In this document: positions 1 through 64,000 of the stretch, piece after piece
Layout of the letters: each line of letters begins with the position of its first letter
Numbering within the stretch: the first letter of the stretch is position 1
Origin: Saccharopolyspora rhizosphaerae
Lineage (GTDB): Bacteria > Actinomycetota > Actinomycetes > Mycobacteriales > Pseudonocardiaceae
Assembly (NCBI RefSeq): GCF_003931915.1
Contig: NZ_RSAA01000026.1
Location: 186,001-250,000, forward strand
Direction of reading: 5' to 3'
Length of the DNA stretch: 64,000 nt
Notes under the pieces: generated by a model
The model's input: the letters and a program-made list of their open reading frames with translations, nothing else
Databases searched by the model: none
What the model was told of the DNA's origin: nothing
Program-made: the position numbers and the translations under genes

Positions 1-512
1 TCACCGCGCTCGGCACCGGCATCCACGACGAGTTCGACCTGTCGAAGCTCCGGTACCACAAGATCGTGCTGATGGCCGACGCCGACGTCGACGGCCAGCA
101 CATCCGGACCCTGCTGCTGACGCTGCTGTTCCGGTTCATGCGCCCGCTGATCGAGAACGGCCACGTCTTCCTCGCGCAGCCGCCGTTGTACAAGATCAAG
201 TGGCCGCGCGCGGAACCCGAGTACGCCTACAGCGACAAGGAACGCGACGCGCTGCTCGCCCGGGGCGCGGCCGACGGTCGCAAGCTGCCCAAGGACGACG
301 GCATCCAGCGCTACAAGGGTCTCGGCGAGATGAACGCCGACGAGCTGTGGGAAACCACGATGAACCCCGAGTCGCGACTGCTGCTGCAGGTCTCGCTGGA
401 CGACGCGGCCACCGCGGACGAGCTGTTCAGCGTGCTGATGGGTGAGGACGTCGAAGCCCGGCGCTCGTTCATCACGCGCAACGCGAAGGACGCGGGCTTC
501 CTGGACGTGTGA
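1..512 (+). CDS. gyrB: DNA gyrase subunit B, C-terminal part (5' end outside window)
   Basis: This is the end of the ATPase subunit of DNA gyrase, which with GyrA introduces negative supercoils. The reading frame is open from base 3. Visible are the Toprim acidic motif DADVDG (about bases 75-92), the following QHIRTLL segment, the PLYKIKW stretch and the conserved GyrB tail [11 protein letters not shown]...LWETTMNPE, ending in FLDV. The stop is 50 bp before gyrA, as in other actinobacteria where gyrB and gyrA are cotranscribed close to dnaA and oriC. Only the last ~170 residues are present. Confidence 0.98.
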
Positions 513-562
513 TCTGACGCGCAGGTCGACCACCGAACTCTCCGAACGAGCAAGGGAAGAGC

Positions 563-3058
563 ATGACGGACATCCTGCCGCCGGAACACGGCCGGGTCGA
601 ACCGGTCGAACTCCAGCAGGAGATGCAGAACTCCTACATCAACTACGCGATGAGTGTCATCGTCGCGCGCGCCCTGCCGGACGTGCGCGACGGGCTCAAG
701 CCGGTGCACCGGCGCGTGCTGTACGCGATGTACGACTCCGGCTTCCGGCCGGACCGCGGTTACGTGAAGTGCTCCCGCGTCGTCGGCGACGTGATGGGCA
801 ACTACCACCCGCACGGCGACTCGGCCATCTACGACACCCTGGTCCGCCTGGCCCAGCCGTGGTCGATGCGCCACCCGCTGATCGACGGGCAGGGCAACTT
901 CGGTTCGCCCGGCAACGACCCGGCCGCGGCCATGCGGTACACCGAGTCGCGGTTGGCCCCGTTGGCGATGCACATGCTCGCCGACATCGAAGAGGACACC
1001 GTCGACTTCTCCGACAACTACGACGGGCGCACCCAAGAGCCCGACGTGTTGCCGGCGCGGTTCCCGAACCTGCTGGTCAACGGCGGTGGCGGGATCGCGG
1101 TCGGGATGGCGACCAACATCCCGCCGCACAACCTGCGCGAGGTCGCCGACGGTGTCGTCTGGGCGCTGGAGCACCCGGACGCCGACGACGACATGCTGCT
1201 CGAAGCGCTGATGCAGCGGATCAAGGGACCGGACTTCCCGACGCGCGGCCTGATCCTCGGCAACAACGGGATCGCCGACGCCTACCGCACCGGTCGCGGC
1301 TCCATCAAGATGCGCGCCGTCGTCGCGGTGGAGGAGGACACCAAGGGCCGCACCACCCTGGTGATCACCGAGCTGCCGTACCAGGTCAACCCGGACAACC
1401 TCATCGAGAACATCGCCTCGATGCACCGGGAAGGCAAGATCAGCGGCATCTCGGACATCGCGGACGAGTCCAACAGCCGGCGCGGCATGCGGATCGTGAT
1501 CACCCTCAAGCGTGACGCGATCCCGAAGGTCGTGCTGAACAACCTGTACAAGCACACCCAGCTGCAGACGACCTTCGGCGTCAACATGCTGGCGCTGGTC
1601 GACGGCGTGCCGCGCACGCTGCGGCTCGACCAGGTGATCCGGTACTACGTCAAGCACCAGGTCGAGGTCATCGTCCGCCGGACCAGGTACCGGCTGCGCA
1701 AGGCCGAGGAGCGCGCCCACATCCTGCGCGGTCTGGTCAAGGCGCTGGACATGCTCGACGAGGTCATCGCGCTGATCCGGCGCTCGCCGACGGTCGACGA
1801 CGCGCGGACCGGCCTGATCGAGCTGCTCGAGGTCGACGAGGTCCAGGCGAACGCGATCCTCGAGATGCAGCTGCGCCGCCTGGCTGCCCTGGAGCGGCAG
1901 AAGATCGTCGACCAGCTCGCCGAGATCGAGCGGGAGATCGAGGACTTGAAGGACATCCTCGAGAAGCCCGAGCGGCAGCGGCAGATCATCCGCGACGAGC
2001 TGATGGAGATCGTCGACAAGCACGGCGACGACCGCCGCACCCGGATCGTCCCGTTCGAGGGCGAGGTCTCCATGGAGGACCTCATCGCCGACGAGGACGT
2101 GGTCGTCACGATCACCAGGACCGGTTACGCGAAGCGGACCCGGACCGACCTGTACCGGGCGCAGAAGCGCGGCGGCAAGGGCGTGCAGGGCGCGGCGCTG
2201 AAGCAGGACGACATCGTGTCGCACTTCTTCGTGTGCTCCACGCACGACTGGATCCTGTTCTTCACCAACAAGGGCCGGGTCTACCGCGCGAAGGCCTACG
2301 AGCTGCCCGAGGCCAACCGGACCGCTCGCGGTCAGCACGTGGCCAACCTGCTGGCGTTCCAGCCGGACGAGCAGATCGCCCAGGTCATGCAGATCAAGGA
2401 CTACACGGCGGCGCCGTACCTGGTGCTCGCGACCAAGAACGGTTTGGTCAAGAAGTCCCGTCTGACGGACTTCGACTCCAACCGATCGGGTGGTCTTATC
2501 GGCATCAACCTGAAGGATGAGGACGAGCTCGTCGGCGCCGTGCTGTGCTCGGCCGACGACGACCTGCTCCTGGTCTCGGCCGAGGGCCAGTCCATCCGGT
2601 TCCACGCGTCCGACGACGCGCTGCGGCCGATGGGCCGGGCCACCTCGGGTGTGCTGGGCATGCGCTTCAACGAGGGCGACGAGCTGCTGGCGATGGGCGT
2701 GTGCCGGCAGGACCGGTACGTCCTGGTGGCCACCGCGGGCGGTTACGCCAAGCGGACGCCCATCGAGGACTACCCGGTGCAAGGCCGTGGCGGAAAGGGC
2801 GTGCTGACTCTCCAGTACGACCGCAAACGTGGCAGGCTTGTGGGGGCGCAGATCGTCGAGCTGGAGGACGAGCTCTACGCCATCACGTCCTCCGGCGGGG
2901 TCATCCGCACCACCGCCAAGGAGGTGCGCAAGGCCGGTCGGCAGACCAAGGGCGTCCGCCTGATGAACCTCGACGAGGGGACGACCCTGCTGGCCGTGGC
3001 GCGCAACGCCGACGAGGCAGCGGATCCGGACGCCGCACCGGAGCCCAAGCAGGCGTGA
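563..3058 (+). CDS. gyrA: DNA gyrase subunit A
   Basis: Breakage-reunion subunit of DNA gyrase, 831 aa, a normal length. The catalytic tyrosine lies in [11 protein letters not shown] (about Tyr126). The quinolone-determining segment reads [11 protein letters not shown], with Ser at about 87 and Asp at about 91, the wild-type susceptible pattern and unlike the Ala seen in Mycobacterium tuberculosis. The GyrA box QKRGGKG (about 534-540) opens the C-terminal DNA-wrapping beta-propeller. The ATG start is preceded by a GGAAGA ribosome site and lies 50 bp after gyrB. Confidence 0.99.
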
Positions 3059-3132
3059 GCGCGCACGAGAACTGAAGATGCCGTGGTACGCCACGGGGCA
3101 CACCGACGCCGACGATCACCGAAGGATCGCTC

Positions 3133-3996
3133 GTGACAAGTTCCGAGAAGCCGGAGTCCTCGGACCCGCAGAAGGATGCGGGCCGGGGCTCGGCCAGCAC
3201 CCAGACAGTCGACGACAAGGTCGAGACGGCCGGATCTGAGGCTGCTGCCTCTGCGGACGGCACCGAGGAGTCCGGCTCGACGGCCGAGCCCGACAGCGGT
3301 GGGCAGGCCTTCGAAGGCACCGAGACGCCGCCGCCGTGGCAGCGAGCCTCGGCGACCACCGCGGAGGACGGCGAAGCGGAGTCGAGCAGCTTCACGGGTT
3401 CGGCGGCGTCGGGTGCCCTGGGCGGTACCGCGGCCGGCGCCGCTGCGTCTTCCTCGGCGCGGAGCGACGCCGAGGACACCCAGACGATCCCGAAGGCGGT
3501 CGGCGACCAGGACACGGTCCGCACGCAGGTCCCGCAGTCGTCGCGGACCCAGGTGTCCTACACCGGTCCGGGCAGCGGTTCCGCCACCGGGCCGCGCAGT
3601 GCCGCGGGCACCTCCGCGCGGCGTCCCAGCCGGGGCCCGCGCCGGGCGAGCCTGCAGGTCAAGCGGCTCGATCCGTGGTCGGTGCTGAAGCTGGCGCTGG
3701 TGCTCAGCGTCGCGCTGTTCTTCGTCTGGATGATCGCCGTGGCGGTGCTCTACGGCGTGCTCGACGGCATGGGCGTCTGGGAGCAGCTCAACGGCACCTT
3801 CACCGAGCTCACCCAGCCCGACGACGCGGTGAGCGAGCCGCTGATCAGCGCCGGCCGGGTATTCGGCGTCGCCTCGATCATCGGTGCGATCAACATCGTG
3901 CTGATCACGGCGCTGGCGACGGTGGCCGCGTTCATCTACAACGTGGCGGCCGACTTCGCCGGCGGCGTCGAGATCACGCTGTCCGAGCGCGAGTGA
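3133..3996 (+). CDS. DUF3566-family membrane protein downstream of gyrA
   Basis: 287 aa with a GTG start behind GAAGGA. The first ~175 residues are low-complexity and rich in Ser, Glu, Gly, Ala and Thr. The conserved part begins near SLQVKRLDPWSVLKLAL, followed by two hydrophobic segments (about 180-205 and 240-270), matching the DUF3566 transmembrane domain found after gyrA throughout actinobacteria. Its function is not established. The ~75-bp gap after gyrA suggests cotranscription with gyrase, and a structured terminator follows the stop. The disordered N-terminus is probably cytoplasmic. Confidence 0.9.
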   Translation: MTSSEKPESSDPQKDAGRGSASTQTVDDKVETAGSEAAASADGTEESGSTAEPDSGGQAFEGTETPPPWQRASATTAEDGEAESSSFTGSAASGALGGTAAGAAASSSARSDAEDTQTIPKAVGDQDTVRTQVPQSSRTQVSYTGPGSGSATGPRSAAGTSARRPSRGPRRASLQVKRLDPWSVLKLALVLSVALFFVWMIAVAVLYGVLDGMGVWEQLNGTFTELTQPDDAVSEPLISAGRVFGVASIIGAINIVLITALATVAAFIYNVAADFAGGVEITLSERE

Positions 3997-4002
3997 TCCG
4001 TT

Positions 4003-4056
4003 GACCGCGCCGCAGCGGCGTTCTCCGAGGTCGGAGAGCGTCGCCGCGGCGCGGTC
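4003..4056 (+). terminator. Branched hairpin after the gyrBA-DUF3566 unit
   Basis: GACCGCGCCGC (4003-4013) pairs perfectly with GCGGCGCGGTC (4046-4056), and the interior can fold again (CTCCG/CGGAG). There is no T-run, which is common for actinobacterial terminators. It separates the gyrase unit from the tRNA(Ile) gene. Confidence 0.6.
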
Positions 4057-4075
4057 GGGACAAGGCGACCCCCCG

Positions 4076-4105
4076 TTACGAAGCCGGGGAACAGTCCTGT
4101 AATGT
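4076..4105 (+). promoter_or_regulatory. Candidate promoter of tRNA-Ile
   Basis: TTACGA at 4076-4081 and TAATGT at 4100-4105 are separated by 18 nt and end 18 bp before the tRNA. Both hexamers are imperfect; the call rests mainly on position and on the local AT-richness. Confidence 0.4.
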
Positions 4106-4123
4106 TCACACCACAACGAACGA

Positions 4124-4197
4124 GGGCCTATAGCTCAGGCGGTTAGAGCGCTTCGCTGATAACGAAGAGGTCGAAGGTTCAAGTCCTTCTAGGCCCA
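4124..4197 (+). tRNA. tRNA-Ile (GAT anticodon)
   Basis: A 74-nt cloverleaf: acceptor GGGCCTA/TAGGCCC, anticodon stem CTTCG/CGAAG around loop CTGATAA (anticodon GAT at 4158-4160), and T-loop GGTTCAAGTCC. The discriminator is A and CCA is not encoded. Confidence 0.98.
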
Positions 4198-4269
4198 CTC
4201 GGGACTCGTTCCCCGTTTCTCCCAGACTCGAACACCACTGGCACGGGTGCCAGGTAGGAGGCGACCGGA

Positions 4270-4386
4270 ATGAAGAAGCTGCTCGCACTCGCCGCAGTTG
4301 CCGGGGTCGTGCTGTTCGTGGTTCGTCGCAACAAGGCCGCCAAGGCCGAGGCTGACCTCTGGCGCGAGGCCACGGCGGAGGCCTGA
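4270..4386 (+). CDS. DLW-39 family small protein
   Basis: A 38-codon gene too short for routine ORF calling. The product begins MKKLLALAAVAGVVLF, followed by VVRRNKA and then ADLWREA. The DLW triplet and the length identify the actinobacterial DLW-39 family, found between the tRNA-Ile and tRNA-Ala genes downstream of gyrA. It has one short hydrophobic segment and a basic/charged tail, so it is probably a small membrane-associated peptide. Its function is unknown. The ATG lies 72 bp after tRNA-Ile with a GGAGGCGACC ribosome site upstream. Confidence 0.9.
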   Translation: MKKLLALAAVAGVVLFVVRRNKAAKAEADLWREATAEA

Positions 4387-4422
4387 TCCTCAGGCAGGGG
4401 GCCCTGACCCTCGCCGCCGTTG

Positions 4423-4495
4423 GGGGACGTAGCTCAATTGGCAGAGCACCGCCTTTGCAAGGCGGGGGTTAGGGGTTCGATTCCCCTCGTCTCCA
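4423..4495 (+). tRNA. tRNA-Ala (TGC anticodon)
   Basis: A 73-nt cloverleaf: acceptor GGGGACG/CGTCTCC with one G-U pair, anticodon stem CCGCC/GGCGG around TTTGCAA (TGC at 4456-4458), and T-arm AGGGGTTCGATTCCCCT. The discriminator is A and CCA is not encoded. Confidence 0.98.
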
Positions 4496-4510
4496 CTCCG
4501 CACCGCAACG

Positions 4511-4534
4511 CCCTGCTCCGGAGCAGGGTGTTTT
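4511..4534 (+). terminator. Terminator after tRNA-Ala
   Basis: CCCTGCTCC/GGAGCAGGG is a perfect inverted repeat (4511-4528) followed by TGTTTT, a compact Rho-independent terminator 15 bp after the tRNA. Confidence 0.8.
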
Positions 4535-4705
4535 CGTGTGAGCAGCCCTGCTGGGGAGCCACCGACCGCGCTCGTCGGGTTCTGCGGTTCCTGGCCCTGC
4601 GTTCAGCTCGCTGACCAGCGCTTCCGGTGATATCACCCCGGAATGGTCGTTGCAATGGCTGGTGCGCACTGACTGGTTGAACTCACTATTACTACTCAAC
4701 ATGGA

Positions 4706-4732
4706 AAAGCCGGGCCCGCTGGGCCCGGCTTT
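4706..4732. terminator. Hairpin terminator after the minus-strand gene at 4744
   Basis: A 12-bp perfect stem (AAAGCCGGGCCC with its complement) and a 3-nt loop. On the minus strand it is followed by a T-run, so it terminates the 4744-5307 gene; its symmetry also allows plus-strand use. Confidence 0.75.
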
Positions 4733-4743
4733 CCGCTGTGCGG

Positions 4744-5307
4744 TCAGGGGGTGGGTGGGTTCGACCGGGGAGTCTCCACCTTGTTCGGCTCCCGGTGGCC
4801 GTCGTTCTCGGCCGCAGCGCGGTGGCGGGCCTGGTTGCTGCCCGGCGTCTGCGAGTCCCACGGTTCGTCGTCGGCCGCGGCGAGGGGGAGCTCCTCCGGC
4901 CGGCGGGTCAGGGCGACCGCAGCGGCGGTCGCTCCCAGCACCACCAGCGCGAGCAGGACCCACGGCCAGCGGCGCTTCTTCCTCGCCAGATCCGGATCGA
5001 TCTTGGCGGCGAGCCGCTTGCGGGATTCGTTGGTCCGCTTCGACCACTCCTTGCGAGCCTGCTTCGCCTGCTTCGCGAGCTGCTTGCGCGACTTGCCCGT
5101 GGTGCGCTGCGCGATCAGCTCCTGGATCTCGTCGGTCGAGTAGCCGCGGTCAGCCAGCTCCTGCTCGGCCCTCGCCATCGCGTGCTTGGACCACACCGCA
5201 CCTGTCTCACCTGCGCGTTTCGCGCCGTGGCGGGCCTGCTTGATACCGGTGCCGACCGCCTTGCCCACGGTCTCCCCGGCCCTGGCCATCGCCTTCACTT
5301 CATCCAT
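4744..5307 (-). CDS. Hypothetical charged membrane protein
   Basis: 187 aa, not recognised as a named family. The first ~110 residues are very basic and helical (repeated KQARHGAKRAGE, KQLAKQAKQARKEW). One transmembrane segment follows (about 114-134, WPWVLLALVVLGATAAAVAL), then a ~50-residue polar, proline-containing tail. This suggests a single-pass protein with a large cytoplasmic, possibly coiled-coil N-domain. The ATG at 5307 has a strong AAGGAGG ribosome site. It is convergent with tRNA-Ala and divergent from the cyclophilin gene. Confidence 0.75.
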   Translation of the reverse strand: MDEVKAMARAGETVGKAVGTGIKQARHGAKRAGETGAVWSKHAMARAEQELADRGYSTDEIQELIAQRTTGKSRKQLAKQAKQARKEWSKRTNESRKRLAAKIDPDLARKKRRWPWVLLALVVLGATAAAVALTRRPEELPLAAADDEPWDSQTPGSNQARHRAAAENDGHREPNKVETPRSNPPTP

Positions 5308-5467
5308 CGCCTGTTGACCTCCTTGGCCTGGCTGCCTTCACCAGCCCGGTTTCCCCGGATGCGCTCACGTCAACCGCGGCTCGCCGCTGAAGCCGGGGCG
5401 AGGGCGCGGACCCGCCCATATTGCACCCAGACACCGCATTCGGCCCGCTCGATGGCAGGATGGTCGG

Positions 5468-6016
5468 GTGGCTGAAGACAACGGATCGCTCGTTGGGACG
5501 AAGTTGACCGCAACCCTGCACACCTCGCAGGGCGACATCCGGATCAACCTCTTCCCCGACCAGGCGCCCAAGACCGTGAAGAACTTCGTGGGCCTCGCCG
5601 AAGGGACCCAGGAATACACGGAGCCGAACGCCAAGGGCGAACGCTCCGGGCCCTTCTACGACGGTGTGATCTTCCACCGGGTCATCGAAGGCTTCATGAT
5701 CCAGACCGGTGACCCGACCGGCACCGGCCGTGGTGGCCCCGGCTACCAGTTCGCGGACGAGTTCCACCCGGAGCTGCAGTTCAACCGGCCCTACCTGCTC
5801 GCGATGGCGAACGCCGGGCCGAACACCAACGGGTCGCAGTTCTTCATCACCGTGGCGGCGACGTCGTGGCTGAACTACAAGCACACGATCTTCGGTGAGG
5901 TCGCCGACAAGGAGTCGCGCGAGGTGGTGGACAACATCGCCAGCACCGCGACCGGTCGCAACGACCGCCCGGTGAACGACATCGTCATCGAGAAGGTTTC
6001 GATCGAGCGCGGCTGA
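5468..6016 (+). CDS. ppiA: Peptidyl-prolyl cis-trans isomerase, cyclophilin type
   Basis: 182 aa, matching cytoplasmic actinobacterial PpiA. It catalyses proline isomerisation during protein folding. Cyclophilin signatures are in order: FHRVIEGFMIQTGDPTGTG, then FADEFHPEL, MANAGPNTNGSQFFIT and the KHTIFGEV active-site strand. The GTG start (MAEDNGSL) gives the usual length with no signal peptide. The gene has the conserved position between the tRNA block and the rhomboid gene. Confidence 0.96.
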   Translation: MAEDNGSLVGTKLTATLHTSQGDIRINLFPDQAPKTVKNFVGLAEGTQEYTEPNAKGERSGPFYDGVIFHRVIEGFMIQTGDPTGTGRGGPGYQFADEFHPELQFNRPYLLAMANAGPNTNGSQFFITVAATSWLNYKHTIFGEVADKESREVVDNIASTATGRNDRPVNDIVIEKVSIERG

Positions 6017-6043
6017 CACCGCCCGGGAAAGCAGGTCTCACCC

Positions 6044-6961
6044 GTGACTGTGCCACCCGGAACGACGCCCGGCCCGGACGGGACGCCGCAGCAGTTACCG
6101 ACGTGCGTGCGGCATCCCGACCGGTCGACCGGGCTGCGCTGCTCCAGGTGCGATCGCCCCGCCTGCCCGGACTGCCTCCGGGACGCCTCGGTGGGCCAGC
6201 AGTGCGTCGACTGCGTCCGGGAAGGCGGCGCGACCGTGCGCCGGCCCGTGACCGTCGCTGGTGCGCGGCTGCGCGACAAGCCGATCCTGGTGCCGCTGCT
6301 GATCGTGGCGAACGTCGCGGCGTACCTGCTCACCGCCGTTCAGGCGGGGAACTTCGGCGCGAACTTCCACTCCGCCCTGTTCTTCGACTACTCGCTGGTG
6401 CCGCTCACGGTCGCCGGCGGGCAGTGGTGGCGGCTGGTCACCTCGGGGTTCCTGCACATCGGTGTGGTGCACCTGGTGATGAACATGCTCGCCCTGTGGG
6501 TGATCGGGCGTGACCTGGAGCTGCTGCTCGGTCGCGCGCGCTTCGCCGCGGTCTACGGGTTGTCGCTGCTCGGCGGCAGCACCGCGGTGTTCCTGCTCGG
6601 CGAGGCGGTGGCGCCCGTGGCGGGCGCGTCGGGCGCGGTGTACGGCCTGATGGGCGGCATCGCGGTCGCGGCGCTGAGGCTGAAGGTGAGCCTGCGCCCG
6701 GTGATCACCGTGATCGCGCTGAACATCGTCGCCAGCGTGGTGATCCCCGGGATCTCGCTGCTCGGGCACATCGGCGGGCTGCTGCTGGGCGCCGCCTCCA
6801 CCGCGGCCCTGGTCTACGCGCCTCGCGAGCGCCGCACCCTGTTCCAGGCCGGTGCGCTGGTCGGCTTGCTGGTGGTGCTGCTGGTCGTGCTGTTCCTGCG
6901 GGACACCGGCTACGGCGACCTCAGCTGCGTCGGCTCCGGTCTCGACACCATGTGCGGCTGA
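6044..6961 (+). CDS. Rhomboid family intramembrane serine protease with N-terminal zinc-finger region
   Basis: 305 aa. The first ~60 residues carry paired cysteines (CVRHPDRSTGLRCSRC, ACPDCL, CVDCV) resembling a B-box-like zinc binder. The rest is a polytopic rhomboid core: the catalytic serine is in GASGAVYGLMGG, the partner histidine in GHIGG, and an HLVMNMLALW helix precedes them. It should cleave transmembrane segments in the plane of the membrane; its substrate is unknown. It starts GTG 27 bp after ppiA, likely cotranscribed. Confidence 0.93.
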   Translation: MTVPPGTTPGPDGTPQQLPTCVRHPDRSTGLRCSRCDRPACPDCLRDASVGQQCVDCVREGGATVRRPVTVAGARLRDKPILVPLLIVANVAAYLLTAVQAGNFGANFHSALFFDYSLVPLTVAGGQWWRLVTSGFLHIGVVHLVMNMLALWVIGRDLELLLGRARFAAVYGLSLLGGSTAVFLLGEAVAPVAGASGAVYGLMGGIAVAALRLKVSLRPVITVIALNIVASVVIPGISLLGHIGGLLLGAASTAALVYAPRERRTLFQAGALVGLLVVLLVVLFLRDTGYGDLSCVGSGLDTMCG

Positions 6962-6962
6962 C

Positions 6963-7361
6963 TCACCTGCGCAGCGCGTGCAGCGCGTCGGCCGTGGTGT
7001 AAGGGTCCTCGCCGAGGTCGAGGCGAGTGAGGACGGTGAGCTCGGGGTTCGCGTCGAGCTCCAGGCTGGTGGCGGTCAGGCCGAGCCGGCGCGTCTCGCG
7101 GACGCGGATGGTGAGCTCGTCCCACCCGTAGTGGCGGGGTCCGGTCAGCGCGCGCACGGTCACGCCGGAGGTGTCGGCCTGCAACCGCGGTCGGCAGAGG
7201 GTGCCGAATGCGGAGGCCGCGAGCAGCGCCAGCGCGAGGACGCCCACGAAGACCCGGTCCGTCGGTCTCTCGGCGAGCAACGCCCAGGTCGCGGCGGCTG
7301 CGGTGAGCGCCCACCCGCAGCCGACCAGCGCCACCGGGGGTGCCCAGCGCTTCGCGTCCAC
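6963..7361 (-). CDS. PH-domain-like membrane protein
   Basis: 132 aa. Two hydrophobic segments (about 10-28 and 37-56) precede a soluble domain of ~75 residues (LQADTSGVTVRALTG...YGWDELTIRV...) with the beta-rich pattern of the bacterial PH domains often found between the rhomboid and crgA genes in this neighbourhood. The function is unknown. The GTG start at 7361 gives a plausible N-terminus. It converges on the rhomboid gene with a 1-bp gap. Confidence 0.75.
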   Translation of the reverse strand: MDAKRWAPPVALVGCGWALTAAAATWALLAERPTDRVFVGVLALALLAASAFGTLCRPRLQADTSGVTVRALTGPRHYGWDELTIRVRETRRLGLTATSLELDANPELTVLTRLDLGEDPYTTADALHALRR

Positions 7362-7363
7362 CG

Positions 7364-7407
7364 TTGTCCACCCACCATCGACGAGTTGTCCACAGGACTT
7401 ATCCCCA
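7364..7407 (+). promoter_or_regulatory. DnaA-box-like cluster
   Basis: TTGTCCACA (7386-7394) is an exact actinobacterial DnaA box. TTGTCCACC (7364-7372) and TTATCCCCA (7399-7407) each differ at one position. All three point the same way, upstream of the PH-domain gene and well away from the expected oriC beside dnaA. Confidence 0.5.
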
Positions 7408-7469
7408 CTGGGGACTAGTTACACACGTGTGCTTCGCTGACCGTCTGTCAAGCCAACGATGGGATGAGT

Positions 7470-7501
7470 GAGCTCCGAAGGAGTTGACCCCTTCGGAGCT
7501 C
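7470..7501. terminator. 12-bp hairpin downstream of crgA
   Basis: GAGCTCCGAAGG and CCTTCGGAGCTC form a perfect 12-bp stem with an 8-nt loop. There is no T-run. Its position after the crgA stop on the minus strand suggests a terminator. The rest of the 7362-7603 gap shows only the DnaA-like boxes and a short CACACGTGTG palindrome. Confidence 0.55.
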
Positions 7502-7603
7502 GTGCACGCAGCGTCGTTGTGCTAGGCGCTCGAGTTGCGGGACCCGCCGACCAGCCTTACGGGCTGTCGAAGCCGGAAGGTCGCCGCAGGTGAGCGACGT
7601 GCG

Positions 7604-7870
7604 TCAGCGCCACCGCATGGTCATCAGCAGCCCGACGATCATGAACGCGAAGCCGACGGCGAAGTTCCACCCGCCGAGTTCCGCCATGAAGTCGATCTTG
7701 TCGCCGGCGATGTAGTTGGTGACCAGCCAGAGAAGCCCGATCAGCATCAGGCCGAGCATCACGGCGACGTAGAGCGGGTGCGACGGCCCGACCGCCTTCG
7801 CCTTGACCGGCGTGCGGCGATCGACAACCGGGTTGGAGTCGTCCTTCTTGCGGACCTTGGACTTCGGCAT
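7604..7870 (-). CDS. crgA: Cell division protein CrgA
   Basis: 88 aa from ATG 7870, which has a GAGGAC ribosome site. An upstream in-frame GTG at 7897 is less likely because it lacks one. It begins MPKSKVRKK and has two transmembrane segments (YVAVMLGLMLIGLLWLV, FAVGFAFMIVGLLMTM), typical of CrgA. CrgA recruits septal and elongation proteins, including FtsZ partners and peptidoglycan synthases, in actinobacteria. It is divergent from the sortase gene and close to the pknA/pknB operon, as is usual. Confidence 0.95.
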   Translation of the reverse strand: MPKSKVRKKDDSNPVVDRRTPVKAKAVGPSHPLYVAVMLGLMLIGLLWLVTNYIAGDKIDFMAELGGWNFAVGFAFMIVGLLMTMRWR

Positions 7871-8028
7871 AGGTGTCCTCGCCAGGTGGTGCGGCACCGC
7901 CGTTCCGCGCCCTGCCGGACAACCCGCTCACGGGGGCAGCGGAACGGCTCCCTTTCCACCTACCACGTTAACGTAATCACAGCGCAGATCGAGCACCCCT
8001 GGCGAAGCCGTGACCGGAGAGGAACGCC

Positions 8029-8853
8029 GTGGTCCCGTCCGTGGAGAGCCCGCCCCGACCGCCGCGGCCCGAGGGTAGGGCGCGCACGGCGATCCACGTC
8101 CTCGGCGAGCTGCTGATCACCGCGGGGCTGGTGCTGCTGCTGTTCGTGTTCTACGTCGTCTACGTCACCGACCTGTTCACCGCGCAGCAGCAGGCCGACG
8201 CCCGGGGCCGGATGCACGAGCAGTGGCAGGTCCAGCAGCGGCACCCGATCGCCGAACCTCCGCCGCCGGCGCCCGGGGAGGGGTTCGCGCAGCTCCACCT
8301 GCCGACGTTCGGCCTCGACTTCACCGTCCTCGAGGGCACCGACCTGCCGACCCTCGCCGCCGGGCCGGGGCACTACCCGGGCACGGCCTGGCCCGGTGAG
8401 CAGGGGAACTTCTCCGTGGCCGGGCACCGGAACGGCCGGGGCGCGCCGTTCCACGACCTCGACCGGCTGCCGTCCTGCGCGCCGCTCGTGGTGGAGACGG
8501 CGACCCACTGGTACATCTACCGGGTGCTGCCGATGGCCGAGGAGGTCGCGACGTGGGACGGCGGCGGAGGTGATCCGCGCTGCCAGGGGGTCGCGCCGGT
8601 CCCCGCGCCCTACGAGCAGGTCGTGGGCCGCCGCGTGGTGCGGCCCGAGCAGGGCGAGGTGGTCTTCCCGGTGCCCGGTGCACCACCGGAGGTCCTCCCG
8701 CCCGACCAGCGGACCCGGCTCATCACGCTGACCACCTGCCACCCGGAGTTCTCCGCGCGCGAGCGGTTGATCGTCCACGGCGTGCTCACCACGCAGTACC
8801 CCAAGATCGCCGAGCGCCCCGATTTGCGACCCCCGGAACTGGAGGAGCGCTGA
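8029..8853 (+). CDS. srtE: Class E sortase
   Basis: 274 aa. An N-terminal membrane anchor (about 23-50) precedes the extracellular sortase beta-barrel. The catalytic His is in FSVAGHRNG, the Cys in ITLTTCHPEF, and the Arg follows in SARERL, the class E arrangement. It should attach LAXTG-type surface proteins to the cell wall. The GTG start has GGAGAGGAA upstream. The stop overlaps the next small gene by one base. Confidence 0.93.
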   Translation: MVPSVESPPRPPRPEGRARTAIHVLGELLITAGLVLLLFVFYVVYVTDLFTAQQQADARGRMHEQWQVQQRHPIAEPPPPAPGEGFAQLHLPTFGLDFTVLEGTDLPTLAAGPGHYPGTAWPGEQGNFSVAGHRNGRGAPFHDLDRLPSCAPLVVETATHWYIYRVLPMAEEVATWDGGGGDPRCQGVAPVPAPYEQVVGRRVVRPEQGEVVFPVPGAPPEVLPPDQRTRLITLTTCHPEFSARERLIVHGVLTTQYPKIAERPDLRPPELEER

Positions 8854-9011
8854 TGTACGCGTGGATCTGGCGGCAGCTGCCCGGCCCCGTCCCGGTCAAG
8901 GCGCTCCTGGCGCTGCTGCTGGTCGCCGCGGTCGTGGCCCTGCTGCTGTTCGTGGTGTTCCCCTGGGTGGAGCCGCGGCTGCCCTTCAGCGACGTGACCA
9001 CCGCCCGGTGA
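8853..9011 (+). CDS. Small single-pass membrane protein after the sortase
   Basis: 52 aa beginning MYAWIWRQLPGPVPVKALL, with one long transmembrane segment (about 17-37, LLALLLVAAVVALLLFVVFP) and an acidic outer tail (WVEPRLPFSDVTTAR). The ATG shares a base with the sortase TGA and GGAGGAGC lies just upstream, so translation is probably coupled. Similar tiny proteins sit between the sortase and pabA in relatives; the function is unknown. Confidence 0.8.
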   Translation: MYAWIWRQLPGPVPVKALLALLLVAAVVALLLFVVFPWVEPRLPFSDVTTAR

Positions 9012-9060
9012 CAGCCTTCACCCGGGAAAACGCGTTGTGGCCGCCGCGTAGTCTGGGCAC

Positions 9061-9699
9061 GTGCGTGTTCTGGTGGTCGACAACTACGACAGCTTCGTCT
9101 ACAACCTCGTGCAGTACCTCGCGCAGCTCGGCGCCGAGTGCGTGGTGCGCCGCAACGACGTGGTCACCGACGACGACGTGGCCGCGGCAGACGGCGTGCT
9201 GCTCAGCCCCGGCCCGGGCACCCCGGACCGCGCGGGCCGGACGATGGAGCTCATCCAGCGCTGCGCCGCCGAGCGCAAACCGGCGTTCGGGGTGTGCCTC
9301 GGGCACCAGGCCATCGGCGCGGTGTGGGGTGGCACCGTGGAGCGCGCGCCCGAGCTGCTGCACGGCAAGATCAGCGAGATCGAGCACTCCGGCACGGGCG
9401 TGTTCGCCGGGTTGCCGCAGCCGTTCATCGCGACGCGGTACCACTCCTTGATCGTCCGCGCGGACACCGTCCCGGACGACTTCGAGGTCACCGCGCGCAC
9501 GGAGTCCGGCATCGTGATGGGCATGCGCCACCGCGAGCTGCCGGTCGAGGGCGTCCAGTTCCACCCCGAGTCGGTGCTCACCGACGGGGGCCACCGGATG
9601 CTCGCCAACTGGATGGCCTCCGCGGGCCACCCGGTCGCCGACCAGCTCGTCGACCAGCTGGAATCCGAGATGCGCGAGGTCGCGGCCGCGGCTCGCTGA
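9061..9699 (+). CDS. pabA: Anthranilate/aminodeoxychorismate synthase glutamine amidotransferase component
   Basis: 212-aa class I glutamine amidotransferase that supplies ammonia to a chorismate-using partner for folate or tryptophan. It begins MRVLVVDNYDSFVYNLVQYL. The oxyanion strand is SPGPGTP, the nucleophile is in GVCLGHQAIG, and the His/Glu pair is in VQFHPESVL. In this neighbourhood the gene is called either trpG or pabA; the sequence alone does not say which partner it serves. GTG start. Confidence 0.93.
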   Translation: MRVLVVDNYDSFVYNLVQYLAQLGAECVVRRNDVVTDDDVAAADGVLLSPGPGTPDRAGRTMELIQRCAAERKPAFGVCLGHQAIGAVWGGTVERAPELLHGKISEIEHSGTGVFAGLPQPFIATRYHSLIVRADTVPDDFEVTARTESGIVMGMRHRELPVEGVQFHPESVLTDGGHRMLANWMASAGHPVADQLVDQLESEMREVAAAAR

Positions 9700-9742
9700 C
9701 CGCAGGTCTCCGGACGCGCTGACCGCAGGTCCTCACGACGCA

Positions 9743-9778
9743 GAGCGGGGCGGTGGCCACTCGGCCGCCGCCCCGCTC
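9743..9778. terminator. Bidirectional terminator between pabA and pknB
   Basis: A 16-bp stem (GAGCGGGGCGGTGGCC with its complement, one G-T pair) and ACTC loop between convergent genes. Upstream there is a 15-bp direct repeat, CGCTGACCGCAGGTC at 9694-9708 and 9717-9731, overlapping the pabA stop. Confidence 0.7.
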
Positions 9779-9791
9779 CGCGTCGGTCAGA

Positions 9792-11749
<1,958 letters not shown>

Positions 11750-11753
<4 letters not shown>

Positions 11754-13159
11754 CGAATCGTCGTTCCGATCCTTGTCAACGATCGTCCCATCTCGCCCGC
11801 GGGCTTTCCGATCATGGGTTCCTGCCGATGCGAAGTTTGTCCCAAACCGTTCGTTGAATCCAGGCTCAGATCAGCCACCGGGCCGGGTCCGGCCATGCCC
11901 AGCTCGAAGCGGCCTACTGCCCAGTAGGTCAGCAGACCGATGGCGACCAGCAAGACTACCGCCAGGAACACGACCACGATCCACATGACGATCCTGGAGT
12001 TGCCGGTCCGCCGGTGAGCATTCCCACCCATGGCACCAGCCACGCCGGTGCCGGTCGGCATGGGCATCGGAGCCTGCTGCGGTGAGACCTGGTGCTGCTG
12101 TCCCGTCTGCGGCTGCCCCGCCTGGTGCTGCCCCGCTTGTTGTTGCACCGCCTGCTGCGCGGGCTGCGGAGTCCCGGGTTGCTGCGGCGGGATGACCCCG
12201 GGCGGGTAGGTGCCGCCCATCGGCGGCGAGCCCGGCACCACCGGGTGCACGCCGGTGCCCGGACCGGGCGCGTTCACCGGCCGCTGCTGCTGCGCGACCA
12301 CCGCTGACGGCGTCGGCAACGGTCGGCCCGCCCGCACCGCGGCGACCGCTGCGGCGAACTCCCCGCCGTCGGCGTAGCGCCGGCGCGGGTCCTTCACCAG
12401 GGTCGCCTCCACCAGCGCCCGCACTCCCGGCGGCACGTCCGGCGGGAGCGGCGGGGCGATCTCGCGGATGTGCATCATGGCGACCGTCACCGCGTTCTCG
12501 GAGAGGAACGGGCGGTGGCCCATCAAGCACTCGTAGCCGACCACCGCCAGCGAGTACACGTCGCTGGCCGGCGTGGCGTCGGAGCCGAGCGCCTGCTCCG
12601 GCGCGATGTAGTGCGCCGTCCCCATCACCATCCCGTTGCGGGTGACCGGTGCCGCGTCGGCCGCCTTCGCGATGCCGAAGTCGGTCAGCTTCACCTTGCC
12701 GTCGGGGGTGATCAGGATGTTGCCGGGCTTGACGTCGCGGTGCACCAGACTGCGTTCGTGCGCAGCCTGCAGCGCCTGCCCCGCCTGCTCCAACATGTCC
12801 ATCACGTGGTCGGTGTTGATCCGTCGTTCCCGGGCGAGGATCGCCGCGAGGGGCTCCCCCTCGACCAGTTCCATCACCAGGTAGGCGGTGTCCTCCGGAC
12901 CGTCCGGGACGGCAGCGGTCTCACCGTAGTCGTGGACCGCCGCGATGCCCGGGTGGTTCAGCGAGGCGGTGGTGCGGGCCTCGGTGCGGAAGCGGTGCAG
13001 GAACTCGGCGTCCCCGCACAGCTCGGCCTTGAGGACCTTCACCGCCACGGTCCGGTCCAGCCGGACGTCCACCGCCTCCCACACCTCGCCCATGCCGCCG
13101 ACCGCGATGCGGCGGCCCAGGCGATAGCGCTCGGCGAGTAACTGGCCGGTGGTGAGCAC
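11750..13159 (-). CDS. pknA: Serine/threonine protein kinase PknA
   Basis: 469 aa. The kinase domain (about 1-270) has [17 protein letters not shown] and [13 protein letters not shown]. It is followed by a long Pro/Gln-rich linker (about 285-375, many QQAGQ and PQQP runs), a transmembrane helix ([21 protein letters not shown]) and a short outer segment without PASTA repeats, the classic PknA layout. It partners PknB in regulating cell shape and division. The GTG start follows pbpA by 3 bp. Confidence 0.97.
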
Positions 13160-13162
13160 GGA

Positions 13163-14617
13163 TCAGCCACCTCCCCGCAGACCGGCCCGGATGACCTCCC
13201 GGCCGATCGGGGCGGCGAGCGAACCGCCGGTGGCCTCCGCGCCCTCGTCGCCACCGTTCTCCACGATCACCGCGACGGCGATCGTCGGGTTCTCGGCAGG
13301 GGCGAAGGCGACGTACCAGCCGTGCGGCTTGTCGCCCGGGTCACCGTGCTGCGCGGTGCCGGTCTTCGAGGCGATGTCGATGCCGGTGATCTTGCCGGAG
13401 CCCTTGGTGTTCTTCTCCGACTGGATCATCATGTCGCGGATCTTGCTCGCGACGTCCGACGAGACGGCCTGGCTGATCTCCTCCGGCTTGAAGCTGTCCA
13501 GCTCCTCCATGTCCGGAGCCCGGGTGGCCTTGACCACCTGCGGGCGCATCACCTTGCCGCCGTTGGCGATCGTCGCGGCCATCATCGCGTTCTGCATCGG
13601 CGTGACGCGGACGTCGCGCTGCCCGATGCCGCTCTGGTACAGCGACGCGGCGTCCGACATCGGACCCATGTCCGACTTGGCCACCCTCATCGGCATCCGC
13701 ACGTCCTGGCCGTAGCCGAAGGACGCGGCGGTCTCCCGCAGCTTGTCCGGGCCGAGCTTGCCCGCGATCTCGGCGAACGCCGTGTTGCAGGAGTGCGCCA
13801 GGGCGGCGGTCAGCGTGCTGCCCGAGCACTTCTTGCCGCCGTAGTTCGGCAGCTGCGTGGACGTCTGCGGCAGCGTGATCGACGCGGCGTCCTGCACCTG
13901 GCTGTTCGGGTTGTACCCGTTCTCCAGCGCGGCCGCCGTCGTGATCAGCTTGAACGTCGAGCCGGGCGGGTAGATCTCGGAGACCGCCCGGTTGGACATC
14001 GGGTCGCCCTCGGCGTTGTTGAGGGCGTTCCACCTCTTGGCGACCTCGTTGTTGTCCGGGCCGGTGAGCTGGTTCGGGTCGTAGGACGGCGCGTTGACCA
14101 TCGCCAGGACCTCGCCCGTCGACGGGTTCAGCGCCACCACGGAACCCTGGTAGCCCTTCTTCGTCAGCTGGTCGTAGGCGACCTGCTGCATCTGCGGGTT
14201 GATGGTCAGCTCGACGCTGCCGCCGCGCGGCGTGTTGCCGGTGATCATGTCCGACAACCGGCCGAACGCCATGCTGTCGTCGGTGCCGTTGAGGATCTTG
14301 TCGTTGGCGCGCTCGACGCCGTTCGACCCGTAGAAGAACGAGTAGAAGCCGGTGACCGGCGCGTACAGCGGACCGTTGGGGTAGGTCCGCTGGAACTTGT
14401 AGCGGTCGTTGTCGATCGGCTTGGAGCTGGCCAGCGACTGGCCGGCCGCGATGATCTGCCCGCGCTCCCGGGAGAACTCCTCCAGCTTGGTGCGCGTGTT
14501 GCGCGAGTCGTCGCTGTACTCGTCGGCCTTGATGACCTGGACGTAGGTCATGTTGCCCATCAGCAGCAGGACCATCGCCATCATGGCCAGCGCCACGCGG
14601 CGCAGCGGCTTGTTCAT
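13163..14617 (-). CDS. pbpA: Penicillin-binding protein PbpA (class B transpeptidase)
   Basis: 484 aa from ATG 14617 (MNKPLRRVALAMM), which overlaps the rodA stop by 4 bp; open frame upstream of this ATG lies inside rodA and is not used. One N-terminal anchor is followed by the PBP dimerisation and transpeptidase domains, with SxxK in PPGSTFKL, SCN in AHSCNTAFA and KTG in SKTGTAQ. It cross-links peptidoglycan with the SEDS protein encoded just upstream. Confidence 0.97.
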   Translation of the reverse strand: MNKPLRRVALAMMAMVLLLMGNMTYVQVIKADEYSDDSRNTRTKLEEFSRERGQIIAAGQSLASSKPIDNDRYKFQRTYPNGPLYAPVTGFYSFFYGSNGVERANDKILNGTDDSMAFGRLSDMITGNTPRGGSVELTINPQMQQVAYDQLTKKGYQGSVVALNPSTGEVLAMVNAPSYDPNQLTGPDNNEVAKRWNALNNAEGDPMSNRAVSEIYPPGSTFKLITTAAALENGYNPNSQVQDAASITLPQTSTQLPNYGGKKCSGSTLTAALAHSCNTAFAEIAGKLGPDKLRETAASFGYGQDVRMPMRVAKSDMGPMSDAASLYQSGIGQRDVRVTPMQNAMMAATIANGGKVMRPQVVKATRAPDMEELDSFKPEEISQAVSSDVASKIRDMMIQSEKNTKGSGKITGIDIASKTGTAQHGDPGDKPHGWYVAFAPAENPTIAVAVIVENGGDEGAEATGGSLAAPIGREVIRAGLRGGG

Positions 14618-16038
14618 CGAGGACGCTCCACCAGTTCCGTATGCGCTTCCGCGATCGGCGCCTGCTTCGGTTTGGGCTTCGACGGGGCCTGCGGGCGGCG
14701 GGCCGCGTCGGACACCCGCAGCAGCAGCGCGATCAGCACGTAGTTGGCGAGCATCGACGAGCCACCGGCCGCCAGGAACGGCGCCGTCAGACCGGTCATC
14801 GGGATCAGGCCGGTCGAACCGCCCGCCACGACGAACAGCTGCAGCGCGATGGTGAACGACAGACCGCCGGCGAACAGCTTGCCGAAGGAGTCGCGCACCG
14901 CCAGCGCGCTGCGCAGGCCGCGCATCATCAGCAGCACGTAGACCAGCAGCAACGCCATCAGCCCGATGAGGCCGAGCTCCTCGCCCAGCGCCGGGATGAT
15001 GAAGTCGCTGAACGACAGCGGGGTGATGTTGGGCCTCCCGCTGCCCAGGCCTGACCCCGGGATGCCGCCGTGCGCCATCCCGAACAGGCCGGTGCGCAGC
15101 TGGTACCCGGGATCCTCGTCGCCGTCGGGCACCACCACCATCGGGTCCAGCCAGGTGTTGACCCGGGCCTGGACGTGCGAGAACAGGTTGAAGGCGATCA
15201 CGGCACCGGCCGCGAACATGCTCAGGCCCAGGCCGACCCACACCGCGCGCTCGGTGGCGATGTAGATCATCACCAGCACGATGCCGAAGAACAGCAGCGA
15301 GGTGCCCAGGTCCTTCTCCAGCACCACGATGAGGATCGACAGGACCCAGGCGACCAGCACCGGGGCCAGGTCACGCGGTCGCGGCCAGTCCACGCCCAGG
15401 AACCGCTTGCCCGCCGTGGTGAACAGCTCGCGCTTGCCCACCAGGAACGAGGCGAAGAAGATCAGCAGCAAGATCTTGGCGAACTCGCTCGGCTGGATCG
15501 AGACGAAGCCCAGGTTGACCCACAGCTTGGCGCCGTTGGCCTCCGAGATGCTCGACGGCAGCAGACCGGGCAGCGCCAGCAGCGCCAGGCCGACGAAGCC
15601 GCAGGTGTACCCGTACTGCGCGAGCGTCCGGTGGTCCTTCACCAGCCACAGCACGAGGATGAACAGCGCCACGCCCGCCGTGGTGAACATGATCTGCTTC
15701 GGCGTGTACGGCGCCCCGGGCACCGGGGCGAGGTCCAGCCTGTGCAGCATCACCAGGCCCACCCCGTTGATCAACGCCACCAGCGGCAGGATCAGCGGGT
15801 CTGCGTAGGGCGCGAAGTAGCGCACGCCGGCGTGCGCGGCACCGTAGAGGACCAGGAACGCGACCCCGTAGAACAGCAGCTCACGGGTGACGGTCTGCTC
15901 CTGCGACACCTCGACCACGACCAGCGCCGCAGTCAGGATGATCGCCGAGAAAACGAGCATGAACAGTTCGGTGCCCCGCCGAGTGTTCACTCGGGGGGCC
16001 CCGTCACCTGCTCCGCTCGTCGTGGCCGGTTCGGACAT
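14614..16038 (-). CDS. rodA: SEDS peptidoglycan glycosyltransferase (RodA/FtsW family)
   Basis: 474-aa polytopic protein with ~10 predicted transmembrane segments and SEDS hallmarks: KPSEFAK-like QPSEFAKILLL, EKDLGTSLLFF, and the conserved loop VPDGDEDPGYQLRTGLFGMAHGG. It polymerises lipid II and works with the adjacent class B PBP; in the pknAB operon this copy is conventionally RodA. The start at 16038 abuts the pstP stop. The C-terminus is Lys/Pro-rich and cytoplasmic. Confidence 0.96.
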   Translation of the reverse strand: MSEPATTSGAGDGAPRVNTRRGTELFMLVFSAIILTAALVVVEVSQEQTVTRELLFYGVAFLVLYGAAHAGVRYFAPYADPLILPLVALINGVGLVMLHRLDLAPVPGAPYTPKQIMFTTAGVALFILVLWLVKDHRTLAQYGYTCGFVGLALLALPGLLPSSISEANGAKLWVNLGFVSIQPSEFAKILLLIFFASFLVGKRELFTTAGKRFLGVDWPRPRDLAPVLVAWVLSILIVVLEKDLGTSLLFFGIVLVMIYIATERAVWVGLGLSMFAAGAVIAFNLFSHVQARVNTWLDPMVVVPDGDEDPGYQLRTGLFGMAHGGIPGSGLGSGRPNITPLSFSDFIIPALGEELGLIGLMALLLVYVLLMMRGLRSALAVRDSFGKLFAGGLSFTIALQLFVVAGGSTGLIPMTGLTAPFLAAGGSSMLANYVLIALLLRVSDAARRPQAPSKPKPKQAPIAEAHTELVERPR

Positions 16039-17511
16039 CTAGCTCACCGTCCGGCAGTTCACGCCAGGTTTCGGCTCCTCCGGCATCAGCGGTGTGGCGT
16101 CGGCCGCGGAGGACTCCGGCGGCAGGGCCTGACCGGGTGTCGGCGCGCCCGGCGTGGGCTGCGCCGGCGGCTGACCCGGCGGAGGTGGTGTCGGCGCACC
16201 CGGGGAGGGGGCGCCCGGAGTGGGCTGGCCCGGCGCGGTCGGCGACGGCGGCACCGTCGGCACCGAGGGCTCGGGGGTCGCGCACTCCGGCAGCAGCGCG
16301 GTCATCCGCAGCCGCCGCATCGCTTCCCGCGCCTCGGTGAGGCCGTTGACCTCGGTGATGCCGTTGCGCACGTCAGGGCGCTGCGCCTCTTGCAGGTCGC
16401 TCAGCTTGATCGGCTGGCAGTCCTTGGCCGAATCCGCCGGGCAGGAGGTCTCCACCTGCCAGTTCAGCGACACGCCCAGGGTCGAGCCCTGGACGCCCTG
16501 GTAGATCACGACCTCATCGGCGCGGTTCACGCCGATGTAGTACTGGTTGAGCACCCACCAACGCCCCACCAGCGCGACAGCCGCTAGCACGATGAGCACG
16601 CCGCAGGCCACCACCAGGGAGGTCAGCCAGCGCTTCTTGCGCGGCTTCTCGGCTGGAGGTGAGGTGGGCTCGAAACGCTTGGGCTGCGGCCGCGGCATGG
16701 TCACCGCGGAAGCGCGCGCCGCCGACGAATCGGGTTGCGGATGCTCATCGCCATTTCCCGCCGCACCCCCCACTATGGGGGCGTCGTCGCCGAACTCGAC
16801 GTCGACGACGTCGGCGATGATCACGGTCACGTTGTCCGGACCGCCACCTTTGAGCGCCAGCTCGATCATCCGGTCCGCGCACTGCTGCGGGTCCGGGATG
16901 CGCAGGGCCTCCGCCATCGTCTCCGTGCTCACGGGGCCGGTCAGGCCGTCCGAGCAGAGCAGGTAGCGGTCGCCCGCGCGAGCTTCGCGGATCGCCAGGC
17001 TCGGTTCCACCTCGTGGCCGGTCAACGCGTGCAGCAGCAGCGAGCGCTGCGGGTGGTTGGCGGCCTCCTCCTCGGTGATCCGGCCTTCGTCGATCAGCGA
17101 CTGCACGAAGGTGTCGTCGTGGGTTATCTGGGTCAGCTCGCCGTCGCGGACCAGGTAGGCGCGGGAGTCACCGATGTGCACCAGACCCAGCTTGCTGCCT
17201 GCGAACAGCACAGCCGTGAGCGTGGTGCCCATCCCGTCCAGTTCCGGGTCGTTGGCCACCAGCTCGGCGATCGCGCTGTTGCCGTCCAGCACCGCACCGC
17301 GGAGCTGTCCGAGCAGGTCGTCACCCGGTTCGTCGTCGTCCAGCGGCGCCAACGCCGCGATGACGACCTTGCTGGCGACCTCACCGGCGGCATGTCCACC
17401 CATGCCGTCCGCGAGGGCGAGTAGTCGTGGGCCGGCATAGACCGAGTCCTGGTTGTTGGAGCGCACCAGGCCGCGGTCGCTGCGGGCTGCGTAGTGAAGG
17501 ACGAGGGTCAT
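16039..17511 (-). CDS. pstP: PP2C-family Ser/Thr phosphatase PstP
   Basis: 490 aa. The PP2C domain (about 1-235) shows the metal-binding motifs SDRGLVRSNNQDS, LLALADGMGGHAAGE, GDSRAYL and LCSDGLTG. A transmembrane helix (about 290-312) and an outer domain follow, then a Pro-rich tail (PTPGAPSPGAP repeats). It reverses phosphorylation by PknA and PknB. The ATG overlaps the fhaB TGA by 4 bp. Confidence 0.97.
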   Translation of the reverse strand: MTLVLHYAARSDRGLVRSNNQDSVYAGPRLLALADGMGGHAAGEVASKVVIAALAPLDDDEPGDDLLGQLRGAVLDGNSAIAELVANDPELDGMGTTLTAVLFAGSKLGLVHIGDSRAYLVRDGELTQITHDDTFVQSLIDEGRITEEEAANHPQRSLLLHALTGHEVEPSLAIREARAGDRYLLCSDGLTGPVSTETMAEALRIPDPQQCADRMIELALKGGGPDNVTVIIADVVDVEFGDDAPIVGGAAGNGDEHPQPDSSAARASAVTMPRPQPKRFEPTSPPAEKPRKKRWLTSLVVACGVLIVLAAVALVGRWWVLNQYYIGVNRADEVVIYQGVQGSTLGVSLNWQVETSCPADSAKDCQPIKLSDLQEAQRPDVRNGITEVNGLTEAREAMRRLRMTALLPECATPEPSVPTVPPSPTAPGQPTPGAPSPGAPTPPPPGQPPAQPTPGAPTPGQALPPESSAADATPLMPEEPKPGVNCRTVS

Positions 17512-17969
17512 GAGCGCAGCTCGATCACCGTCTTGCCGATTCTGATCGGAACGCCGAGCGGGACCTTGGTCGGTCCCGTGACCTTCGCCCGATCGAGGTA
17601 TGTGCCGTTAGTGGAGCCTAGATCCTCCACGTACCAGTCGGAGCCGCGGAGCGACAGCCGAGCGTGCCGGGTCGACGCGTAGTCGTCGTCCAGCACCAAC
17701 GTGGAGTCGTCGGCTCGGCCGATCAGGATCGGCCGGCCGTCCAGGGAAATGCGCGTGCCGGCGAGAGCGCCGTGCGTCACCACCATCTGGCGGGGCACCT
17801 TGCTCTTGCCCCGGGCTTTGCCCGGGGCCCGACTCGCACCTGGCATCGGGACGCGCATCCCCGACGCGGAGTAGAGGTCTGAACGAACCACGCGAAGCGC
17901 AGCCAGCACGAACAACCAGAGCAGGGCGAGGAACCCTGCTCTGGTCAGCTGAATCATCAGCTCCGGCAC
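17508..17969 (-). CDS. fhaB: FHA-domain protein FhaB (FipA)
   Basis: 153 aa: an N-terminal transmembrane helix (about 5-28), a short basic linker, then one forkhead-associated phosphothreonine-binding domain ([35 protein letters not shown]). It reads PknA/PknB phosphorylation and in mycobacteria links it to FtsZ and FtsQ. The GTG start lies 45 bp after fhaA. Confidence 0.95.
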   Translation of the reverse strand: MPELMIQLTRAGFLALLWLFVLAALRVVRSDLYSASGMRVPMPGASRAPGKARGKSKVPRQMVVTHGALAGTRISLDGRPILIGRADDSTLVLDDDYASTRHARLSLRGSDWYVEDLGSTNGTYLDRAKVTGPTKVPLGVPIRIGKTVIELRS

Positions 17970-18014
17970 TTGTTGTGAACGCTCCTACTCGTTTCGGGGA
18001 CCGGTGCTCCGCAC

Positions 18015-19334
18015 TCAGCCCTGCTGGGCGCGGAAGACCAGGGACGAATGCCCAACCCTGATCACGTCACCGTCTGCCAACTGCCAAGTCTGCACCGGAG
18101 TGCCGTTCACCGTGGTGCCGTTTGTCGAACCGAGATCAGCCAGCATCGCGCTCTGACCATCCCAGGTGATCTCGATGTGCTTGCGCGAGACCCCCGTGTC
18201 GGGAAGCCGGAACTGGCCTTCCTGGCCGCGGCCGATGATGTTCGAGCCGTGCTGCAGCGTGTACGAGCGGTTCGAGCCGTCGTCCAGGTGCAGCGTGGCG
18301 GTCATCTGACCACGCGGACCGCCGGCCGGGTAACCGCCAGGAGCGCTCTGCGGGTAGCCACCGCCAGGCTGGCCGTAGCCCTGGTCCGGGAAACCGCCCG
18401 GTGCGCTCTGCGGGTAGGCGCCACCCGGCTGCGCGTAGCCCTGGTCGAAGCCGGGCTGCGAGGGCTGGCCGTAGCCGGGGTCGAAGCCCTGCGGCGGCTG
18501 CCCGTAGCCCTGGTCGTAACCGGGCTGCGGCGGCTGACCGTAGCCCTGGTCGTACCCGGGCTGCGGGGGCTGCGCGTAGCCCTGGTCGTAACCGGGCTGC
18601 GGGGGCTGGCCGTAGCCGGGGTCGAAGCCCTGCGGCGGCTGCCCGTAGCCCTGGTCGTAACCGGGCTGCGGCGGCTGACCGTAGCCCTGGTCGTACCCGG
18701 GCTGCTGGCCGTAACCCTGGTCGTAACCGGGCTGCGGCGGCTGGCCGTAGCCACCCTGCTGGTCGTAGCCCGGCTGGCCGTAAGCCTGCTGGTCGTATCC
18801 GGGCTGGCCGTAGCCGTAGTTGGGGTCCTGGCCTTGGCCGTATCCCTGGTCGTAGCCGTACTGCCCCTGCTGGTTGTACGGATCTCCCTGGGGGTAGTGG
18901 CCTGGTGGCTGGCTCATGGGTCGGTCTCCTGCGGTACGCGGTTGTGCCGGCCGTCGTGTCACGTCGGGGTCGACGGTCGAGCTGATTCGAAACTGTCCCG
19001 TGTGCAGCGTCTCAGAGCGCTCCAGGGAGACTACGACGTCACCATATGTGTCCCACCCCTGCTCGGTGAGGTGCTCCTGAACGCAATCGGCGAGGAGGTC
19101 GGTCACCCGGGCCTCATCACCGGTGAGCCGATCGTGGTCCGACGGGCTCAGTTGCACAACGTAGTGGTTACAAGCGAGCAACCGACCACCGGCAAGCTCC
19201 CGGACCATCAGCTCGGCATCTCGCTGCAAGGCCTGGGCGACTTCCTGCGGAACTACGTTCCCGCCGAACACGCGCGCAAAGCCATTACCGACGATGCCTT
19301 CGATCCGGCGCTCAAAGCGCTGCACGAGGCCCAC
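18015..19334 (-). CDS. fhaA: FhaA: DUF3662 plus FHA domain protein with Gly/Tyr/Gln repeats
   Basis: 439 aa from GTG 19334 ([19 protein letters not shown]), chosen for GGAGGG 8 nt upstream and agreement with the FhaA family; the frame is open further upstream but the tRNA-Leu gene lies there. Order: DUF3662 domain (about 1-120), a ~200-residue linker of [12 protein letters not shown]-type repeats, then a C-terminal FHA domain ([36 protein letters not shown]). FhaA reads PknB phosphorylation and in mycobacteria binds the flippase MviN. It is the first gene of the seven-gene operon. Confidence 0.95.
18462..18705 (-). repeat. Tandem coding repeat inside fhaA
   Basis: A 103-bp segment at 18462-18564 recurs without a mismatch at 18603-18705 (period 141 bp, 47 codons), within a wider run of 33-36-bp units encoding [12 protein letters not shown]-like blocks. 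It is a likely site of length variation by recombination or slippage. Confidence 0.85.
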
Positions 19335-19551
19335 GGCAATATCCCTCCACGCGTACGACTTCTGCTGACCATCGTATCTGGGCCAACGGCCCGCGACACC
19401 GCCCAGTTCCCAAGTTCCCGGCCCCCCTGCGCAGACCCCTACCGGAGCCGTGCTAATGTTCTTCTCGCCAACAGGGCAGCAGGGGAAAGCGAAAGCCGAC
19501 CCCCGGTGTCCAGCGGTGAAAAGCGGCAAGCTAAGCTTCTCATCGTGCCAC

Positions 19552-19634
19552 GGGCGAGTGGCGGAATGGCAGACGCGCACGGTTCAGGTCCGTGTGTCCG
19601 GAAGGACGTGAGGGTTCAACTCCCTCCTCGCCCA
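19552..19634 (+). tRNA. tRNA-Leu (CAG anticodon)
   Basis: An 83-nt class II tRNA: acceptor GGGCGAG/CTCGCCC, anticodon stem CACGG/CCGTG with loop TTCAGGT (CAG at 19585-19587), a long variable arm, and T-arm GAGGGTTCAACTCCCTC. The discriminator is A. It is divergent from the fhaA operon. Confidence 0.97.
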
Positions 19635-19638
19635 CTTC

Positions 19639-19673
19639 GAAGGCCCCACCGGCATCGCGCCGGTGGGGCCTTC
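19639..19673 (+). terminator. Terminator after tRNA-Leu
   Basis: A perfect 15-bp stem (GAAGGCCCCACCGGC with its complement) around ATCGC, 4 bp after the tRNA, followed by TTCG. Beyond it, 19674-19956 contains no gene that I can support. Confidence 0.85.
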
Positions 19674-19956
19674 TTCGTCGTCGGGGCCCGACTGGAATCC
19701 GCTGCCCGTTCTTGCTGGTCATCCCGTGCATTCTGCGATGTGCCGCTCCTTCCGGAAGCCTCGCCGGGCCGTTCGCACTCGGATGGACCGCCTCCTCTTC
19801 CGCCCGCTCCCTTGTCCTCGGTGCCATGTGCGGTTTGTCATGGATCGGGGAGTTCAGCGTTGAGCGAAATCATCTCGTGATCTTCCTTGGTGTTCCGCAG
19901 GTCTTGTGCTGGGGTGGGGGTGTCCGGCTGGGGGGTGTGGGCTCGGAGGTGGCCTG

Positions 19957-20745
19957 GTGGCGGGTAACAGTCGGGATCCCGGGCGGTCGGTGACCGCGCG
20001 TGCGTTGAGCGTGCTGACCGCTTTCGACGCGGAGCACTCCCGCTTGACCTTGACCGCGATCGCCCAGCGGGCGGACATCCCGCTGGCGACCGCGCACCGG
20101 CTGGTGCGGGAGCTGGAGCTGTGGGGTGCGCTGCAGCGCGACTCCGACGGGCGGTACGTCGTCGGACTGCGCCTGTGGGAGATCGGCCTGCTGGCGCCGG
20201 TGAACGGGCGGCTGCGCGAGGCCGCGCTGCCCTACATGCAGGAGCTGTGCGAGACGACCCACGACAACGTGCACCTGGCCGTGCGGGACGGGCTCGACGC
20301 GCTGTACGTGGAGAAGCTCACCACGCCGCGGGCCGTGCCGATCGTCTCCCGCACCGGCGGGCGGTTACCGCTGCACGCGACCGGGGTCGGCAAGGTGCTG
20401 CTCGCGCACGCGCCCGCCACCGTGCTGCACTCCTGCTGCGAGCGCGGGCTGAGTCGGCACACCGCCTACACCACCACCGAGCCCGGTCGGCTCGGGCGCG
20501 AGCTCCAGGGCGTGCGCAGCCGCGGGTACGCCTCGGCCAACGAGGAGATGACGCTCGGGAACTGCTCGGTGGCGGTGCCCGTCCACGACCCCTCCGGGGC
20601 GGTCGTCGCGGCGCTCGGCGTCGTGGCCCACAGCGTCCGCGCGGACGTCACCCGGCTCGTCCGCGCGCTGCTGCCGGCGTCCGACGGCATCCGGCAGCGG
20701 CTCGCCGGCGGCGAACGGGCCAACATCGACGCGCTTCACCGGTGA
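19957..20745 (+). CDS. IclR family transcriptional regulator
   Basis: 262 aa. The start chosen is GTG 19957 with GGAGG 7 nt upstream; the frame is open further left but that region is Gly-rich and non-conserved. The N-terminal winged helix (SVTARALSVLTAFDAEHSRLTLTAIAQRADIP...) is followed by the IclR effector domain with LPLHATGVGKVLLAHAP and a C-terminal GNCSVAVPVHDPSG. It probably represses or activates a catabolic gene set in response to a small carboxylate, but no obvious target is adjacent, so the regulon is unknown. Confidence 0.9.
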   Translation: MAGNSRDPGRSVTARALSVLTAFDAEHSRLTLTAIAQRADIPLATAHRLVRELELWGALQRDSDGRYVVGLRLWEIGLLAPVNGRLREAALPYMQELCETTHDNVHLAVRDGLDALYVEKLTTPRAVPIVSRTGGRLPLHATGVGKVLLAHAPATVLHSCCERGLSRHTAYTTTEPGRLGRELQGVRSRGYASANEEMTLGNCSVAVPVHDPSGAVVAALGVVAHSVRADVTRLVRALLPASDGIRQRLAGGERANIDALHR

Positions 20746-20786
20746 ATAATCTTCGTCTCCCTGGCTGAATAATCGTGCGGATGTAC

Positions 20787-20815
20787 ATCTGTGCAGGTCG
20801 CAGACCGGCACAGAT
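20787..20815. promoter_or_regulatory. Inverted repeat downstream of the IclR gene
   Basis: ATCTGTGC (20787-20794) and GCACAGAT (20808-20815) form an 8-bp perfect inverted repeat with a 13-nt spacer. TGAATAATC occurs twice just before it. It may be an operator or weak terminator; the remaining 20746-21087 gap holds nothing else I can support. Confidence 0.4.
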
Positions 20816-21087
20816 ATCACGCGCCGATCACCCCGGCCGCGATTGACGGGTGGATGACGTTGTCGTGCGGGTGTCGGGCAGCGATCACCTGTTTGGCCGC
20901 ATCGCTGGGCTGAAGCCCTCATGTCATTCGTCGACCGGTCACCGACAGCTGCCCGCCGCCGATCGCAGCGACCCCCGATGAGCAGCGCAGGAACGCCTTG
21001 GAGCTGTTTTAGTCAACAGGGCCGCCGCACCGGTGGCGAGCAAGTTGACGACGTGGCGCGCACGAAAGCCGAGGGAGGCGGAAAGCT

Positions 21088-21729
21088 GTGACCGGAATGC
21101 CGGGACATGCCTGGTCCGAAGACGAGCTCCGAGCCTGCTCGACCACGCAGGTCCGGTCGCCGTTGGGACCGGCCGCCTCCATGGAACGGCTCGCCCAGCG
21201 GTCGGTCGACGCCCTGGGTTGGGCCGGGAGCACGCTGCCGCCGGTCAAGCTGCTCGGACGGCAGGTCATCGCCACCGCCGAGCTGGTGCCCGACGCCCAC
21301 GCCGAGCGGCTGGTGTTCGGCAGTGGCCCCGTGCTCGACCGCGCGGAGATCGCGACCTGGGTCTGGCCGGAGATGGACGGCCGCGTGCCGCCGCCCGCGG
21401 CGCACATCACCGGAGTCCTCGCACCCGCTCGGCACTGGCGCACCGCGCTGACCGCGGCCGTGCCGTTCGCCCGCTTCACCAACGCGGCCATCGTCGTGCC
21501 GCGCACCGTGGCGGTCGCCCCGGACTTCGCCGAGACCTGCCTGATCCGCGCCCGGCAGTTCGGCGTCGCGGTGCTCAGCGCCGACGAGCACGGCGTCCAG
21601 GAAGAGCTCGCGGGCCACAGCTTCGAGGACGCGCCACCGGTGGAGCACACCGCGGTCTCGCGTTGGGTGAACGAGGTCGTCTACCAGCAGCTGCTGGCGG
21701 CCGAAGCCCCGGCGCCCTCGCGCAGCTGA
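21088..21729 (+). CDS. Conserved hypothetical protein, 213 aa
   Basis: Not recognised as a named family. It is a soluble protein without signal peptide or membrane segment. There are short hydrophobic strands in the C-terminal half (NAAIVVPRTVAVAPDF, QFGVAVLSAD) suggesting an alpha/beta fold. The GTG start is preceded by GGGAGGCGGAAAG. Codon use looks native. A hairpin lies just after the stop. No neighbour suggests a function. Confidence 0.65.
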   Translation: MTGMPGHAWSEDELRACSTTQVRSPLGPAASMERLAQRSVDALGWAGSTLPPVKLLGRQVIATAELVPDAHAERLVFGSGPVLDRAEIATWVWPEMDGRVPPPAAHITGVLAPARHWRTALTAAVPFARFTNAAIVVPRTVAVAPDFAETCLIRARQFGVAVLSADEHGVQEELAGHSFEDAPPVEHTAVSRWVNEVVYQQLLAAEAPAPSRS

Positions 21730-21742
21730 GGACCTGGGGACC

Positions 21743-21781
21743 GCAGTTCCAGTTGGACCGGGGGGCTTCAGCTGGAACTGC
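21743..21781. terminator. Hairpin after the 21088 gene
   Basis: GCAGTTCCAGTTG (21743-21755) pairs with CAGCTGGAACTGC (21769-21781): 13 bp with one G-T and a 13-nt loop. No T-run. Confidence 0.55.
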
Positions 21782-21906
21782 GCCAACGAACCGGCGGGCG
21801 GGGGGCCCGAGCCTGCTGGAGGGGGAGAGGAAGCGGACGGGGACCCGCCGCACTCACGCGCCGCGCAGCGTGGGCGGGACTCCGTCCGCTGGGGGCTGTT
21901 CCGGAG

Positions 21907-21962
21907 TTGTCCACAAACCTGTCCACAGGTGGTTGTCCCCAGGCCGCCCCGAGTTGTCCACA
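21907..21962 (+). promoter_or_regulatory. DnaA-box cluster upstream of the SDR gene
   Basis: Exact TTGTCCACA at 21907-21915 and 21954-21962, with one-mismatch copies CTGTCCACA (21919-21927) and TTGTCCCCA (21933-21941), all in one orientation within 56 bp, ending 48 bp before the next start codon. Confidence 0.55.
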
Positions 21963-22010
21963 GGCTGTGCTTGAACGGTTGAGCAGCGTGGCCGGGACTA
22001 CCGTGGAGCC

Positions 22011-22667
22011 ATGCGAACTGTCATCGCCGGAGCCCACGGGAAGATCGCGCGGCCGCTCGGCAGGCTGCTCACCGAACGGGGCGACCAGGTCCTCGGGATC
22101 ATCCGCAACCCCGACCACGCGCCCGACCTCGAAGCCGACGGCGTCGAGCCCCTGGTGTTCGACATGGAGGCCTCCTCGGCGACCGACCTGGCACCCCGGC
22201 TGTCCGGAGTGGACGCCGCCGTCTTCCTCGCAGGAGCGGGCCCGGGCAGCGGTGCCGCGCGCAAGGACACAGTGGACCGAGGAGCGTCCGTGCTGCTCGC
22301 GGATTCCTGTCAACAGGCCGGAGTTCGCCGCTTCGTGCAGGTGAGCTCGATGGGCACCCGCACGCCCAACCCGCCTGACGTGGAGCCTGTGTTCGGGGCC
22401 TACTTGGACGCGAAGCGGGCGGCCGAGGAGGACCTGCGGCGGCGCGATCTCGACTGGACGATCCTGCGTCCGGGACGCCTCACCGACGACGAGCCGACCG
22501 GCCGGGTGACGCTGGCCGAGGAGGTCGGCCGGGACGCGGTCACCCGCCGCGACGTGGCCGCCGTGCTGGCGGCGCTGCTGCACGAACCGGGGACCGCCGG
22601 ACGGGCGCTGGAACTCGTCGGCGGTGACGTTCCGGTCGAGGACGCGGTCCGGGCGGTGGTGGGGTAA
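22011..22667 (+). CDS. NAD(P)-binding protein, atypical SDR (YwnB/NmrA-like)
   Basis: 218 aa. It has an N-terminal Rossmann motif (TVIAGAHGKIARPLGRLL), a conserved FVQVSSMG strand, and YLDAKRAAEEDL followed by WTILRPGRLTDD, typical of atypical short-chain dehydrogenases related to flavin reductase/NmrA proteins that bind NAD(P) and act as reductases or redox sensors. The substrate is unknown. It ends immediately before the tail of the convergent oxidase gene. Confidence 0.88.
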   Translation: MRTVIAGAHGKIARPLGRLLTERGDQVLGIIRNPDHAPDLEADGVEPLVFDMEASSATDLAPRLSGVDAAVFLAGAGPGSGAARKDTVDRGASVLLADSCQQAGVRRFVQVSSMGTRTPNPPDVEPVFGAYLDAKRAAEEDLRRRDLDWTILRPGRLTDDEPTGRVTLAEEVGRDAVTRRDVAAVLAALLHEPGTAGRALELVGGDVPVEDAVRAVVG

Positions 22668-24002
22668 TCAGGTCGGGTTATCCACAGGCCCGAGGACGCG
22701 CTCCAAGTACGAGTTGTGGAAGACCCCGCCGGGGTCCACCGACGCCCGCACCTGCCGGAAGTCGTCGAACCTGGGGTAGAGGCCGGACAGCGCGGCCGCG
22801 TCGAGCCGGTGCACCTTGCCCCAGTGCGGTCGCCCGCCCGCGTCCCGGGCGATCGCCTCGAAGGCGTCGAAGTACTGCCGGTGCGGCATCCCCAGGTACT
22901 GGTGCACGGCGACGTAGCCGGTGTCGCGGCCGTGCGCGGTCGACAGCCACACGTCGTCGGCCCGCGCGACCCGCACCTCCACCGGGAACATCACCGGGTC
23001 GGCCAGTCGGGACACCACGTCGCGCAGCTCCCGCACGACGTCGGGGACCACCTCGCGGGGGAAGGCGTACTCGCTCTCCACGAAGCGGATCCGGCGCGGC
23101 GTGGTGAACACCCGGTAGGAGCGGTCCCGGTAGCTCCGCGACGACCAGGTGGCCGCGCAGAACCGGTTCAACGGACGGACCAGCGCGGGAAGGCTCCGTC
23201 CGAGCCCGCACACCGCGCCGAACAGCCGGTTCTCCACGACCTCGTACTCGAGGAAGTGCCGCACCGGGTGCAGCGGCTGCGGAGGTCCGGCGTGGCGGTT
23301 GTTCCGCTTGACCATCGCGCCGCGGCTGTGCGGGAACCAGTGGAACTCGAAGTGGTCGTGGGCCTCGGCCAGCCCGTGGAAGTCGTCGAGCACGTCCTCC
23401 AGCGGTGCCGGGTGCTCCTCGGCCGCCAGCGCGAAAGCCGGGACGCAGCGCAGGGTCACGGTGGTGATCACGCCGAGCGCGCCCAGACCGAGGCGGGCCG
23501 CGGCGAACAGCTCGGGGTTCTCGCTCGGCGAGCAGCGCACCTCGGTGCCGTCGGCGAGCAGCAGTTCCAGCGCTTCCACCTGCGTGGCGAGGCCGCCGAG
23601 ACCGGCTCCGGTGCCGTGGGTCCCGGTGGAGATGGCGCCGGCGATGGTCTGCTGGTCGATGTCACCGAGGTTGGCCATCGCCAGGCCCAGCGAGTCGAGT
23701 TCGGCGTTGAGCACGTGCAGCGGGGTGCCGCCGTGCACCGCGACCAACCCGGTGCGCGGGTCGGCGTGGATGATCCCCGACCAGTGCCGCAGGTCCAGCG
23801 CCACACCGCTTTCCGGTGAGGCGACGGCGGAGAACGAGTGCCCGGACCCGATCGGCCGCACCCGCAGGCCGTCCCGGGCCGCGGCGCGGATCGCCTCCGC
23901 CGCCTCAGCGGTGTCTCGCGGGCTCACGACCCGCGCGGGGTGCGCGGTGGCCGTGCGGCCCCAGTTCGTCCACGGCCGTTCGGTGGCCGGATCACGCTGC
24001 AT
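22668..24002 (-). CDS. FAD-linked sugar-1,4-lactone oxidase (D-arabinono-1,4-lactone oxidase family)
   Basis: 444 aa from ATG 24002 (MQRDPATERPWTNWGRT), which matches the family N-terminus. The FAD-binding PCMH domain (RPIGSGHSFSAVA, GDIDQQTIAGAISTGTHGTG) is followed by the ALO C-terminal domain (HWGKVHRLDAAAL...YPRFDDF). Such enzymes oxidise aldonolactones or alditols (L-gulono-, D-arabinono-lactone, xylitol) with O2 or another acceptor; the exact substrate cannot be read. It is divergent from the D-amino-acid enzyme gene, a pairing I have seen in other actinobacteria. Confidence 0.9.
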   Translation of the reverse strand: MQRDPATERPWTNWGRTATAHPARVVSPRDTAEAAEAIRAAARDGLRVRPIGSGHSFSAVASPESGVALDLRHWSGIIHADPRTGLVAVHGGTPLHVLNAELDSLGLAMANLGDIDQQTIAGAISTGTHGTGAGLGGLATQVEALELLLADGTEVRCSPSENPELFAAARLGLGALGVITTVTLRCVPAFALAAEEHPAPLEDVLDDFHGLAEAHDHFEFHWFPHSRGAMVKRNNRHAGPPQPLHPVRHFLEYEVVENRLFGAVCGLGRSLPALVRPLNRFCAATWSSRSYRDRSYRVFTTPRRIRFVESEYAFPREVVPDVVRELRDVVSRLADPVMFPVEVRVARADDVWLSTAHGRDTGYVAVHQYLGMPHRQYFDAFEAIARDAGGRPHWGKVHRLDAAALSGLYPRFDDFRQVRASVDPGGVFHNSYLERVLGPVDNPT

Positions 24003-24096
24003 GCCGGGCCTCCAATGGGTGAGGTGGTCGGCGCGATGGGCTGAAGTTATGTGAAACCAATTCACGAAACAAGATCTGCGGCATACGGTTGTCGGC

Positions 24097-25296
24097 GTGC
24101 GCCGGATCGATGAGATCACCAGCGGAATCCAGCCACCGTTCGTCGCGGTGGACTTGGCAGCCTTCGACGACAACGCCCAGGACATGGTGCGCCGCGCGGC
24201 CGGCGTGCCGATCCGGATCGCCACGAAGTCCGTGCGCTGCCGGGAACTCATCGCCCGCGCACTGCGGGTGGACGGGTACTTGGGTCTGATGTGCTACTCG
24301 CTGGCCGAGGCCCTGTGGCTGCACGGTGAAGGGCTCAGCGACGACATCCTGGTCGCCTACCCGACCGCCGACCGCGCCGCGCTGCGGGAACTCGCCGCGA
24401 ACCCCAGTGCCGCCGCGGCCATCAGCATCATGGTGGACTCGACCGACCACCTCGACTTCGTCGACGACGCCGTCGGCCCCGACCGGCCGGACATCCGGCT
24501 GTGCGTCGAGGTCGACGCCTCGTGGAAACCCCTGCCCGGCGTGCACATCGGCACCCGCCGGTCACCTCTGCACACCCCTGCGCAGGTCCGGAGGTTCGCG
24601 GAGGCAGCCCAGCGCAGGCGCGGTTTCGCGGTGGTCGGGCTGATGGCCTACGAGGGGCAGATCGCCGGGCTCGGTGACGCCCCACCCGGCAAGCCGTTGC
24701 GCGGAGCCCTGCTGCGCGCCGTCCAGCGCCGTTCAGCGGCCGAGCTCGCGCAGCGGCGCGCGGCGTTGGTGCGGCAGGTGCGCGAGGTCGCGGACCTGGA
24801 GTTCGTCAACGGCGGCGGCACCGGGAGCTTGGAGCGGACCGCGGTGGAGGAGGGCGTCATCACCGAGGTGGCGGCGGGTTCCGGGCTGATCGGCCCGACG
24901 CTGTTCGACGCCTACCGCAGCTTCCAGCCGCGGCCGGCCGTCCTCTACGCCTTGCCGGTGGTGCACCGTCCGGCGAAGAAGATCGTGACGCTGTTCGGGG
25001 GCGGTTACATCGCTTCGGGGCCGCCCGGGGAGGACCGGGTGCCTGCTCCGCACTGGCCGGAGGGCCTGGGGTTGTTGGGGACTGAGGGCGCCGGTGAGGT
25101 GCAGACCCCGGTGATCGGCGCTGCAGCGCGTGGGCTGCGCATCGGCGATCGGGTCTGGTTCCGGCACGCGAAGGCTGGGGAACTCGCGGAGCGGTTCGAC
25201 CGGTACCACCTGATCGACGGCCGCCTGGTGAGCGTGGGGTGCTCGGCCGTCGTCGAGGCGCCGACCTACCGCGGTGAGGGCAGATCGTTCGGATAG
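24097..25296 (+). CDS. PLP-dependent amino acid deaminase/aldolase (alanine racemase N-terminal fold)
   Basis: 399 aa. The N-terminal fold-type III barrel has the PLP lysine in RIATKSVRC (about Lys48) and metal/substrate residues in a C-terminal D-threonine-aldolase/D-serine-dehydratase-like domain (GDRVWFRHAKAGELAERF). Members act on D-threonine, D-serine or hydroxy-amino acids; specificity is not shown. The GTG start lies 94 bp from the divergent oxidase. The 3' end overlaps the TetR gene by 31 bp. Confidence 0.88.
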   Translation: MRRIDEITSGIQPPFVAVDLAAFDDNAQDMVRRAAGVPIRIATKSVRCRELIARALRVDGYLGLMCYSLAEALWLHGEGLSDDILVAYPTADRAALRELAANPSAAAAISIMVDSTDHLDFVDDAVGPDRPDIRLCVEVDASWKPLPGVHIGTRRSPLHTPAQVRRFAEAAQRRRGFAVVGLMAYEGQIAGLGDAPPGKPLRGALLRAVQRRSAAELAQRRAALVRQVREVADLEFVNGGGTGSLERTAVEEGVITEVAAGSGLIGPTLFDAYRSFQPRPAVLYALPVVHRPAKKIVTLFGGGYIASGPPGEDRVPAPHWPEGLGLLGTEGAGEVQTPVIGAAARGLRIGDRVWFRHAKAGELAERFDRYHLIDGRLVSVGCSAVVEAPTYRGEGRSFG

Positions 25297-25958
25297 CCCG
25301 CCATGATCGTCGGTCCGATCACGGTGGAGGGGGTTCGTCGTTCTTCTTTGATCCTGTTGGAGAGGTAGCCGCGGACGAGGTCCTTGGCCTCCGCCAGGAT
25401 CGCTTGGTCGCCGTGGGAGTCGCGCCGGAACGCCAGGTGCAGCACGGCGTCCGCGGCTTCGACGGCGACGGTCAGCGGGAGGGAGAGGTCTGCCGGGTCG
25501 AGGTGGAACTCCTCGGCGATCAGCCCGGTCAGCTTCTCCGCGATGACCGCGTTGTTGTCCTTGCCCGGATCGAGCAGTCGCAGGTCGACCACGTCCCCGA
25601 AGTGCAACCTGCTGAACGCCGGCACCTCGCGGTGCATCGTCAGGTAGGTGTCGAAGACGGCGTCCACGGCATCCCACCAGTGCGCCAGCTCCATCTGCTC
25701 GAAGCGGCTGGAGACGGTCCGCACGAACCGGTCCAGGTTGCGCAGCGTCAACTCCTGCACGACCGCCCGCTTGTCCGGGAAGAACTGGTAGAGCGATCCG
25801 ACCGCGACTCCCGCTCGTTCCGCGATGAGGGTGGTCGTTAACCCGTCGTACCCCACCTCGTCGATGAGGGCGGCGGTGGCCGCGAGCATCCTCTCCACTC
25901 GTTGAGCGCTCCGCTGCTGCACTGGCTTGCGCCGCAGCGGTGCGATTTCTGCAGGCAA
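25266..25958 (-). CDS. TetR family transcriptional regulator
   Basis: 230 aa if translation starts at TTG 25958, chosen for AGGAGG just upstream (spacing short, 4 nt). ATG 26036 would add 26 poorly conserved residues and lacks a ribosome site. The HTH is ERMLAATAALIDEVGYDGLTTTLIAERAGVAVGSLYQFFPDKRAV. The C-terminal ligand domain is all-helical with an acidic loop. It may control the convergent PLP-enzyme gene or itself; the overlap of the two 3' ends is unusual. Confidence 0.9.
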   Translation of the reverse strand: MPAEIAPLRRKPVQQRSAQRVERMLAATAALIDEVGYDGLTTTLIAERAGVAVGSLYQFFPDKRAVVQELTLRNLDRFVRTVSSRFEQMELAHWWDAVDAVFDTYLTMHREVPAFSRLHFGDVVDLRLLDPGKDNNAVIAEKLTGLIAEEFHLDPADLSLPLTVAVEAADAVLHLAFRRDSHGDQAILAEAKDLVRGYLSNRIKEERRTPSTVIGPTIMAGYPNDLPSPR

Positions 25959-26335
25959 TGCGCCTCCTAGGGTCGGAGTTGTGCAACCAGTTTGCTGCGG
26001 AACGAGGACTCGTGCGTTTCGGACATGCCGCGACATCGTAAGTCGAAGGGGTGAATTCGCTAGGCGTACCTTGATTTTCGTCCAGTGTTACATCCCGGCC
26101 GGGTGAAACCCCCGATCGGCCTGGTGATCCCGGAGCGTTACAGGAAATCGATATGCATTGAGTCATGTTGTCAACGCGGAGGGTCGCTATCTAGTGTGAC
26201 GGGAGTCGTCATTCTCCGTGACAGAAGGGTCATTGTGGGTCACTGCACGGCTGCCCTCCGTCTGTTCGTCGTACCCGGGTTCGCTCTCCGGTGTGCCGAA
26301 GCCACCACCTCGGCCCCGTGACGGCTCGGGACACG
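25959..26335. other. Intergenic region upstream of the first HAD-PvcA-like gene
   Basis: 377 bp shared by the divergent TetR gene and the large plus-strand gene. It is less GC-rich than its surroundings around 26130-26200 and contains two GTTACA elements (26087 and about 26137), so promoters for either direction are plausible. I see no gene. Confidence 0.4.
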
Positions 26336-29300
26336 ATGACGGCGCGACAGGTGGAGGCGGACCTGCCGTTGCTGGCGGAGGACCACGCGTCGGACGGCTG
26401 GTCGGTGGCGGAGCTGCCGGCCCCGGGGCCCTGGCGCGCGCTCACCGTCGCGGAGGCGAACGACCTGCTCACCGCCGGCGGCTACGGCCTCTGGGTGGAA
26501 CGCGACGCGGACGGCGGACTGCTGCTGGCCGGAATCGGCACCGGCATCCCGCTCGGCGCCAACGCGACCTGGGTCGACCTGTACCGCGCGCTGGTCCGGC
26601 TTCGCCGCACCCGGCGGGTCTTCGACGCGGCGTGGCTGCACCGCCTCACCGGTTCCCTCGGCCCGGGCACCGGCGGCTCGCCGCAGGTCACCGAAGTCCC
26701 GGCGGAACGCGTCGACCTGCTCGCCGGTGAGCACCGCGAACTCGCGCACCGGGTGCTGGCCTCGTTGCACGGTCCCGGAACCGGCCCGAAGGTGCCGTTC
26801 CCCGAAGCGCGGGTCACCGTCGGGCGACGCGAACGCGCCGTGCGCGTGCAAGCCGTCGACTCCCCGGACCGCGCGTGGCGAGCGCTGCAGGGGTGGGAGC
26901 GCTTCGCCGGCGTCGTGGCGGCCGACCCCGAACTGCGGATGCACTGCGCGACCCAGCCCGTCCCCGCGGCCGTGGTCGACACCGGCACCGGGAGCACCGC
27001 GCTGCTGCGCGTCGTCGACCCGGCCCCGGCGCACCCGAGCCACCCGGGCGGCACGATCGCCGCCGACCTCGCAGCCCTGCTGCACCCCGACGCCGACGGA
27101 ACACCGAAGCTCCTGCGTGTCGTGCTGGACAACCGCTTCGCGCGCCGCGAGGACGAGCTCGACCACTTCCTGGAGCACTTCGTCCGGCCGCTGCTGCGGG
27201 TGTTCCGGCTGGCACTGGACACCCACGGCCTCGGCCTGTTCGCCTTGGACGAGAGCGGTTTCGCCATCGAGCTCTCCCCGGAGCTGCAGGCCACCGGGCG
27301 GATCGTGGTCACCGACCACGAGCGGATCACCGCCGAACCCAGCCGGGCCGAGGTCACCACCGGGGTGCGAGCGCTGGTCAGCACGCTGGAACGGCTCGGC
27401 GACGGGTTCGCGGCGCTGCGCGCCGACCGCCGCGACCACGAGGTCCGCGACGCCGTGCGGCGCGTCGTCGGTGAGGAGCTGCGCTACCTCGCCCCGCACA
27501 CCGCCGAGCTCCTCTCCGGCGAGCAGCCGCTGCAGAGCTACGCGCACACCGTCCCGGAGTCCCAGGACGCGGTGCTGAAGTCGGTGCTCGAGCGGGTCCA
27601 GCAGGCCACCCGCGAACGTCGCTGGAACCCGGGCGCGCCCCAGCCGGCCGTGGTCATCGACCTCGACCTGTGCGGACTGGTCCCGCTCCAGCGGATCACC
27701 GACGCCGCCCGGGCCATCTCGGGCCCGCGGCCCGGCGCACCCGGCGGCATCCTCGAACTCGCCGGTCCCGCAACGCTGCCCGTGCTGCCCACGCACGTCC
27801 CCGGCAGCTGGGAGCACTTCGTGCGGGCCAGCGGCCTCGGCGAGCGCTACCCGGCGGTGGACTGGGAGCGGCTGCGCGGCGACTTCCTGCGTGCCTTCCA
27901 GTCCCGACCCCGCGAGCGGCTGCGCACCGACCACGTCAACGCGGGCTTGGCCCGGTTCGTCTGGGACGTGCAGGACGCCGGCGGCCAGGTCGTGTTCTGC
28001 ACCGCCCGCAAGGAGCGGTTCCGGGAGGTCACCGCCGAGGTGCTGGCCGAAGCCGGAGTGCCGGACGCGACGCTGCTCGTCGTGCCCGACCACACCACCC
28101 GGCCGATCGCGGAGGTCAAGGCGGAGCGGGTCCGCGCGCTCGACGGGCTGGACGTGGTCGCCGTCTTCGACGACGAGCAGTCCAACCGCGCCGCGGTGCG
28201 CGCCGACTTCGGTGACGCGCTGCCGGTCGCCGTGGAAGTCCCGGGACTCGCCGGGCAACGGGGTCCGGACGACCCGGTCCCCGACGGTGCCGCCGTGATC
28301 GCCACCTTCGAGACCCGCCCGAGCGCGCCCGGCGGCCCGAAGTTGTCCAACACGCACTCGCTGGAAGAGCTCCAGATCGGCGCGATGCGTCGCAACCCGC
28401 TCGCCCGCCGCTGGGCGGTGCACCTCACCGAAGGCGAAACGCGCTCCCTCGTCGACTCGATCGTCGCCGACACCGACCGCGCCGCGGTGCGCACCGGCCG
28501 CAGCGCGGTCGCGAAGTTCGGCCTCGAGGAGCACCCGGACGACGTCGAGCGGGTGCTGCCGGCGCTGCACCACGTGCTGACCCGCAAGCAGTTCATCAAG
28601 GGTTCTCGCGCGAACTACCGGCTCGAGGACCTCGAGCGGGACGCGGAAGAACCGGTGCGCGCCGGCGAACCGATCGACGTGGTGCTGCTGGGTTTCCCGG
28701 TCAAGCAGTGCCTGAACAGGCTCAAGGCCTCCGGGCCGCTGCCGGACCTGGCCGAACTCGGTGCGATGGCCCGGTTGCGCGAGATGCAGCGCGCCGTCGC
28801 GGCGGTGCACCCACCGGGCTTGCGCTTCAACATCCTCACCGACGGCCGGCACTTCCGGAGCCGGCCCGCCGCGATCGTCGACGCCTACCAGCGCAAGCTG
28901 CGCGAGTACGTCGACCTCGTCGGCATCGGCGACCGCACGGTCGTCGCCGACATCGACGAGGTCGCCGAGCAACGCCTCGGACCGGGCCTGCACGCCGAAC
29001 GCGCCCGCCGGATCGCGAACTACCGGAAGCTGCTCAGCGACCGGCTGCGCGACTTCGACATCACCGACAACCCGTTGCGCACCTTGGAAGCGGTGCACGA
29101 CTGGTCGACGGGTGAGACCGACTTCGCGCCGCACGTCATCGGGCTGTTCCGGGAAATCCTCATGTCGCTGGTGTACTCCGTCCCGGTCACGGTGCCGCGC
29201 GGCACCGACCGGCTCGAGTGGTCGGTGGCCCTCTACGCCGACATCTACAACGTCACCGATCCCAGCGCGTCCGCCGAGATCCGGCAGGGTCGCCGCGCGG

Positions 29301-29719
29301 TGCTGCGCCGCGCGTGGCACACGGTCATCCGCTACATGGCGACGATGCAGGTGGACGACGAGTTCGGCTACGAGCGGATGTTCCCGCACCGGGTCCGGCT
29401 GACGCTGAGCGCGGTGCGCAAGGGCTGCCTCGGCTTCACCTACCTCGGCGGCTCGGGCCTGCTGCCCTGGCAGGGGACCGGGGTGCTGGACCCACGCGGC
29501 CGCGTCGCGATCGACTTCGCGGTTTCCCTGCAGGACCAGGGTTTCGTGCCGGTCTACTCACCGCTGCTCGGGCCGCGCCAGCCGTGGGCCATGGTCCCGG
29601 CGGACCGCACGCACCTCGTCGAGCCCTCGAACGTCCCCGCACCCCGCGGTGTTCCGGCCCGAGCAGGGCTGACCCTGGACGAGGAGTTCGCCCGGAAGGC
29701 CAGGCTCCGCAGGAAGTAG
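26336..29719 (+). CDS. Large HAD-like plus DIT1/PvcA-like (isonitrile synthase-like) fusion protein, paralogue A
   Basis: About 1127 aa from ATG 26336 (in-frame GTGs at 26291 and 26318 are alternatives; none has a clear ribosome site). Order: an unassigned N-terminal ~435 residues; a HAD-type domain with DLDLCGLVP (Asp442, Asp444), FCTARK (Thr556), a lysine near 595 and VFDDEQSN (Asp612/613); then ~500 residues resembling DIT1/PvcA isonitrile synthases, with LLGFPVKQ (Lys790), LPDLAELGA, HPPG, NILTDGRHF (Asp836) and PWQGTGVL near 1045. PvcA enzymes convert an amino acid and ribulose-5-phosphate to an isonitrile; whether this protein does so is inference. Its paralogue lies at 34197. Confidence 0.72.
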   Translation: MTARQVEADLPLLAEDHASDGWSVAELPAPGPWRALTVAEANDLLTAGGYGLWVERDADGGLLLAGIGTGIPLGANATWVDLYRALVRLRRTRRVFDAAWLHRLTGSLGPGTGGSPQVTEVPAERVDLLAGEHRELAHRVLASLHGPGTGPKVPFPEARVTVGRRERAVRVQAVDSPDRAWRALQGWERFAGVVAADPELRMHCATQPVPAAVVDTGTGSTALLRVVDPAPAHPSHPGGTIAADLAALLHPDADGTPKLLRVVLDNRFARREDELDHFLEHFVRPLLRVFRLALDTHGLGLFALDESGFAIELSPELQATGRIVVTDHERITAEPSRAEVTTGVRALVSTLERLGDGFAALRADRRDHEVRDAVRRVVGEELRYLAPHTAELLSGEQPLQSYAHTVPESQDAVLKSVLERVQQATRERRWNPGAPQPAVVIDLDLCGLVPLQRITDAARAISGPRPGAPGGILELAGPATLPVLPTHVPGSWEHFVRASGLGERYPAVDWERLRGDFLRAFQSRPRERLRTDHVNAGLARFVWDVQDAGGQVVFCTARKERFREVTAEVLAEAGVPDATLLVVPDHTTRPIAEVKAERVRALDGLDVVAVFDDEQSNRAAVRADFGDALPVAVEVPGLAGQRGPDDPVPDGAAVIATFETRPSAPGGPKLSNTHSLEELQIGAMRRNPLARRWAVHLTEGETRSLVDSIVADTDRAAVRTGRSAVAKFGLEEHPDDVERVLPALHHVLTRKQFIKGSRANYRLEDLERDAEEPVRAGEPIDVVLLGFPVKQCLNRLKASGPLPDLAELGAMARLREMQRAVAAVHPPGLRFNILTDGRHFRSRPAAIVDAYQRKLREYVDLVGIGDRTVVADIDEVAEQRLGPGLHAERARRIANYRKLLSDRLRDFDITDNPLRTLEAVHDWSTGETDFAPHVIGLFREILMSLVYSVPVTVPRGTDRLEWSVALYADIYNVTDPSASAEIRQGRRAVLRRAWHTVIRYMATMQVDDEFGYERMFPHRVRLTLSAVRKGCLGFTYLGGSGLLPWQGTGVLDPRGRVAIDFAVSLQDQGFVPVYSPLLGPRQPWAMVPADRTHLVEPSNVPAPRGVPARAGLTLDEEFARKARLRRK

Positions 29720-29725
29720 AGGTGG

Positions 29726-29768
29726 GGCGCCACCGGCAACGGTCGTGGACGGAAGTTCCGGTGGCGCC
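29726..29768 (+). terminator. Hairpin after paralogue A
   Basis: GGCGCCACCGG (29726-29736) and CCGGTGGCGCC (29758-29768) form an 11-bp perfect stem 7 bp after the stop codon. Confidence 0.6.
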
Positions 29769-30010
29769 GGGTCCCTGCTGCTGACAGGACTCCGTGGTCA
29801 TGTTGCTTCGCGGTGCCGGAAGCGGAACCAGAGCGGTTCCCGGGACCCGAGACGTGTGCATGTCCACTGCACGGCGCTACGGCCGTCCTCCCCCGAGAGC
29901 CGCTCAGAACCCCCCGGTGGTGCCGGTTGCGTGGGTGGGTGAAGAAGAACCGGCTCCAGCCGGTTGCCTGACGTGGGTCGGGTTCGCTCGAAGCCTCGGA
30001 GTGGATGAGG

Positions 30011-30054
30011 AAAGGCCCTGGGCGCGAGTCGGGGAATCCGCGTCCAGGGCCTTT
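30011..30054. terminator. Terminator-like hairpin
   Basis: AAAGGCCCTGG (30011-30021) pairs with CCAGGGCCTTT (30044-30054), followed by another T and then CC on the plus strand; on the minus strand the end is CCTTTCC. It could end transcripts from either side. Confidence 0.6.
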
Positions 30055-30183
30055 TCCAACTCCGGGCCGTCCGGGGAAACGGTGATCCGGAGTGGTTGGA
30101 GTCCGCGGGCCGATACCGGTCGGGGGGAGGGGAGTGCGTCAGCACCGGCCCGCGGAAGACTTTTCAGTTCTCTGGTGGAGCTC

Positions 30184-30248
30184 GGTGGCGGCCGATTCAC
30201 GTTGGCCGGGGTCGGGGATTCGCGACTAAGCGCTCATCGGCCGCCACC
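30184..30248. repeat. 13-bp perfect inverted repeat with 39-bp spacer
   Basis: GGTGGCGGCCGAT (30184-30196) and ATCGGCCGCCACC (30236-30248). It lies just downstream of the minus-strand zinc-cysteine protein gene. It may be a cruciform, a binding site or part of a terminator. Confidence 0.6.
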
Positions 30249-30311
30249 TGGCGGTTCTCGGCGTCCCGGGTCGGGGAGGAGGTGCTGCTGTCCGGGGCCG
30301 AGTCCGCCGGC

Positions 30312-30665
30312 TTACGGCACCGGAGCGGCCGGGCGCAGCGCGTGCGCCGGTCGCAGGTGCCGTGCGGGACGGGGTGCCAGGGCACCTGCGACCAGGTGCT
30401 CGTACGCCGACTCCCACACCGAGCACGGTGCTTTCGCGGGACGTCGACGTCCGGAGCACTCGGGGCAGTTGCCCTTCTCGTCGGCTTCGTGAGCGGTGAG
30501 CAGCGCTCGCCACCCCGCGGTCAGCCGCGGGAGTTCGGAACGTGCCACGGAGAGCAGGGAGGAGGCGTCCGCGCGGTCGGCGAGCTCGGAAAGCACATCG
30601 AGCCGCTCACGTACCGCGCTGCGCAGCACCTGCCCCAGGATCTCGTCCACGAGGTCCACCGTCAC
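30312..30665 (-). CDS. Small cysteine-containing protein, possible zinc ribbon
   Basis: 117 aa from GTG 30665, which overlaps the stop of the upstream gene (GTGA). The N-terminal ~60 residues are helical (VDLVDEILGQVLRSAVRERL). Then comes CPECSGRRRPAKAPCSVW, a CxxC plus further Cys suggesting metal binding, and an Arg/Ala/Pro-rich tail ending in TAA. I do not recognise a named family. It is cotranscribed with the 84-aa gene before it and divergent from the HTH-TPR regulator. Confidence 0.65.
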   Translation of the reverse strand: MTVDLVDEILGQVLRSAVRERLDVLSELADRADASSLLSVARSELPRLTAGWRALLTAHEADEKGNCPECSGRRRPAKAPCSVWESAYEHLVAGALAPRPARHLRPAHALRPAAPVP

Positions 30666-30916
30666 TTCCTCGCCTGCGCTGCGGCATCCCGCAACGCCAT
30701 CGACAACTGACCGGCGCCACGGCTGTTGAGCTCCGCGGCGTGGCCGGGTGGTCCGACGAGCACGACCTTGTCCCGGTTCACGAGCACCGCCAGGCCCCGC
30801 CGCGTGTTCGCGACGTCGCGGCAGTCGACGTGCCACCAGCGACGGCGGTCGGCGGGTGCCGGGACGTGCGGGGTCCGGCCACCCCCTCGCCGCGAGTTCG
30901 TCGCTCGGAAGTCCAT
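30662..30916 (-). CDS. Small conserved hypothetical protein
   Basis: 84 aa from ATG 30916, behind GGGGCGG. A basic, Arg-rich N-terminus leads into WWHVDCRDVANTRRGLAV, then LVNRDKVVLVGPPGHAAEL and a helical tail. Beta-strand propensity in the middle suggests a small folded domain. The stop overlaps the next start by 4 bp, so the two products are probably made together. It faces the HTH-TPR regulator across 222 bp, suggesting a regulatory relation. No function known to me. Confidence 0.6.
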   Translation of the reverse strand: MDFRATNSRRGGGRTPHVPAPADRRRWWHVDCRDVANTRRGLAVLVNRDKVVLVGPPGHAAELNSRGAGQLSMALRDAAAQARK

Positions 30917-31138
30917 CGTCCGCCCCAAGGTCCTGTCTGTGCTCGCTGCTTGCTGATGACTACATTGGTGCCTGGCGGTCGCCGCGCCTAGAGGACAGGC
31001 GACGACCGGACCGGAGGCCGCGACGAGCGGTAAGCGGACTTCACCGCAACCGATCACCTCCACCGATACGGGCTTCACCGGGTTGCCGCAGTGCGCTTAC
31101 TCTGCGAGCAACGCCCGTTCAGAGCGTCAGGGGGTCAA
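30917..31138. promoter_or_regulatory. Divergent promoter region
   Basis: 222 bp between two divergent start codons, so it must hold promoters in both directions. A possible plus-strand element is TTGCCG (about 31083) followed by TTACTC (about 31097). The regulator itself may act here, but no clear operator stands out. Confidence 0.45.
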
Positions 31139-32509
31139 ATGAACATCATCGGATCTGGCGGCTCGCCCGTTACTCCCGACGTCTGGAACGAGCGGGACAT
31201 GCGGGATGCGCTGGCCCGGCGGGACGTCAGCGAGGTCTACCGGCAACTGCGCCGGCACGGGGTCTCGCAGCGGCAGATCGCCGCTTCCACCGGTCAGTCC
31301 CAGTCCGAGGTGTCCGAGATCCTCAAGGGTCGACAGGTCATGGCGTACGACGTGTTGGCCCGAATAGCCGACGGGCTCGGCATCCCGCGGGGCTACATGG
31401 GCCTCGCTTACGACGGGGCGACCGCGATGCGGGTCGCGAAAGCGACGAACGCCCTGGAAGCGGAGGAGGACGAATCGGTGAAGCGTAGGAAGTTCCTGTC
31501 CCACGCGGCCGCGGTGACCATGGGCGCCGCGGTGTTCGGCACCGAGGACAGCGCCTGGGCGCCCGCCAGCGCCTCGACTCCGGCTCCGGCACGCATCGGC
31601 ATGACCGATGTCCAGCAGATCCAGGCCGCCACGAAGGCACTGCGGGACCTCGACTACCGCTACGGCGGTGGCACCTGCCGCGACGCCGTGGTCGCCCAGC
31701 TCTCGTGGGCCCAGCAGCTGTTGGACTCGACCTCCAGCGACCCCGTGCGCAAGCAGCTGTTCGTGGCGCTCGCCGACATGCACAGCCTGGCCGGCTGGAC
31801 CTCGTTCGACGTGGGCCTGCTGGACCCGGCGCGCAGTCACTTCGGCCGCGCCCTCGAGTTCGCCAAGCGCGCTGACGACGACAGCCTCGTCGCCAGCGTG
31901 CTGTACCGGATGGGCCGGGTCTACCTGCACTACCAGGAGCCCAACGAAGCGTTGAAGCTGTTCCAGCTCGGCCAGATCGCCGCGCAGGAATCGGGCTCGG
32001 CGCTGACCGTCGCGGTGCTGTGCGCGAACGAGGCCTGGGCCTACGGGATGCTCAACAAGCCCGACCAGGTGCAGAAGATGGTGGGCCGCACCAAGGACGA
32101 GTTCGCCCGCGCCAAGGTGGACGAGGCTCCGGACTGGGTCCGCTTCTTCACCGAGAACGACCTGCACGGCATGATCGGCTCCGCGCACGACGCGCTGGCG
32201 GTGTTCGATCCCAAGAAGCACGCCTCGATCGCGGTGGCCGAGACCATCAAGTGCAACGAGGCCTACGGCGCGGACATGCAGCGCACCCATGTTTTCGGGC
32301 TGAGTCTGCAGGCAACCAACCACTTCCGGGCCGGCGACGTTCAGGAAGGCCTGAAGGTCGGACGTCGCGCGCTGCAGTTCGGTGAGCGCGTGAAGTCCGC
32401 CCGTGTCGCCGACCGGCTCAAACCACTGGAGCTGGAAGCGGGCAAGCACCGGGCGAACTCGGATTCCCGCGACCTCTTCGAGGAAGTCCGGCGGTTCCGC
32501 CAGGCGTGA
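31139..32509 (+). CDS. XRE-type HTH regulator with TPR-like domain and internal Tat-like motif
   Basis: 456 aa from ATG 31139 with AGGGGG upstream. The N-terminal HTH is in VYRQLRRHGVSQRQIAASTG and SEVSEILKGR. At about 115-135 lies KRRKFLSHAAAVTMGAAVF, an RRxFL motif plus a hydrophobic run like that in NsdA-type Streptomyces regulators. The C-terminal ~300 residues are helical TPR-like repeats (ALEFAKRADDDSLVASVLYRMG, ALKLFQLGQIAAQ). NsdA proteins control differentiation and antibiotic genes; the target here is inferred to be local. The motif is internal, so export is unlikely. Confidence 0.85.
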   Translation: MNIIGSGGSPVTPDVWNERDMRDALARRDVSEVYRQLRRHGVSQRQIAASTGQSQSEVSEILKGRQVMAYDVLARIADGLGIPRGYMGLAYDGATAMRVAKATNALEAEEDESVKRRKFLSHAAAVTMGAAVFGTEDSAWAPASASTPAPARIGMTDVQQIQAATKALRDLDYRYGGGTCRDAVVAQLSWAQQLLDSTSSDPVRKQLFVALADMHSLAGWTSFDVGLLDPARSHFGRALEFAKRADDDSLVASVLYRMGRVYLHYQEPNEALKLFQLGQIAAQESGSALTVAVLCANEAWAYGMLNKPDQVQKMVGRTKDEFARAKVDEAPDWVRFFTENDLHGMIGSAHDALAVFDPKKHASIAVAETIKCNEAYGADMQRTHVFGLSLQATNHFRAGDVQEGLKVGRRALQFGERVKSARVADRLKPLELEAGKHRANSDSRDLFEEVRRFRQA

Positions 32510-32560
32510 GGCGACCCGTTCCCGGGTGGCCCGCTGGCGGCGTACGTCGGTGCGAGAACA

Positions 32561-33475
32561 ATGAGCATGAAGACATACCAGGTTCACCAGGGTCAGTGCG
32601 TCCCGCCGGAACTGGAACTGGCGCTGACCGAGATCTGCGAGACCGTCGGCCTGAACCCGCGTGGTGCTCGGCTGATCAGGTTCATCAACAACGGCGTTTT
32701 CCTGCTTCGGGACGAACCCGTGATCGTCCGGCTGGTGCTGTCCCCGTCCTTCGCGCACCGGGCACGCACCGCGGTCGAGGCCGCCCACTGGCTGGCGATG
32801 CACGGGGTGCCCGCGGTCCGGCTGCTCCCGGGTGTGGAGCAACCGGTCCGGTCCGGCTCGCACTGCGCGACGCTGTGGCAGTTCGTGCCGGAGGAAGGCC
32901 GCGTTCCGGGCAGCGCTGACCTGGGCAATCTGCTGCGGCAGATGCACTCCCAGCCCTTGGCCGAGGAGACCTTCAAGCCCTGGAAGCCGATGGCCGACAT
33001 CCGGCGTCGGCTCAGCGATGCGGTGGACATCGACCCGGAGGACCACCGGTTCCTCCAGGAGCGGTGCGACTACCTCGAGGAACAGCTGGCCGAGCTGGAG
33101 TTCCCGCTGCCGCGCGCGGTCATCCACGCCGACGCCCACCTGGGCAACGTGATCGGTGGCCCGGACGGCCCGCTGCTGTGCGACCTGGACTCGCTGTGCA
33201 TCGGGCAGCCCGAGTGGGACCTCACGCCGATCGCGGTGGGCAGCCTGCGGATGGGTCATCCCGCGGAGTGGCACCGGGAGCTGGCCGAGGCCTACGGGTT
33301 CGACATCACCTCGTGGGAGGGCTTCCCCGTGCTCCGCGAGCTGCGCGAACTCAAGATCACCACCGGCGTGCTGCCGATCCTGCGCACCAACCCGAGCGTG
33401 CGCGAGCAGCTCAGCTGGCGGCTCCGCACGATCCGCGAAGGTGACCTCGACACCCAGTGGGCCCCGTACAGCTGA
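32561..33475 (+). CDS. APH-family small-molecule phosphotransferase
   Basis: 304 aa of the aminoglycoside phosphotransferase/choline kinase fold. The catalytic Brenner motif is IHADAHLGN (His189, Asp191, Asn196) and the metal-binding Asp is in LCDLDSL (Asp208/210). The N-lobe is shorter than in resistance enzymes. The substrate is unknown; proteins like this often phosphorylate small metabolites rather than drugs. It lies 51 bp after the HTH-TPR gene, probably in one transcript. Confidence 0.85.
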   Translation: MSMKTYQVHQGQCVPPELELALTEICETVGLNPRGARLIRFINNGVFLLRDEPVIVRLVLSPSFAHRARTAVEAAHWLAMHGVPAVRLLPGVEQPVRSGSHCATLWQFVPEEGRVPGSADLGNLLRQMHSQPLAEETFKPWKPMADIRRRLSDAVDIDPEDHRFLQERCDYLEEQLAELEFPLPRAVIHADAHLGNVIGGPDGPLLCDLDSLCIGQPEWDLTPIAVGSLRMGHPAEWHRELAEAYGFDITSWEGFPVLRELRELKITTGVLPILRTNPSVREQLSWRLRTIREGDLDTQWAPYS

Positions 33476-33687
33476 GCGGACCCGGCGAGCCTCCCGTACT
33501 CCGGTGAGGTCGCTGGGAGTGGTCGTCCGCTGGCACGTCCGCATGAGACCTGATGCGTCCGATCGGGCGATGTTGGGCTTTCTGCGGTGTCTTCCTGCTC
33601 GGTTTCGGTCACACGGTTCGACCTGAAGGGGTAAACCATACGAGCGAACTGGTGCATCGAGTCGGTGCTAACGCGGATGGGCTGTCG

Positions 33688-33996
33688 ATGAGGATCGCTG
33701 AGTTCCGGCCGGGAGAGCACTCCCGGCGCTCGCGCCGAGCCCGCGCGCTCGCCAGCGCGCAGGTGCTGGACGAGATCGTGGACGGCCACCTCGAATCGAT
33801 GCGGCAGTTGCCGCCCGAGTTCCGCGAGCCGTACGCCGAGCACCTCGCCGAACTGGTGGGGGTGGCCCAGGCGTACCGGCACTACGCGGCGGGGTGGATC
33901 TCGCGCCGGGAGCTCCACCGGCGTGCCCGCGCCGCGCTGCGGCGGATGGACGAGCCGAACGGGCCCGCTCCGGTGCAACTCGTCGACGGTGAATGA
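33688..33996 (+). CDS. Small helical hypothetical protein
   Basis: 102 aa from ATG 33688; an ATG at 33553 is possible but the added residues look non-coding. It is Arg- and Glu-rich and predicted helical (ARALASAQVLDEIVDGHLESM, AYRHYAAGWISRRELHRRAR). No motif recognised. It lies between the kinase and paralogue B; membership of the same transcript is possible but the flanking gaps (~200 bp) are wide. Confidence 0.55.
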   Translation: MRIAEFRPGEHSRRSRRARALASAQVLDEIVDGHLESMRQLPPEFREPYAEHLAELVGVAQAYRHYAAGWISRRELHRRARAALRRMDEPNGPAPVQLVDGE

Positions 33997-34196
33997 CCGC
34001 TCGCAGACTCGCGCGTTCTCGTCTCCCCGGGCCGAGCTCCGTCCCGTCCCCGAACCGAATTCACGGGCGCTGACCTGCTGGTTCGCCGATCGGTCCGGTT
34101 CGGTTTCGGTCGGGCCGAATTCTCGCGCCTCCTCGCGCAGCCGCCATCCGCTCACGTGGAAGGCCTGATGAGCGCTGCGAACGACAAGGAGACGCG

Positions 34197-36614
34197 GTGT
34201 ACGCAACCGGCACGCTGCCGGCAAGCGCGCGGGAGACCCTCGCGCGCGATCCCCTTCTCGCGAAGTACTGCCTGGTCGGAACCGCTGCCCGCGACACGGT
34301 CCCGCTGTCGGCCCCGCCGGACTCCTCCGAGCGCGACCTGGTCGAGCGGCTCGTGCGGCCGGTGGTCATCACCGCCCGCGGACTCCTGGCGGCGGGTCAG
34401 GTCCCGGTCGGAGAGCTCCGCCTGCACCGCCCGAGCGGTCGGGTCGTGGTGCCGGTGCTCGCCGTCGCCGAACCGGACCGGGTGGCCACGACGATCACCC
34501 GGTTGCACGATCGGCTCACCGCGATCACCCCGGCCGCGGCGGACGTCGTGGCCCAGGAGCTGCGGTTCTGCTCGGCGGGGTTGGTGTCGGTGCTGGCCGG
34601 CGACCACCCCTGGAGCCGGTGGGCGCACCACGTCCCGTCCACTCAGGACGAGCTGCTGCAGCGGGTGCTGCGGCTGGTCAAGGACCGGGCCGCCGCGCAC
34701 CGCCGGGACCCCGCGACCCCGCGACCGCTGGTCGCTCTCGACCTGGACTTCTGCGCCTTCCACCCGCGCACGCGCGTGCGGGAGGCGCTGGTGGCGATCG
34801 GCGTCACCGGTGACCTGCCGGTGCTGCCGGGGTTGCACGAGCGGGGCTGGCGCCCGTTCCTCGAGCGCGCCGGTCTCCCGGACGACCTGCGGCACGCGGA
34901 CTTCCGGCGGGCGATCTCGTGGGGCCGGGAGGCCTTGCTGACCGACGAGCTCGCGCCCGGCGTGCGCCGGTTCGCCGGTGACGTCGAGCAGGCCGGCGGG
35001 CGCGTGGTGCTGCTGACCGGCCGTCGTCACCGGATGCGCGCCGCCACCGAGGAAGCCCTGACCCGCTGCGGTCTCGGACACCTCCCGCTGCGCACGGCCG
35101 CCGAGGGTGCGGACGTCGGGGAGCACAAGGTCGCCGCGCTGCGCGGCATGACCGGGTGGGAACCGGTGGCCGCCTTCGACGACGCGGAGGCCAACCGGAC
35201 CGCCTTGGCCGACGCGTTCCCCCAGGCCGTGGTGGTCCCGGTCGTCGCGCCCGGGTTCACCGGGGTGGATGAGGACGACGCCATCGGCACCTTCGAGACG
35301 GTGCCGCGGCCGGTGCCGCTCGGGCGCGGGCACCTCGCTCGACCGAGCCTGTCGCACGCGACCTCGATCGCCCAGCTGCAGCTCGGCGAGATGAGCGCCC
35401 GTCCGGCGTGGTGGGACCGGGGTGTCGTGCTCACCGAGGAGGAGCAGGCCGAGATCGTGGTCGCGCTGTGCCGGAGCGCGGTGGAGACCGGGATCCGGCT
35501 CGGCGACCGGGTGGCCGCCATCGAGGTGGGCACTGCCAGGGCGGTCTGGCAGGTCATGCAGGCGAAGCTGTTCGGAGCCTCCCGGAGCGCCTACCCGCTC
35601 GAGCAGGCCGAGGCGGACCTCTCCCGCGCGCTCGCCGCCGGTGAGCCGGCCGAGTTCGTGCTGCTCGGCCCGCCGACGAAGCAGGACGGTTCGCAGCTCA
35701 AGGCGCTCGGTGGTCTGCCGGACCTGGCCGAGGTCGCGATGTTGGCGCGCGTGCTGCAGCTCGACGCCGCGGTGCGACGAGTGCACCCGCCGGGGATCCG
35801 GGTGACCGCGCTGGCGGACCCGACCCACTTCCGCTTCCGCGACGCCCGGCGCTACCGCGGTTACCAGCGGGAGTTCCGGCGGATGCTGGAGCGGACCGGC
35901 GCGGACCGGGTGGTGGAGTTGCGCGGCGTCGACGAGGTCGCGGCCGAGTTCGGCTGCGGTGACGCCCAGCAGCGCGCCGCCCTGCTGGTCCGCCACCGCG
36001 AGCGCTACGAGTCGGCGCTGGCCGAGCTGGACGTCCGGTCCGATCCGCGCGGAGCGCTGGCCGCGGCCGACGAGCTCGACCCGGGGTGTTCCGGTCAGCC
36101 GCGCTTCGCGGAGATGTTCCGCTCGATCGTCCACGCGGTCGACCTCCCGCACTCCGGCGCCGATCCGCTGGAGTTCGCCCGCCGCGTCTACACCGAGCCG
36201 TTCGGCCTGGCCGATCCCGAGCTGGGGGACACCCGGCGGGAGCTGCTGGCGCTGGCCTGGGACGAGACGATCACCTACCTGGCGAACAAGCACGTCGACG
36301 CCGAACTCGACTACGCCGCCCTGTGGCGCCACGACCGGGTGCGGACAAGCCTGTCGCTGCGCCCGGAGCCGGGACGGTTCCGCTTCCTGCCGCTGGGCGG
36401 GTCCGCGGTCATGCCCTGGCAGGGGACCGCGGCGCTGGGCAGCGGCAACGAGGTGTCGACGGACTTCGCGATCTCGCTCGTCGACCAGTGCTACCTGCCG
36501 GTGTGGACGCCGGACCGGCAGTCGCAGCCGTGGTTGGCGGTCCCGCCGGACCTGGTGCGGGACGGTGCCCTCGACCCGTCGGTGCGGACCGGGATCCACC
36601 TCCGCACGAAGTGA
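34197..36614 (+). CDS. HAD-like plus DIT1/PvcA-like fusion protein, paralogue B
   Basis: 805 aa; GTG start with AAGGAGA 6 nt upstream. It corresponds to the last ~800 residues of paralogue A and lacks that protein's first ~330. The HAD-like domain has DLDFCAFHP (Asp182, Asp184), LLTGRRH (Thr274), a lysine near 311 and AFDDAEAN (Asp328/329). The PvcA-like part has LLGPPTKQ (Lys495), LPDLAEVAM, HPPG, ALADPTHF (Asp541) and MPWQGTAAL near 741. Where A has TDGRH, B has ADPTH, so their chemistry may differ. An 18-bp terminator follows. Confidence 0.72.
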   Translation: MYATGTLPASARETLARDPLLAKYCLVGTAARDTVPLSAPPDSSERDLVERLVRPVVITARGLLAAGQVPVGELRLHRPSGRVVVPVLAVAEPDRVATTITRLHDRLTAITPAAADVVAQELRFCSAGLVSVLAGDHPWSRWAHHVPSTQDELLQRVLRLVKDRAAAHRRDPATPRPLVALDLDFCAFHPRTRVREALVAIGVTGDLPVLPGLHERGWRPFLERAGLPDDLRHADFRRAISWGREALLTDELAPGVRRFAGDVEQAGGRVVLLTGRRHRMRAATEEALTRCGLGHLPLRTAAEGADVGEHKVAALRGMTGWEPVAAFDDAEANRTALADAFPQAVVVPVVAPGFTGVDEDDAIGTFETVPRPVPLGRGHLARPSLSHATSIAQLQLGEMSARPAWWDRGVVLTEEEQAEIVVALCRSAVETGIRLGDRVAAIEVGTARAVWQVMQAKLFGASRSAYPLEQAEADLSRALAAGEPAEFVLLGPPTKQDGSQLKALGGLPDLAEVAMLARVLQLDAAVRRVHPPGIRVTALADPTHFRFRDARRYRGYQREFRRMLERTGADRVVELRGVDEVAAEFGCGDAQQRAALLVRHRERYESALAELDVRSDPRGALAAADELDPGCSGQPRFAEMFRSIVHAVDLPHSGADPLEFARRVYTEPFGLADPELGDTRRELLALAWDETITYLANKHVDAELDYAALWRHDRVRTSLSLRPEPGRFRFLPLGGSAVMPWQGTAALGSGNEVSTDFAISLVDQCYLPVWTPDRQSQPWLAVPPDLVRDGALDPSVRTGIHLRTK

Positions 36615-36655
36615 GCGGGTGGGTGTCCGGACACGGGGTCCGGACACCCACCCGC
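36615..36655. terminator. 18-bp bidirectional terminator
   Basis: A perfect 18-bp stem (36615-36632 with 36638-36655) and 5-nt loop ACGGG between two convergent genes, starting one base after the paralogue B stop. Confidence 0.85.
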
Positions 36656-36661
36656 GGTGGA

Positions 36662-37204
36662 TCAGCTCTTCGGCTTGCCGAGGCGCAGGGCCAGGACGAG
36701 CCCGAGGACCACGACCAGCACGGCACCGGCGATCCACGGCCAGATCGGCATCCCGCCGGAACCGGACTCCGCCTGGTCAGCGGGCTGACCGGAGTCCTGT
36801 CCGCCCTGCGGTCCGGGTGCCGGGGTGCCCGCGCCGGGGGCGGTCAGGGTGAAGGTGACCTTGCCCGGGACGGGGTGGCCGTCGCTGGACAGGACCCGGT
36901 AGCCCACGGTGTAGGTGCCGGCCGGCCCGAGCTCGCGGACCGGGGCGACGACCGAGTTGCCCTCGACCCGCGCCGGGCCGTCCGCCCAGTACGAGCCGTC
37001 CGGACCGACCACGTTGACGGTGTTGTAGGACTCGCCCGCGCGGACCGGCTGGTCGAAGGTCAACCGCACCTCGCGAGGTCCCGCCGAGAGCTGCGCGCCC
37101 TCCGCCGGGTCGCTGCCGACCAGCACGTTGTGCGCGAGCGCCGGAGCGGCACCGCCCACCAGCGCGGCCAGGGCGAGGGCTCCGACGGTCAGCAGCCGCC
37201 TCAT
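36662..37204 (-). CDS. copC: CopC-domain copper-binding membrane protein
   Basis: 180 aa. A signal peptide is followed directly by HNVLVGSDPAEGAQLS, whose N-terminal His is the usual copper ligand, then a ~95-residue CopC fold with a second His in SSDGHPVPG. A Gly/Pro/Gln linker and one C-terminal transmembrane helix anchor it. It should bind copper outside the membrane. The start overlaps the YcnI gene by 4 bp. Confidence 0.9.
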   Translation of the reverse strand: MRRLLTVGALALAALVGGAAPALAHNVLVGSDPAEGAQLSAGPREVRLTFDQPVRAGESYNTVNVVGPDGSYWADGPARVEGNSVVAPVRELGPAGTYTVGYRVLSSDGHPVPGKVTFTLTAPGAGTPAPGPQGGQDSGQPADQAESGSGGMPIWPWIAGAVLVVVLGLVLALRLGKPKS

Positions 37205-37941
37205 GACGCGTCCCCGCCGGAACGACGGCCGCGGACCAGGGCACCGGCACCGACGCCGACGCCCAGCGCGCCGACGAGCAGTCCGGCTCCACCGAGGTAG
37301 CGGGCCGTGTCGTCCGACGACCCGTGCTGACCGGCGGCCTGGTGCTCGCCCTGCTCGGGCGCGGGCGCGCCACCGCCGTGGCTGTGCCCACCGCCCTCGG
37401 CGGCGACCAGCTGAACCACCGGAGCCGGGTGCTCCGGTTCCTCACCGCCGGGCGCCGGCGGCTGGTTCCACTCCACGACCTTGCCGTTGTCGTAGGTCTG
37501 GGTGGTGGGCAGGACCAGCTGGTCGGTGTTCTCCGGCAGGGTGCCGAGCGTCGCCTCGAACTCGTGGAACTCGTTCGGGCCGATCCGGGTGCCGGGCTGG
37601 GCGGTCCAGGTGATGCTGCGGACCGCCTCGGTGACCTGCGCACCCTCGACCTCGACCGGCGCGATCGGCCCCTTCTCGACCTGCGCGGTCCAGCCGGGGA
37701 TCGGCTTGGTGCGCACCGAGCTCAGCGGGTACTGCTCCGGCAGCGTCACCTTGACCTGCACGGTCCCGGCGGCGGGGTCTTCGTTGGGCACGCGGAACGC
37801 GATCTTCGCGTGCCCGCCCTTCTCGGCCTGCTCGGGCTGTGCGCTCACGTGCGCCATGGCGGGCGCGGCACCCAGGGCGAGGGCGAGACCGCTCACCGCG
37901 ATCACGTTCGCCGATCGCGCGAGGAATCGATTTGTCGACAT
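37201..37941 (-). CDS. ycnI: YcnI family (DUF1775) copper-binding protein
   Basis: 246 aa. A signal peptide ends near APAMA, followed by HVSAQPEQAEKGG; this mature N-terminal His plus a conserved Trp (PGWTAQV) is the copper(II) site described for YcnI. A His-rich stretch (GGGHSHGGG) and a C-terminal transmembrane helix follow. With CopC and the next membrane protein it forms a copper uptake or handling operon. Confidence 0.92.
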   Translation of the reverse strand: MSTNRFLARSANVIAVSGLALALGAAPAMAHVSAQPEQAEKGGHAKIAFRVPNEDPAAGTVQVKVTLPEQYPLSSVRTKPIPGWTAQVEKGPIAPVEVEGAQVTEAVRSITWTAQPGTRIGPNEFHEFEATLGTLPENTDQLVLPTTQTYDNGKVVEWNQPPAPGGEEPEHPAPVVQLVAAEGGGHSHGGGAPAPEQGEHQAAGQHGSSDDTARYLGGAGLLVGALGVGVGAGALVRGRRSGGDAS

Positions 37942-37974
37942 GTTCGCTTGAAATCTCCTAAGCCGGTGGACTGT

Positions 37975-38607
37975 TCACGCGCGCATAAGCGCGCTCCATC
38001 GGAATTGCAATGATCGACCGGTGATGGAAACCGGATCGTTGCTTTCTGGCGGAGATTTCGGGGGTCCGCGGCGGGCGTGAATCCGCTGGTAGATCAGTTG
38101 TGCAAGGGTCCGCGGAACCGGCGCAGGAATGCAGACGGTCGGCGGCGGGGTCACAACCGGTGACGGCACCGTCTTCCGGGGGACGATCGCCTGCAACAAG
38201 CGGGTGACCACGAACAGTACTTGCTCGGCATGGCTCATGGCCAGCGCCGTCAGCACCGTGACGATCACGTGTCCGAGCGTCATCAGTGCAGGTGAGAGCG
38301 GGATCGCGGGCGCGTGCGCGTGCCCGGGACCGTGCGCGGAGATCGCGGTGAGCTCGAGGAAGAAGTGAAGTGCCAGCTGGCTGACCGCAAGTGCCCCTAG
38401 AATGCCCCACGACCCGCGCTTGCGGTCAGCGAGCGCCACGCCGGCACCGGTCAGCAGGACGGTGATCACGACGGTGGGCCCCAGACCCGGGGTCGACCCG
38501 CCGGTGGCCGTGTGAGCGGCTACGGACAGTGACGCCGCTGTGCAGGCCACACCAGCACCGCGCAGGACGCGCAGAGCACCCTGTGTGGGGGATGGGCCAG
38601 CCTTCAC
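37975..38607 (-). CDS. Polytopic membrane protein of the copper operon
   Basis: 210 aa from GTG 38607; the frame is open far upstream, but that lies antisense to the BCCT gene. About four hydrophobic segments occur, with the motif SAHGPGHAHAPAIPLSP in a loop that could bind metal, and a basic Pro-rich tail. It is the first gene of the operon reading into YcnI and CopC (34-bp gap), so a role in copper transport or sensing is inferred; the family is not one I can name. Confidence 0.75.
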   Translation of the reverse strand: MKAGPSPTQGALRVLRGAGVACTAASLSVAAHTATGGSTPGLGPTVVITVLLTGAGVALADRKRGSWGILGALAVSQLALHFFLELTAISAHGPGHAHAPAIPLSPALMTLGHVIVTVLTALAMSHAEQVLFVVTRLLQAIVPRKTVPSPVVTPPPTVCIPAPVPRTLAQLIYQRIHARRGPPKSPPESNDPVSITGRSLQFRWSALMRA

Positions 38608-38698
38608 GGTGGGCCAGTCTAGGTGTCGGTTCGGCCACGCTGACTGCAGGTGAGCTTGCCTTGTTAACCCGTTTGGGTCACGGTTTGTAGGTTGCCGA

Positions 38699-38718
38699 CG
38701 ATTCGAACCCGCGAATCG
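38699..38718. promoter_or_regulatory. Operator-like inverted repeat upstream of the BCCT gene
   Basis: CGATTCG (38699-38705) and CGAATCG (38712-38718), a perfect 7-bp inverted repeat with a 6-nt spacer, centred in the divergent promoter region between the copper and osmoprotectant genes. Confidence 0.45.
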
Positions 38719-38805
38719 CCTGAACAAGCGGTTCGATTGGTTCCGCAAACGTCGTAACCGACGACGGAGAGGAGGGGGCGTCGCCGAAAGTCGGCGCCGA
38801 TACCT

Positions 38806-40533
38806 GTGTCGACCGAAACTGAACAAAGAGGTGGAGCCGCCGGCGGCGGCCACACCACCGGAGGAGACGCCGAGTTCCTCGGCAAACCCAGAACCGATTG
38901 GGTCGTTTTCGGTGTCACTGCGATCATCATGTTCTTGGTGGTCGCGTGGGGCGCGTTGGCGACCGATTCCCTCAGCAACGCCTCTGCGGCGGCGCTGGAC
39001 TGGTTGATCAAGAACACCGGCTGGGGCTTCGTGCTCGCGGCCACCGGGTTCGTCATCTTCGCCTTGTTCCTGGCCTTCAGCAAGTACGGCCGGATCCCGC
39101 TGGGCGGCGACGACGAGGGACCCGAGTTCCGCACGGTGTCCTGGATCGCCATGATGTTCAGCGCCGGTATGGGCATCGGCCTGATGTTCTACGGCGTGAG
39201 CGAGCCGCTGAGCCACTTCGTGTCCCCGCCTCCGGGCTCGGTGCCGGGCGAGAGCGAAGAGGCCGTCAAGACGGCCATGGCGACCTCGCTCTTCCACTGG
39301 ACCCTCCACCCGTGGGCGATCTACGCGGTGGCGGGCATGGCGATCGCCTACAGCAGCTTCCGGCGTGGCCGCAAGCAGACCATCTCGGGTGTCTTCACGC
39401 CGCTGATCGGCAAGAAGGCCGCCGAGGGCCCGCTCGGCAAGGTCATCGACATCCTCGCGCTGTTCGCGACGCTGTTCGGCTCGGCCGCTTCGCTGGGTCT
39501 CGGCGCGCTGCAGATCAAGTCCGGCATGCAGGCCGCCAACTGGCCGATGGGTGACGCCGGCACCAACGTGCTGGTCGGCATCATCGCCGTGCTGACGCTC
39601 TGCTTCATCCTCTCCGCGGTCTCGGGCGTGGAGAAGGGCATCCAGTGGCTGTCCAACATCAACATGGTGCTGGCGGCCATCCTGGCCCTGTTCGTGTTCA
39701 TCCTCGGGCCGACGGTGTTCATCCTCGACCTGCTGCCCACCTCGGTCGGCTCGTACATGAGCGAGTTCGGCGAGATGGCGTCGCGGGCCGGTGCCACCGG
39801 CGGTGCGGAGATGCAGGACTGGCTGTCCAGCTGGACCGTCTTCTACTGGGCCTGGTGGATCTCCTGGACGCCCTTCGTGGGCATGTTCATCGCCCGGATC
39901 AGCCGGGGCCGCACGATCCGCCAGTTCATCGGTGGCGTGCTGCTGGTGCCCAGCGTCGTGAGCCTCGTGTGGTTCGCGATCTTCGGTGGTGCCGCGATCA
40001 ACACGCAGCGGGAGGGCGTGAACGTCTACGGCGACGGCAGTGCGGAGGCGCAGACCTTCTCGCTGCTGGAGAACCTGCCGTTGGCGCTCGTCACCGCAGT
40101 GCTGGTGATGCTGCTGGTCGCGATCTTCTTCGTCTCCGGTGCCGACGCCGCGTCCATCGTGATGGGCACGTTGTCGCAGCGGGGCGCGATCGAGCCCAGC
40201 AAGTGGGTCGTCATCTTCTGGGGTGCGGCCACCGGTGCCGTCGCCGCGGTGATGCTGGTGATCGGCCAGGACAAGGCTCTGGAAGGCATCCAGAACCTCA
40301 CCTTCATCGGTGCTCTGCCCTTCGCGATCGTGATGATCTTCATGTGCGTGGCCATGACCAAGGACCTGCGCTCGGACGCCATCACGGTTCGCGATCAGAA
40401 GGGCGCCGAGGTCCTCGAGCAGGCGGTCATCGCCGGCACCGAGGAGCACGCAGGTGAGTTCCAGCTGGTCACGACCCCTGCGGAGTCCTCGGACGAGGAC
40501 TCCGGCTCGGCGGATGCCGGGAAGAAAGAGTAA
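38806..40533 (+). CDS. betT: BCCT family betaine/choline/carnitine transporter
   Basis: 575 aa, about 12 transmembrane segments. Signatures are GMGIGLMFYGVSEPLSHF, FHWTLHPWAIYA and the aromatic substrate segment FYWAWWISWTPFVGMFIARIS. It takes up a trimethylammonium osmoprotectant using an ion gradient. A ~75-residue charged cytoplasmic tail may sense osmolarity. GTG start. It is followed 3 bp later by an ABC importer for similar substrates. Confidence 0.95.
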   Translation: MSTETEQRGGAAGGGHTTGGDAEFLGKPRTDWVVFGVTAIIMFLVVAWGALATDSLSNASAAALDWLIKNTGWGFVLAATGFVIFALFLAFSKYGRIPLGGDDEGPEFRTVSWIAMMFSAGMGIGLMFYGVSEPLSHFVSPPPGSVPGESEEAVKTAMATSLFHWTLHPWAIYAVAGMAIAYSSFRRGRKQTISGVFTPLIGKKAAEGPLGKVIDILALFATLFGSAASLGLGALQIKSGMQAANWPMGDAGTNVLVGIIAVLTLCFILSAVSGVEKGIQWLSNINMVLAAILALFVFILGPTVFILDLLPTSVGSYMSEFGEMASRAGATGGAEMQDWLSSWTVFYWAWWISWTPFVGMFIARISRGRTIRQFIGGVLLVPSVVSLVWFAIFGGAAINTQREGVNVYGDGSAEAQTFSLLENLPLALVTAVLVMLLVAIFFVSGADAASIVMGTLSQRGAIEPSKWVVIFWGAATGAVAAVMLVIGQDKALEGIQNLTFIGALPFAIVMIFMCVAMTKDLRSDAITVRDQKGAEVLEQAVIAGTEEHAGEFQLVTTPAESSDEDSGSADAGKKE

Positions 40534-40536
40534 GAA

Positions 40537-41184
40537 GTGAATCTCCTGGATTTCATCACATCCAGGTGGCAGTCGTTGCTGGTGAACGCATACCAGCACG
40601 TCAGCATGGTGGTGCAGTGCATCCTGCTGGCGACGATCATCGGCGTCCTGGTCGGGGTTGCGGTCTACCGCAGCCCCGCCGGGGCGGCGATCGCCACCGC
40701 TCTCTCCAGCGCGATCCTGACGATCCCGTCCTTCGCGCTCTTCGGCCTGCTGATCCCGGTGTTCGGCCTGGGCGTGGCCCCGTCGGTGGTGACGCTGGTC
40801 CTCTACGCGTTGCTGCCGATCGTGCGGAACACGATTGTCGGCCTGTCCAACGTCGATCAGCCGATCTTGGACGCGGCCCGGGGCATCGGGATGAACCGCC
40901 TCAGCGTTCTCACCCGCGTCGAACTCCGGCTCGCCTGGCCGGCCATCCTCGCCGGCATGCGGGTGAGCGCCCAGATGCTGATGGGCATCGCCGCCATCGC
41001 CGCGTACGCCAAGGGACCGGGCCTCGGGAACCTGCTGTTCCAGGGACTCGGCCAGCTGGGCGGCGCGAACGCTCTGAACATGGCCATCTCCGGCACCGTC
41101 GGCGTGGTCATCCTGGCACTCGTGCTCGACGCCTTGTTCGTGCTGTTCGGGCGGTTGACGACTTCGAGAGGTATCCGTGGCTGA
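40537..41184 (+). CDS. Osmoprotectant ABC transporter permease (first)
   Basis: 215 aa, OpuB/OpuC-type permease with about five transmembrane segments and the EAA-like loop DAARGIGMNRLSVLTRVELRLAWPAI split here by conserved Gly/Asp. It forms the channel with the second permease. It overlaps the ATPase gene by 8 bp. Confidence 0.92.
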   Translation: MNLLDFITSRWQSLLVNAYQHVSMVVQCILLATIIGVLVGVAVYRSPAGAAIATALSSAILTIPSFALFGLLIPVFGLGVAPSVVTLVLYALLPIVRNTIVGLSNVDQPILDAARGIGMNRLSVLTRVELRLAWPAILAGMRVSAQMLMGIAAIAAYAKGPGLGNLLFQGLGQLGGANALNMAISGTVGVVILALVLDALFVLFGRLTTSRGIRG

Positions 41185-42379
41185 CGACGACAAGAAGACC
41201 ACCGGGCACGGTGTGGAGATCAAGCTCGAGGAGGTCTCCAAGCGCTACCCGGGGCAGAAGCAGGCCGCCGTCGACTCGGTGACCATGACGATCCCCGCGG
41301 GGGAGACGGTGGTGCTCGTCGGGCCGTCCGGATCCGGCAAGACGACCACCATGCGCATGATCAACCGCCTGATCGAGCCGACCTCCGGCACGATCACCAT
41401 CGGCGGGCAGGACGTGCTCGGGCTGGACGCGGACAAGCTGCGCCGCGAGATCGGCTACTCGATCCAGCAGGCCGGGTTGTTCCCGCACATGACCGTCGGC
41501 GACAACGTCGGCATGGTTCCGCACCTCGTGGGCTGGGACAAGAAGCGCATCTCCGAGCGGGTCGACGAGATGCTCGACCTGGTCAACCTCGACCCGGCCG
41601 AGTACCGCGACCGCTACCCGCGGCAGCTCTCCGGTGGCCAGCAGCAGCGCGTCGGCGTCGCCCGCGCGCTCGCGGCGAACCCGCCTGTCCTGCTGATGGA
41701 CGAGCCGTTCGGCGCGGTCGACCCGATCACCCGCGGCGTGCTGCAGGACGAGCTCATGCGCCTGCAGGAGGACCTGGGCAAGACGATCGTGTTCGTCACG
41801 CACGACTTCGACGAGGCCGTCAAGCTCGGCGACCGGATCGCGGTGCTGGGCGAGCGCTCGAAGATCCTGCAGTACGACACCCCGGAAGCGATCCTGACCA
41901 ACCCGGCCGACGACACCGTCGCCGGATTCGTCGGGGCCGGCGCGGCGCTCAAGCAGCTCACGCTGCGCCGCGTGCGCGAGATCGAGGTCGGCGACGTGCC
42001 GACCGCGACGGTCGACGACGCACCGTCGGTGCTGCGCGAACGTCTGGGCACCCGCCGTGGCGCGATCGGCTTGGTGCTCGACAAGCGCAACCGCCCGCTG
42101 CGCTGGGCGACCGCTCGCGAGGCCGGAGCGGTGTCGGACCTGGCCCGTGCCGGTCGTCCGGTGGAGGACTCCGTGTCGCGCGCTTCGACGCTGCACGACG
42201 CCCTGGAGGCGATCCTGACCGACGACGACGGGGTGGCCGTGGTCGTGGGTTCGCGCGGGGAGTACGTCGGCGTGGTCGACATCGACACCGTGATGGGCAC
42301 GATCAAGGCGCTCCGCGAGGAGAACGTCGGTGACGAGGCGGAGGAGCCGGCTGCCGGGACTGGGGCTGACGCCTCATGA
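41177..42379 (+). CDS. Osmoprotectant ABC transporter ATP-binding protein with CBS domains
   Basis: 400 aa. Walker A is GPSGSGKTTT, the signature is LSGGQQQRVG and Walker B is LLMDEPFGAVD. A C-terminal pair of CBS repeats (about 265-380, ending GEYVGVVDIDTVMG) is the ionic-strength or nucleotide sensor typical of OpuA/OpuC ATPases. It energises the two flanking permeases; four-base overlap with the next gene. Confidence 0.95.
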   Translation: MADDDKKTTGHGVEIKLEEVSKRYPGQKQAAVDSVTMTIPAGETVVLVGPSGSGKTTTMRMINRLIEPTSGTITIGGQDVLGLDADKLRREIGYSIQQAGLFPHMTVGDNVGMVPHLVGWDKKRISERVDEMLDLVNLDPAEYRDRYPRQLSGGQQQRVGVARALAANPPVLLMDEPFGAVDPITRGVLQDELMRLQEDLGKTIVFVTHDFDEAVKLGDRIAVLGERSKILQYDTPEAILTNPADDTVAGFVGAGAALKQLTLRRVREIEVGDVPTATVDDAPSVLRERLGTRRGAIGLVLDKRNRPLRWATAREAGAVSDLARAGRPVEDSVSRASTLHDALEAILTDDDGVAVVVGSRGEYVGVVDIDTVMGTIKALREENVGDEAEEPAAGTGADAS

Positions 42380-43143
42380 GCAGCACCTTCGCTTCCGACT
42401 CCGGTTCCTCCACGGCCGAGCGGCTGAGGCTGCTGGCGCAGCCGGTGTCCGTGGTCGTGCTGGTCTCGGTCGTGCTGGGCTGGGCGTTCACCCGGAACAA
42501 CGACGAGGTGACGCAGCGCAGCCTCAACATGACCACGATCCTGGACCTGACCTGGACGCACTTCCTGATCAGCGTCGCCGTGGCGGCGATCGTGGTCCTG
42601 GTGGCCGTACCGCTGGGCGTGCTGCTCAGCCGCAGCTGGGCGCGCCGCATCGCCCCGGTGGTGATCGGCATCGCCAACGTCGGGCAGGCAGCGCCCTCGA
42701 TGGGTCTGCTCGTGCTGTTCTTCCTGTTCACCGACGGGACCACCGGGTTCTGGATCGCGACCCTGCCGATCGCCTTCTACGCGCTGCTGCCGGTCCTGCG
42801 CAACACCATCGTGGGACTGCAGTCGGTGGACACGTCGCTGGTCGACGCCGGTCGCGGCATCGGCATGTCCGGAGCGGCCGTGCTGGCCCGCATCGAGATG
42901 CCGCTGGCGGTGCCGTTCATCCTCGCCGGTCTGCGGACCGCGCTGGTGCTGGCGGTGGGAACCGCGACGCTGGCGGTGTTCGTCGGCGCCGGTGGCCTCG
43001 GCGAACTGATCGACACCGGCTACAAGCTCAACGACTACACCGTCATGATCGTCGGCTCGGTGCTGGCGATGGCGCTGGCGCTGCTGGTCGACTGGCTCGG
43101 CGCGCTGGCCGAGACCTACCTGTCGCCGAGGGGGTTGCGATGA
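42376..43143 (+). CDS. Osmoprotectant ABC transporter permease (second)
   Basis: 255 aa. An extra N-terminal hydrophobic segment precedes the five-helix permease core, with DAGRGIGMSGAAVLARIEMP as the ATPase-contacting loop. It overlaps both neighbours by 4 bp, so all four importer subunits are coupled. Confidence 0.93.
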   Translation: MSSTFASDSGSSTAERLRLLAQPVSVVVLVSVVLGWAFTRNNDEVTQRSLNMTTILDLTWTHFLISVAVAAIVVLVAVPLGVLLSRSWARRIAPVVIGIANVGQAAPSMGLLVLFFLFTDGTTGFWIATLPIAFYALLPVLRNTIVGLQSVDTSLVDAGRGIGMSGAAVLARIEMPLAVPFILAGLRTALVLAVGTATLAVFVGAGGLGELIDTGYKLNDYTVMIVGSVLAMALALLVDWLGALAETYLSPRGLR

Positions 43144-44138
43144 AGCTCCGCACGCGCCGTGGTGCGCTCAAGGCGGCCTCGCTGGCGATGGCCGGGCTGC
43201 TGCTGTCGGGGTGCGGGCTCAACTCCGGTTCGTCGCTCCCGCTGGCGGTGGAACCGGGCATCATCCAGCCCGTGCCCGAGCTGGAGGGCCAGACGATCAC
43301 GGTGGGGTCGAAGAACTTCACCGAGCAGCTCGTCCTGGCCTACCTCGGGGAGTTCGCGCTCGCCGCTGCCGGTGCCAACGTGCGGGACCTGAGCTCCATC
43401 CAGGGCTCGTCGACCGCGCGCAACGCGCTGACCAGCGACCAGATCGACGTCCTCTGGGACTACACCGGCACCTCCTGGATCAGCTACAACGGCAACAACG
43501 ACCCGATCCCGGACGCCCGGGCGCAGTTCGAGGCCGTGCAGAAGCAGGACCTGGAGCGCAACGGCGTGGCCTGGACCGCGGTCGACTACCAGGTGGACAA
43601 CACCTACGCGTTCGCGGTCAACAAGGACGCGGCCAAGCGCCTGGGCGTGCGGACGAACTCCGACATCGCCCGGGTCGTGGCCGAGCGCCCGGAGGAGGCC
43701 ACGTTCTGCGTGGAAACCGAGTTCGCCAGCCGCAACGACGGCCTGCCGGGGGTTGAGCAGACCTACGGGTTCAAGGCCGACCCGAGCAAGGTCAAGGTCC
43801 TCACCGAGGGTCCGATCTACCAGGCCACGGCTCAGGGGACCTGCACCTTCGGCGAGGTGTTCACCACCGACGGCCGGATCCAGTCGCTGGACCTCCAGGT
43901 GCTGGCCGACGACAAGCAGTTCTTCCCGCGGTACAACGTCGGAGTCACGCTCCGGGACGAGATGCTCAAGCGCTACCCGCAGCTGACGCAGGTGTTCCAG
44001 CCGATCTCCGAGCGGTTGACCAACGAGGAGCTGATGAAGCTCAACGCGCAGGTCGACGTCGAGGGCAGGGACCCGGCCGACGTCGCGCGGGACTGGATGG
44101 CCGAGCAGGGCCTGGTCAAGATCCCGGGTCAGAGCTGA
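43140..44138 (+). CDS. Osmoprotectant-binding lipoprotein
   Basis: 332 aa. The lipobox is LLLSGC (Cys about 23), making it membrane-anchored. The OpuAC-type domain begins ITVGSKNFTEQLVLAYL and contains SSIQGSSTARNALTSDQID and WDYTGTSW, the aromatic cage region for betaine/choline-like ligands. It delivers substrate to the importer encoded just before it. Confidence 0.94.
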   Translation: MKLRTRRGALKAASLAMAGLLLSGCGLNSGSSLPLAVEPGIIQPVPELEGQTITVGSKNFTEQLVLAYLGEFALAAAGANVRDLSSIQGSSTARNALTSDQIDVLWDYTGTSWISYNGNNDPIPDARAQFEAVQKQDLERNGVAWTAVDYQVDNTYAFAVNKDAAKRLGVRTNSDIARVVAERPEEATFCVETEFASRNDGLPGVEQTYGFKADPSKVKVLTEGPIYQATAQGTCTFGEVFTTDGRIQSLDLQVLADDKQFFPRYNVGVTLRDEMLKRYPQLTQVFQPISERLTNEELMKLNAQVDVEGRDPADVARDWMAEQGLVKIPGQS

Positions 44139-44155
44139 TCGAGGCGAGCAGCAGC

Positions 44156-44185
44156 GGGGCGCCTCCGGACTTCCGGAGGCGCCCC
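44156..44185 (+). terminator. Terminator of the osmoprotectant operon
   Basis: A perfect 13-bp stem (GGGGCGCCTCCGG with its complement) with loop ACTT, 17 bp after the stop; it can also serve the convergent gene at 44211. Confidence 0.8.
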
Positions 44186-44210
44186 GCCGCGTTCGGTGCG
44201 CTGGACGGCC

Positions 44211-44915
44211 TCACCCGGTCGGGACGCCGAAGCGGGTGAGCAGTTCGCCCTCGATGCGGGACAGCTCCTGGTCCACGGCCCGGTGAGCCGCCTTGCGGCG
44301 CTGCGAGGGCATCCGCTCGGCGGCGCGGACCGCGCTGGTCAGCTGGGCCAGCCGCGCCTCGGCCTGCACGGCGTAGGTCTCGGCGCTACTGCGCTGGTCA
44401 CCGGAGGCCTGCTCGCGGAGGTCGCGCAGGGCGTTGGCGTCGCCCGCGATGCGCGCGTGCAACGCGGCCCCGCGCCCGGTGAAGCGGCCCAGCTCCTCGA
44501 CCGGGACGCCGAGCTTGCGGGCGCGGGCGCGGTCGTAGCGCGCCCGCAGGGAACTCCCGGCGCGCAGCGCGAACGGCGTGAGCACCGGGGCGAGGACCTT
44601 GGCGATGAGGACGACCCGCTTCGTGTTGCCCGGGGTGACCGTTCCGTGCTCGCCCTTCGCGATCGCCTTCGCGGTCTGCTTGTCGGCCTTGCGCAGCGCC
44701 TTGGCGGCCTTCTTGCCCACGGGCACCGGCGTCACCACCTGGTCGGCGGCGGCCTGCACCGGCGGGTTCGCGCGGACCGGCCCCTCGACGTGGTGCTGCG
44801 CCCCCTGGTCGGTCCTGGTCCGCTTGCGGGCCTTGGCCTTCTTGGCGGCGCACTTCAGGCACCCCCGGCGGGCACCGCGCGTGATCTTCCCGCGTCGCCT
44901 GGCGAGTCTCCTCAC
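44211..44915 (-). CDS. Basic conserved hypothetical protein
   Basis: 234 aa from GTG 44915 (MRRLARRRGKITRGARRG), chosen because sequence upstream of it looks non-coding. There is a CLKCAAKK pair of cysteines near residue 21, then long Lys/Ala/Arg-rich helices (KKAAKALRKADKQTAKAIAKG, EARLAQLTSAVRAAE). No signal peptide; one weak hydrophobic stretch (VVLIAKVLAPVLTPFAL). It resembles uncharacterised proteins of related actinobacteria; function unknown. Confidence 0.7.
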   Translation of the reverse strand: MRRLARRRGKITRGARRGCLKCAAKKAKARKRTRTDQGAQHHVEGPVRANPPVQAAADQVVTPVPVGKKAAKALRKADKQTAKAIAKGEHGTVTPGNTKRVVLIAKVLAPVLTPFALRAGSSLRARYDRARARKLGVPVEELGRFTGRGAALHARIAGDANALRDLREQASGDQRSSAETYAVQAEARLAQLTSAVRAAERMPSQRRKAAHRAVDQELSRIEGELLTRFGVPTG

Positions 44916-45089
44916 CGCACACCTCCCCGGATCCGCGATTTCCCCAGCTCCGCGATCACCATAAGTCCGGATGGAGCAACGCACGAAAGCACAACGCGAT
45001 CGGGTGGGGACGCCGTGTGATCACCGCTGGCACGCGATGTCACCGGGGTGATGGGCGCGGCTGTCAGAGCGACCGCATACCCTTCACGT

Positions 45090-46724
45090 GTGAAGGACGA
45101 GGTGCTGCTCGACGCGGGCGTGGTGACGCGGTGCCGTCGACGCGTGCACCTGGAGAACGACCCTTCGATGCGCGACGTGCCGACCGCGCCGCTGGACCTG
45201 GGCGTCGAGCAGCGCATCGCCGACGCCGCCGAGCACCGCCGTTCGGTCGCCGCCCAGCTGGGTGAGCTGCTGGGAGCGAGCTGGACCGAGATCCCGCGCG
45301 GTGCCCACCACTCCGATCGCGCGCGGCTCACCCTCGACGCGATGCGCGACGGCGTCCCGCACATCTCCGGCGCGCAGCTCCCCGACGACGCCGACGGCGG
45401 TCGCCGCGGGGCGATCGACCTGCTCGTGCGCAGCGGGAACGGCTACGTCCCGGTGCTCGTGGTGCGGCACAAGATCACCGACCCGGGCAGCGGTGCCACG
45501 GTGTCGCCGATCGACAACCCGGTGCCGGAGGCCGCTGCGGTCGACCAGACCCGCAAGGTGCGCCCGCAACCCCGCGACCAGCTGCGGCTGGTGCACGCGG
45601 TGCGGCTGCTGGAAGCCTGCGGGTTCGACGCGGGTGACCGCACCGGCGGGGCGATCGGCGTGGACGCCGACGTGGTCGTCTGGCACGACCTGCGCAGCCC
45701 CAACTGGCCCGGCGGGCGCACCGCGCTGGGTGAGTACGACGTGCGCTTCGGGGACCGGCTCGACGTGGCCCGCGCCGCCGCGCGCGGGGACGAACCGCTG
45801 GCGCAGCCCTCCCGCGTCACCGAGTGCCGCGGCTGCCCGTGGTGGCCGACCTGCGCGGCCGAGCTGCGCCGCAGGCGCGACGTGAGCCTGGTCGTGCGCG
45901 GTGAGGACGCCACCGTGCTGCGCACGCAGGGCATCACCACCGTCGACGAGCTGGCCGGGACTCCGCTGGCGAAGGCCGAGGGCCTCCAGCTCACCGGCAT
46001 GAGCAACACCGACGCCGTTCTGCTGGCCAAGGCGTGGCTGCAGGAGAAGCCGCTCGTGCGCCGGGTGCGCGAGCTCGACGTGCCGCGCGGTGACGTCGAG
46101 GTCGACGTGGACATGGAGAGCTACGCCGACGCCGGCGCCTACATGTGGGGTTGCTGGCTGTCGGGCGCCGACATCGGCGAGCAGCCGGGGTACCGGGCGT
46201 TCGTCACCTGGGAACCGTTGCCGGACGACGACGAGGCGCGGTCCTTCGCCGAGTTCTGGAGCTGGTTCACCGGCGTCCGCCGCAAGGCCTTCGAACGCGG
46301 CCTGAGCTTCCGCGCCTACTGCTACAACGAGCTCGCGGAGAACCGTTGGATGCTCGCCTCCGCCGAGCGGTTCGCGGGCAAGCCGGGCGTGCCGCCGGTC
46401 GCCGAGGTCAAGGAGTTCATCGGCTCCGCCGAGTGGGTCGACCTGTTCGCGGTGGTCCGCGACCAGTTCCTGTGCCCGAACGGCAAGGGCCTCAAGGTCA
46501 TCGCCCCCAGCGCGGGCTTCGGCTGGCGCGACTCCGAGGCCAGCGGCGAGAACTCGATGCGCTGGTACCGCGACGCGGTCGCGCTCGACGGCGGCGATCG
46601 GGACCTCACCCAGCGCGAACGCCTGCTGACCTACAACGAGGACGACGTCCGCGCCACCTACACCATCCGCACCTGGATGACTTCGGCCGCCGCCACCGAG
46701 GTCCCCTTCGCCGAGGACCTCTGA
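45090..46724 (+). CDS. TM0106-family RecB-like putative nuclease
   Basis: 544 aa from GTG 45090. The N-terminal half is RecB/Cas4-like with a nuclease core (GRRGAIDLLVRSG...VLVVRHK) and a CRGCPWWPTC cluster that with an early Cys (VVTRCRRR) could hold an Fe-S cluster. The C-terminal half is RNase H-like, with VDVDMESYADAG and a late NEDDVRATYTI acidic motif. It is presumably a DNA or RNA nuclease; substrate and partners are not known. It stands alone, with no helicase or CRISPR genes. Confidence 0.87.
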   Translation: MKDEVLLDAGVVTRCRRRVHLENDPSMRDVPTAPLDLGVEQRIADAAEHRRSVAAQLGELLGASWTEIPRGAHHSDRARLTLDAMRDGVPHISGAQLPDDADGGRRGAIDLLVRSGNGYVPVLVVRHKITDPGSGATVSPIDNPVPEAAAVDQTRKVRPQPRDQLRLVHAVRLLEACGFDAGDRTGGAIGVDADVVVWHDLRSPNWPGGRTALGEYDVRFGDRLDVARAAARGDEPLAQPSRVTECRGCPWWPTCAAELRRRRDVSLVVRGEDATVLRTQGITTVDELAGTPLAKAEGLQLTGMSNTDAVLLAKAWLQEKPLVRRVRELDVPRGDVEVDVDMESYADAGAYMWGCWLSGADIGEQPGYRAFVTWEPLPDDDEARSFAEFWSWFTGVRRKAFERGLSFRAYCYNELAENRWMLASAERFAGKPGVPPVAEVKEFIGSAEWVDLFAVVRDQFLCPNGKGLKVIAPSAGFGWRDSEASGENSMRWYRDAVALDGGDRDLTQRERLLTYNEDDVRATYTIRTWMTSAAATEVPFAEDL

Positions 46725-46874
46725 GCGGTCGCCTCGCGACGGTCGAGCGAGCACGGCTGGTTGCCACGGCTCACCGGTGCCGAACCGCTCGGGACTGGTC
46801 GAGGCGTGGCGAGATGCGCCCTGCGCCGGGAGTGGCGGTCCCACCTGGAACCGCCATCCCGGCCCGCGTGGTGG

Positions 46875-47633
46875 TCAGCGGGGTGCCATGCGGAGGGCGC
46901 CGTCCATGCGGATCACCTCGCCGTTGAGGTAGTCGTGCTCGACGATGTCGAGGGCGAGCTGCGCGTAGTCGCCCGGCGTGCCGAGGCGCTTCGGGAACGG
47001 GACGCCCTCGGCGAGGCCCTGGCGGAACTCCTCGCTCACGGTCGCCAGCATCGGGGTGTCCACGATGCCGGGCGCGATGGTCATCACCCGGATCCCGAGG
47101 GACGCCAGGTCGCGGGCGGCCGGCAGCGTCAGGCTCGCGACCCCGCCCTTGGACGCGGCGTAGGCGGCCTGCCCGATCTGCCCGTCGTAGGCGGCCACCG
47201 ACGCGGTGTTGACCACCACGCCGCGCTGCCCCTGCTGATCGGCCTCGGTCTCACCGATCGCGGCCGCGGCCAGCCGCATCACGTTGAAGGTGCCGAGCAG
47301 GTTGACCTCCAGGACCTGGCGGAACAGGTCGAGGTCGTGCACGCCCTTGCGGCCGGCGATGCGGGCGGACGGACCGATGCCCGCGCAGTTCACCACGATC
47401 CGCAGCGGGTTCCCGGAACCGGCTGCCTGGTCGACGGCGGTGCTGACCTGGTCGGCGTCGGTGACGTCGGCCGCGGTGTAGGTGATGCCGTCGACGAGCG
47501 GTGCCTTCTCGACCGCTCCCGGCAGGTCCACCGCGAACACCTTCGCGCCCCGCCCCGCCAGGCCCCGGGCCGTCGCGGCCCCGAGCCCGGAAGCTCCACC
47601 GGTGACGATCGCGGCGGTGTCGGTGATCTGCAT
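46875..47633 (-). CDS. SDR oxidoreductase, 3-hydroxyacyl-CoA dehydrogenase type II-like
   Basis: 252 aa from ATG 47633. Classical SDR motifs: TGGASGLGAA (NAD binding), NCAGIG, and the YAASKGG catalytic Tyr/Lys, with Ser in NTASVAAY. The layout with MLATVSEEFRQGLAEGVPFPKRLG matches bacterial HSD17B10-type enzymes that oxidise 3-hydroxyacyl-CoA. It follows the aldo/keto reductase gene (44-bp gap, same strand). Confidence 0.9.
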   Translation of the reverse strand: MQITDTAAIVTGGASGLGAATARGLAGRGAKVFAVDLPGAVEKAPLVDGITYTAADVTDADQVSTAVDQAAGSGNPLRIVVNCAGIGPSARIAGRKGVHDLDLFRQVLEVNLLGTFNVMRLAAAAIGETEADQQGQRGVVVNTASVAAYDGQIGQAAYAASKGGVASLTLPAARDLASLGIRVMTIAPGIVDTPMLATVSEEFRQGLAEGVPFPKRLGTPGDYAQLALDIVEHDYLNGEVIRMDGALRMAPR

Positions 47634-47677
47634 GGGTTCTCGTCCTCCGTGGGTTTCTCGGTGTTGGTGTGCTCTGG

Positions 47678-48634
47678 TCACGCCGCTGGGCAGGTGCTGT
47701 TCAGCGTCGCGAGGTCGTCGTCGTTCGGGACCCAGGACGCGGCCTGCGCGTTGGCCCGGACCTGTTCCGGCGTGGTGGCCCCGGCGATGACCGAGGAGAC
47801 CGTGGGCTGGGCGGCGAGCCAGCCGAGCGCGACGGTGCTCATCGTGATGCCGCGCTGGTCGGCGAACACCCGCAGCTTCTCGATCCGGTTCCAGGGCGCT
47901 TCGGCCAGCAGTTGCGTGCGGTCGGCGAGCCTGCTGCCCGCGGGCGGGATCTGGTCGGGCCGGTACTTGCCGGTCAGCAGTCCGTTGGCCAGCGGGAAGT
48001 ACGGCAGCATCCCGAGCCCGAAGCGCTCGACCGCGGGCACCACCTCGCGTTCCACCTCGCGCGAGAGCAGCGAGTAGTGGTGCTGGCTGGACACCGGTGC
48101 GGTCAGGCCCGCCGAGGTCGCGGTCCACGACGTGTCGGCGATCTGCCAGCCGGCCAGGTTGCAGTGCCCGACGTAGCGGATCTTGCCCTCGCGGACGAGG
48201 TCGTCGAGCACCGAGAGGGTTTCCTCCACCGGCGTCAGCGGATCCGGCCGGTGCAGCTGGTACAGGTCGATCCACTCGGTGGCCAACCGCCGCAGCGAGG
48301 ACTCCACCGCGCGGCGCACGTAGCGGCGAGAACCGCGTGCGCCGAAGTCGGGCCCGTTGGAGCCCAGCATGTCCATGCCGAACTTGGTCGCGATGACCGC
48401 CAGGTCACGCCGCCCGGACAGGGACTGCCCGAGCAGCTCCTCGCTGCGCCCGCGGGGTGAGCCGTAGGCGTCGGCCACGTCGAAGAAGGTGATGCCGGCG
48501 TCCAGCGCTGCGTCGACGACGGCACGCGTTCCGGTCAGAGTTTCCGTGGCGGTCCCGGGTCTGCCGAGGTTGTTGCAGCCGAGACCGACCGCGCTCACCG
48601 CGAGACCCGATTCCCCCAGACGTCGCTGATCCAC
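47678..48634 (-). CDS. Aldo/keto reductase
   Basis: 318 aa. TIM-barrel NADPH-dependent reductase of the YgdS/Tas type: FFDVADAYGSPRGRSEELLG, the catalytic Lys in VIATKFGMD, His in VGHCNLAGW and a C-terminal cofactor loop SSVIAGATTPEQV. It reduces aldehydes or ketones; the substrate is unknown. GTG start at 48634, divergent from the UDP-glucose dehydrogenase gene. Confidence 0.92.
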   Translation of the reverse strand: MDQRRLGESGLAVSAVGLGCNNLGRPGTATETLTGTRAVVDAALDAGITFFDVADAYGSPRGRSEELLGQSLSGRRDLAVIATKFGMDMLGSNGPDFGARGSRRYVRRAVESSLRRLATEWIDLYQLHRPDPLTPVEETLSVLDDLVREGKIRYVGHCNLAGWQIADTSWTATSAGLTAPVSSQHHYSLLSREVEREVVPAVERFGLGMLPYFPLANGLLTGKYRPDQIPPAGSRLADRTQLLAEAPWNRIEKLRVFADQRGITMSTVALGWLAAQPTVSSVIAGATTPEQVRANAQAASWVPNDDDLATLNSTCPAA

Positions 48635-48796
48635 GCGCGCAGCCTAAACGGGAGGTTCCCCGCTCGTCACCTGCGACGTCCAGCGGATGAACTCTTCTTG
48701 AAGCGGGTTTTCCCAGCTCGAAGTTGTGCCACGATCGATCACCGAGGGGGCTGAGGCGGCCGGCCGGTCGTTCGCGAGCTGAAGGGGTTGGGGCCT

Positions 48797-50104
48797 GTGT
48801 TCGCCCGTCGCATCGTCGTCATCGGCACCGGGTACGTGGGACTGACCACAGGTGCCTGCCTGGCCTCGTTGGGGCACCGCGTGGTGTGCAGCGACGTCAA
48901 CGCCGAGAAGGTCGCCGAGCTGTCCCGCGGTGAGGTCCGGATCCACGAGCCGGGTTTGGCCGAGCTGGTGCGGGAGGGCATCGCCGCAGGTCGGCTGGAG
49001 TTCGTCGTCGGTTCCGCAGGTGCGGTCGCCGATGCCGAGGTCGTGTTCCTGTGCGTGCCGACGCCGATGGGGTCCGGCGGTGCGGCTGACCTCGCCGTCG
49101 TCGAGTCCGTCGCCGGTGAGGTCCGCGACGTGCTGCCCACCAGGTGCGTGGTGGTCACCAAGTCGACCGTCCCGGTGGGCACGTCGAAGCGGCTCGCCGA
49201 GCACCTCGACCGCGAGGACGTCGCGGTCGTCAGCAACCCCGAGTTCCTGCGCGAGGGGTCGGCGGTGCACGACTTCCTCAACCCGGACCGCATCGTCGTC
49301 GGCTCCGACACGCAGGACGCCGCCGAACGCGTCGCCGCCCTCTACGCGCGGCTGGGTGCGCCGACGGTGCTCACCGACGCGGCGAGCGCGGAGATGGTGA
49401 AGTACGCGGCGAACTGCTTCCTGGCCACCAAGCTCTCCTACGTCAACGCGATCGCGGAGCTGTGCGAGCAGCTGGGCGCGGACATCACCGACGTCACCGA
49501 GGGCATGGGCTACGACCGGCGGATCGGCCAGTCGTTCCTGCAACCCGGCCCGGGCTGGGGCGGTTCGTGCCTGCCCAAGGACACCGCCGCGCTGCTGCAG
49601 GTCGCCGAGGCCGTCGACTTCGAGTTCCCGCTGCTGCAGGCCACGATCTCGTCGAACGCGCACCAGCGGCAGCGGATGGTGGGCAAGGTCCGCGAGGCCT
49701 GCGGCGGCTCGCTGGCAGGGGAGCGGATCGGCCTGCTGGGGCTGACGTTCAAGGCGGGCACCGACGACCTGCGCGACTCCCCGGCGCTGGAGGTCGCCCG
49801 GTTGCTGGCCGACAACGGCGCCGAGCTGATCGCCCACGACCCCGGCCTGCGCGGCGACGAACCGGAGCTGCCCGCCGGCCTGACCCTGGTCGACGACCCG
49901 TACCAGGCGGCGAAGGGCGCCGCGGCGCTGGTGCTGCTCACCGAGTGGCAGGCGTTCCGGACCCTCGACTGGACCCTCGTCGCCGAAGCCCTCACCGGCC
50001 GCATCGTCGTCGACACGCGCAACCACCTCGACCCCGACGTCCTCCGCCGAGCCGGCCTCTCCTGGCGTGGAGTCGGCCGCACCCCGGTCACAGCCCTCAC
50101 CTGA
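48797..50104 (+). CDS. ugd: UDP-glucose 6-dehydrogenase
   Basis: 435 aa from GTG 48797 with AAGGGG 9 nt upstream; a TTG at 48788 is possible but too close to it. NAD motif IVVIGTGYVGLTTGACLA; catalytic Cys in WGGSCLPKDTAAL; NPEFLREGSAVHDF and KYAANCFLATKLSYVN complete the family pattern. It oxidises UDP-glucose to UDP-glucuronate for polysaccharides. Confidence 0.95.
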   Translation: MFARRIVVIGTGYVGLTTGACLASLGHRVVCSDVNAEKVAELSRGEVRIHEPGLAELVREGIAAGRLEFVVGSAGAVADAEVVFLCVPTPMGSGGAADLAVVESVAGEVRDVLPTRCVVVTKSTVPVGTSKRLAEHLDREDVAVVSNPEFLREGSAVHDFLNPDRIVVGSDTQDAAERVAALYARLGAPTVLTDAASAEMVKYAANCFLATKLSYVNAIAELCEQLGADITDVTEGMGYDRRIGQSFLQPGPGWGGSCLPKDTAALLQVAEAVDFEFPLLQATISSNAHQRQRMVGKVREACGGSLAGERIGLLGLTFKAGTDDLRDSPALEVARLLADNGAELIAHDPGLRGDEPELPAGLTLVDDPYQAAKGAAALVLLTEWQAFRTLDWTLVAEALTGRIVVDTRNHLDPDVLRRAGLSWRGVGRTPVTALT

Positions 50105-50226
50105 GCGGGACGCCGCCTCGTCGGCGGACGTCCGGTTCCAGCCGCGGGGTCCTTGCGCCGAAAGGCGGTGGGGAGGTGGGTTGATCGACCCTCGCCACCG
50201 GGGTGTCGGGAACCTAGGGTGGGCGC

Positions 50227-52029
50227 GTGTTCACGACTCGGCCGGAGCTCGCCGGCACTCACGGGATGGTCGCTTCGACGCACTGGCTCGCCTCGGCTGC
50301 GGGGATGGCCGTGCTGGAGGACGACGGGAACGCCTTCGACGCGGCCGTCGCGGCCGGGTTCGTGCTGCAGGTCGTCGAACCGCACCTGAACGGGCCGGGT
50401 GGTGAGGTCCCGGCCTTGTTCGCCACGGCCGCCGACCCGCGCCCGCGGGCGTTGTGCGGTCAGGGCCCGGCGCCGGCCGGTGCGACGATCGAGCACTACC
50501 GCGACGAGCTCGGCCTCGACCTGGTCCCCGGCACCGGGTTCCTGGCCACGACGGTGCCGGGCGCGTGGGACGGCTGGTTGACGCTGCTGCGCGACCACGG
50601 CACGAAGACGCTGCGCGAGGTGTTGACCTACGCGGTCGGGTACGCGCGCGGCGGGTACCCGATCGTGCCGCGCATCAGCGAGACCATCGGCACGGTCGCG
50701 GGCATGTTCCGGCAGCACTGGCAGACCTCCGCGAAGTGGTGGCTCAACCCCGACGGTTCGGTGCCGGAGCCGGGTTCGGTCCTGCGCAACCCCGTCCTCG
50801 CCGACACCTGGGAGCGGTTGCTGGCCGAGGCCGAGTCGGTCACCGGCCGGGAGGCGCAGATCGACGCCGCGCGCCGCGCATGGGCGCAGGGCTTCGTGGC
50901 CGAGGCGGTGGAGAAGTTCGTGCATGTCCCGCACCGGGACAACTCGGGCGGCGACCACGCGGGCGTGCTCACCGCGCAGGACATGGCCGACTTCGAGACC
51001 ACCTACGAGGACCCGTTGACGGTCGACTTACCGGGCGGGTGGACGCTGGCGAAGTTCGGCATCTGGTCGCAGGGGCCGGCCCTCGCCCAGCAGTTGCAGC
51101 TGTTGGAAGACCTCCCGGTGTCCTACGTGGACGGAGTCGCCTCGGCGGACACCGTGCACGCGGCGGTGGAGGCCACCAAGCTCGCCTTCGCCGACCGCGA
51201 GGCCTGGTACGGCGACTCGGCCGACCCCGGTGTGCTGGCCGACCTGGTCTCCGAGGACTACGCCGCTCGGCGCCGGGAGTTGATCGGCTCGACGGCCTCG
51301 CCGCACCTGCGGCCCGGCTCGCCCGGCGGCCGCGCACCCGTCCTGCCCGCGTTCGTCGCCGAAGGGCGCGGTGTCGGTGGTCAGTCCGACCCGAGCGGCG
51401 TCGGCATCGGCGAGCCCACCGTGCTGCCCAACGGGGAGAGCCGCGGCGACACCGTGCACATCGACGTCGTCGACCGCTGGGGGAACATGATCTCCGCGAC
51501 CCCCTCCGGTGGGTGGTTGCAGTCCTCGCCGACGATCCCGGAACTCGGCTTCTGCCTGGGCAGCCGTGCCCAGATGTTCTGGCTGGAAGAGGGGCTGCCG
51601 AACTCGCTGAAGCCGGGCAAGCGCCCGCGCATCACGTTGAGCCCGTCGCTGGCCCTGCGGGGCGGGGTCCCCACGCTGGCGTTCGGCACGCCGGGCGGTG
51701 ACCAGCAGGACCAGTGGCAGCTGTGCTTCTGGCTGGCACACGTGCGCGCCGGGCTGAACCTGCAGGCCGCCATCGACGCGCCCGCCTGGCACAGCGCCGC
51801 GTTCCCGCGCTCCTTCTACCCGCGTGAGTGGGAACCGGGTGCGGTGGCGGTGGAATCGCGCATCGGCGCCGGCACCATCGCCGCGCTGGAAGCCCGTGGT
51901 CACAAGGTCGAGGACAACGGGCCGTGGTCGTTGGGACGCCTCTCGGCGGTCTCCCGCGACCCGGAGTCGGGCATGCTCAAGGCCGCCGCCAACCCGCGCG
52001 GCGCCCAGGGCTACGCGGCCGGCCGCTGA
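50227..52029 (+). CDS. Gamma-glutamyltransferase family protein
   Basis: 600-aa Ntn-hydrolase proenzyme. The autoprocessing nucleophile Thr is in GDTVHIDVVDRWGNM; ITLSPSLALRGG and FGTPGGDQQDQW are the small-subunit signatures. The motifs are closer to the atypical subgroup than to classical GGT and there is no signal peptide, so a cytoplasmic acylase or hydrolase is possible. The 3' end overlaps the glycerate kinase gene by 19 bp. Confidence 0.9.
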   Translation: MFTTRPELAGTHGMVASTHWLASAAGMAVLEDDGNAFDAAVAAGFVLQVVEPHLNGPGGEVPALFATAADPRPRALCGQGPAPAGATIEHYRDELGLDLVPGTGFLATTVPGAWDGWLTLLRDHGTKTLREVLTYAVGYARGGYPIVPRISETIGTVAGMFRQHWQTSAKWWLNPDGSVPEPGSVLRNPVLADTWERLLAEAESVTGREAQIDAARRAWAQGFVAEAVEKFVHVPHRDNSGGDHAGVLTAQDMADFETTYEDPLTVDLPGGWTLAKFGIWSQGPALAQQLQLLEDLPVSYVDGVASADTVHAAVEATKLAFADREAWYGDSADPGVLADLVSEDYAARRRELIGSTASPHLRPGSPGGRAPVLPAFVAEGRGVGGQSDPSGVGIGEPTVLPNGESRGDTVHIDVVDRWGNMISATPSGGWLQSSPTIPELGFCLGSRAQMFWLEEGLPNSLKPGKRPRITLSPSLALRGGVPTLAFGTPGGDQQDQWQLCFWLAHVRAGLNLQAAIDAPAWHSAAFPRSFYPREWEPGAVAVESRIGAGTIAALEARGHKVEDNGPWSLGRLSAVSRDPESGMLKAAANPRGAQGYAAGR

Positions 52030-53168
52030 CCTGACGCGGCCGGGAGCGTCGTCCCGAGCAGCAGCACCCGGAGGGTGCGCGCGGTCGCGTCGGTGATCAA
52101 CCGCGGCGCCGTGGTGATGGCGTCCGGCAGCGCGACCGGACCGGTGAGGATGCCGGTGATCGCGTCGATCCCGTGCTCGTAGCTGGTGTCGGCGCCGGGG
52201 CCGATGGTGCCGCACAGCGCGATCACCGGTTTGCCGTGCTGCTTGGCCCGCCGGGCGACCTCGGTCGGGATCTTGCCGAGCGCGGTGGACGCGTCGATGG
52301 CACCTTCGGCGGTGATCACCAGGTCGGCGGTCCGCAGCCGCTGGTCGAGGTCGGTGCTGGTCAGGAACACGTCGAAGCGGGACCGCAGGCGTGCGCCGAG
52401 GACACCGGCGAGCCCGGCGGCCAACCCACCGGACGCCCCGGCACCTGGCAGCTCGGCCAGCTCGGGGTCCAGCAGCTGAGCCCAGTGCGCCATCGCCGAG
52501 GACAGCAGCTCCACGCTCGCCGCCGACGCGCCCTTCTGCGGGCCGAAGCGGCGGGCGACGCCGTCGGGGCCGCAGAGCACGTTGCGCGGGTTCACCGCGA
52601 CCGTCATCTCCACTTCGGACAGTCGCGGGTCGAGTCCCGTGACGTCGACGCTCCGGGCGCGCAGCAGCTCTGCTCCACCCGGCCCGATCTCGCGCTCCTG
52701 CTCGTCACCGATCCGCACGCCCAGCGCCTGCAACGTCCCGGCACCCCCGTCGCAGACGCCCGAATCTCCGCAGCCGACCACGAGCCGCTCGGCACCGGCG
52801 TCCAGCGCGGCGCGGATCAGCTCACCGACGCCGCGGCTCGTGGTGCGACCGGGATCGCGGCCGTCGGCCGGAACCAGGGACAACCCGGCCGCGGCGGCCA
52901 TCTCCACGAAGGCCGTGTTCCCGTCCAGCAGCGCGAAGTGGGTGTCGACCCGGTCACCGAGCGGACCCGTCACGGTCGCGGGCACGAGCGTGCCGCCGGT
53001 GGCGCGGGCCAGCAGCCGGGCCGATCCCTCACCACCGTCGATCAGCGGAACGGCGTCGACGACGCTGCCCGGGATGACCCGCCTGACGCCGGCCTGGATG
53101 GCGTCGGCGACCTGCTCGGCGTCCAGGCATTCCTTGAAACCGCTCGGCGCGACGACGATGCGCAACAT
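52011..53168 (-). CDS. Glycerate kinase (GarK/GlxK type)
   Basis: 385 aa. It begins MLRIVVAPSGFKECLDAEQV and has PLIDGGEGSARLL, VGCGDSGVCDGGAGTLQALG and GASGGLAAGLAGVLGA, the family marks. It phosphorylates glycerate to 2- or 3-phosphoglycerate. It lies 19 bp after the SLC13-type permease gene, so together they may import and use a dicarboxylate- or glycerate-like acid. Confidence 0.95.
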   Translation of the reverse strand: MLRIVVAPSGFKECLDAEQVADAIQAGVRRVIPGSVVDAVPLIDGGEGSARLLARATGGTLVPATVTGPLGDRVDTHFALLDGNTAFVEMAAAAGLSLVPADGRDPGRTTSRGVGELIRAALDAGAERLVVGCGDSGVCDGGAGTLQALGVRIGDEQEREIGPGGAELLRARSVDVTGLDPRLSEVEMTVAVNPRNVLCGPDGVARRFGPQKGASAASVELLSSAMAHWAQLLDPELAELPGAGASGGLAAGLAGVLGARLRSRFDVFLTSTDLDQRLRTADLVITAEGAIDASTALGKIPTEVARRAKQHGKPVIALCGTIGPGADTSYEHGIDAITGILTGPVALPDAITTAPRLITDATARTLRVLLLGTTLPAASGQRPAA

Positions 53169-53187
53169 TGCTTCCCTCCACGGTGGA

Positions 53188-54609
53188 CTAGAGCGACAGG
53201 CTCAGCAGGGGCCAGATGAGCAGGGCGAACAGCACGACCAGCCCGGCCGTGACCGGCCCCAGCACCAGCGCGAGCCGCCTCAGCTCGCGCGGTGCGCAGT
53301 GCTCGGCGAACATCGCCAGCGGCTTCGCCGAAGACGGCAGCGTGTGGCAGAAACCGGCGGCGGCGGTCGAGGCGAAGGCCACCGCGACCGGGTTCGCGCC
53401 GACGGCCAGCGCGGCCGGCACCAGCAGCGGGATGAGCACCGCCGACCGCGCCGACCGGGACGTGACCAGCAGGTGCAGCGCGGTGCTCAGCACCACGACC
53501 GCGATCAGCAGCGGCACCAGGCCCTCGCCGATCAGCGCGTGCTCGGCGATCCACCGCGCGGCACCGGAGTCGGTGAGCGCGGTGCCCAGCGCGCCGGTCG
53601 CGGCCATGAACAGCAGCAACGACCAGGGGATTTCACCGACCGCGGCTTTCATCGGCACGGTGCCGAAGCGCGGCGAGGTGACCAGCAGGGCGGCACCGAG
53701 CGCGACGAGTGCAGGGGGCAGACCGTGCCAGGGCTCGGTGCTCCACAGCAGCACCACGACGGCCAGCAGCGCGCCGGCCCGGACCTCTGCGGGTCGCAGC
53801 CGTTCCGGCACGTCCAGCCGGGCGCGCAGGGCGGCCACGTCGACGCGCAGTGGCGCGCGCCGGTCCGCCCCTCCCGTCCACAGCACCAGTTCGGCGGCCA
53901 GGTGGGAGCTGACCAGCGCGAACGGTAGACCCCACACGAGCCACCAGCCGAACGAGATGCCTTCACCGGTCGTGGCAGCGAGGACCTGGCTGGTGATCAG
54001 GTGGGCTCCGGCACCGGTCAGGGTGGCGATGGCGGACAGCAGGACCACCACCGGCACGAGCAGGCCGACCGTCCGGACCAGGCGGTCCGGCAGTGCGGAC
54101 GCCAGCGCGCGGTGCAGCGGGAGGGCCATCGCGGCCCGGCCGCTGGTGCTCGGGATCAGCAGGGCCGTGCCGACCAAGCCGAGCGTGAGCAGGTGGCACA
54201 GCGACCGCGGGGTCCGCGCCCGGCCGGCCAGGGCGAGCGCCATCCGCGCGGGCAGTCCGGTGCGGTTGACGCCCGCTGCCAGCATGAACGCGGCCACCAG
54301 CAGCCAGACCTGGTCCTCGCCGAGCGCGGCGAACAGCCGCTCCGATTCCAGCACGCCCAGCACCGCCAGCACCGCAGCTGCCAGCAGGGCGACGAAGGTG
54401 TCGTCGGTTCGCGACCGCGTCCACCCGATGATCGCCGCGCCGAACACGACCAGCGTCAGCAGCGCGTCGCGGCTCAGCGACCCGTCCAGGGCCGGGTCCG
54501 GCACGGTGAGGACCGCCAGCACTCCGAAGACGCCGACGCCGGCGAGGGTGAACCCGACCGCCCAGCCCCGCCCGTCGACCGGGTCCGCTCCCACGTCCTC
54601 GACCTGCAC
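53188..54609 (-). CDS. SLC13/DASS-type permease
   Basis: 473 aa, about 11-12 hydrophobic segments. Two related halves carry STSGRAAMALPL and TSRSARSAVLIPLL, matching the SNT-like motifs of the divalent anion:sodium symporter family. The substrate is probably a di- or tricarboxylate or glycerate, given the glycerate kinase next to it. GTG start at 54609. Confidence 0.85.
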   Translation of the reverse strand: MQVEDVGADPVDGRGWAVGFTLAGVGVFGVLAVLTVPDPALDGSLSRDALLTLVVFGAAIIGWTRSRTDDTFVALLAAAVLAVLGVLESERLFAALGEDQVWLLVAAFMLAAGVNRTGLPARMALALAGRARTPRSLCHLLTLGLVGTALLIPSTSGRAAMALPLHRALASALPDRLVRTVGLLVPVVVLLSAIATLTGAGAHLITSQVLAATTGEGISFGWWLVWGLPFALVSSHLAAELVLWTGGADRRAPLRVDVAALRARLDVPERLRPAEVRAGALLAVVVLLWSTEPWHGLPPALVALGAALLVTSPRFGTVPMKAAVGEIPWSLLLFMAATGALGTALTDSGAARWIAEHALIGEGLVPLLIAVVVLSTALHLLVTSRSARSAVLIPLLVPAALAVGANPVAVAFASTAAAGFCHTLPSSAKPLAMFAEHCAPRELRRLALVLGPVTAGLVVLFALLIWPLLSLSL

Positions 54610-54675
54610 GAGGAAGACTCTCGGGGACCGGGCTGAGGCTCCGGTGAAGGCCGGGTGAGAGCACCTTCATCCACC

Positions 54676-54777
54676 TTGTCCACAGGCCTGTGGATGGAGT
54701 TGTCCACAGGTGCCTGACCTGGGAAGACGTCACCCCTCAGGCGGAGTTGTGCACAGCTGTGGACGGATTTATCCACA
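54676..54777 (+). promoter_or_regulatory. DnaA-box cluster upstream of the SLC13 permease
   Basis: Exact TTGTCCACA at 54676-54684 and 54700-54708 and exact TTATCCACA at 54769-54777, plus near copies TTGTGCACA (54747-54755) and, on the other strand, CCGTCCACA (54758-54766). It is the densest such cluster in the window. Confidence 0.6.
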
Positions 54778-54873
54778 GCTGTGCACAGGTCTCCACAACA
54801 CCGCCTCACCAGCACGAGCACACTCCGGCCGACCGGCCCGGCTCCTCCCTCCCCCACCCGCGCCCCCGCCTTC

Positions 54874-55057
54874 GAACTTCTCGCGAGGTTTCGAACGAGG
54901 CGGAAGGGCAGCTCAGCGCGACGTCGTGGTGGACCCCGGTCCTGCCACACCCGAGCGCTTCGCAGACCTCGGCGTGTCCGTGCTGGTGAGAGCGCTCCCC
55001 TCGAACTTCTCGGGAAGTTCGAGGGGAGACGTGGCCGCGAACTTCTCGGGAAGTTCG
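54874..55057. repeat. Repeated GAACTTC...GAAGTTC hairpins
   Basis: The main copy is a perfect 15-bp inverted repeat, 54995-55009 and 55014-55028, with a TCGG loop. A second copy (55038-55045 with 55050-55057) has an 8-bp stem and the same loop; a degenerate third lies near 54874. They follow the end of the minus-strand two-component operon and may terminate it. The rest of the 54610-55245 gap contains only the DnaA boxes. Confidence 0.65.
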
Positions 55058-55245
55058 ACGGGAGCTTCAGGCGTCGACGTTGTCGCGAAGTCCGCAGGGG
55101 CTTGGCCCGGCCTTGCTGCAGGTCCTGGGTCGTCGTGGTGAGGGACGCCGCGGCTGCGCGTGCCGACGTCTTCAGGACTGGCGTGCGATCGGTGGAACCG
55201 CTGTGCTCGGGGAGTGGCGCACCGGCAGCGCGCAGGCGGCGCGAC

Positions 55246-55908
55246 CTAGGCGCCCAGTCGGTATCCCATGCCGCGGACGGTGCCGATGCGCTCGTTGCCG
55301 ATCTTGCGGCGCAACGCACGGACGTAGACGTCCACGACGTTCGATCCCGGGTCGAAGTCGTAACTCCACACGTGGGAGAGGATCTGCTCGCGGCTCAGCA
55401 CCTGACCCGGGTGCCGGAGGAACAGCTCCAGCAGCGCGAACTCGCGGGCCGTCAGGTCCACGACGCCGGTCGGCACCTGGGCGCGGCGGGTGCGCAGGTC
55501 CAGCGACAGCTCGCCGTCGCGCAACACCGTCACCTCCTCGACGCGCTCCGCCGAGCGCAGGCGCAGCCGGATGCGGGCCAGCAGTTCCTCGAAGCGGAAA
55601 GGCTTGGTCATGTAGTCGTCGGCGCCGCCTTCCAGCCCGGCGACGGTGTCGTGCACGGTGTCCCGCGCGGTCAGGATGATCACCGGCGCTGCCACCCGCT
55701 TGGCGCGGACGTCGCGCAGCACTGAGAAGCCGTCCCGGCCGGGCAACCCCAGGTCCAGCACGGCCAGGTCGTACTCGCCGTCGACCAGGTGCTGCAACGC
55801 CGCATCGCCGTCGGTGACGACGGTGGTGGTGAACCCGCTGGCCCGCAGTCCCTTCTCGATGAACGCCGCGATGCGCTCCTCGTCCTCGACGATCAGGATC
55901 TTGCTCAT
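55246..55908 (-). CDS. OmpR/PhoB-family response regulator
   Basis: 220 aa from ATG 55908. The receiver domain (about 1-115) has VEDEE, the phospho-acceptor Asp in VLDLGLPG, Thr in ILTAR and Lys in TKPF. The C-terminal winged helix has LTAREFALLELFLRHPG and VDVYVRALRRKIG. Its start overlaps the kinase stop by one base, so the pair is coupled. Confidence 0.95.
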   Translation of the reverse strand: MSKILIVEDEERIAAFIEKGLRASGFTTTVVTDGDAALQHLVDGEYDLAVLDLGLPGRDGFSVLRDVRAKRVAAPVIILTARDTVHDTVAGLEGGADDYMTKPFRFEELLARIRLRLRSAERVEEVTVLRDGELSLDLRTRRAQVPTGVVDLTAREFALLELFLRHPGQVLSREQILSHVWSYDFDPGSNVVDVYVRALRRKIGNERIGTVRGMGYRLGA

Positions 55909-57359
55909 CACTCGTCCCCCGTGGTCCTCGCGGGCAGTTCCAGCCGGAAGGTCGCGCCCGTGCCGGGCGTGGAGCGCACCACGACCCGGCCGTGGTGGGC
56001 GTCGGCGATGGCCCGGACGATGGCCAGGCCCAGGCCGGCCCCGCCCGTGCGGCCGGTGCCGTGGGTGAACCGCTCGAAGATCTTCTGGACCTCCGCCGGG
56101 TCGACACCCGGTCCGTCGTCGCTGACCCACAGCTCGACCGTCCCGTCGCCGACGGCCGAGCCGATCCGGATCGTCGACCCCTCCTCGGTGTGCTGCACCG
56201 CGTTCTGCGCCAGCTGCACCACCGCCTGGGTGATCCGCTGCCCGTCCAGCGCGAACTCGCCCTCGCCGACCTCGGCCAGCACCCAGCGCCGGTCCCCGAG
56301 CGAGCGCACCTTCGCGTCGATGTCACTGGTCAGTTCGGCCAGCGACACCGCGGTCGGGGAGACGAAGTCGGGCCGGTCGGCCTTGGCCAGCACGAGCAGG
56401 TCGTTGACGATGCGAGTCATCCGGTCGAGCTCGTCGGTGCACAGCCGGACCACCTCGTCGCGCTCGGCGGGATCGACCCCGATCAGCTCGAGGTTGCCGC
56501 GCACGATCGTGATCGGGGTGCGCAGCTCGTGGCCGGCGTCGTCGACGAACTGCCGCTGGATGCGGAAGGCGTCCTCCAGCCGGTCCAGCATCGCGTTGAA
56601 CTGGTCTGCCAGCGCGGCGATGTCGTCGCGCCCTTCCACCGGGATGCGCCTGGTCAGGTCGTGCTCGGTGATCTCGGCGGCGGCCTGCCGCACGGCGCGC
56701 ACCGGCGCCAGGATCAGACCCGCCACCACCCAGGAGATCAACGCCGCCAGCACCACGCCGAGGGCGCTGACCAGCAACAGCACTCGGACGCTGCGCTCCA
56801 CTTCGGCGGTCTCGGCCGCCGTGTGGCGCTCGATCACGAACCACGCGCTGCCGCCGCCCGCTGTCTCGGCGCGCACCTTCACCCAGTGCACCGGCCCGGC
56901 CGCGGTGTCCAGCACGCCGTGGGCTTCCGGGGCGTCGACGATCCGCTGCAGCACCGCCCGGTCGTGCGCGACGGTCTTGATCGACTCGGTCTGCTCCTGC
57001 GACACCACACCCAGACCGCCTGCGGTGGGCCACGCTCCGATCAGCGCCTCGTCGCCGTCCGGGTACTGGTGGCCGAGGTAGTTGCGCAGCAGCGTCCCCG
57101 GGTCGGCGAGCACCGTGCCGGTGACCGGGTCCCGGCCGCGCTCGGCGAAGGCCACGAACTCCCGGGCCTCCTGCTCCACCGACTCGGTCACCCGGTGGTC
57201 GACCTCGTCGTGCAGGTACTCGCGGACGATCACGATGACCGTCAGCAGCACCAGGACCAGCACGAGCAGCAACCAGCCCATGATCTGGGCGCGGGCGGGC
57301 ACGCGGGTGCCGCGGCGTCCGGCGATCTTCAGCGGACGGGTCGGCAGGTCAGTCGTCAT
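55908..57359 (-). CDS. Sensor histidine kinase
   Basis: 483 aa. Transmembrane helices at about 25-45 and 190-215 frame an outer sensor domain of ~145 residues; HAMP follows, then the phospho-acceptor His in FVDDAGHELRTPITIV and an ATPase domain with QNAVQHT, DDGPGVD and GGAGLGLAIV. The signal is unknown. It forms a two-component system with the next gene. Confidence 0.95.
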   Translation of the reverse strand: MTTDLPTRPLKIAGRRGTRVPARAQIMGWLLLVLVLVLLTVIVIVREYLHDEVDHRVTESVEQEAREFVAFAERGRDPVTGTVLADPGTLLRNYLGHQYPDGDEALIGAWPTAGGLGVVSQEQTESIKTVAHDRAVLQRIVDAPEAHGVLDTAAGPVHWVKVRAETAGGGSAWFVIERHTAAETAEVERSVRVLLLVSALGVVLAALISWVVAGLILAPVRAVRQAAAEITEHDLTRRIPVEGRDDIAALADQFNAMLDRLEDAFRIQRQFVDDAGHELRTPITIVRGNLELIGVDPAERDEVVRLCTDELDRMTRIVNDLLVLAKADRPDFVSPTAVSLAELTSDIDAKVRSLGDRRWVLAEVGEGEFALDGQRITQAVVQLAQNAVQHTEEGSTIRIGSAVGDGTVELWVSDDGPGVDPAEVQKIFERFTHGTGRTGGAGLGLAIVRAIADAHHGRVVVRSTPGTGATFRLELPARTTGDE

Positions 57360-57615
57360 GGCCGTCCGTCACGTCGTCGTCGTGGGGTGCCGGCGGCGGG
57401 AGCTCGGCGGGTGGTGGCGGCACGTCGGACGGACCGGGCACGGCCGGGACGGGCGCGTTCGGGCTCGGGCCCGGTCCGGGTGAGCTGCCGACCCGCACCG
57501 TGTCCGGGACCTGGGGTGCGCGCGCCCCACCGGTCAACGCGAAGCTGATCAGCACGGCGGCGATGGGCAACGCCAAGGACGCGAGCAACAGGAACCCCCG
57601 GGGAGCGGAACGCAT
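57349..57615 (-). CDS. Small proline-rich membrane protein upstream of the sensor kinase
   Basis: 88 aa from ATG 57615 (MRSAPRGFLLLASLALPIAA). One hydrophobic segment is followed by ~55 outer residues dominated by Pro, with an acidic end (HDDDVTDGHDD). It overlaps the kinase start by 11 bp, so it is the first gene of the operon and could modulate the sensor; that role is inferred. Confidence 0.65.
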   Translation of the reverse strand: MRSAPRGFLLLASLALPIAAVLISFALTGGARAPQVPDTVRVGSSPGPGPSPNAPVPAVPGPSDVPPPPAELPPPAPHDDDVTDGHDD

Positions 57616-57753
57616 GGGACCACTCTGACCTCTCCAGGACAACCGCAGGTGAAGCCGCGATGAGAACCTCCTCATCTTCCCGCCGGAACCGGCCACGGCG
57701 GCCTGCGGTGGGGCGCTAACCTGCGACCGGATTCACAACTCGGTGAGGGGCGC

Positions 57754-60700
57754 ATGGACGAGCGGCTGATCGACTGGACCGGGGAGCGGTGCGTTCCCTG
57801 GACCGAGGACGTGCAGGTGGTCTACGAGCACTACCACCGGTACGCGCTGGCGGCCCCCTTCGCGCGCGGCAAGCGGGTCCTCGACCTCGCCTGCGGTGAG
57901 GGCTACGGTGCCGCGCTGCTGGCCGCCGCGGGTGGCGAGGTCGTCGGCGTGGACGTCGACGAGCAGACCATCGCCCACGCCCGGCACCACTACGCCGGCC
58001 GCGACGTCAGCTTCGAGGTCGGCTCGATCACCGACCCCGACCTGCTCGCCGACGCCAAGCCCTTCGACGTCGTGGTGTGCTTCGAGGCCATCGAGCACGT
58101 CTCCGACCACTCAGCGGTGCTGCAGCTGGTCAAGTCGCGGATGAAGCAGGGCGGGCTGTTCCTGTCCAGCACACCCGACACGGCCGTCTACAGCCACGAG
58201 CACGGGAACGACAACCCGTTCCACGTCAAGGAGCTCACCGCCCGCGAGTACGAGTCGATGCTGGAGGAGACCTTCCGGCACGTGGCGGTGCTCAAGCAGA
58301 ACGTCACCGTCGGCTCGATGGTGGTGCCCGCCGATCCCGGCGACCGCGACACCGCGATCGAGGGCGTCCGGCTGCAGACCATCGAGCGCACCGACACCGG
58401 CTGGGTGGTCGACCAGGGCGTCCCGCACACCTACTTGCTGGGCGTGGCCTCCGACAAGCACCTGCCGAAGCTGCCCGCGGCCGCCGTGCTCACCGATGCG
58501 CAGCTGACGCTGGCGCGCGGCGGGAACACCGCCGAGCTGGTCGAGCAGCGCGACGAGGCCGTCGCCGACGTCGCCAAGCTCAACGAGCTCTACCAGCGCA
58601 GCCGCGGCGAAGCCGAGGAGCTCAAGGGCGCCATCGCCCGGCTGGAGGAGCTGCGCAAGACCTCGGAGCAGCAGGGGGAGGCGGGCAAGGCCGAACTCGC
58701 CGAGCTCCGCGAGCGGTTGCGGGAGCGCGAGCTGCAGGCGCGACGCGACGCCGCCCGCGTCGAGTGGTTGCGCGACACCGCTGCCCGGCTCGAGGGTCAG
58801 CTCGCGGAGGCGCAGCGCCGGGTGGACGAGCTCGCCGCCGAGAACGCCGAGCTGGCCGCGCAGAACTCGGCGCTGGTGCAGCGCGCCGTCACCAAGTACC
58901 GCAAGGTCGTCGAGCGCGTCGCGCCGCGCGGCACCGCCCGCCGCGACGCCTACGAGATCGCGCTCGGCCGCAAGCCCGGCATCCCGGAAGTCGCCGCCGA
59001 ACCCGGAACAGGGCCGGTGGCAGTGCCCTCCAGCGACCGGCCGCTGGTCAGCGTGATCGTGCCGGTGCACGGCAAGTGGCCCTACACCCGCCAGTGCCTG
59101 CGCTTCCTCGGCGGTCACCTGGTGTCGGTGCCGTTCGAGGTGATCGTCGTCGACGACGCCTCACCCGACGACAGCGCCGAGAAGCTCGCCGCCTGCGAAG
59201 GCGTCCGGCTGGTGCGCGCCGAGCGCAACCTCGGCTTCATCGGCGCCTGCAACCTCGGGGCCGAGCACGCGCGCGGTGAGCACCTCTTCTTCCTCAACAA
59301 CGACGCCGAGGTCACCGAGTCCTGGCTGGACGTCCTCGTCGACACCATCACCACGGACCCGGCGATCGGGCTGGTCGGCGCCAAGCTGGTCTACCCCGAC
59401 GGGCGGCTGCAGGAGTGCGGCGGCATCGTCTGGGCCGACGGCACCGGGTGGAACTACGGGCGCGGGACCGACGGCAGCGGCGCCGAGTTCCACGTCCTGC
59501 GCGACGTCGACTACTGCTCGGGTGCCGCGGTACTGGTGCGCGCGGAGCTGTTCCGCCAGGTTGGCGGGTTCGACACCCGCTTCGCCCCCGCCTACTACGA
59601 GGACACCGACCTGGCGTTCGCGGTCCGCGCCGCCGGCTACCGCACCGTCGTGCAGCCGAAGGCCGTGGTGGTGCACCACGAGGGCGTCTCCCACGGCACC
59701 GACATCGGTTCCGGCGTGAAGAAGCACCAGGAGCTCAACCGGCAGGTCTTCGTCGAGAAGTGGGCGGAGGTGCTGCGCGACGAGCACCTCCCGGAGGCGT
59801 CACCGCGGAACCTGTGGCTGGCCCGGCAGCGCGGCACGCGTGGCCATCACGGCCCGATCGTGCTGGTCAAGGACCACCAGGTGCCGCGGCCGGACTTCGA
59901 CTCCGGTTCGGTGCGGATCTTCCGGGTGCTGCAGCAGCTGGTCGAGCTCGGCTACCGGGTGGTGTTCTTCCCCGGCAACCACGCGCCGCTGCAGCCCTAC
60001 ACCGAGGACCTGCAGCAGATCGGCGTGACCGTGCTGCCGCAACCCGAGCTCCAGCAGGCGTTCCTGCACGAGGCGGGGTCGGAGATCTCGCTCGCCCTGC
60101 TGTCCCGGCCGCAGGTCGCGTGGAGCCTGGTGGAGGAGCTGCGCACCCGCGCTCCGCACGCCGTCATCGCCTACGACACCGTCGACGTGCACTTCCTGCG
60201 CCTGGAGCGCGAGGCCGAGCTCGCCGAGCGGCAGGGCCAGGCACGACGGGCGGAGGCGTTGCGCCGCAAGGCATTCGCCTCGCAGCAGATGGAGCTCGGG
60301 CTGACCCGAGCTTGTGACGTGACGCTGGTGGTCTCCGAAGCCGAACGCGCGCTGCTGCGCGAGCTGGTCCCCGAGGCCGACGTGCGGGTGCTGTCGAACG
60401 TGCACGAGGTCGACCCCTCGCCGGCCGGTCTCGAGGGACGCCGCGACGTGCTGTTCGTCGGCAGCTTCGACCACCCGCCGAACGTCGACGCGGCCCGCTG
60501 GGCGGCTCGCGAGATCATGCCGCTGGTGCGCGAGCGGTGCCCGGACGCGGTCCTGCACGTCATCGGCAGCAACCCGACCGCTGAGGTCGAGGCGTTGGCG
60601 GGCCCGGGCGTCGAGGTCCACGGCTGGGTCGAGTCCCTCGAACCGCACTACGCGCAGGCCAGGGTCACCATCGCCCCGCTGCGCTTCGGTGCCGGCGTCA

Positions 60701-60969
60701 AGGGCAAGGTCGGCGAGAGCCTGTCCGTCGGTGTCCCGGTGGTCGGCACGACGGTCGCCGTCGAGGGCATGCACCTGAAGCCGGGCCAGGACGTCCTGGT
60801 CGCCGACGACGAGAACGCCTGCGCTGCAGCGGTGGTCCGCTTGCTCACCGAGGACGAGACCTGGAAAGCCCTGGCCACCTCAGGTCGCACGGCCGTGGAA
60901 GCCCAGTTCGGCCCGGAAGCCTCCCGAGCAGCCCTCACGGCCCTCCTCACCAAGATCCCCACCGCCTGA
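57754..60969 (+). CDS. Methyltransferase / GT2 / GT4 multidomain glycosyltransferase
   Basis: 1071 aa. Order: SAM methyltransferase (about 30-190, VLDLACGEGYGAALLAA and VVCFEAIEHVSD); a Glu/Arg-rich coiled coil (about 255-385); a GT-A family 2 domain (about 430-680, VSVIVPVHGKWPYTRQCL, FFLNNDAEV); and a GT-B-like domain (about 895-1060, VLFVGSFDHPPNVDAARWA, GAGVKGKVGESLSVGVPVV). It probably builds and methylates an extracellular or cell-wall polysaccharide. No polysaccharide cluster is visible to its left. Confidence 0.9.
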   Translation: MDERLIDWTGERCVPWTEDVQVVYEHYHRYALAAPFARGKRVLDLACGEGYGAALLAAAGGEVVGVDVDEQTIAHARHHYAGRDVSFEVGSITDPDLLADAKPFDVVVCFEAIEHVSDHSAVLQLVKSRMKQGGLFLSSTPDTAVYSHEHGNDNPFHVKELTAREYESMLEETFRHVAVLKQNVTVGSMVVPADPGDRDTAIEGVRLQTIERTDTGWVVDQGVPHTYLLGVASDKHLPKLPAAAVLTDAQLTLARGGNTAELVEQRDEAVADVAKLNELYQRSRGEAEELKGAIARLEELRKTSEQQGEAGKAELAELRERLRERELQARRDAARVEWLRDTAARLEGQLAEAQRRVDELAAENAELAAQNSALVQRAVTKYRKVVERVAPRGTARRDAYEIALGRKPGIPEVAAEPGTGPVAVPSSDRPLVSVIVPVHGKWPYTRQCLRFLGGHLVSVPFEVIVVDDASPDDSAEKLAACEGVRLVRAERNLGFIGACNLGAEHARGEHLFFLNNDAEVTESWLDVLVDTITTDPAIGLVGAKLVYPDGRLQECGGIVWADGTGWNYGRGTDGSGAEFHVLRDVDYCSGAAVLVRAELFRQVGGFDTRFAPAYYEDTDLAFAVRAAGYRTVVQPKAVVVHHEGVSHGTDIGSGVKKHQELNRQVFVEKWAEVLRDEHLPEASPRNLWLARQRGTRGHHGPIVLVKDHQVPRPDFDSGSVRIFRVLQQLVELGYRVVFFPGNHAPLQPYTEDLQQIGVTVLPQPELQQAFLHEAGSEISLALLSRPQVAWSLVEELRTRAPHAVIAYDTVDVHFLRLEREAELAERQGQARRAEALRRKAFASQQMELGLTRACDVTLVVSEAERALLRELVPEADVRVLSNVHEVDPSPAGLEGRRDVLFVGSFDHPPNVDAARWAAREIMPLVRERCPDAVLHVIGSNPTAEVEALAGPGVEVHGWVESLEPHYAQARVTIAPLRFGAGVKGKVGESLSVGVPVVGTTVAVEGMHLKPGQDVLVADDENACAAAVVRLLTEDETWKALATSGRTAVEAQFGPEASRAALTALLTKIPTA

Positions 60970-61094
60970 CCGAGGACCACGCGAGGAACCTCACCCTCCG
61001 CACGCACCCGAACCGCGACACCCCAACCCCCACCCCGACCACCGACAACACGCCCAACAGCCCTGCAAGCCCGGGTGTGTTGGCGGCGCGGGCT

Positions 61095-61371
61095 GATGTC
61101 GCGCGAACCGCCCGGCCTGAACTCAAGCCGACGACTCTGCGTGCTCCGGTGCGTGGGGGCCGAGGGTCGGGTGATGTCGCGCGAACTTCTCCGCACCACC
61201 CCGCTCGAACTGGAACGACACCCTGAAGGCTCTGCGTGCTCCGGGGTGTTGGGGCCTGGGGTCGGTGATGTCGCGCGAAAGTGCGCACCACCCCACCTGA
61301 CCTGCGACGACACGCCGAATGGGGTGAATGGTCCGGTGTGTTGGCCGGGCGGGACTCCCACTTCGCGCGAT
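61095..61371. repeat. Array of degenerate 78-95-bp intergenic repeats
   Basis: The core GATGTCGCGCGAA occurs at 61095-61107, 61173-61185 and 61267-61279, with a decayed copy TTCGCGCGAT at 61362-61371. CTCTGCGTGCTCCGG occurs at 61135-61149 and 61230-61244, and (G)GTGTTGG motifs precede each core. The 60970-61679 gap otherwise shows no supportable gene. Confidence 0.65.
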
Positions 61372-61679
61372 ATTGCGGCCGTGCTCGTGGAGGTCTCGCG
61401 AGATGTGACCGGGGTGGTGGGAGGACGGGCGGTTGAGCACCCGGCCCGGCCCCTTGGGCACGTGGGCCGGGCTCGTCGTCCCGGTGGTGGGTCCGGCCCT
61501 GCGAGGATGCGGCGGAGCCGCTGTCCGGGTGGGGACACAGCTTGCCGCGGCGCGGGTTCTGAGCGGCGTCGAGGCGAGTACGCCGCGACGCCGTGCACCG
61601 GTCACGCACCAGGAGCGGCGCACGGAGCCGGTCAGGTCGGCTACCCGCACCGCTGGGCGGAGCGATCGCTGCGCAGGAC

Positions 61680-62912
61680 CTAGTCGCGAACCGTGGGTGG
61701 GGTGTGGGCGAGCTGCTGGTCCAGGGTGCCCGCGAAGGTCTGCTGGGCCGCGTCCCGCTGCTCCGCCGGGCCGCTGACGTCGATGATCACCGCGTAGTGG
61801 TGCGCCACGTAGGCCGTCCGGAACGTCGCGCCGGTGGAGACGACCGAAACGCCCTGGTAGGACAGGTCCTCCACCTCGGACAGCCCCTGCTGCGCGGCGA
61901 GGTACTTCTCGACGACGGTCTGAGCGGCGTTGGTGTCGGGCAGCTTGAGCGCCAGCAGCGTCGTCTTCGGCTGCACGGCGTCGGTGCCGTTGAACCATCC
62001 TTCCACCAGGCCGTTCTGGAACGCCGTGTCGAGCACGGTCTTCGGCTGCAGCAGTCCGCCCTTGGCGCCTTGCAGGTTCGGCACGTCGAGCAGCCCGGTC
62101 CACGGGTGCGCCGGTCCGTTCGCGGCGACCAGCACCTCCTGCGTGGTGGCCGGCGGAGCCTTCGCTGCCGGTGGTTCCGGCAGCGGGGTGGTGGTCGGCG
62201 CCGGCGGTGGGGGCGGGGGAGCGGCGGTGCCCCCGCGCGGTTCCGTCGCTCCGCCGGCGAAGTAGAAGACGACCGCGACGATCACCACGACCAGCAGCAC
62301 GGCGCCGATGGACAGGCCCGCGATCAGCTTGCCCTTGCCGGGCTTGCCCGCCGATTCGAAGACCTCCGGTCCTTGGCGCATCCAAGACGCTTCCCCGGAG
62401 TCGGACGAACCGGGCAGGTCATCGCCCCACGGCGTGCCGGTGGTTTCCACCGGACCCCAGCCCTGCGGGCCTTGCTGCTGACCGGCCCACGGCGGCTGCG
62501 ACTGGCCCCACTGCGGCGGCGGTGGGGTCTGCGGGACGTTCACGACCTGCGTGCTGCCCGAGTCCGCGGGCGGCTGCTGTTGCTGGGCGTACGGGTTCGG
62601 CACGACCTGCGTCGTCTCCTCGCCGGTGCCTTGCTGCGGCTGCTGCTTGGCGACGTCGCCCCAGCTGAAGGCGGGCGGGAACGGGTTCTGCTGCTGGGCG
62701 GGCTGCTGCTGCGGGAAGCCCCCGGACGAGGGATCAGCCGGTGGCGTGGGGTCCTGCGCCGGGAAACCGTCCGGGTTCGACGGCGTCTGACCTGCGTGCC
62801 CGCCCTGCGCCCTGCCGAGCACGGCGTCCCTGCGCTGTCGGTACTCCTCGGCGGAGATGCGTCCCGCCGCGAGTTCGGCGTCGAGGTTCTGCAACTCGTC
62901 TTGCCAGGTCAC
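61680..62912 (-). CDS. SHOCT-like membrane protein with outer domain
   Basis: 410 aa from GTG 62912 behind GAAGGG. The N-terminal WQDELQNLDAELAAGRISAEEYRQRRD is a SHOCT-like helical hairpin. A Gln/Pro-rich cytoplasmic linker, one transmembrane helix (about 210-230), a Thr/Pro linker and a ~150-residue outer domain follow. The same layout is known from uncharacterised actinobacterial proteins; the function is unknown. It is divergent from the acyltransferase gene. Confidence 0.75.
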   Translation of the reverse strand: MTWQDELQNLDAELAAGRISAEEYRQRRDAVLGRAQGGHAGQTPSNPDGFPAQDPTPPADPSSGGFPQQQPAQQQNPFPPAFSWGDVAKQQPQQGTGEETTQVVPNPYAQQQQPPADSGSTQVVNVPQTPPPPQWGQSQPPWAGQQQGPQGWGPVETTGTPWGDDLPGSSDSGEASWMRQGPEVFESAGKPGKGKLIAGLSIGAVLLVVVIVAVVFYFAGGATEPRGGTAAPPPPPPAPTTTPLPEPPAAKAPPATTQEVLVAANGPAHPWTGLLDVPNLQGAKGGLLQPKTVLDTAFQNGLVEGWFNGTDAVQPKTTLLALKLPDTNAAQTVVEKYLAAQQGLSEVEDLSYQGVSVVSTGATFRTAYVAHHYAVIIDVSGPAEQRDAAQQTFAGTLDQQLAHTPPTVRD

Positions 62913-63124
62913 CGATAGCGCCCTTCCCGGGATTCCATGAACGCCGCTGCTGCGATCGAAGCCATTCTGGCACTCAGCGCAGGTTTCGGGGTGCACAGCC
63001 CGAATAACGATACGGACTGCGCTCTGGTCCGGACGGGTGTCCGGGTTGTGAAGGGCCACGGGCCGTTCCGGCGCCCGGCTAGGCTACGCAGCGTTGACGG
63101 CTGCTGCGGGCACGGATCATTGGG

Positions 63125-64000
63125 GTGACCAGGTTGAGCGCTGCGCGTGTGGTGCACGCTCGCCCCGAGTTGTTCGCCGCCCCGAACCACGGTTTCGCCT
63201 GGATCCGGATGATCGGTGCGCTGCTGGTCATCTACGGTCACAGCTCCCCGCTGGTCGGCAGCGGTGAGCTGTTCCCGCCGGAGTGGCCGGTGCAGCCCGA
63301 CGAGGGCGTGCTCATGGGCTTCTTCGCGCTGAGCGGTTTCCAGATCACCGAGAGCTGGTTGCGCGACCCGCACGCGCTGCGCTTCGCCGCCAAGCGGGTG
63401 CTGCGGCTGTGGCCGCCGATGCTCACGGTGTCGGTGGGCATGGCCCTGGTCGTCGGCCCGATGATCACGACCTTGCCGCTCGGCGAGTACTTCCGCGCGC
63501 GCGAGACCTGGGGCTACATCGTCCACAACGCGGGACTGCTGACCCTGCGGCACGACCTGCCGGGGGTCTTCGAGAGCAACCCGTGGCCGGGCGCGGTGAA
63601 CGGCTCGCTGTGGACGCTGCCGATGGAGCTGCTGGCCTACGCGGGCCTGTTCGTGCTGTTGCTGCTGGGCACCGCCAGGAAGAACCTGCGTTGGCTGTCG
63701 CTGCTCGCACTGGTCGGCTTGATCGCCTGGGACCGCCACCTGGAGCAGACCCCGGGTGCCGAGTCGGCCGGTTCGCTGCTGAGCGTGCCGGTCGAGTCGC
63801 TGGTGGCGTTCCTCGTCGCCTTCGCGCTCGGCGTGCTGCTGAACCTGTACCGGGTCCCGCTGTCGCCGTTGGCCGCGGGCGTGGGGCTGGTCGTGCTGGT
63901 GGTGATGGGCAACAACACCACCGCGTCGGCGTGGATGGCGTTCGCGGTCAGCTACGCGGTGGTCGTGGCCGGGCACTTCTGGCCGGCGCGACTGGACGTG
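63125..64000 (+). CDS. Acyltransferase-3 family membrane protein (3' end outside window)
   Basis: The frame stays open from GTG 63125 to the window edge (292 codons). Family marks are a first membrane segment ending LLVIYGHSSPL, with the catalytic His; FFALSGFQITESWLRD; AKRVLRLWPPML; and NGSLWTLPMELLAY. OafA/YrhL-type enzymes O-acetylate or acylate sugars of polysaccharides, glycolipids or antibiotics. The start is 12 nt after ACGGATCATTGG, without an ideal ribosome site. Confidence 0.9.
   Translation, partial: MTRLSAARVVHARPELFAAPNHGFAWIRMIGALLVIYGHSSPLVGSGELFPPEWPVQPDEGVLMGFFALSGFQITESWLRDPHALRFAAKRVLRLWPPMLTVSVGMALVVGPMITTLPLGEYFRARETWGYIVHNAGLLTLRHDLPGVFESNPWPGAVNGSLWTLPMELLAYAGLFVLLLLGTARKNLRWLSLLALVGLIAWDRHLEQTPGAESAGSLLSVPVESLVAFLVAFALGVLLNLYRVPLSPLAAGVGLVVLVVMGNNTTASAWMAFAVSYAVVVAGHFWPARLDV

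Follow-up and report, generated by a model that had tools for sequence, protein, structure and literature searches.

The window (the whole 64,000-nucleotide stretch of Saccharopolyspora rhizosphaerae DNA that was analysed) contains two related genes, which we call A and B, in the following setting.

25266..26036, minus strand: TetR-family regulator, divergent from gene A and also present at the site where gene A is absent
26336..29719, plus strand: gene A, a three-domain protein of 1127 amino acids starting at ATG, with an in-frame GTG at 26291 as another possible start
26393..27571, plus strand: N-terminal domain of A (residues 20-412), conserved in A-type relatives, with weak IucA/IucC profile similarity at roughly residues 183-297
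27584..28324, plus strand: HAD-like domain of A (residues 417-663; D442, D444, T556, K595, D612, D613), nearest to PNKP and acid-phosphatase types
28340..29716, plus strand: DIT1/PvcA-like domain of A (residues 669-1127), with PDB relatives 3e59, 9dhm and 9dh4
29393..29413, plus strand: VRLTLSA, the counterpart of classical VRLSIHP in an alignment to classical PvcA, with the His replaced
29465..29473, plus strand: PWQ, the counterpart of classical PWH in the same alignment
29705..29716, plus strand: C-terminal tail LRRK, with Arg at -3 and a final Lys or Arg in 78/78 homologues
31091..32509, plus strand: NsdA-family XRE/TPR-like regulator between A and B, a conserved gene of the site and not A-specific
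32561..33475, plus strand: APH-family phosphotransferase between A and B
33553..33996, plus strand: small conserved protein between the APH gene and B
34197..36614, plus strand: gene B, an 805-residue paralogue of A with the same core (a shortened N-terminus, a HAD-like part at 34665-35315 and a PvcA-like part at 35346-36611)

The reading frame of gene A is real. Its third codon positions are 93% GC, and orthologues that are 85-89% identical occur in five named Saccharopolyspora genomes (loci L003-L007). A sequence-only reading of the locus had proposed a HAD-like domain joined to a DIT1/PvcA-like domain, and every motif that it quoted (DLDLCG, FCTARK, K595, FDDEQSN, LLGFPVKQ, LPDLAELGA, HPPG, TDGRHF and PWQGTGV) is found in the translation. 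The architecture itself was borne out, with HAD motifs I-IV present and PF05141 above its cut-off. Paralogue B and the conservation of the N-terminus across A-type relatives had been overlooked.

In a Pfam scan, PF05141 matched gene A significantly (1.9e-15, 57.5 bits, cut-off 26.4), and it also matched gene B (36.6 bits against the same cut-off). The gene A match covers profile positions 5-138 only, i.e., residues 774-903; an hhalign comparison of the domain with PvcA (99.4% local, 99.7% global) covers both halves and reaches the C-terminal one. Taken alone, the C-terminal half gave a profile-profile score of 39.6, compared with 10.7 for the reversed profile and a maximum of 20.2 over 60 column shuffles, a lenient null that breaks local order. 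Judged by these profiles, the domain is a full-length, divergent DIT1/PvcA domain. Both A (20 bits) and B (17.1 bits) score below the NCBIfam cut-off of 600 for L-tyrosine isonitrile synthase (NF045653).

HAD motifs I-IV occur in order in gene A, and all have equivalents in gene B. The direct score of the domain, however, lies below the HAD cut-offs in Pfam, with PF03767 reaching 19.1 bits for the whole protein and 21.9 for the domain alone against a threshold of 27. In the reverse direction, a profile made from the domain found protein matches in 65 of 167 other genomes (best E 1e-10); all seven of the matches that we inspected carry HAD-like motifs, and the one that we scanned is above the HAD_PNKP cut-off. 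The proposed HAD domain thus holds by motif order and reverse search, but not by direct Pfam score.

The N-terminal ~400 residues of A have no significant Pfam match and no convincing PDB relative. A faint resemblance to IucA/IucC-type synthetases had been suggested for this region, and hhalign does find a weak similarity to IucA/IucC over 112-168 columns (score 40.6, probability 35%). The best of 60 column shuffles, again a lenient null, reached 19.4 and the reversed profile 18.6; two unrelated profiles, PvcA and HAD, gave 23.7 and 17.8. The resemblance is weak, and PF04183 (IucA/IucC) has no Pfam match in any of the 14 members scanned, and gene A is absent from the places at which PF04183 was found in its own genome. 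A His-x-Gln/Glu-Asn motif is a feature of the IucA/IucC family; it is absent from gene A. Searched against the same genome, the N-terminal profile has a borderline match outside the clade genes, in a 435-residue frame (G000:C5, E 9.3e-4).

Alignment-based searches, in which a limited number of candidates (for example, five) was scored per genome, placed the A/B clade in 65 of the 294 genomes sampled from the host's family, the Pseudonocardiaceae, and in a class-wide sample of 296 genomes found it in the host only. The homologue alignment holds 78 sequences from 13 genera, counted below as 53 A, 20 B and 5 unfused copies, and B-type copies are confined to the host genus within the sample. In the trees, the PvcA-like clade is sharply separate from classical PvcA, on a very long branch of 2.9-3.3 substitutions per site. 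The order within the trees is weakly supported: the unfused copies are basal in IQ-TREE (support 53%), and FastTree and IQ-TREE disagree on the placement of the B copies.

The neighbours of A belong to a conserved genomic site rather than to a dedicated pathway. We rejected a dedicated operon of A with the APH kinase, NsdA-like and TetR genes, as the TetR/NsdA/APH block exists without A. At eight homologous-site loci (L154-L161), the TetR and NsdA-like genes were called in all eight and APH in seven, and no called protein there matches any of the three domain profiles; farther along the same contig as one of these sites (L161, genome G017) lies a short unfused copy. A search at E 1e-50 or better found the APH gene in 221 of the 294 genomes of the family, and it is therefore not a specific partner of A. 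The TetR gene was found in 11 of 14 genomes searched, including all 7 outside the genus without a clade match (5 of these 7 matches span one stop codon); it was not found in G241 (same genus, no clade match) or in G002 and G037 (both with short unfused copies). In genus g20, at the one locus examined, gene A sits elsewhere among unrelated neighbours. A copper link through the CopC/DUF1775 genes at 36662-37941 finds no support, as the same genes occur close to the site in loci lacking B as well.

What could the PvcA-like domain do? The SIHP and PWH motifs are invariant in 13 classical PvcA sequences, and both are seen in the aligned PDB sequences. Among our homologues the SIHP His is replaced in every one (kept in 0/78 aligned), while the PWH His is kept in 10/53 A, 14/20 B and 5/5 unfused copies and has become Gln in 43/53 A and 6/20 B copies. 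Because the SIHP His is gone throughout, isonitrile synthesis by gene A is uncertain, and with the PWH His often Gln as well, the chemistry may have changed. One tentative alternative, which we consider possible though clearly short of even, is that the domain has abandoned isonitrile chemistry altogether, its product being an N-formyl or some other one-carbon adduct of the sort that yeast Dit1 is reported to make. The lost histidines and the very long branch to classical PvcA favor this, as does the Dit1 precedent itself: according to one study, PvcA does not replace Dit1, for which formyl tyrosine is the most likely product (PMC7345447). However, another source proposes a tyrosine isocyanide, so the Dit1 product is disputed (PMC5974471), and gene A keeps other residues common to classical PvcA.

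Twenty-nine positions are identical in all 78 homologues across 13 genera, all of them within the PvcA-like domain (including R758, K790, K797, D804, D836, Y851, W994, P1044 and W1045), and several align with residues invariant in the 13 classical sequences. The other domains could not score in this count because the five unfused members lack them. In all five groups the PvcA-like domain has a lower median dN/dS than the N-terminal domain, and in four of the five also a lower one than the HAD; its value in Saccharopolyspora A copies is 0.11. Together, the invariant positions and the low dN/dS point to purifying selection. They make it highly improbable that the protein has no catalytic or only a regulatory role, or that the gene is damaged and being lost, a view that could otherwise draw on the loss of the classical histidines and on the HAD decay seen in some genera.

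That decay is uneven. The full set of six HAD residues occurs in 20/20 B copies and in 27/53 A copies; the motif III Lys column is poorly aligned, so we also give counts that disregard it, by which 35/53 A copies are complete and 18/53 incomplete. The set is complete in 0/10 copies of g38, in 0/3 of g43 and in 0/1 each of g6, g14 and g24, and the HAD stretch is shortened to 75-101 residues in 5/53 A copies. In the two HAD-incomplete groups measured, HAD dN/dS is raised (0.53 in g38) and that of the PvcA-like domain is lower. With its residues lost in several genera and its dN/dS raised, the phosphatase looks like a dispensable accessory and the PvcA-like domain like the core under constraint. 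The exception is g20, in which all 6 copies are complete and the HAD is under stronger constraint than any other part (dN/dS 0.075, against 0.163 for the PvcA-like domain), which counts against a purely auxiliary role in that genus.

These patterns bear on the model drawn from the sequence-only reading, in which the HAD serves isonitrile synthesis in cis through an integral step that prepares or recycles ribulose-5-phosphate. The g20 values fit that model, as do the residues that remain intact, Lys aside, in most A copies and all B copies. Nevertheless, we judge it improbable. The losses in other groups and the shortened HAD stretch of five A copies, along with a raised HAD dN/dS beside a lower value for the PvcA-like domain, argue against it, as do ten genomes whose sole clade copy is short and unfused: in none of these does the HAD or N-terminal profile find a match at E <=0.001, although several of the assemblies are fragmented. 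Moreover, the nearest relatives of the HAD are PNKP-type and give no hint of a pentose-phosphate substrate.

The reading that we prefer, with a confidence that is evenly balanced, is that gene A encodes a composite enzyme with a PvcA-like catalytic core for one-carbon-to-nitrogen chemistry, an auxiliary HAD phosphatase and perhaps an IucA/IucC-like N-terminus. The core belongs to a divergent, lineage-restricted DIT1/PvcA clade. Our data show this clade, the three-part architecture, the pattern of constraint and the decay of the HAD, whereas activity, substrates and products are inferred. Most likely, following the reaction type of the superfamily, an amine would attack the carbonyl carbon of a sugar phosphate and one carbon would be transferred to nitrogen. 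Formed on a substrate other than free Tyr or Trp, the product would be either an isonitrile or an N-formyl group, the equivalent of an isonitrile after hydration. The HAD would be a genuine but auxiliary phosphatase that strips phosphate either from what is left of the donor or from a product that carries phosphate, thereby speeding or pulling the reaction, and that can be lost. The N-terminal domain would perhaps be a degenerate IucA/IucC-like module for substrate binding or scaffolding. A bolder version, which we regard as doubtful, is that three once-enzymatic modules (siderophore-synthetase-like carboxylate, phosphatase and isonitrile-synthase-like) act in one polypeptide to make a previously unknown one-carbon-nitrogen metabolite, with the PvcA-like module using a new donor or acceptor in an active site that lacks the SIHP His. 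If this is true, a large actinobacterial family would hold a new metabolite of that kind. Lineages with a decayed phosphatase part are natural experiments that separate the contributions of the two fused parts, and the subfamily is a test of which PvcA residues the chemistry needs, since some are kept and others replaced.

How does gene A compare with known systems? In a literature search covering titles and abstract openings, with subscription journals mostly outside its scope, we found no HAD-fused isonitrile synthase and no description of the subfamily, and the accessible part of PMC13273461 contains nothing on a HAD and PvcA-like architecture. With PvcA/IsnA (PF05141; PDB 3e59, 9dhm/9dh4), gene A shares the superfamily domain from end to end, along with the motifs FP-x-K, K, PD..E, PG, DG..F, Y, R..AW, VRL and PW in the same order. 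Unlike PvcA/IsnA, it belongs to a clade without the SIHP His and often without the PWH His, and it has RQP where GRPSH stands in the classical enzymes, a longer C-terminus and a DG..F-to-VRL spacing that exceeds that of 3e59 by about 47 residues. It also differs in its fused domains and in that a scan of 22 of the window's proteins, A and B among them, found no PvcB/IsnB-type oxygenase (PF02668). Gene A resembles PNKP-type and class III HAD phosphatases (PF25109, PF03767) in motif order and in profile matches over motifs II-IV, but differs in its sub-threshold Pfam scores, the long stretch that separates motif I from motif II (442 to 556) and its PvcA-like fusion. Yeast Dit1 is likewise a divergent member of the DIT1/PvcA superfamily but, unlike gene A, a single domain. 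The IsnAB, XanB and CrmA fusions are similar in form, as each joins an isocyanide-synthase domain to further domains. The accessible parts of two surveys (PMC5974471, PMC10153163) describe three forms, single-domain, dioxygenase-fused and NRPS-fused (the last fungal, the other two bacterial), with no HAD or IucA-like part among them, and one of the two calls for the study of bacterial isocyanide synthases. The HAD and PvcA-like fusion adds a further architecture beside these three, one that marks a whole subfamily; gene A represents a new architecture and subfamily within a known kind of enzyme.

The fused protein is the product of gene A, which is separated by 4.5 kb from a paralogue, gene B:

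26336-29719, + strand: gene A, 1127 aa
34197-36614, + strand: gene B, paralogue of gene A, 805 aa

Both genes are present in five named Saccharopolyspora genomes, with identities of 85-89% (A) and 77-80% (B), and they are the only places found in the host genome that match PF05141. The isonitrile-synthase-like domain proposed in the sequence-only reading was borne out by this profile, which gene A matches at 57.5 bits and gene B at 36.6 bits (cut-off 26.4). The HMMER match is confined to the first half of the profile; when the PvcA-like alignment was compared with an alignment of classical PvcA (13 sequences from the same bacterial family as the host), both halves aligned, with a probability of 99.4% (local) or 99.7% (global). 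The C-terminal halves alone scored 39.6, against a maximum of 20.2 in 60 column shuffles, and two cross-half controls gave 18.7 and 15.1. PDB relatives of the domain include PvcA (3e59) and isonitrile synthases (9dhm, 9dh4). Gene B is followed directly by CopC and DUF1775 genes on the other strand (window 36662-37941).

A profile of the clade, which unites A-type and B-type proteins with short homologues, picked out 86 places, spread over 65 of the 294 genomes searched in the family (a hand count from the result table), each covering all or nearly all 445 positions at E <1e-140. All remaining matches listed, classical PvcA among them, had E >1e-23, a clean separation. The 86 places comprise 54 long A-type frames (953-1231 aa), 20 B-type frames (808-1000 aa) found only in Saccharopolyspora (taken to be g1 in our numbering of the family's genera), and 12 short frames (473-630 aa) that are unfused or cut. 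Gene A is present in 21 of 22 listed g1 genomes, gene B in 20. In 10 genomes whose sole clade copy is short and unfused, profile searches found neither the HAD nor the N-terminal domain. Across a class-wide sample of 296 genomes the clade occurs in the host genome only, with matches at E ~1e-11 to 1e-12 in five others.

Other relatives were also seen. One fetched locus (L054 2524-5797) holds a tandem of two genes, 625 and 489 aa as called, weakly similar to the PvcA-like part of gene A, a further divergent pair in a genus other than the host's. Genus g45 has another divergent PF05141 protein (426-452 aa; L048 9281-10558 and L049 9065-10420), whose gene adjoins, as judged by eye, an HtpG-type chaperone-like gene and a TetR-like regulator. 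Frames of ~410-420 aa in six genomes (G034, G068, G182, G285, G670, G330) have intermediate PF05141 scores of 54-121 bits, and could link classical PvcA with groups that have diverged further.

Conservation in the protein centres on its PvcA-like domain. We extracted 78 homologues from 13 genera (53 of 54 A-type, 20 of 20 B-type, and 5 of 12 short), in which 29 positions are identical throughout, every one inside this domain; since unfused members lack the other domains, positions elsewhere could not score as invariant. These are S675, L697, R758, G786, K790, L796, K797, A798, G800, P803, D804, R813, P827, D836, R843, Y851, P913, S944, R986, W994, D1007, F1034, G1038, G1039, P1044, W1045, Q1082, P1083, and R1125 (gene A numbering), while E807, G828, R889, and R1021 each fail in 1-3 sequences. 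All 78 end in a hydrophobic residue-Arg-x-Lys/Arg, in 44 cases LRRK (gene A, window 29705-29716), which might act as a tail of the active site or as a signal for recognition. The PvcA-like domain is probably an enzyme. The His of the classical SIHP motif is replaced in 78 of 78 homologues, which makes altered chemistry a serious rival to an isonitrile as the product. Gln takes the place of the classical PWH His in 43 of the 53 A copies and in 6 of the 20 B copies.

For the HAD-like part, forward profile scores fell below Pfam cut-offs. In the reverse search 65 of 167 other genomes yielded matching proteins, with a best E of 1e-10, mainly across motifs II-IV. All seven of these proteins examined in full have HAD-like motifs, and one that was scanned matches HAD_PNKP at 43.1 bits (cut-off 27.6). 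Every one of the 20 B copies has the complete HAD residue set, whether or not the motif-III Lys is counted, against 27 of 53 A copies when Lys is counted strictly and 35 of 53 when it is left out; for the g1 A copies the two figures are 11 of 21 and 19 of 21. By the strict count, g20 (6/6), g46 (6/6), g13 (2/2), and g35 (2/2) are all complete, and g38 (0/10), g43 (0/3), g6 (0/1), g14 (0/1), and g24 (0/1) have no complete set; in g14 the motif-II Thr is the sole residue lost. Five A copies out of 53, one each from g6 and g24 and three from g43, have a HAD stretch cut down to 75-101 residues, which leaves no more than a remnant of the fusion.

Selection varies between genera. Median pairwise dN/dS for the HAD versus PvcA-like domains was 0.198 versus 0.109 in Saccharopolyspora A and 0.305 versus 0.287 in B (six genomes), 0.075 versus 0.163 in g20 (six), 0.53 versus 0.228 in g38 (ten), and 0.366 versus 0.188 in g43 (three). 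The HAD domain is under strong constraint in g20, and this constraint is relaxed in g38 and g43. That it is held more tightly than the PvcA-like domain in g20 argues for a genuine function in that genus. Wherever the HAD residues are intact the phosphatase is probably real, and it is probably dispensable across the family taken as a whole.

The N-terminal part of gene A has no Pfam matches in its own sequence and no PDB relatives below E 0.09; the other 13 members gave isolated weak Pfam matches (best 0.0043). The faint IucA/IucC likeness suggested earlier is suggestive only: an hhalign comparison with 20 aligned IucA/IucC proteins gave a score of 40.6 and a probability of 35%, compared with ≤19.4 in 60 shuffles, 18.6 for a reversed profile, and 23.7 and 17.8 for the unrelated PvcA and HAD profiles. 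The N-terminus is a conserved module, perhaps a degenerate IucA/IucC relative. Its profile had no matches in 157 other genomes of a class sample. A borderline match (E 9.3e-4) lies in a 435-aa frame elsewhere in the host genome (G000:C5:438718-439116). In gene B, the short N-terminal stretch is weakly constrained (dN/dS 0.617).

In most loci, A and B are flanked by TetR, NsdA-like, and APH genes. The APH gene was found in 221 of 294 genomes and the TetR gene in 11 of 14 searched, seven of those 11 without any clade match; among called genes of eight fetched loci without A at the site, TetR and NsdA-like genes occur in 8/8 and APH in 7/8. This block is a conserved genomic site. Because the site genes persist without A, the one g20 locus examined has gene A amid unrelated genes, and PF02668 oxygenases are absent among 22 window proteins scanned, context reveals no pathway. 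Elsewhere in the window, 57754-60969 encodes a 1071-aa protein in which a methyltransferase is fused to glycosyltransferase domains of family 2 and group 1, and 563-19580 resembles, by eye, what we take to be the gyrA/pknB/rodA/pstP block near the replication origin.

How does this protein compare with known isocyanide synthases? Among titles and abstract openings, with most subscription journals outside coverage, we found no HAD-fused form. The excerpted text of a survey of isocyanide synthases (PMC5974471) describes bacterial forms that are either single-domain or fused to a dioxygenase, and a fungal form fused to an NRPS. The excerpt of a fungal survey reports no variants beyond these three among the sequences it covered and asks for work on the bacterial enzymes (PMC10153163). 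Yeast Dit1, a superfamily member, is reportedly no isocyanide synthase, its product being most likely formyl tyrosine according to the available part of one article (PMC7345447), whereas that of another proposes an isocyanide (PMC5974471). We place gene A as a new architecture and a new subfamily inside this known superfamily.
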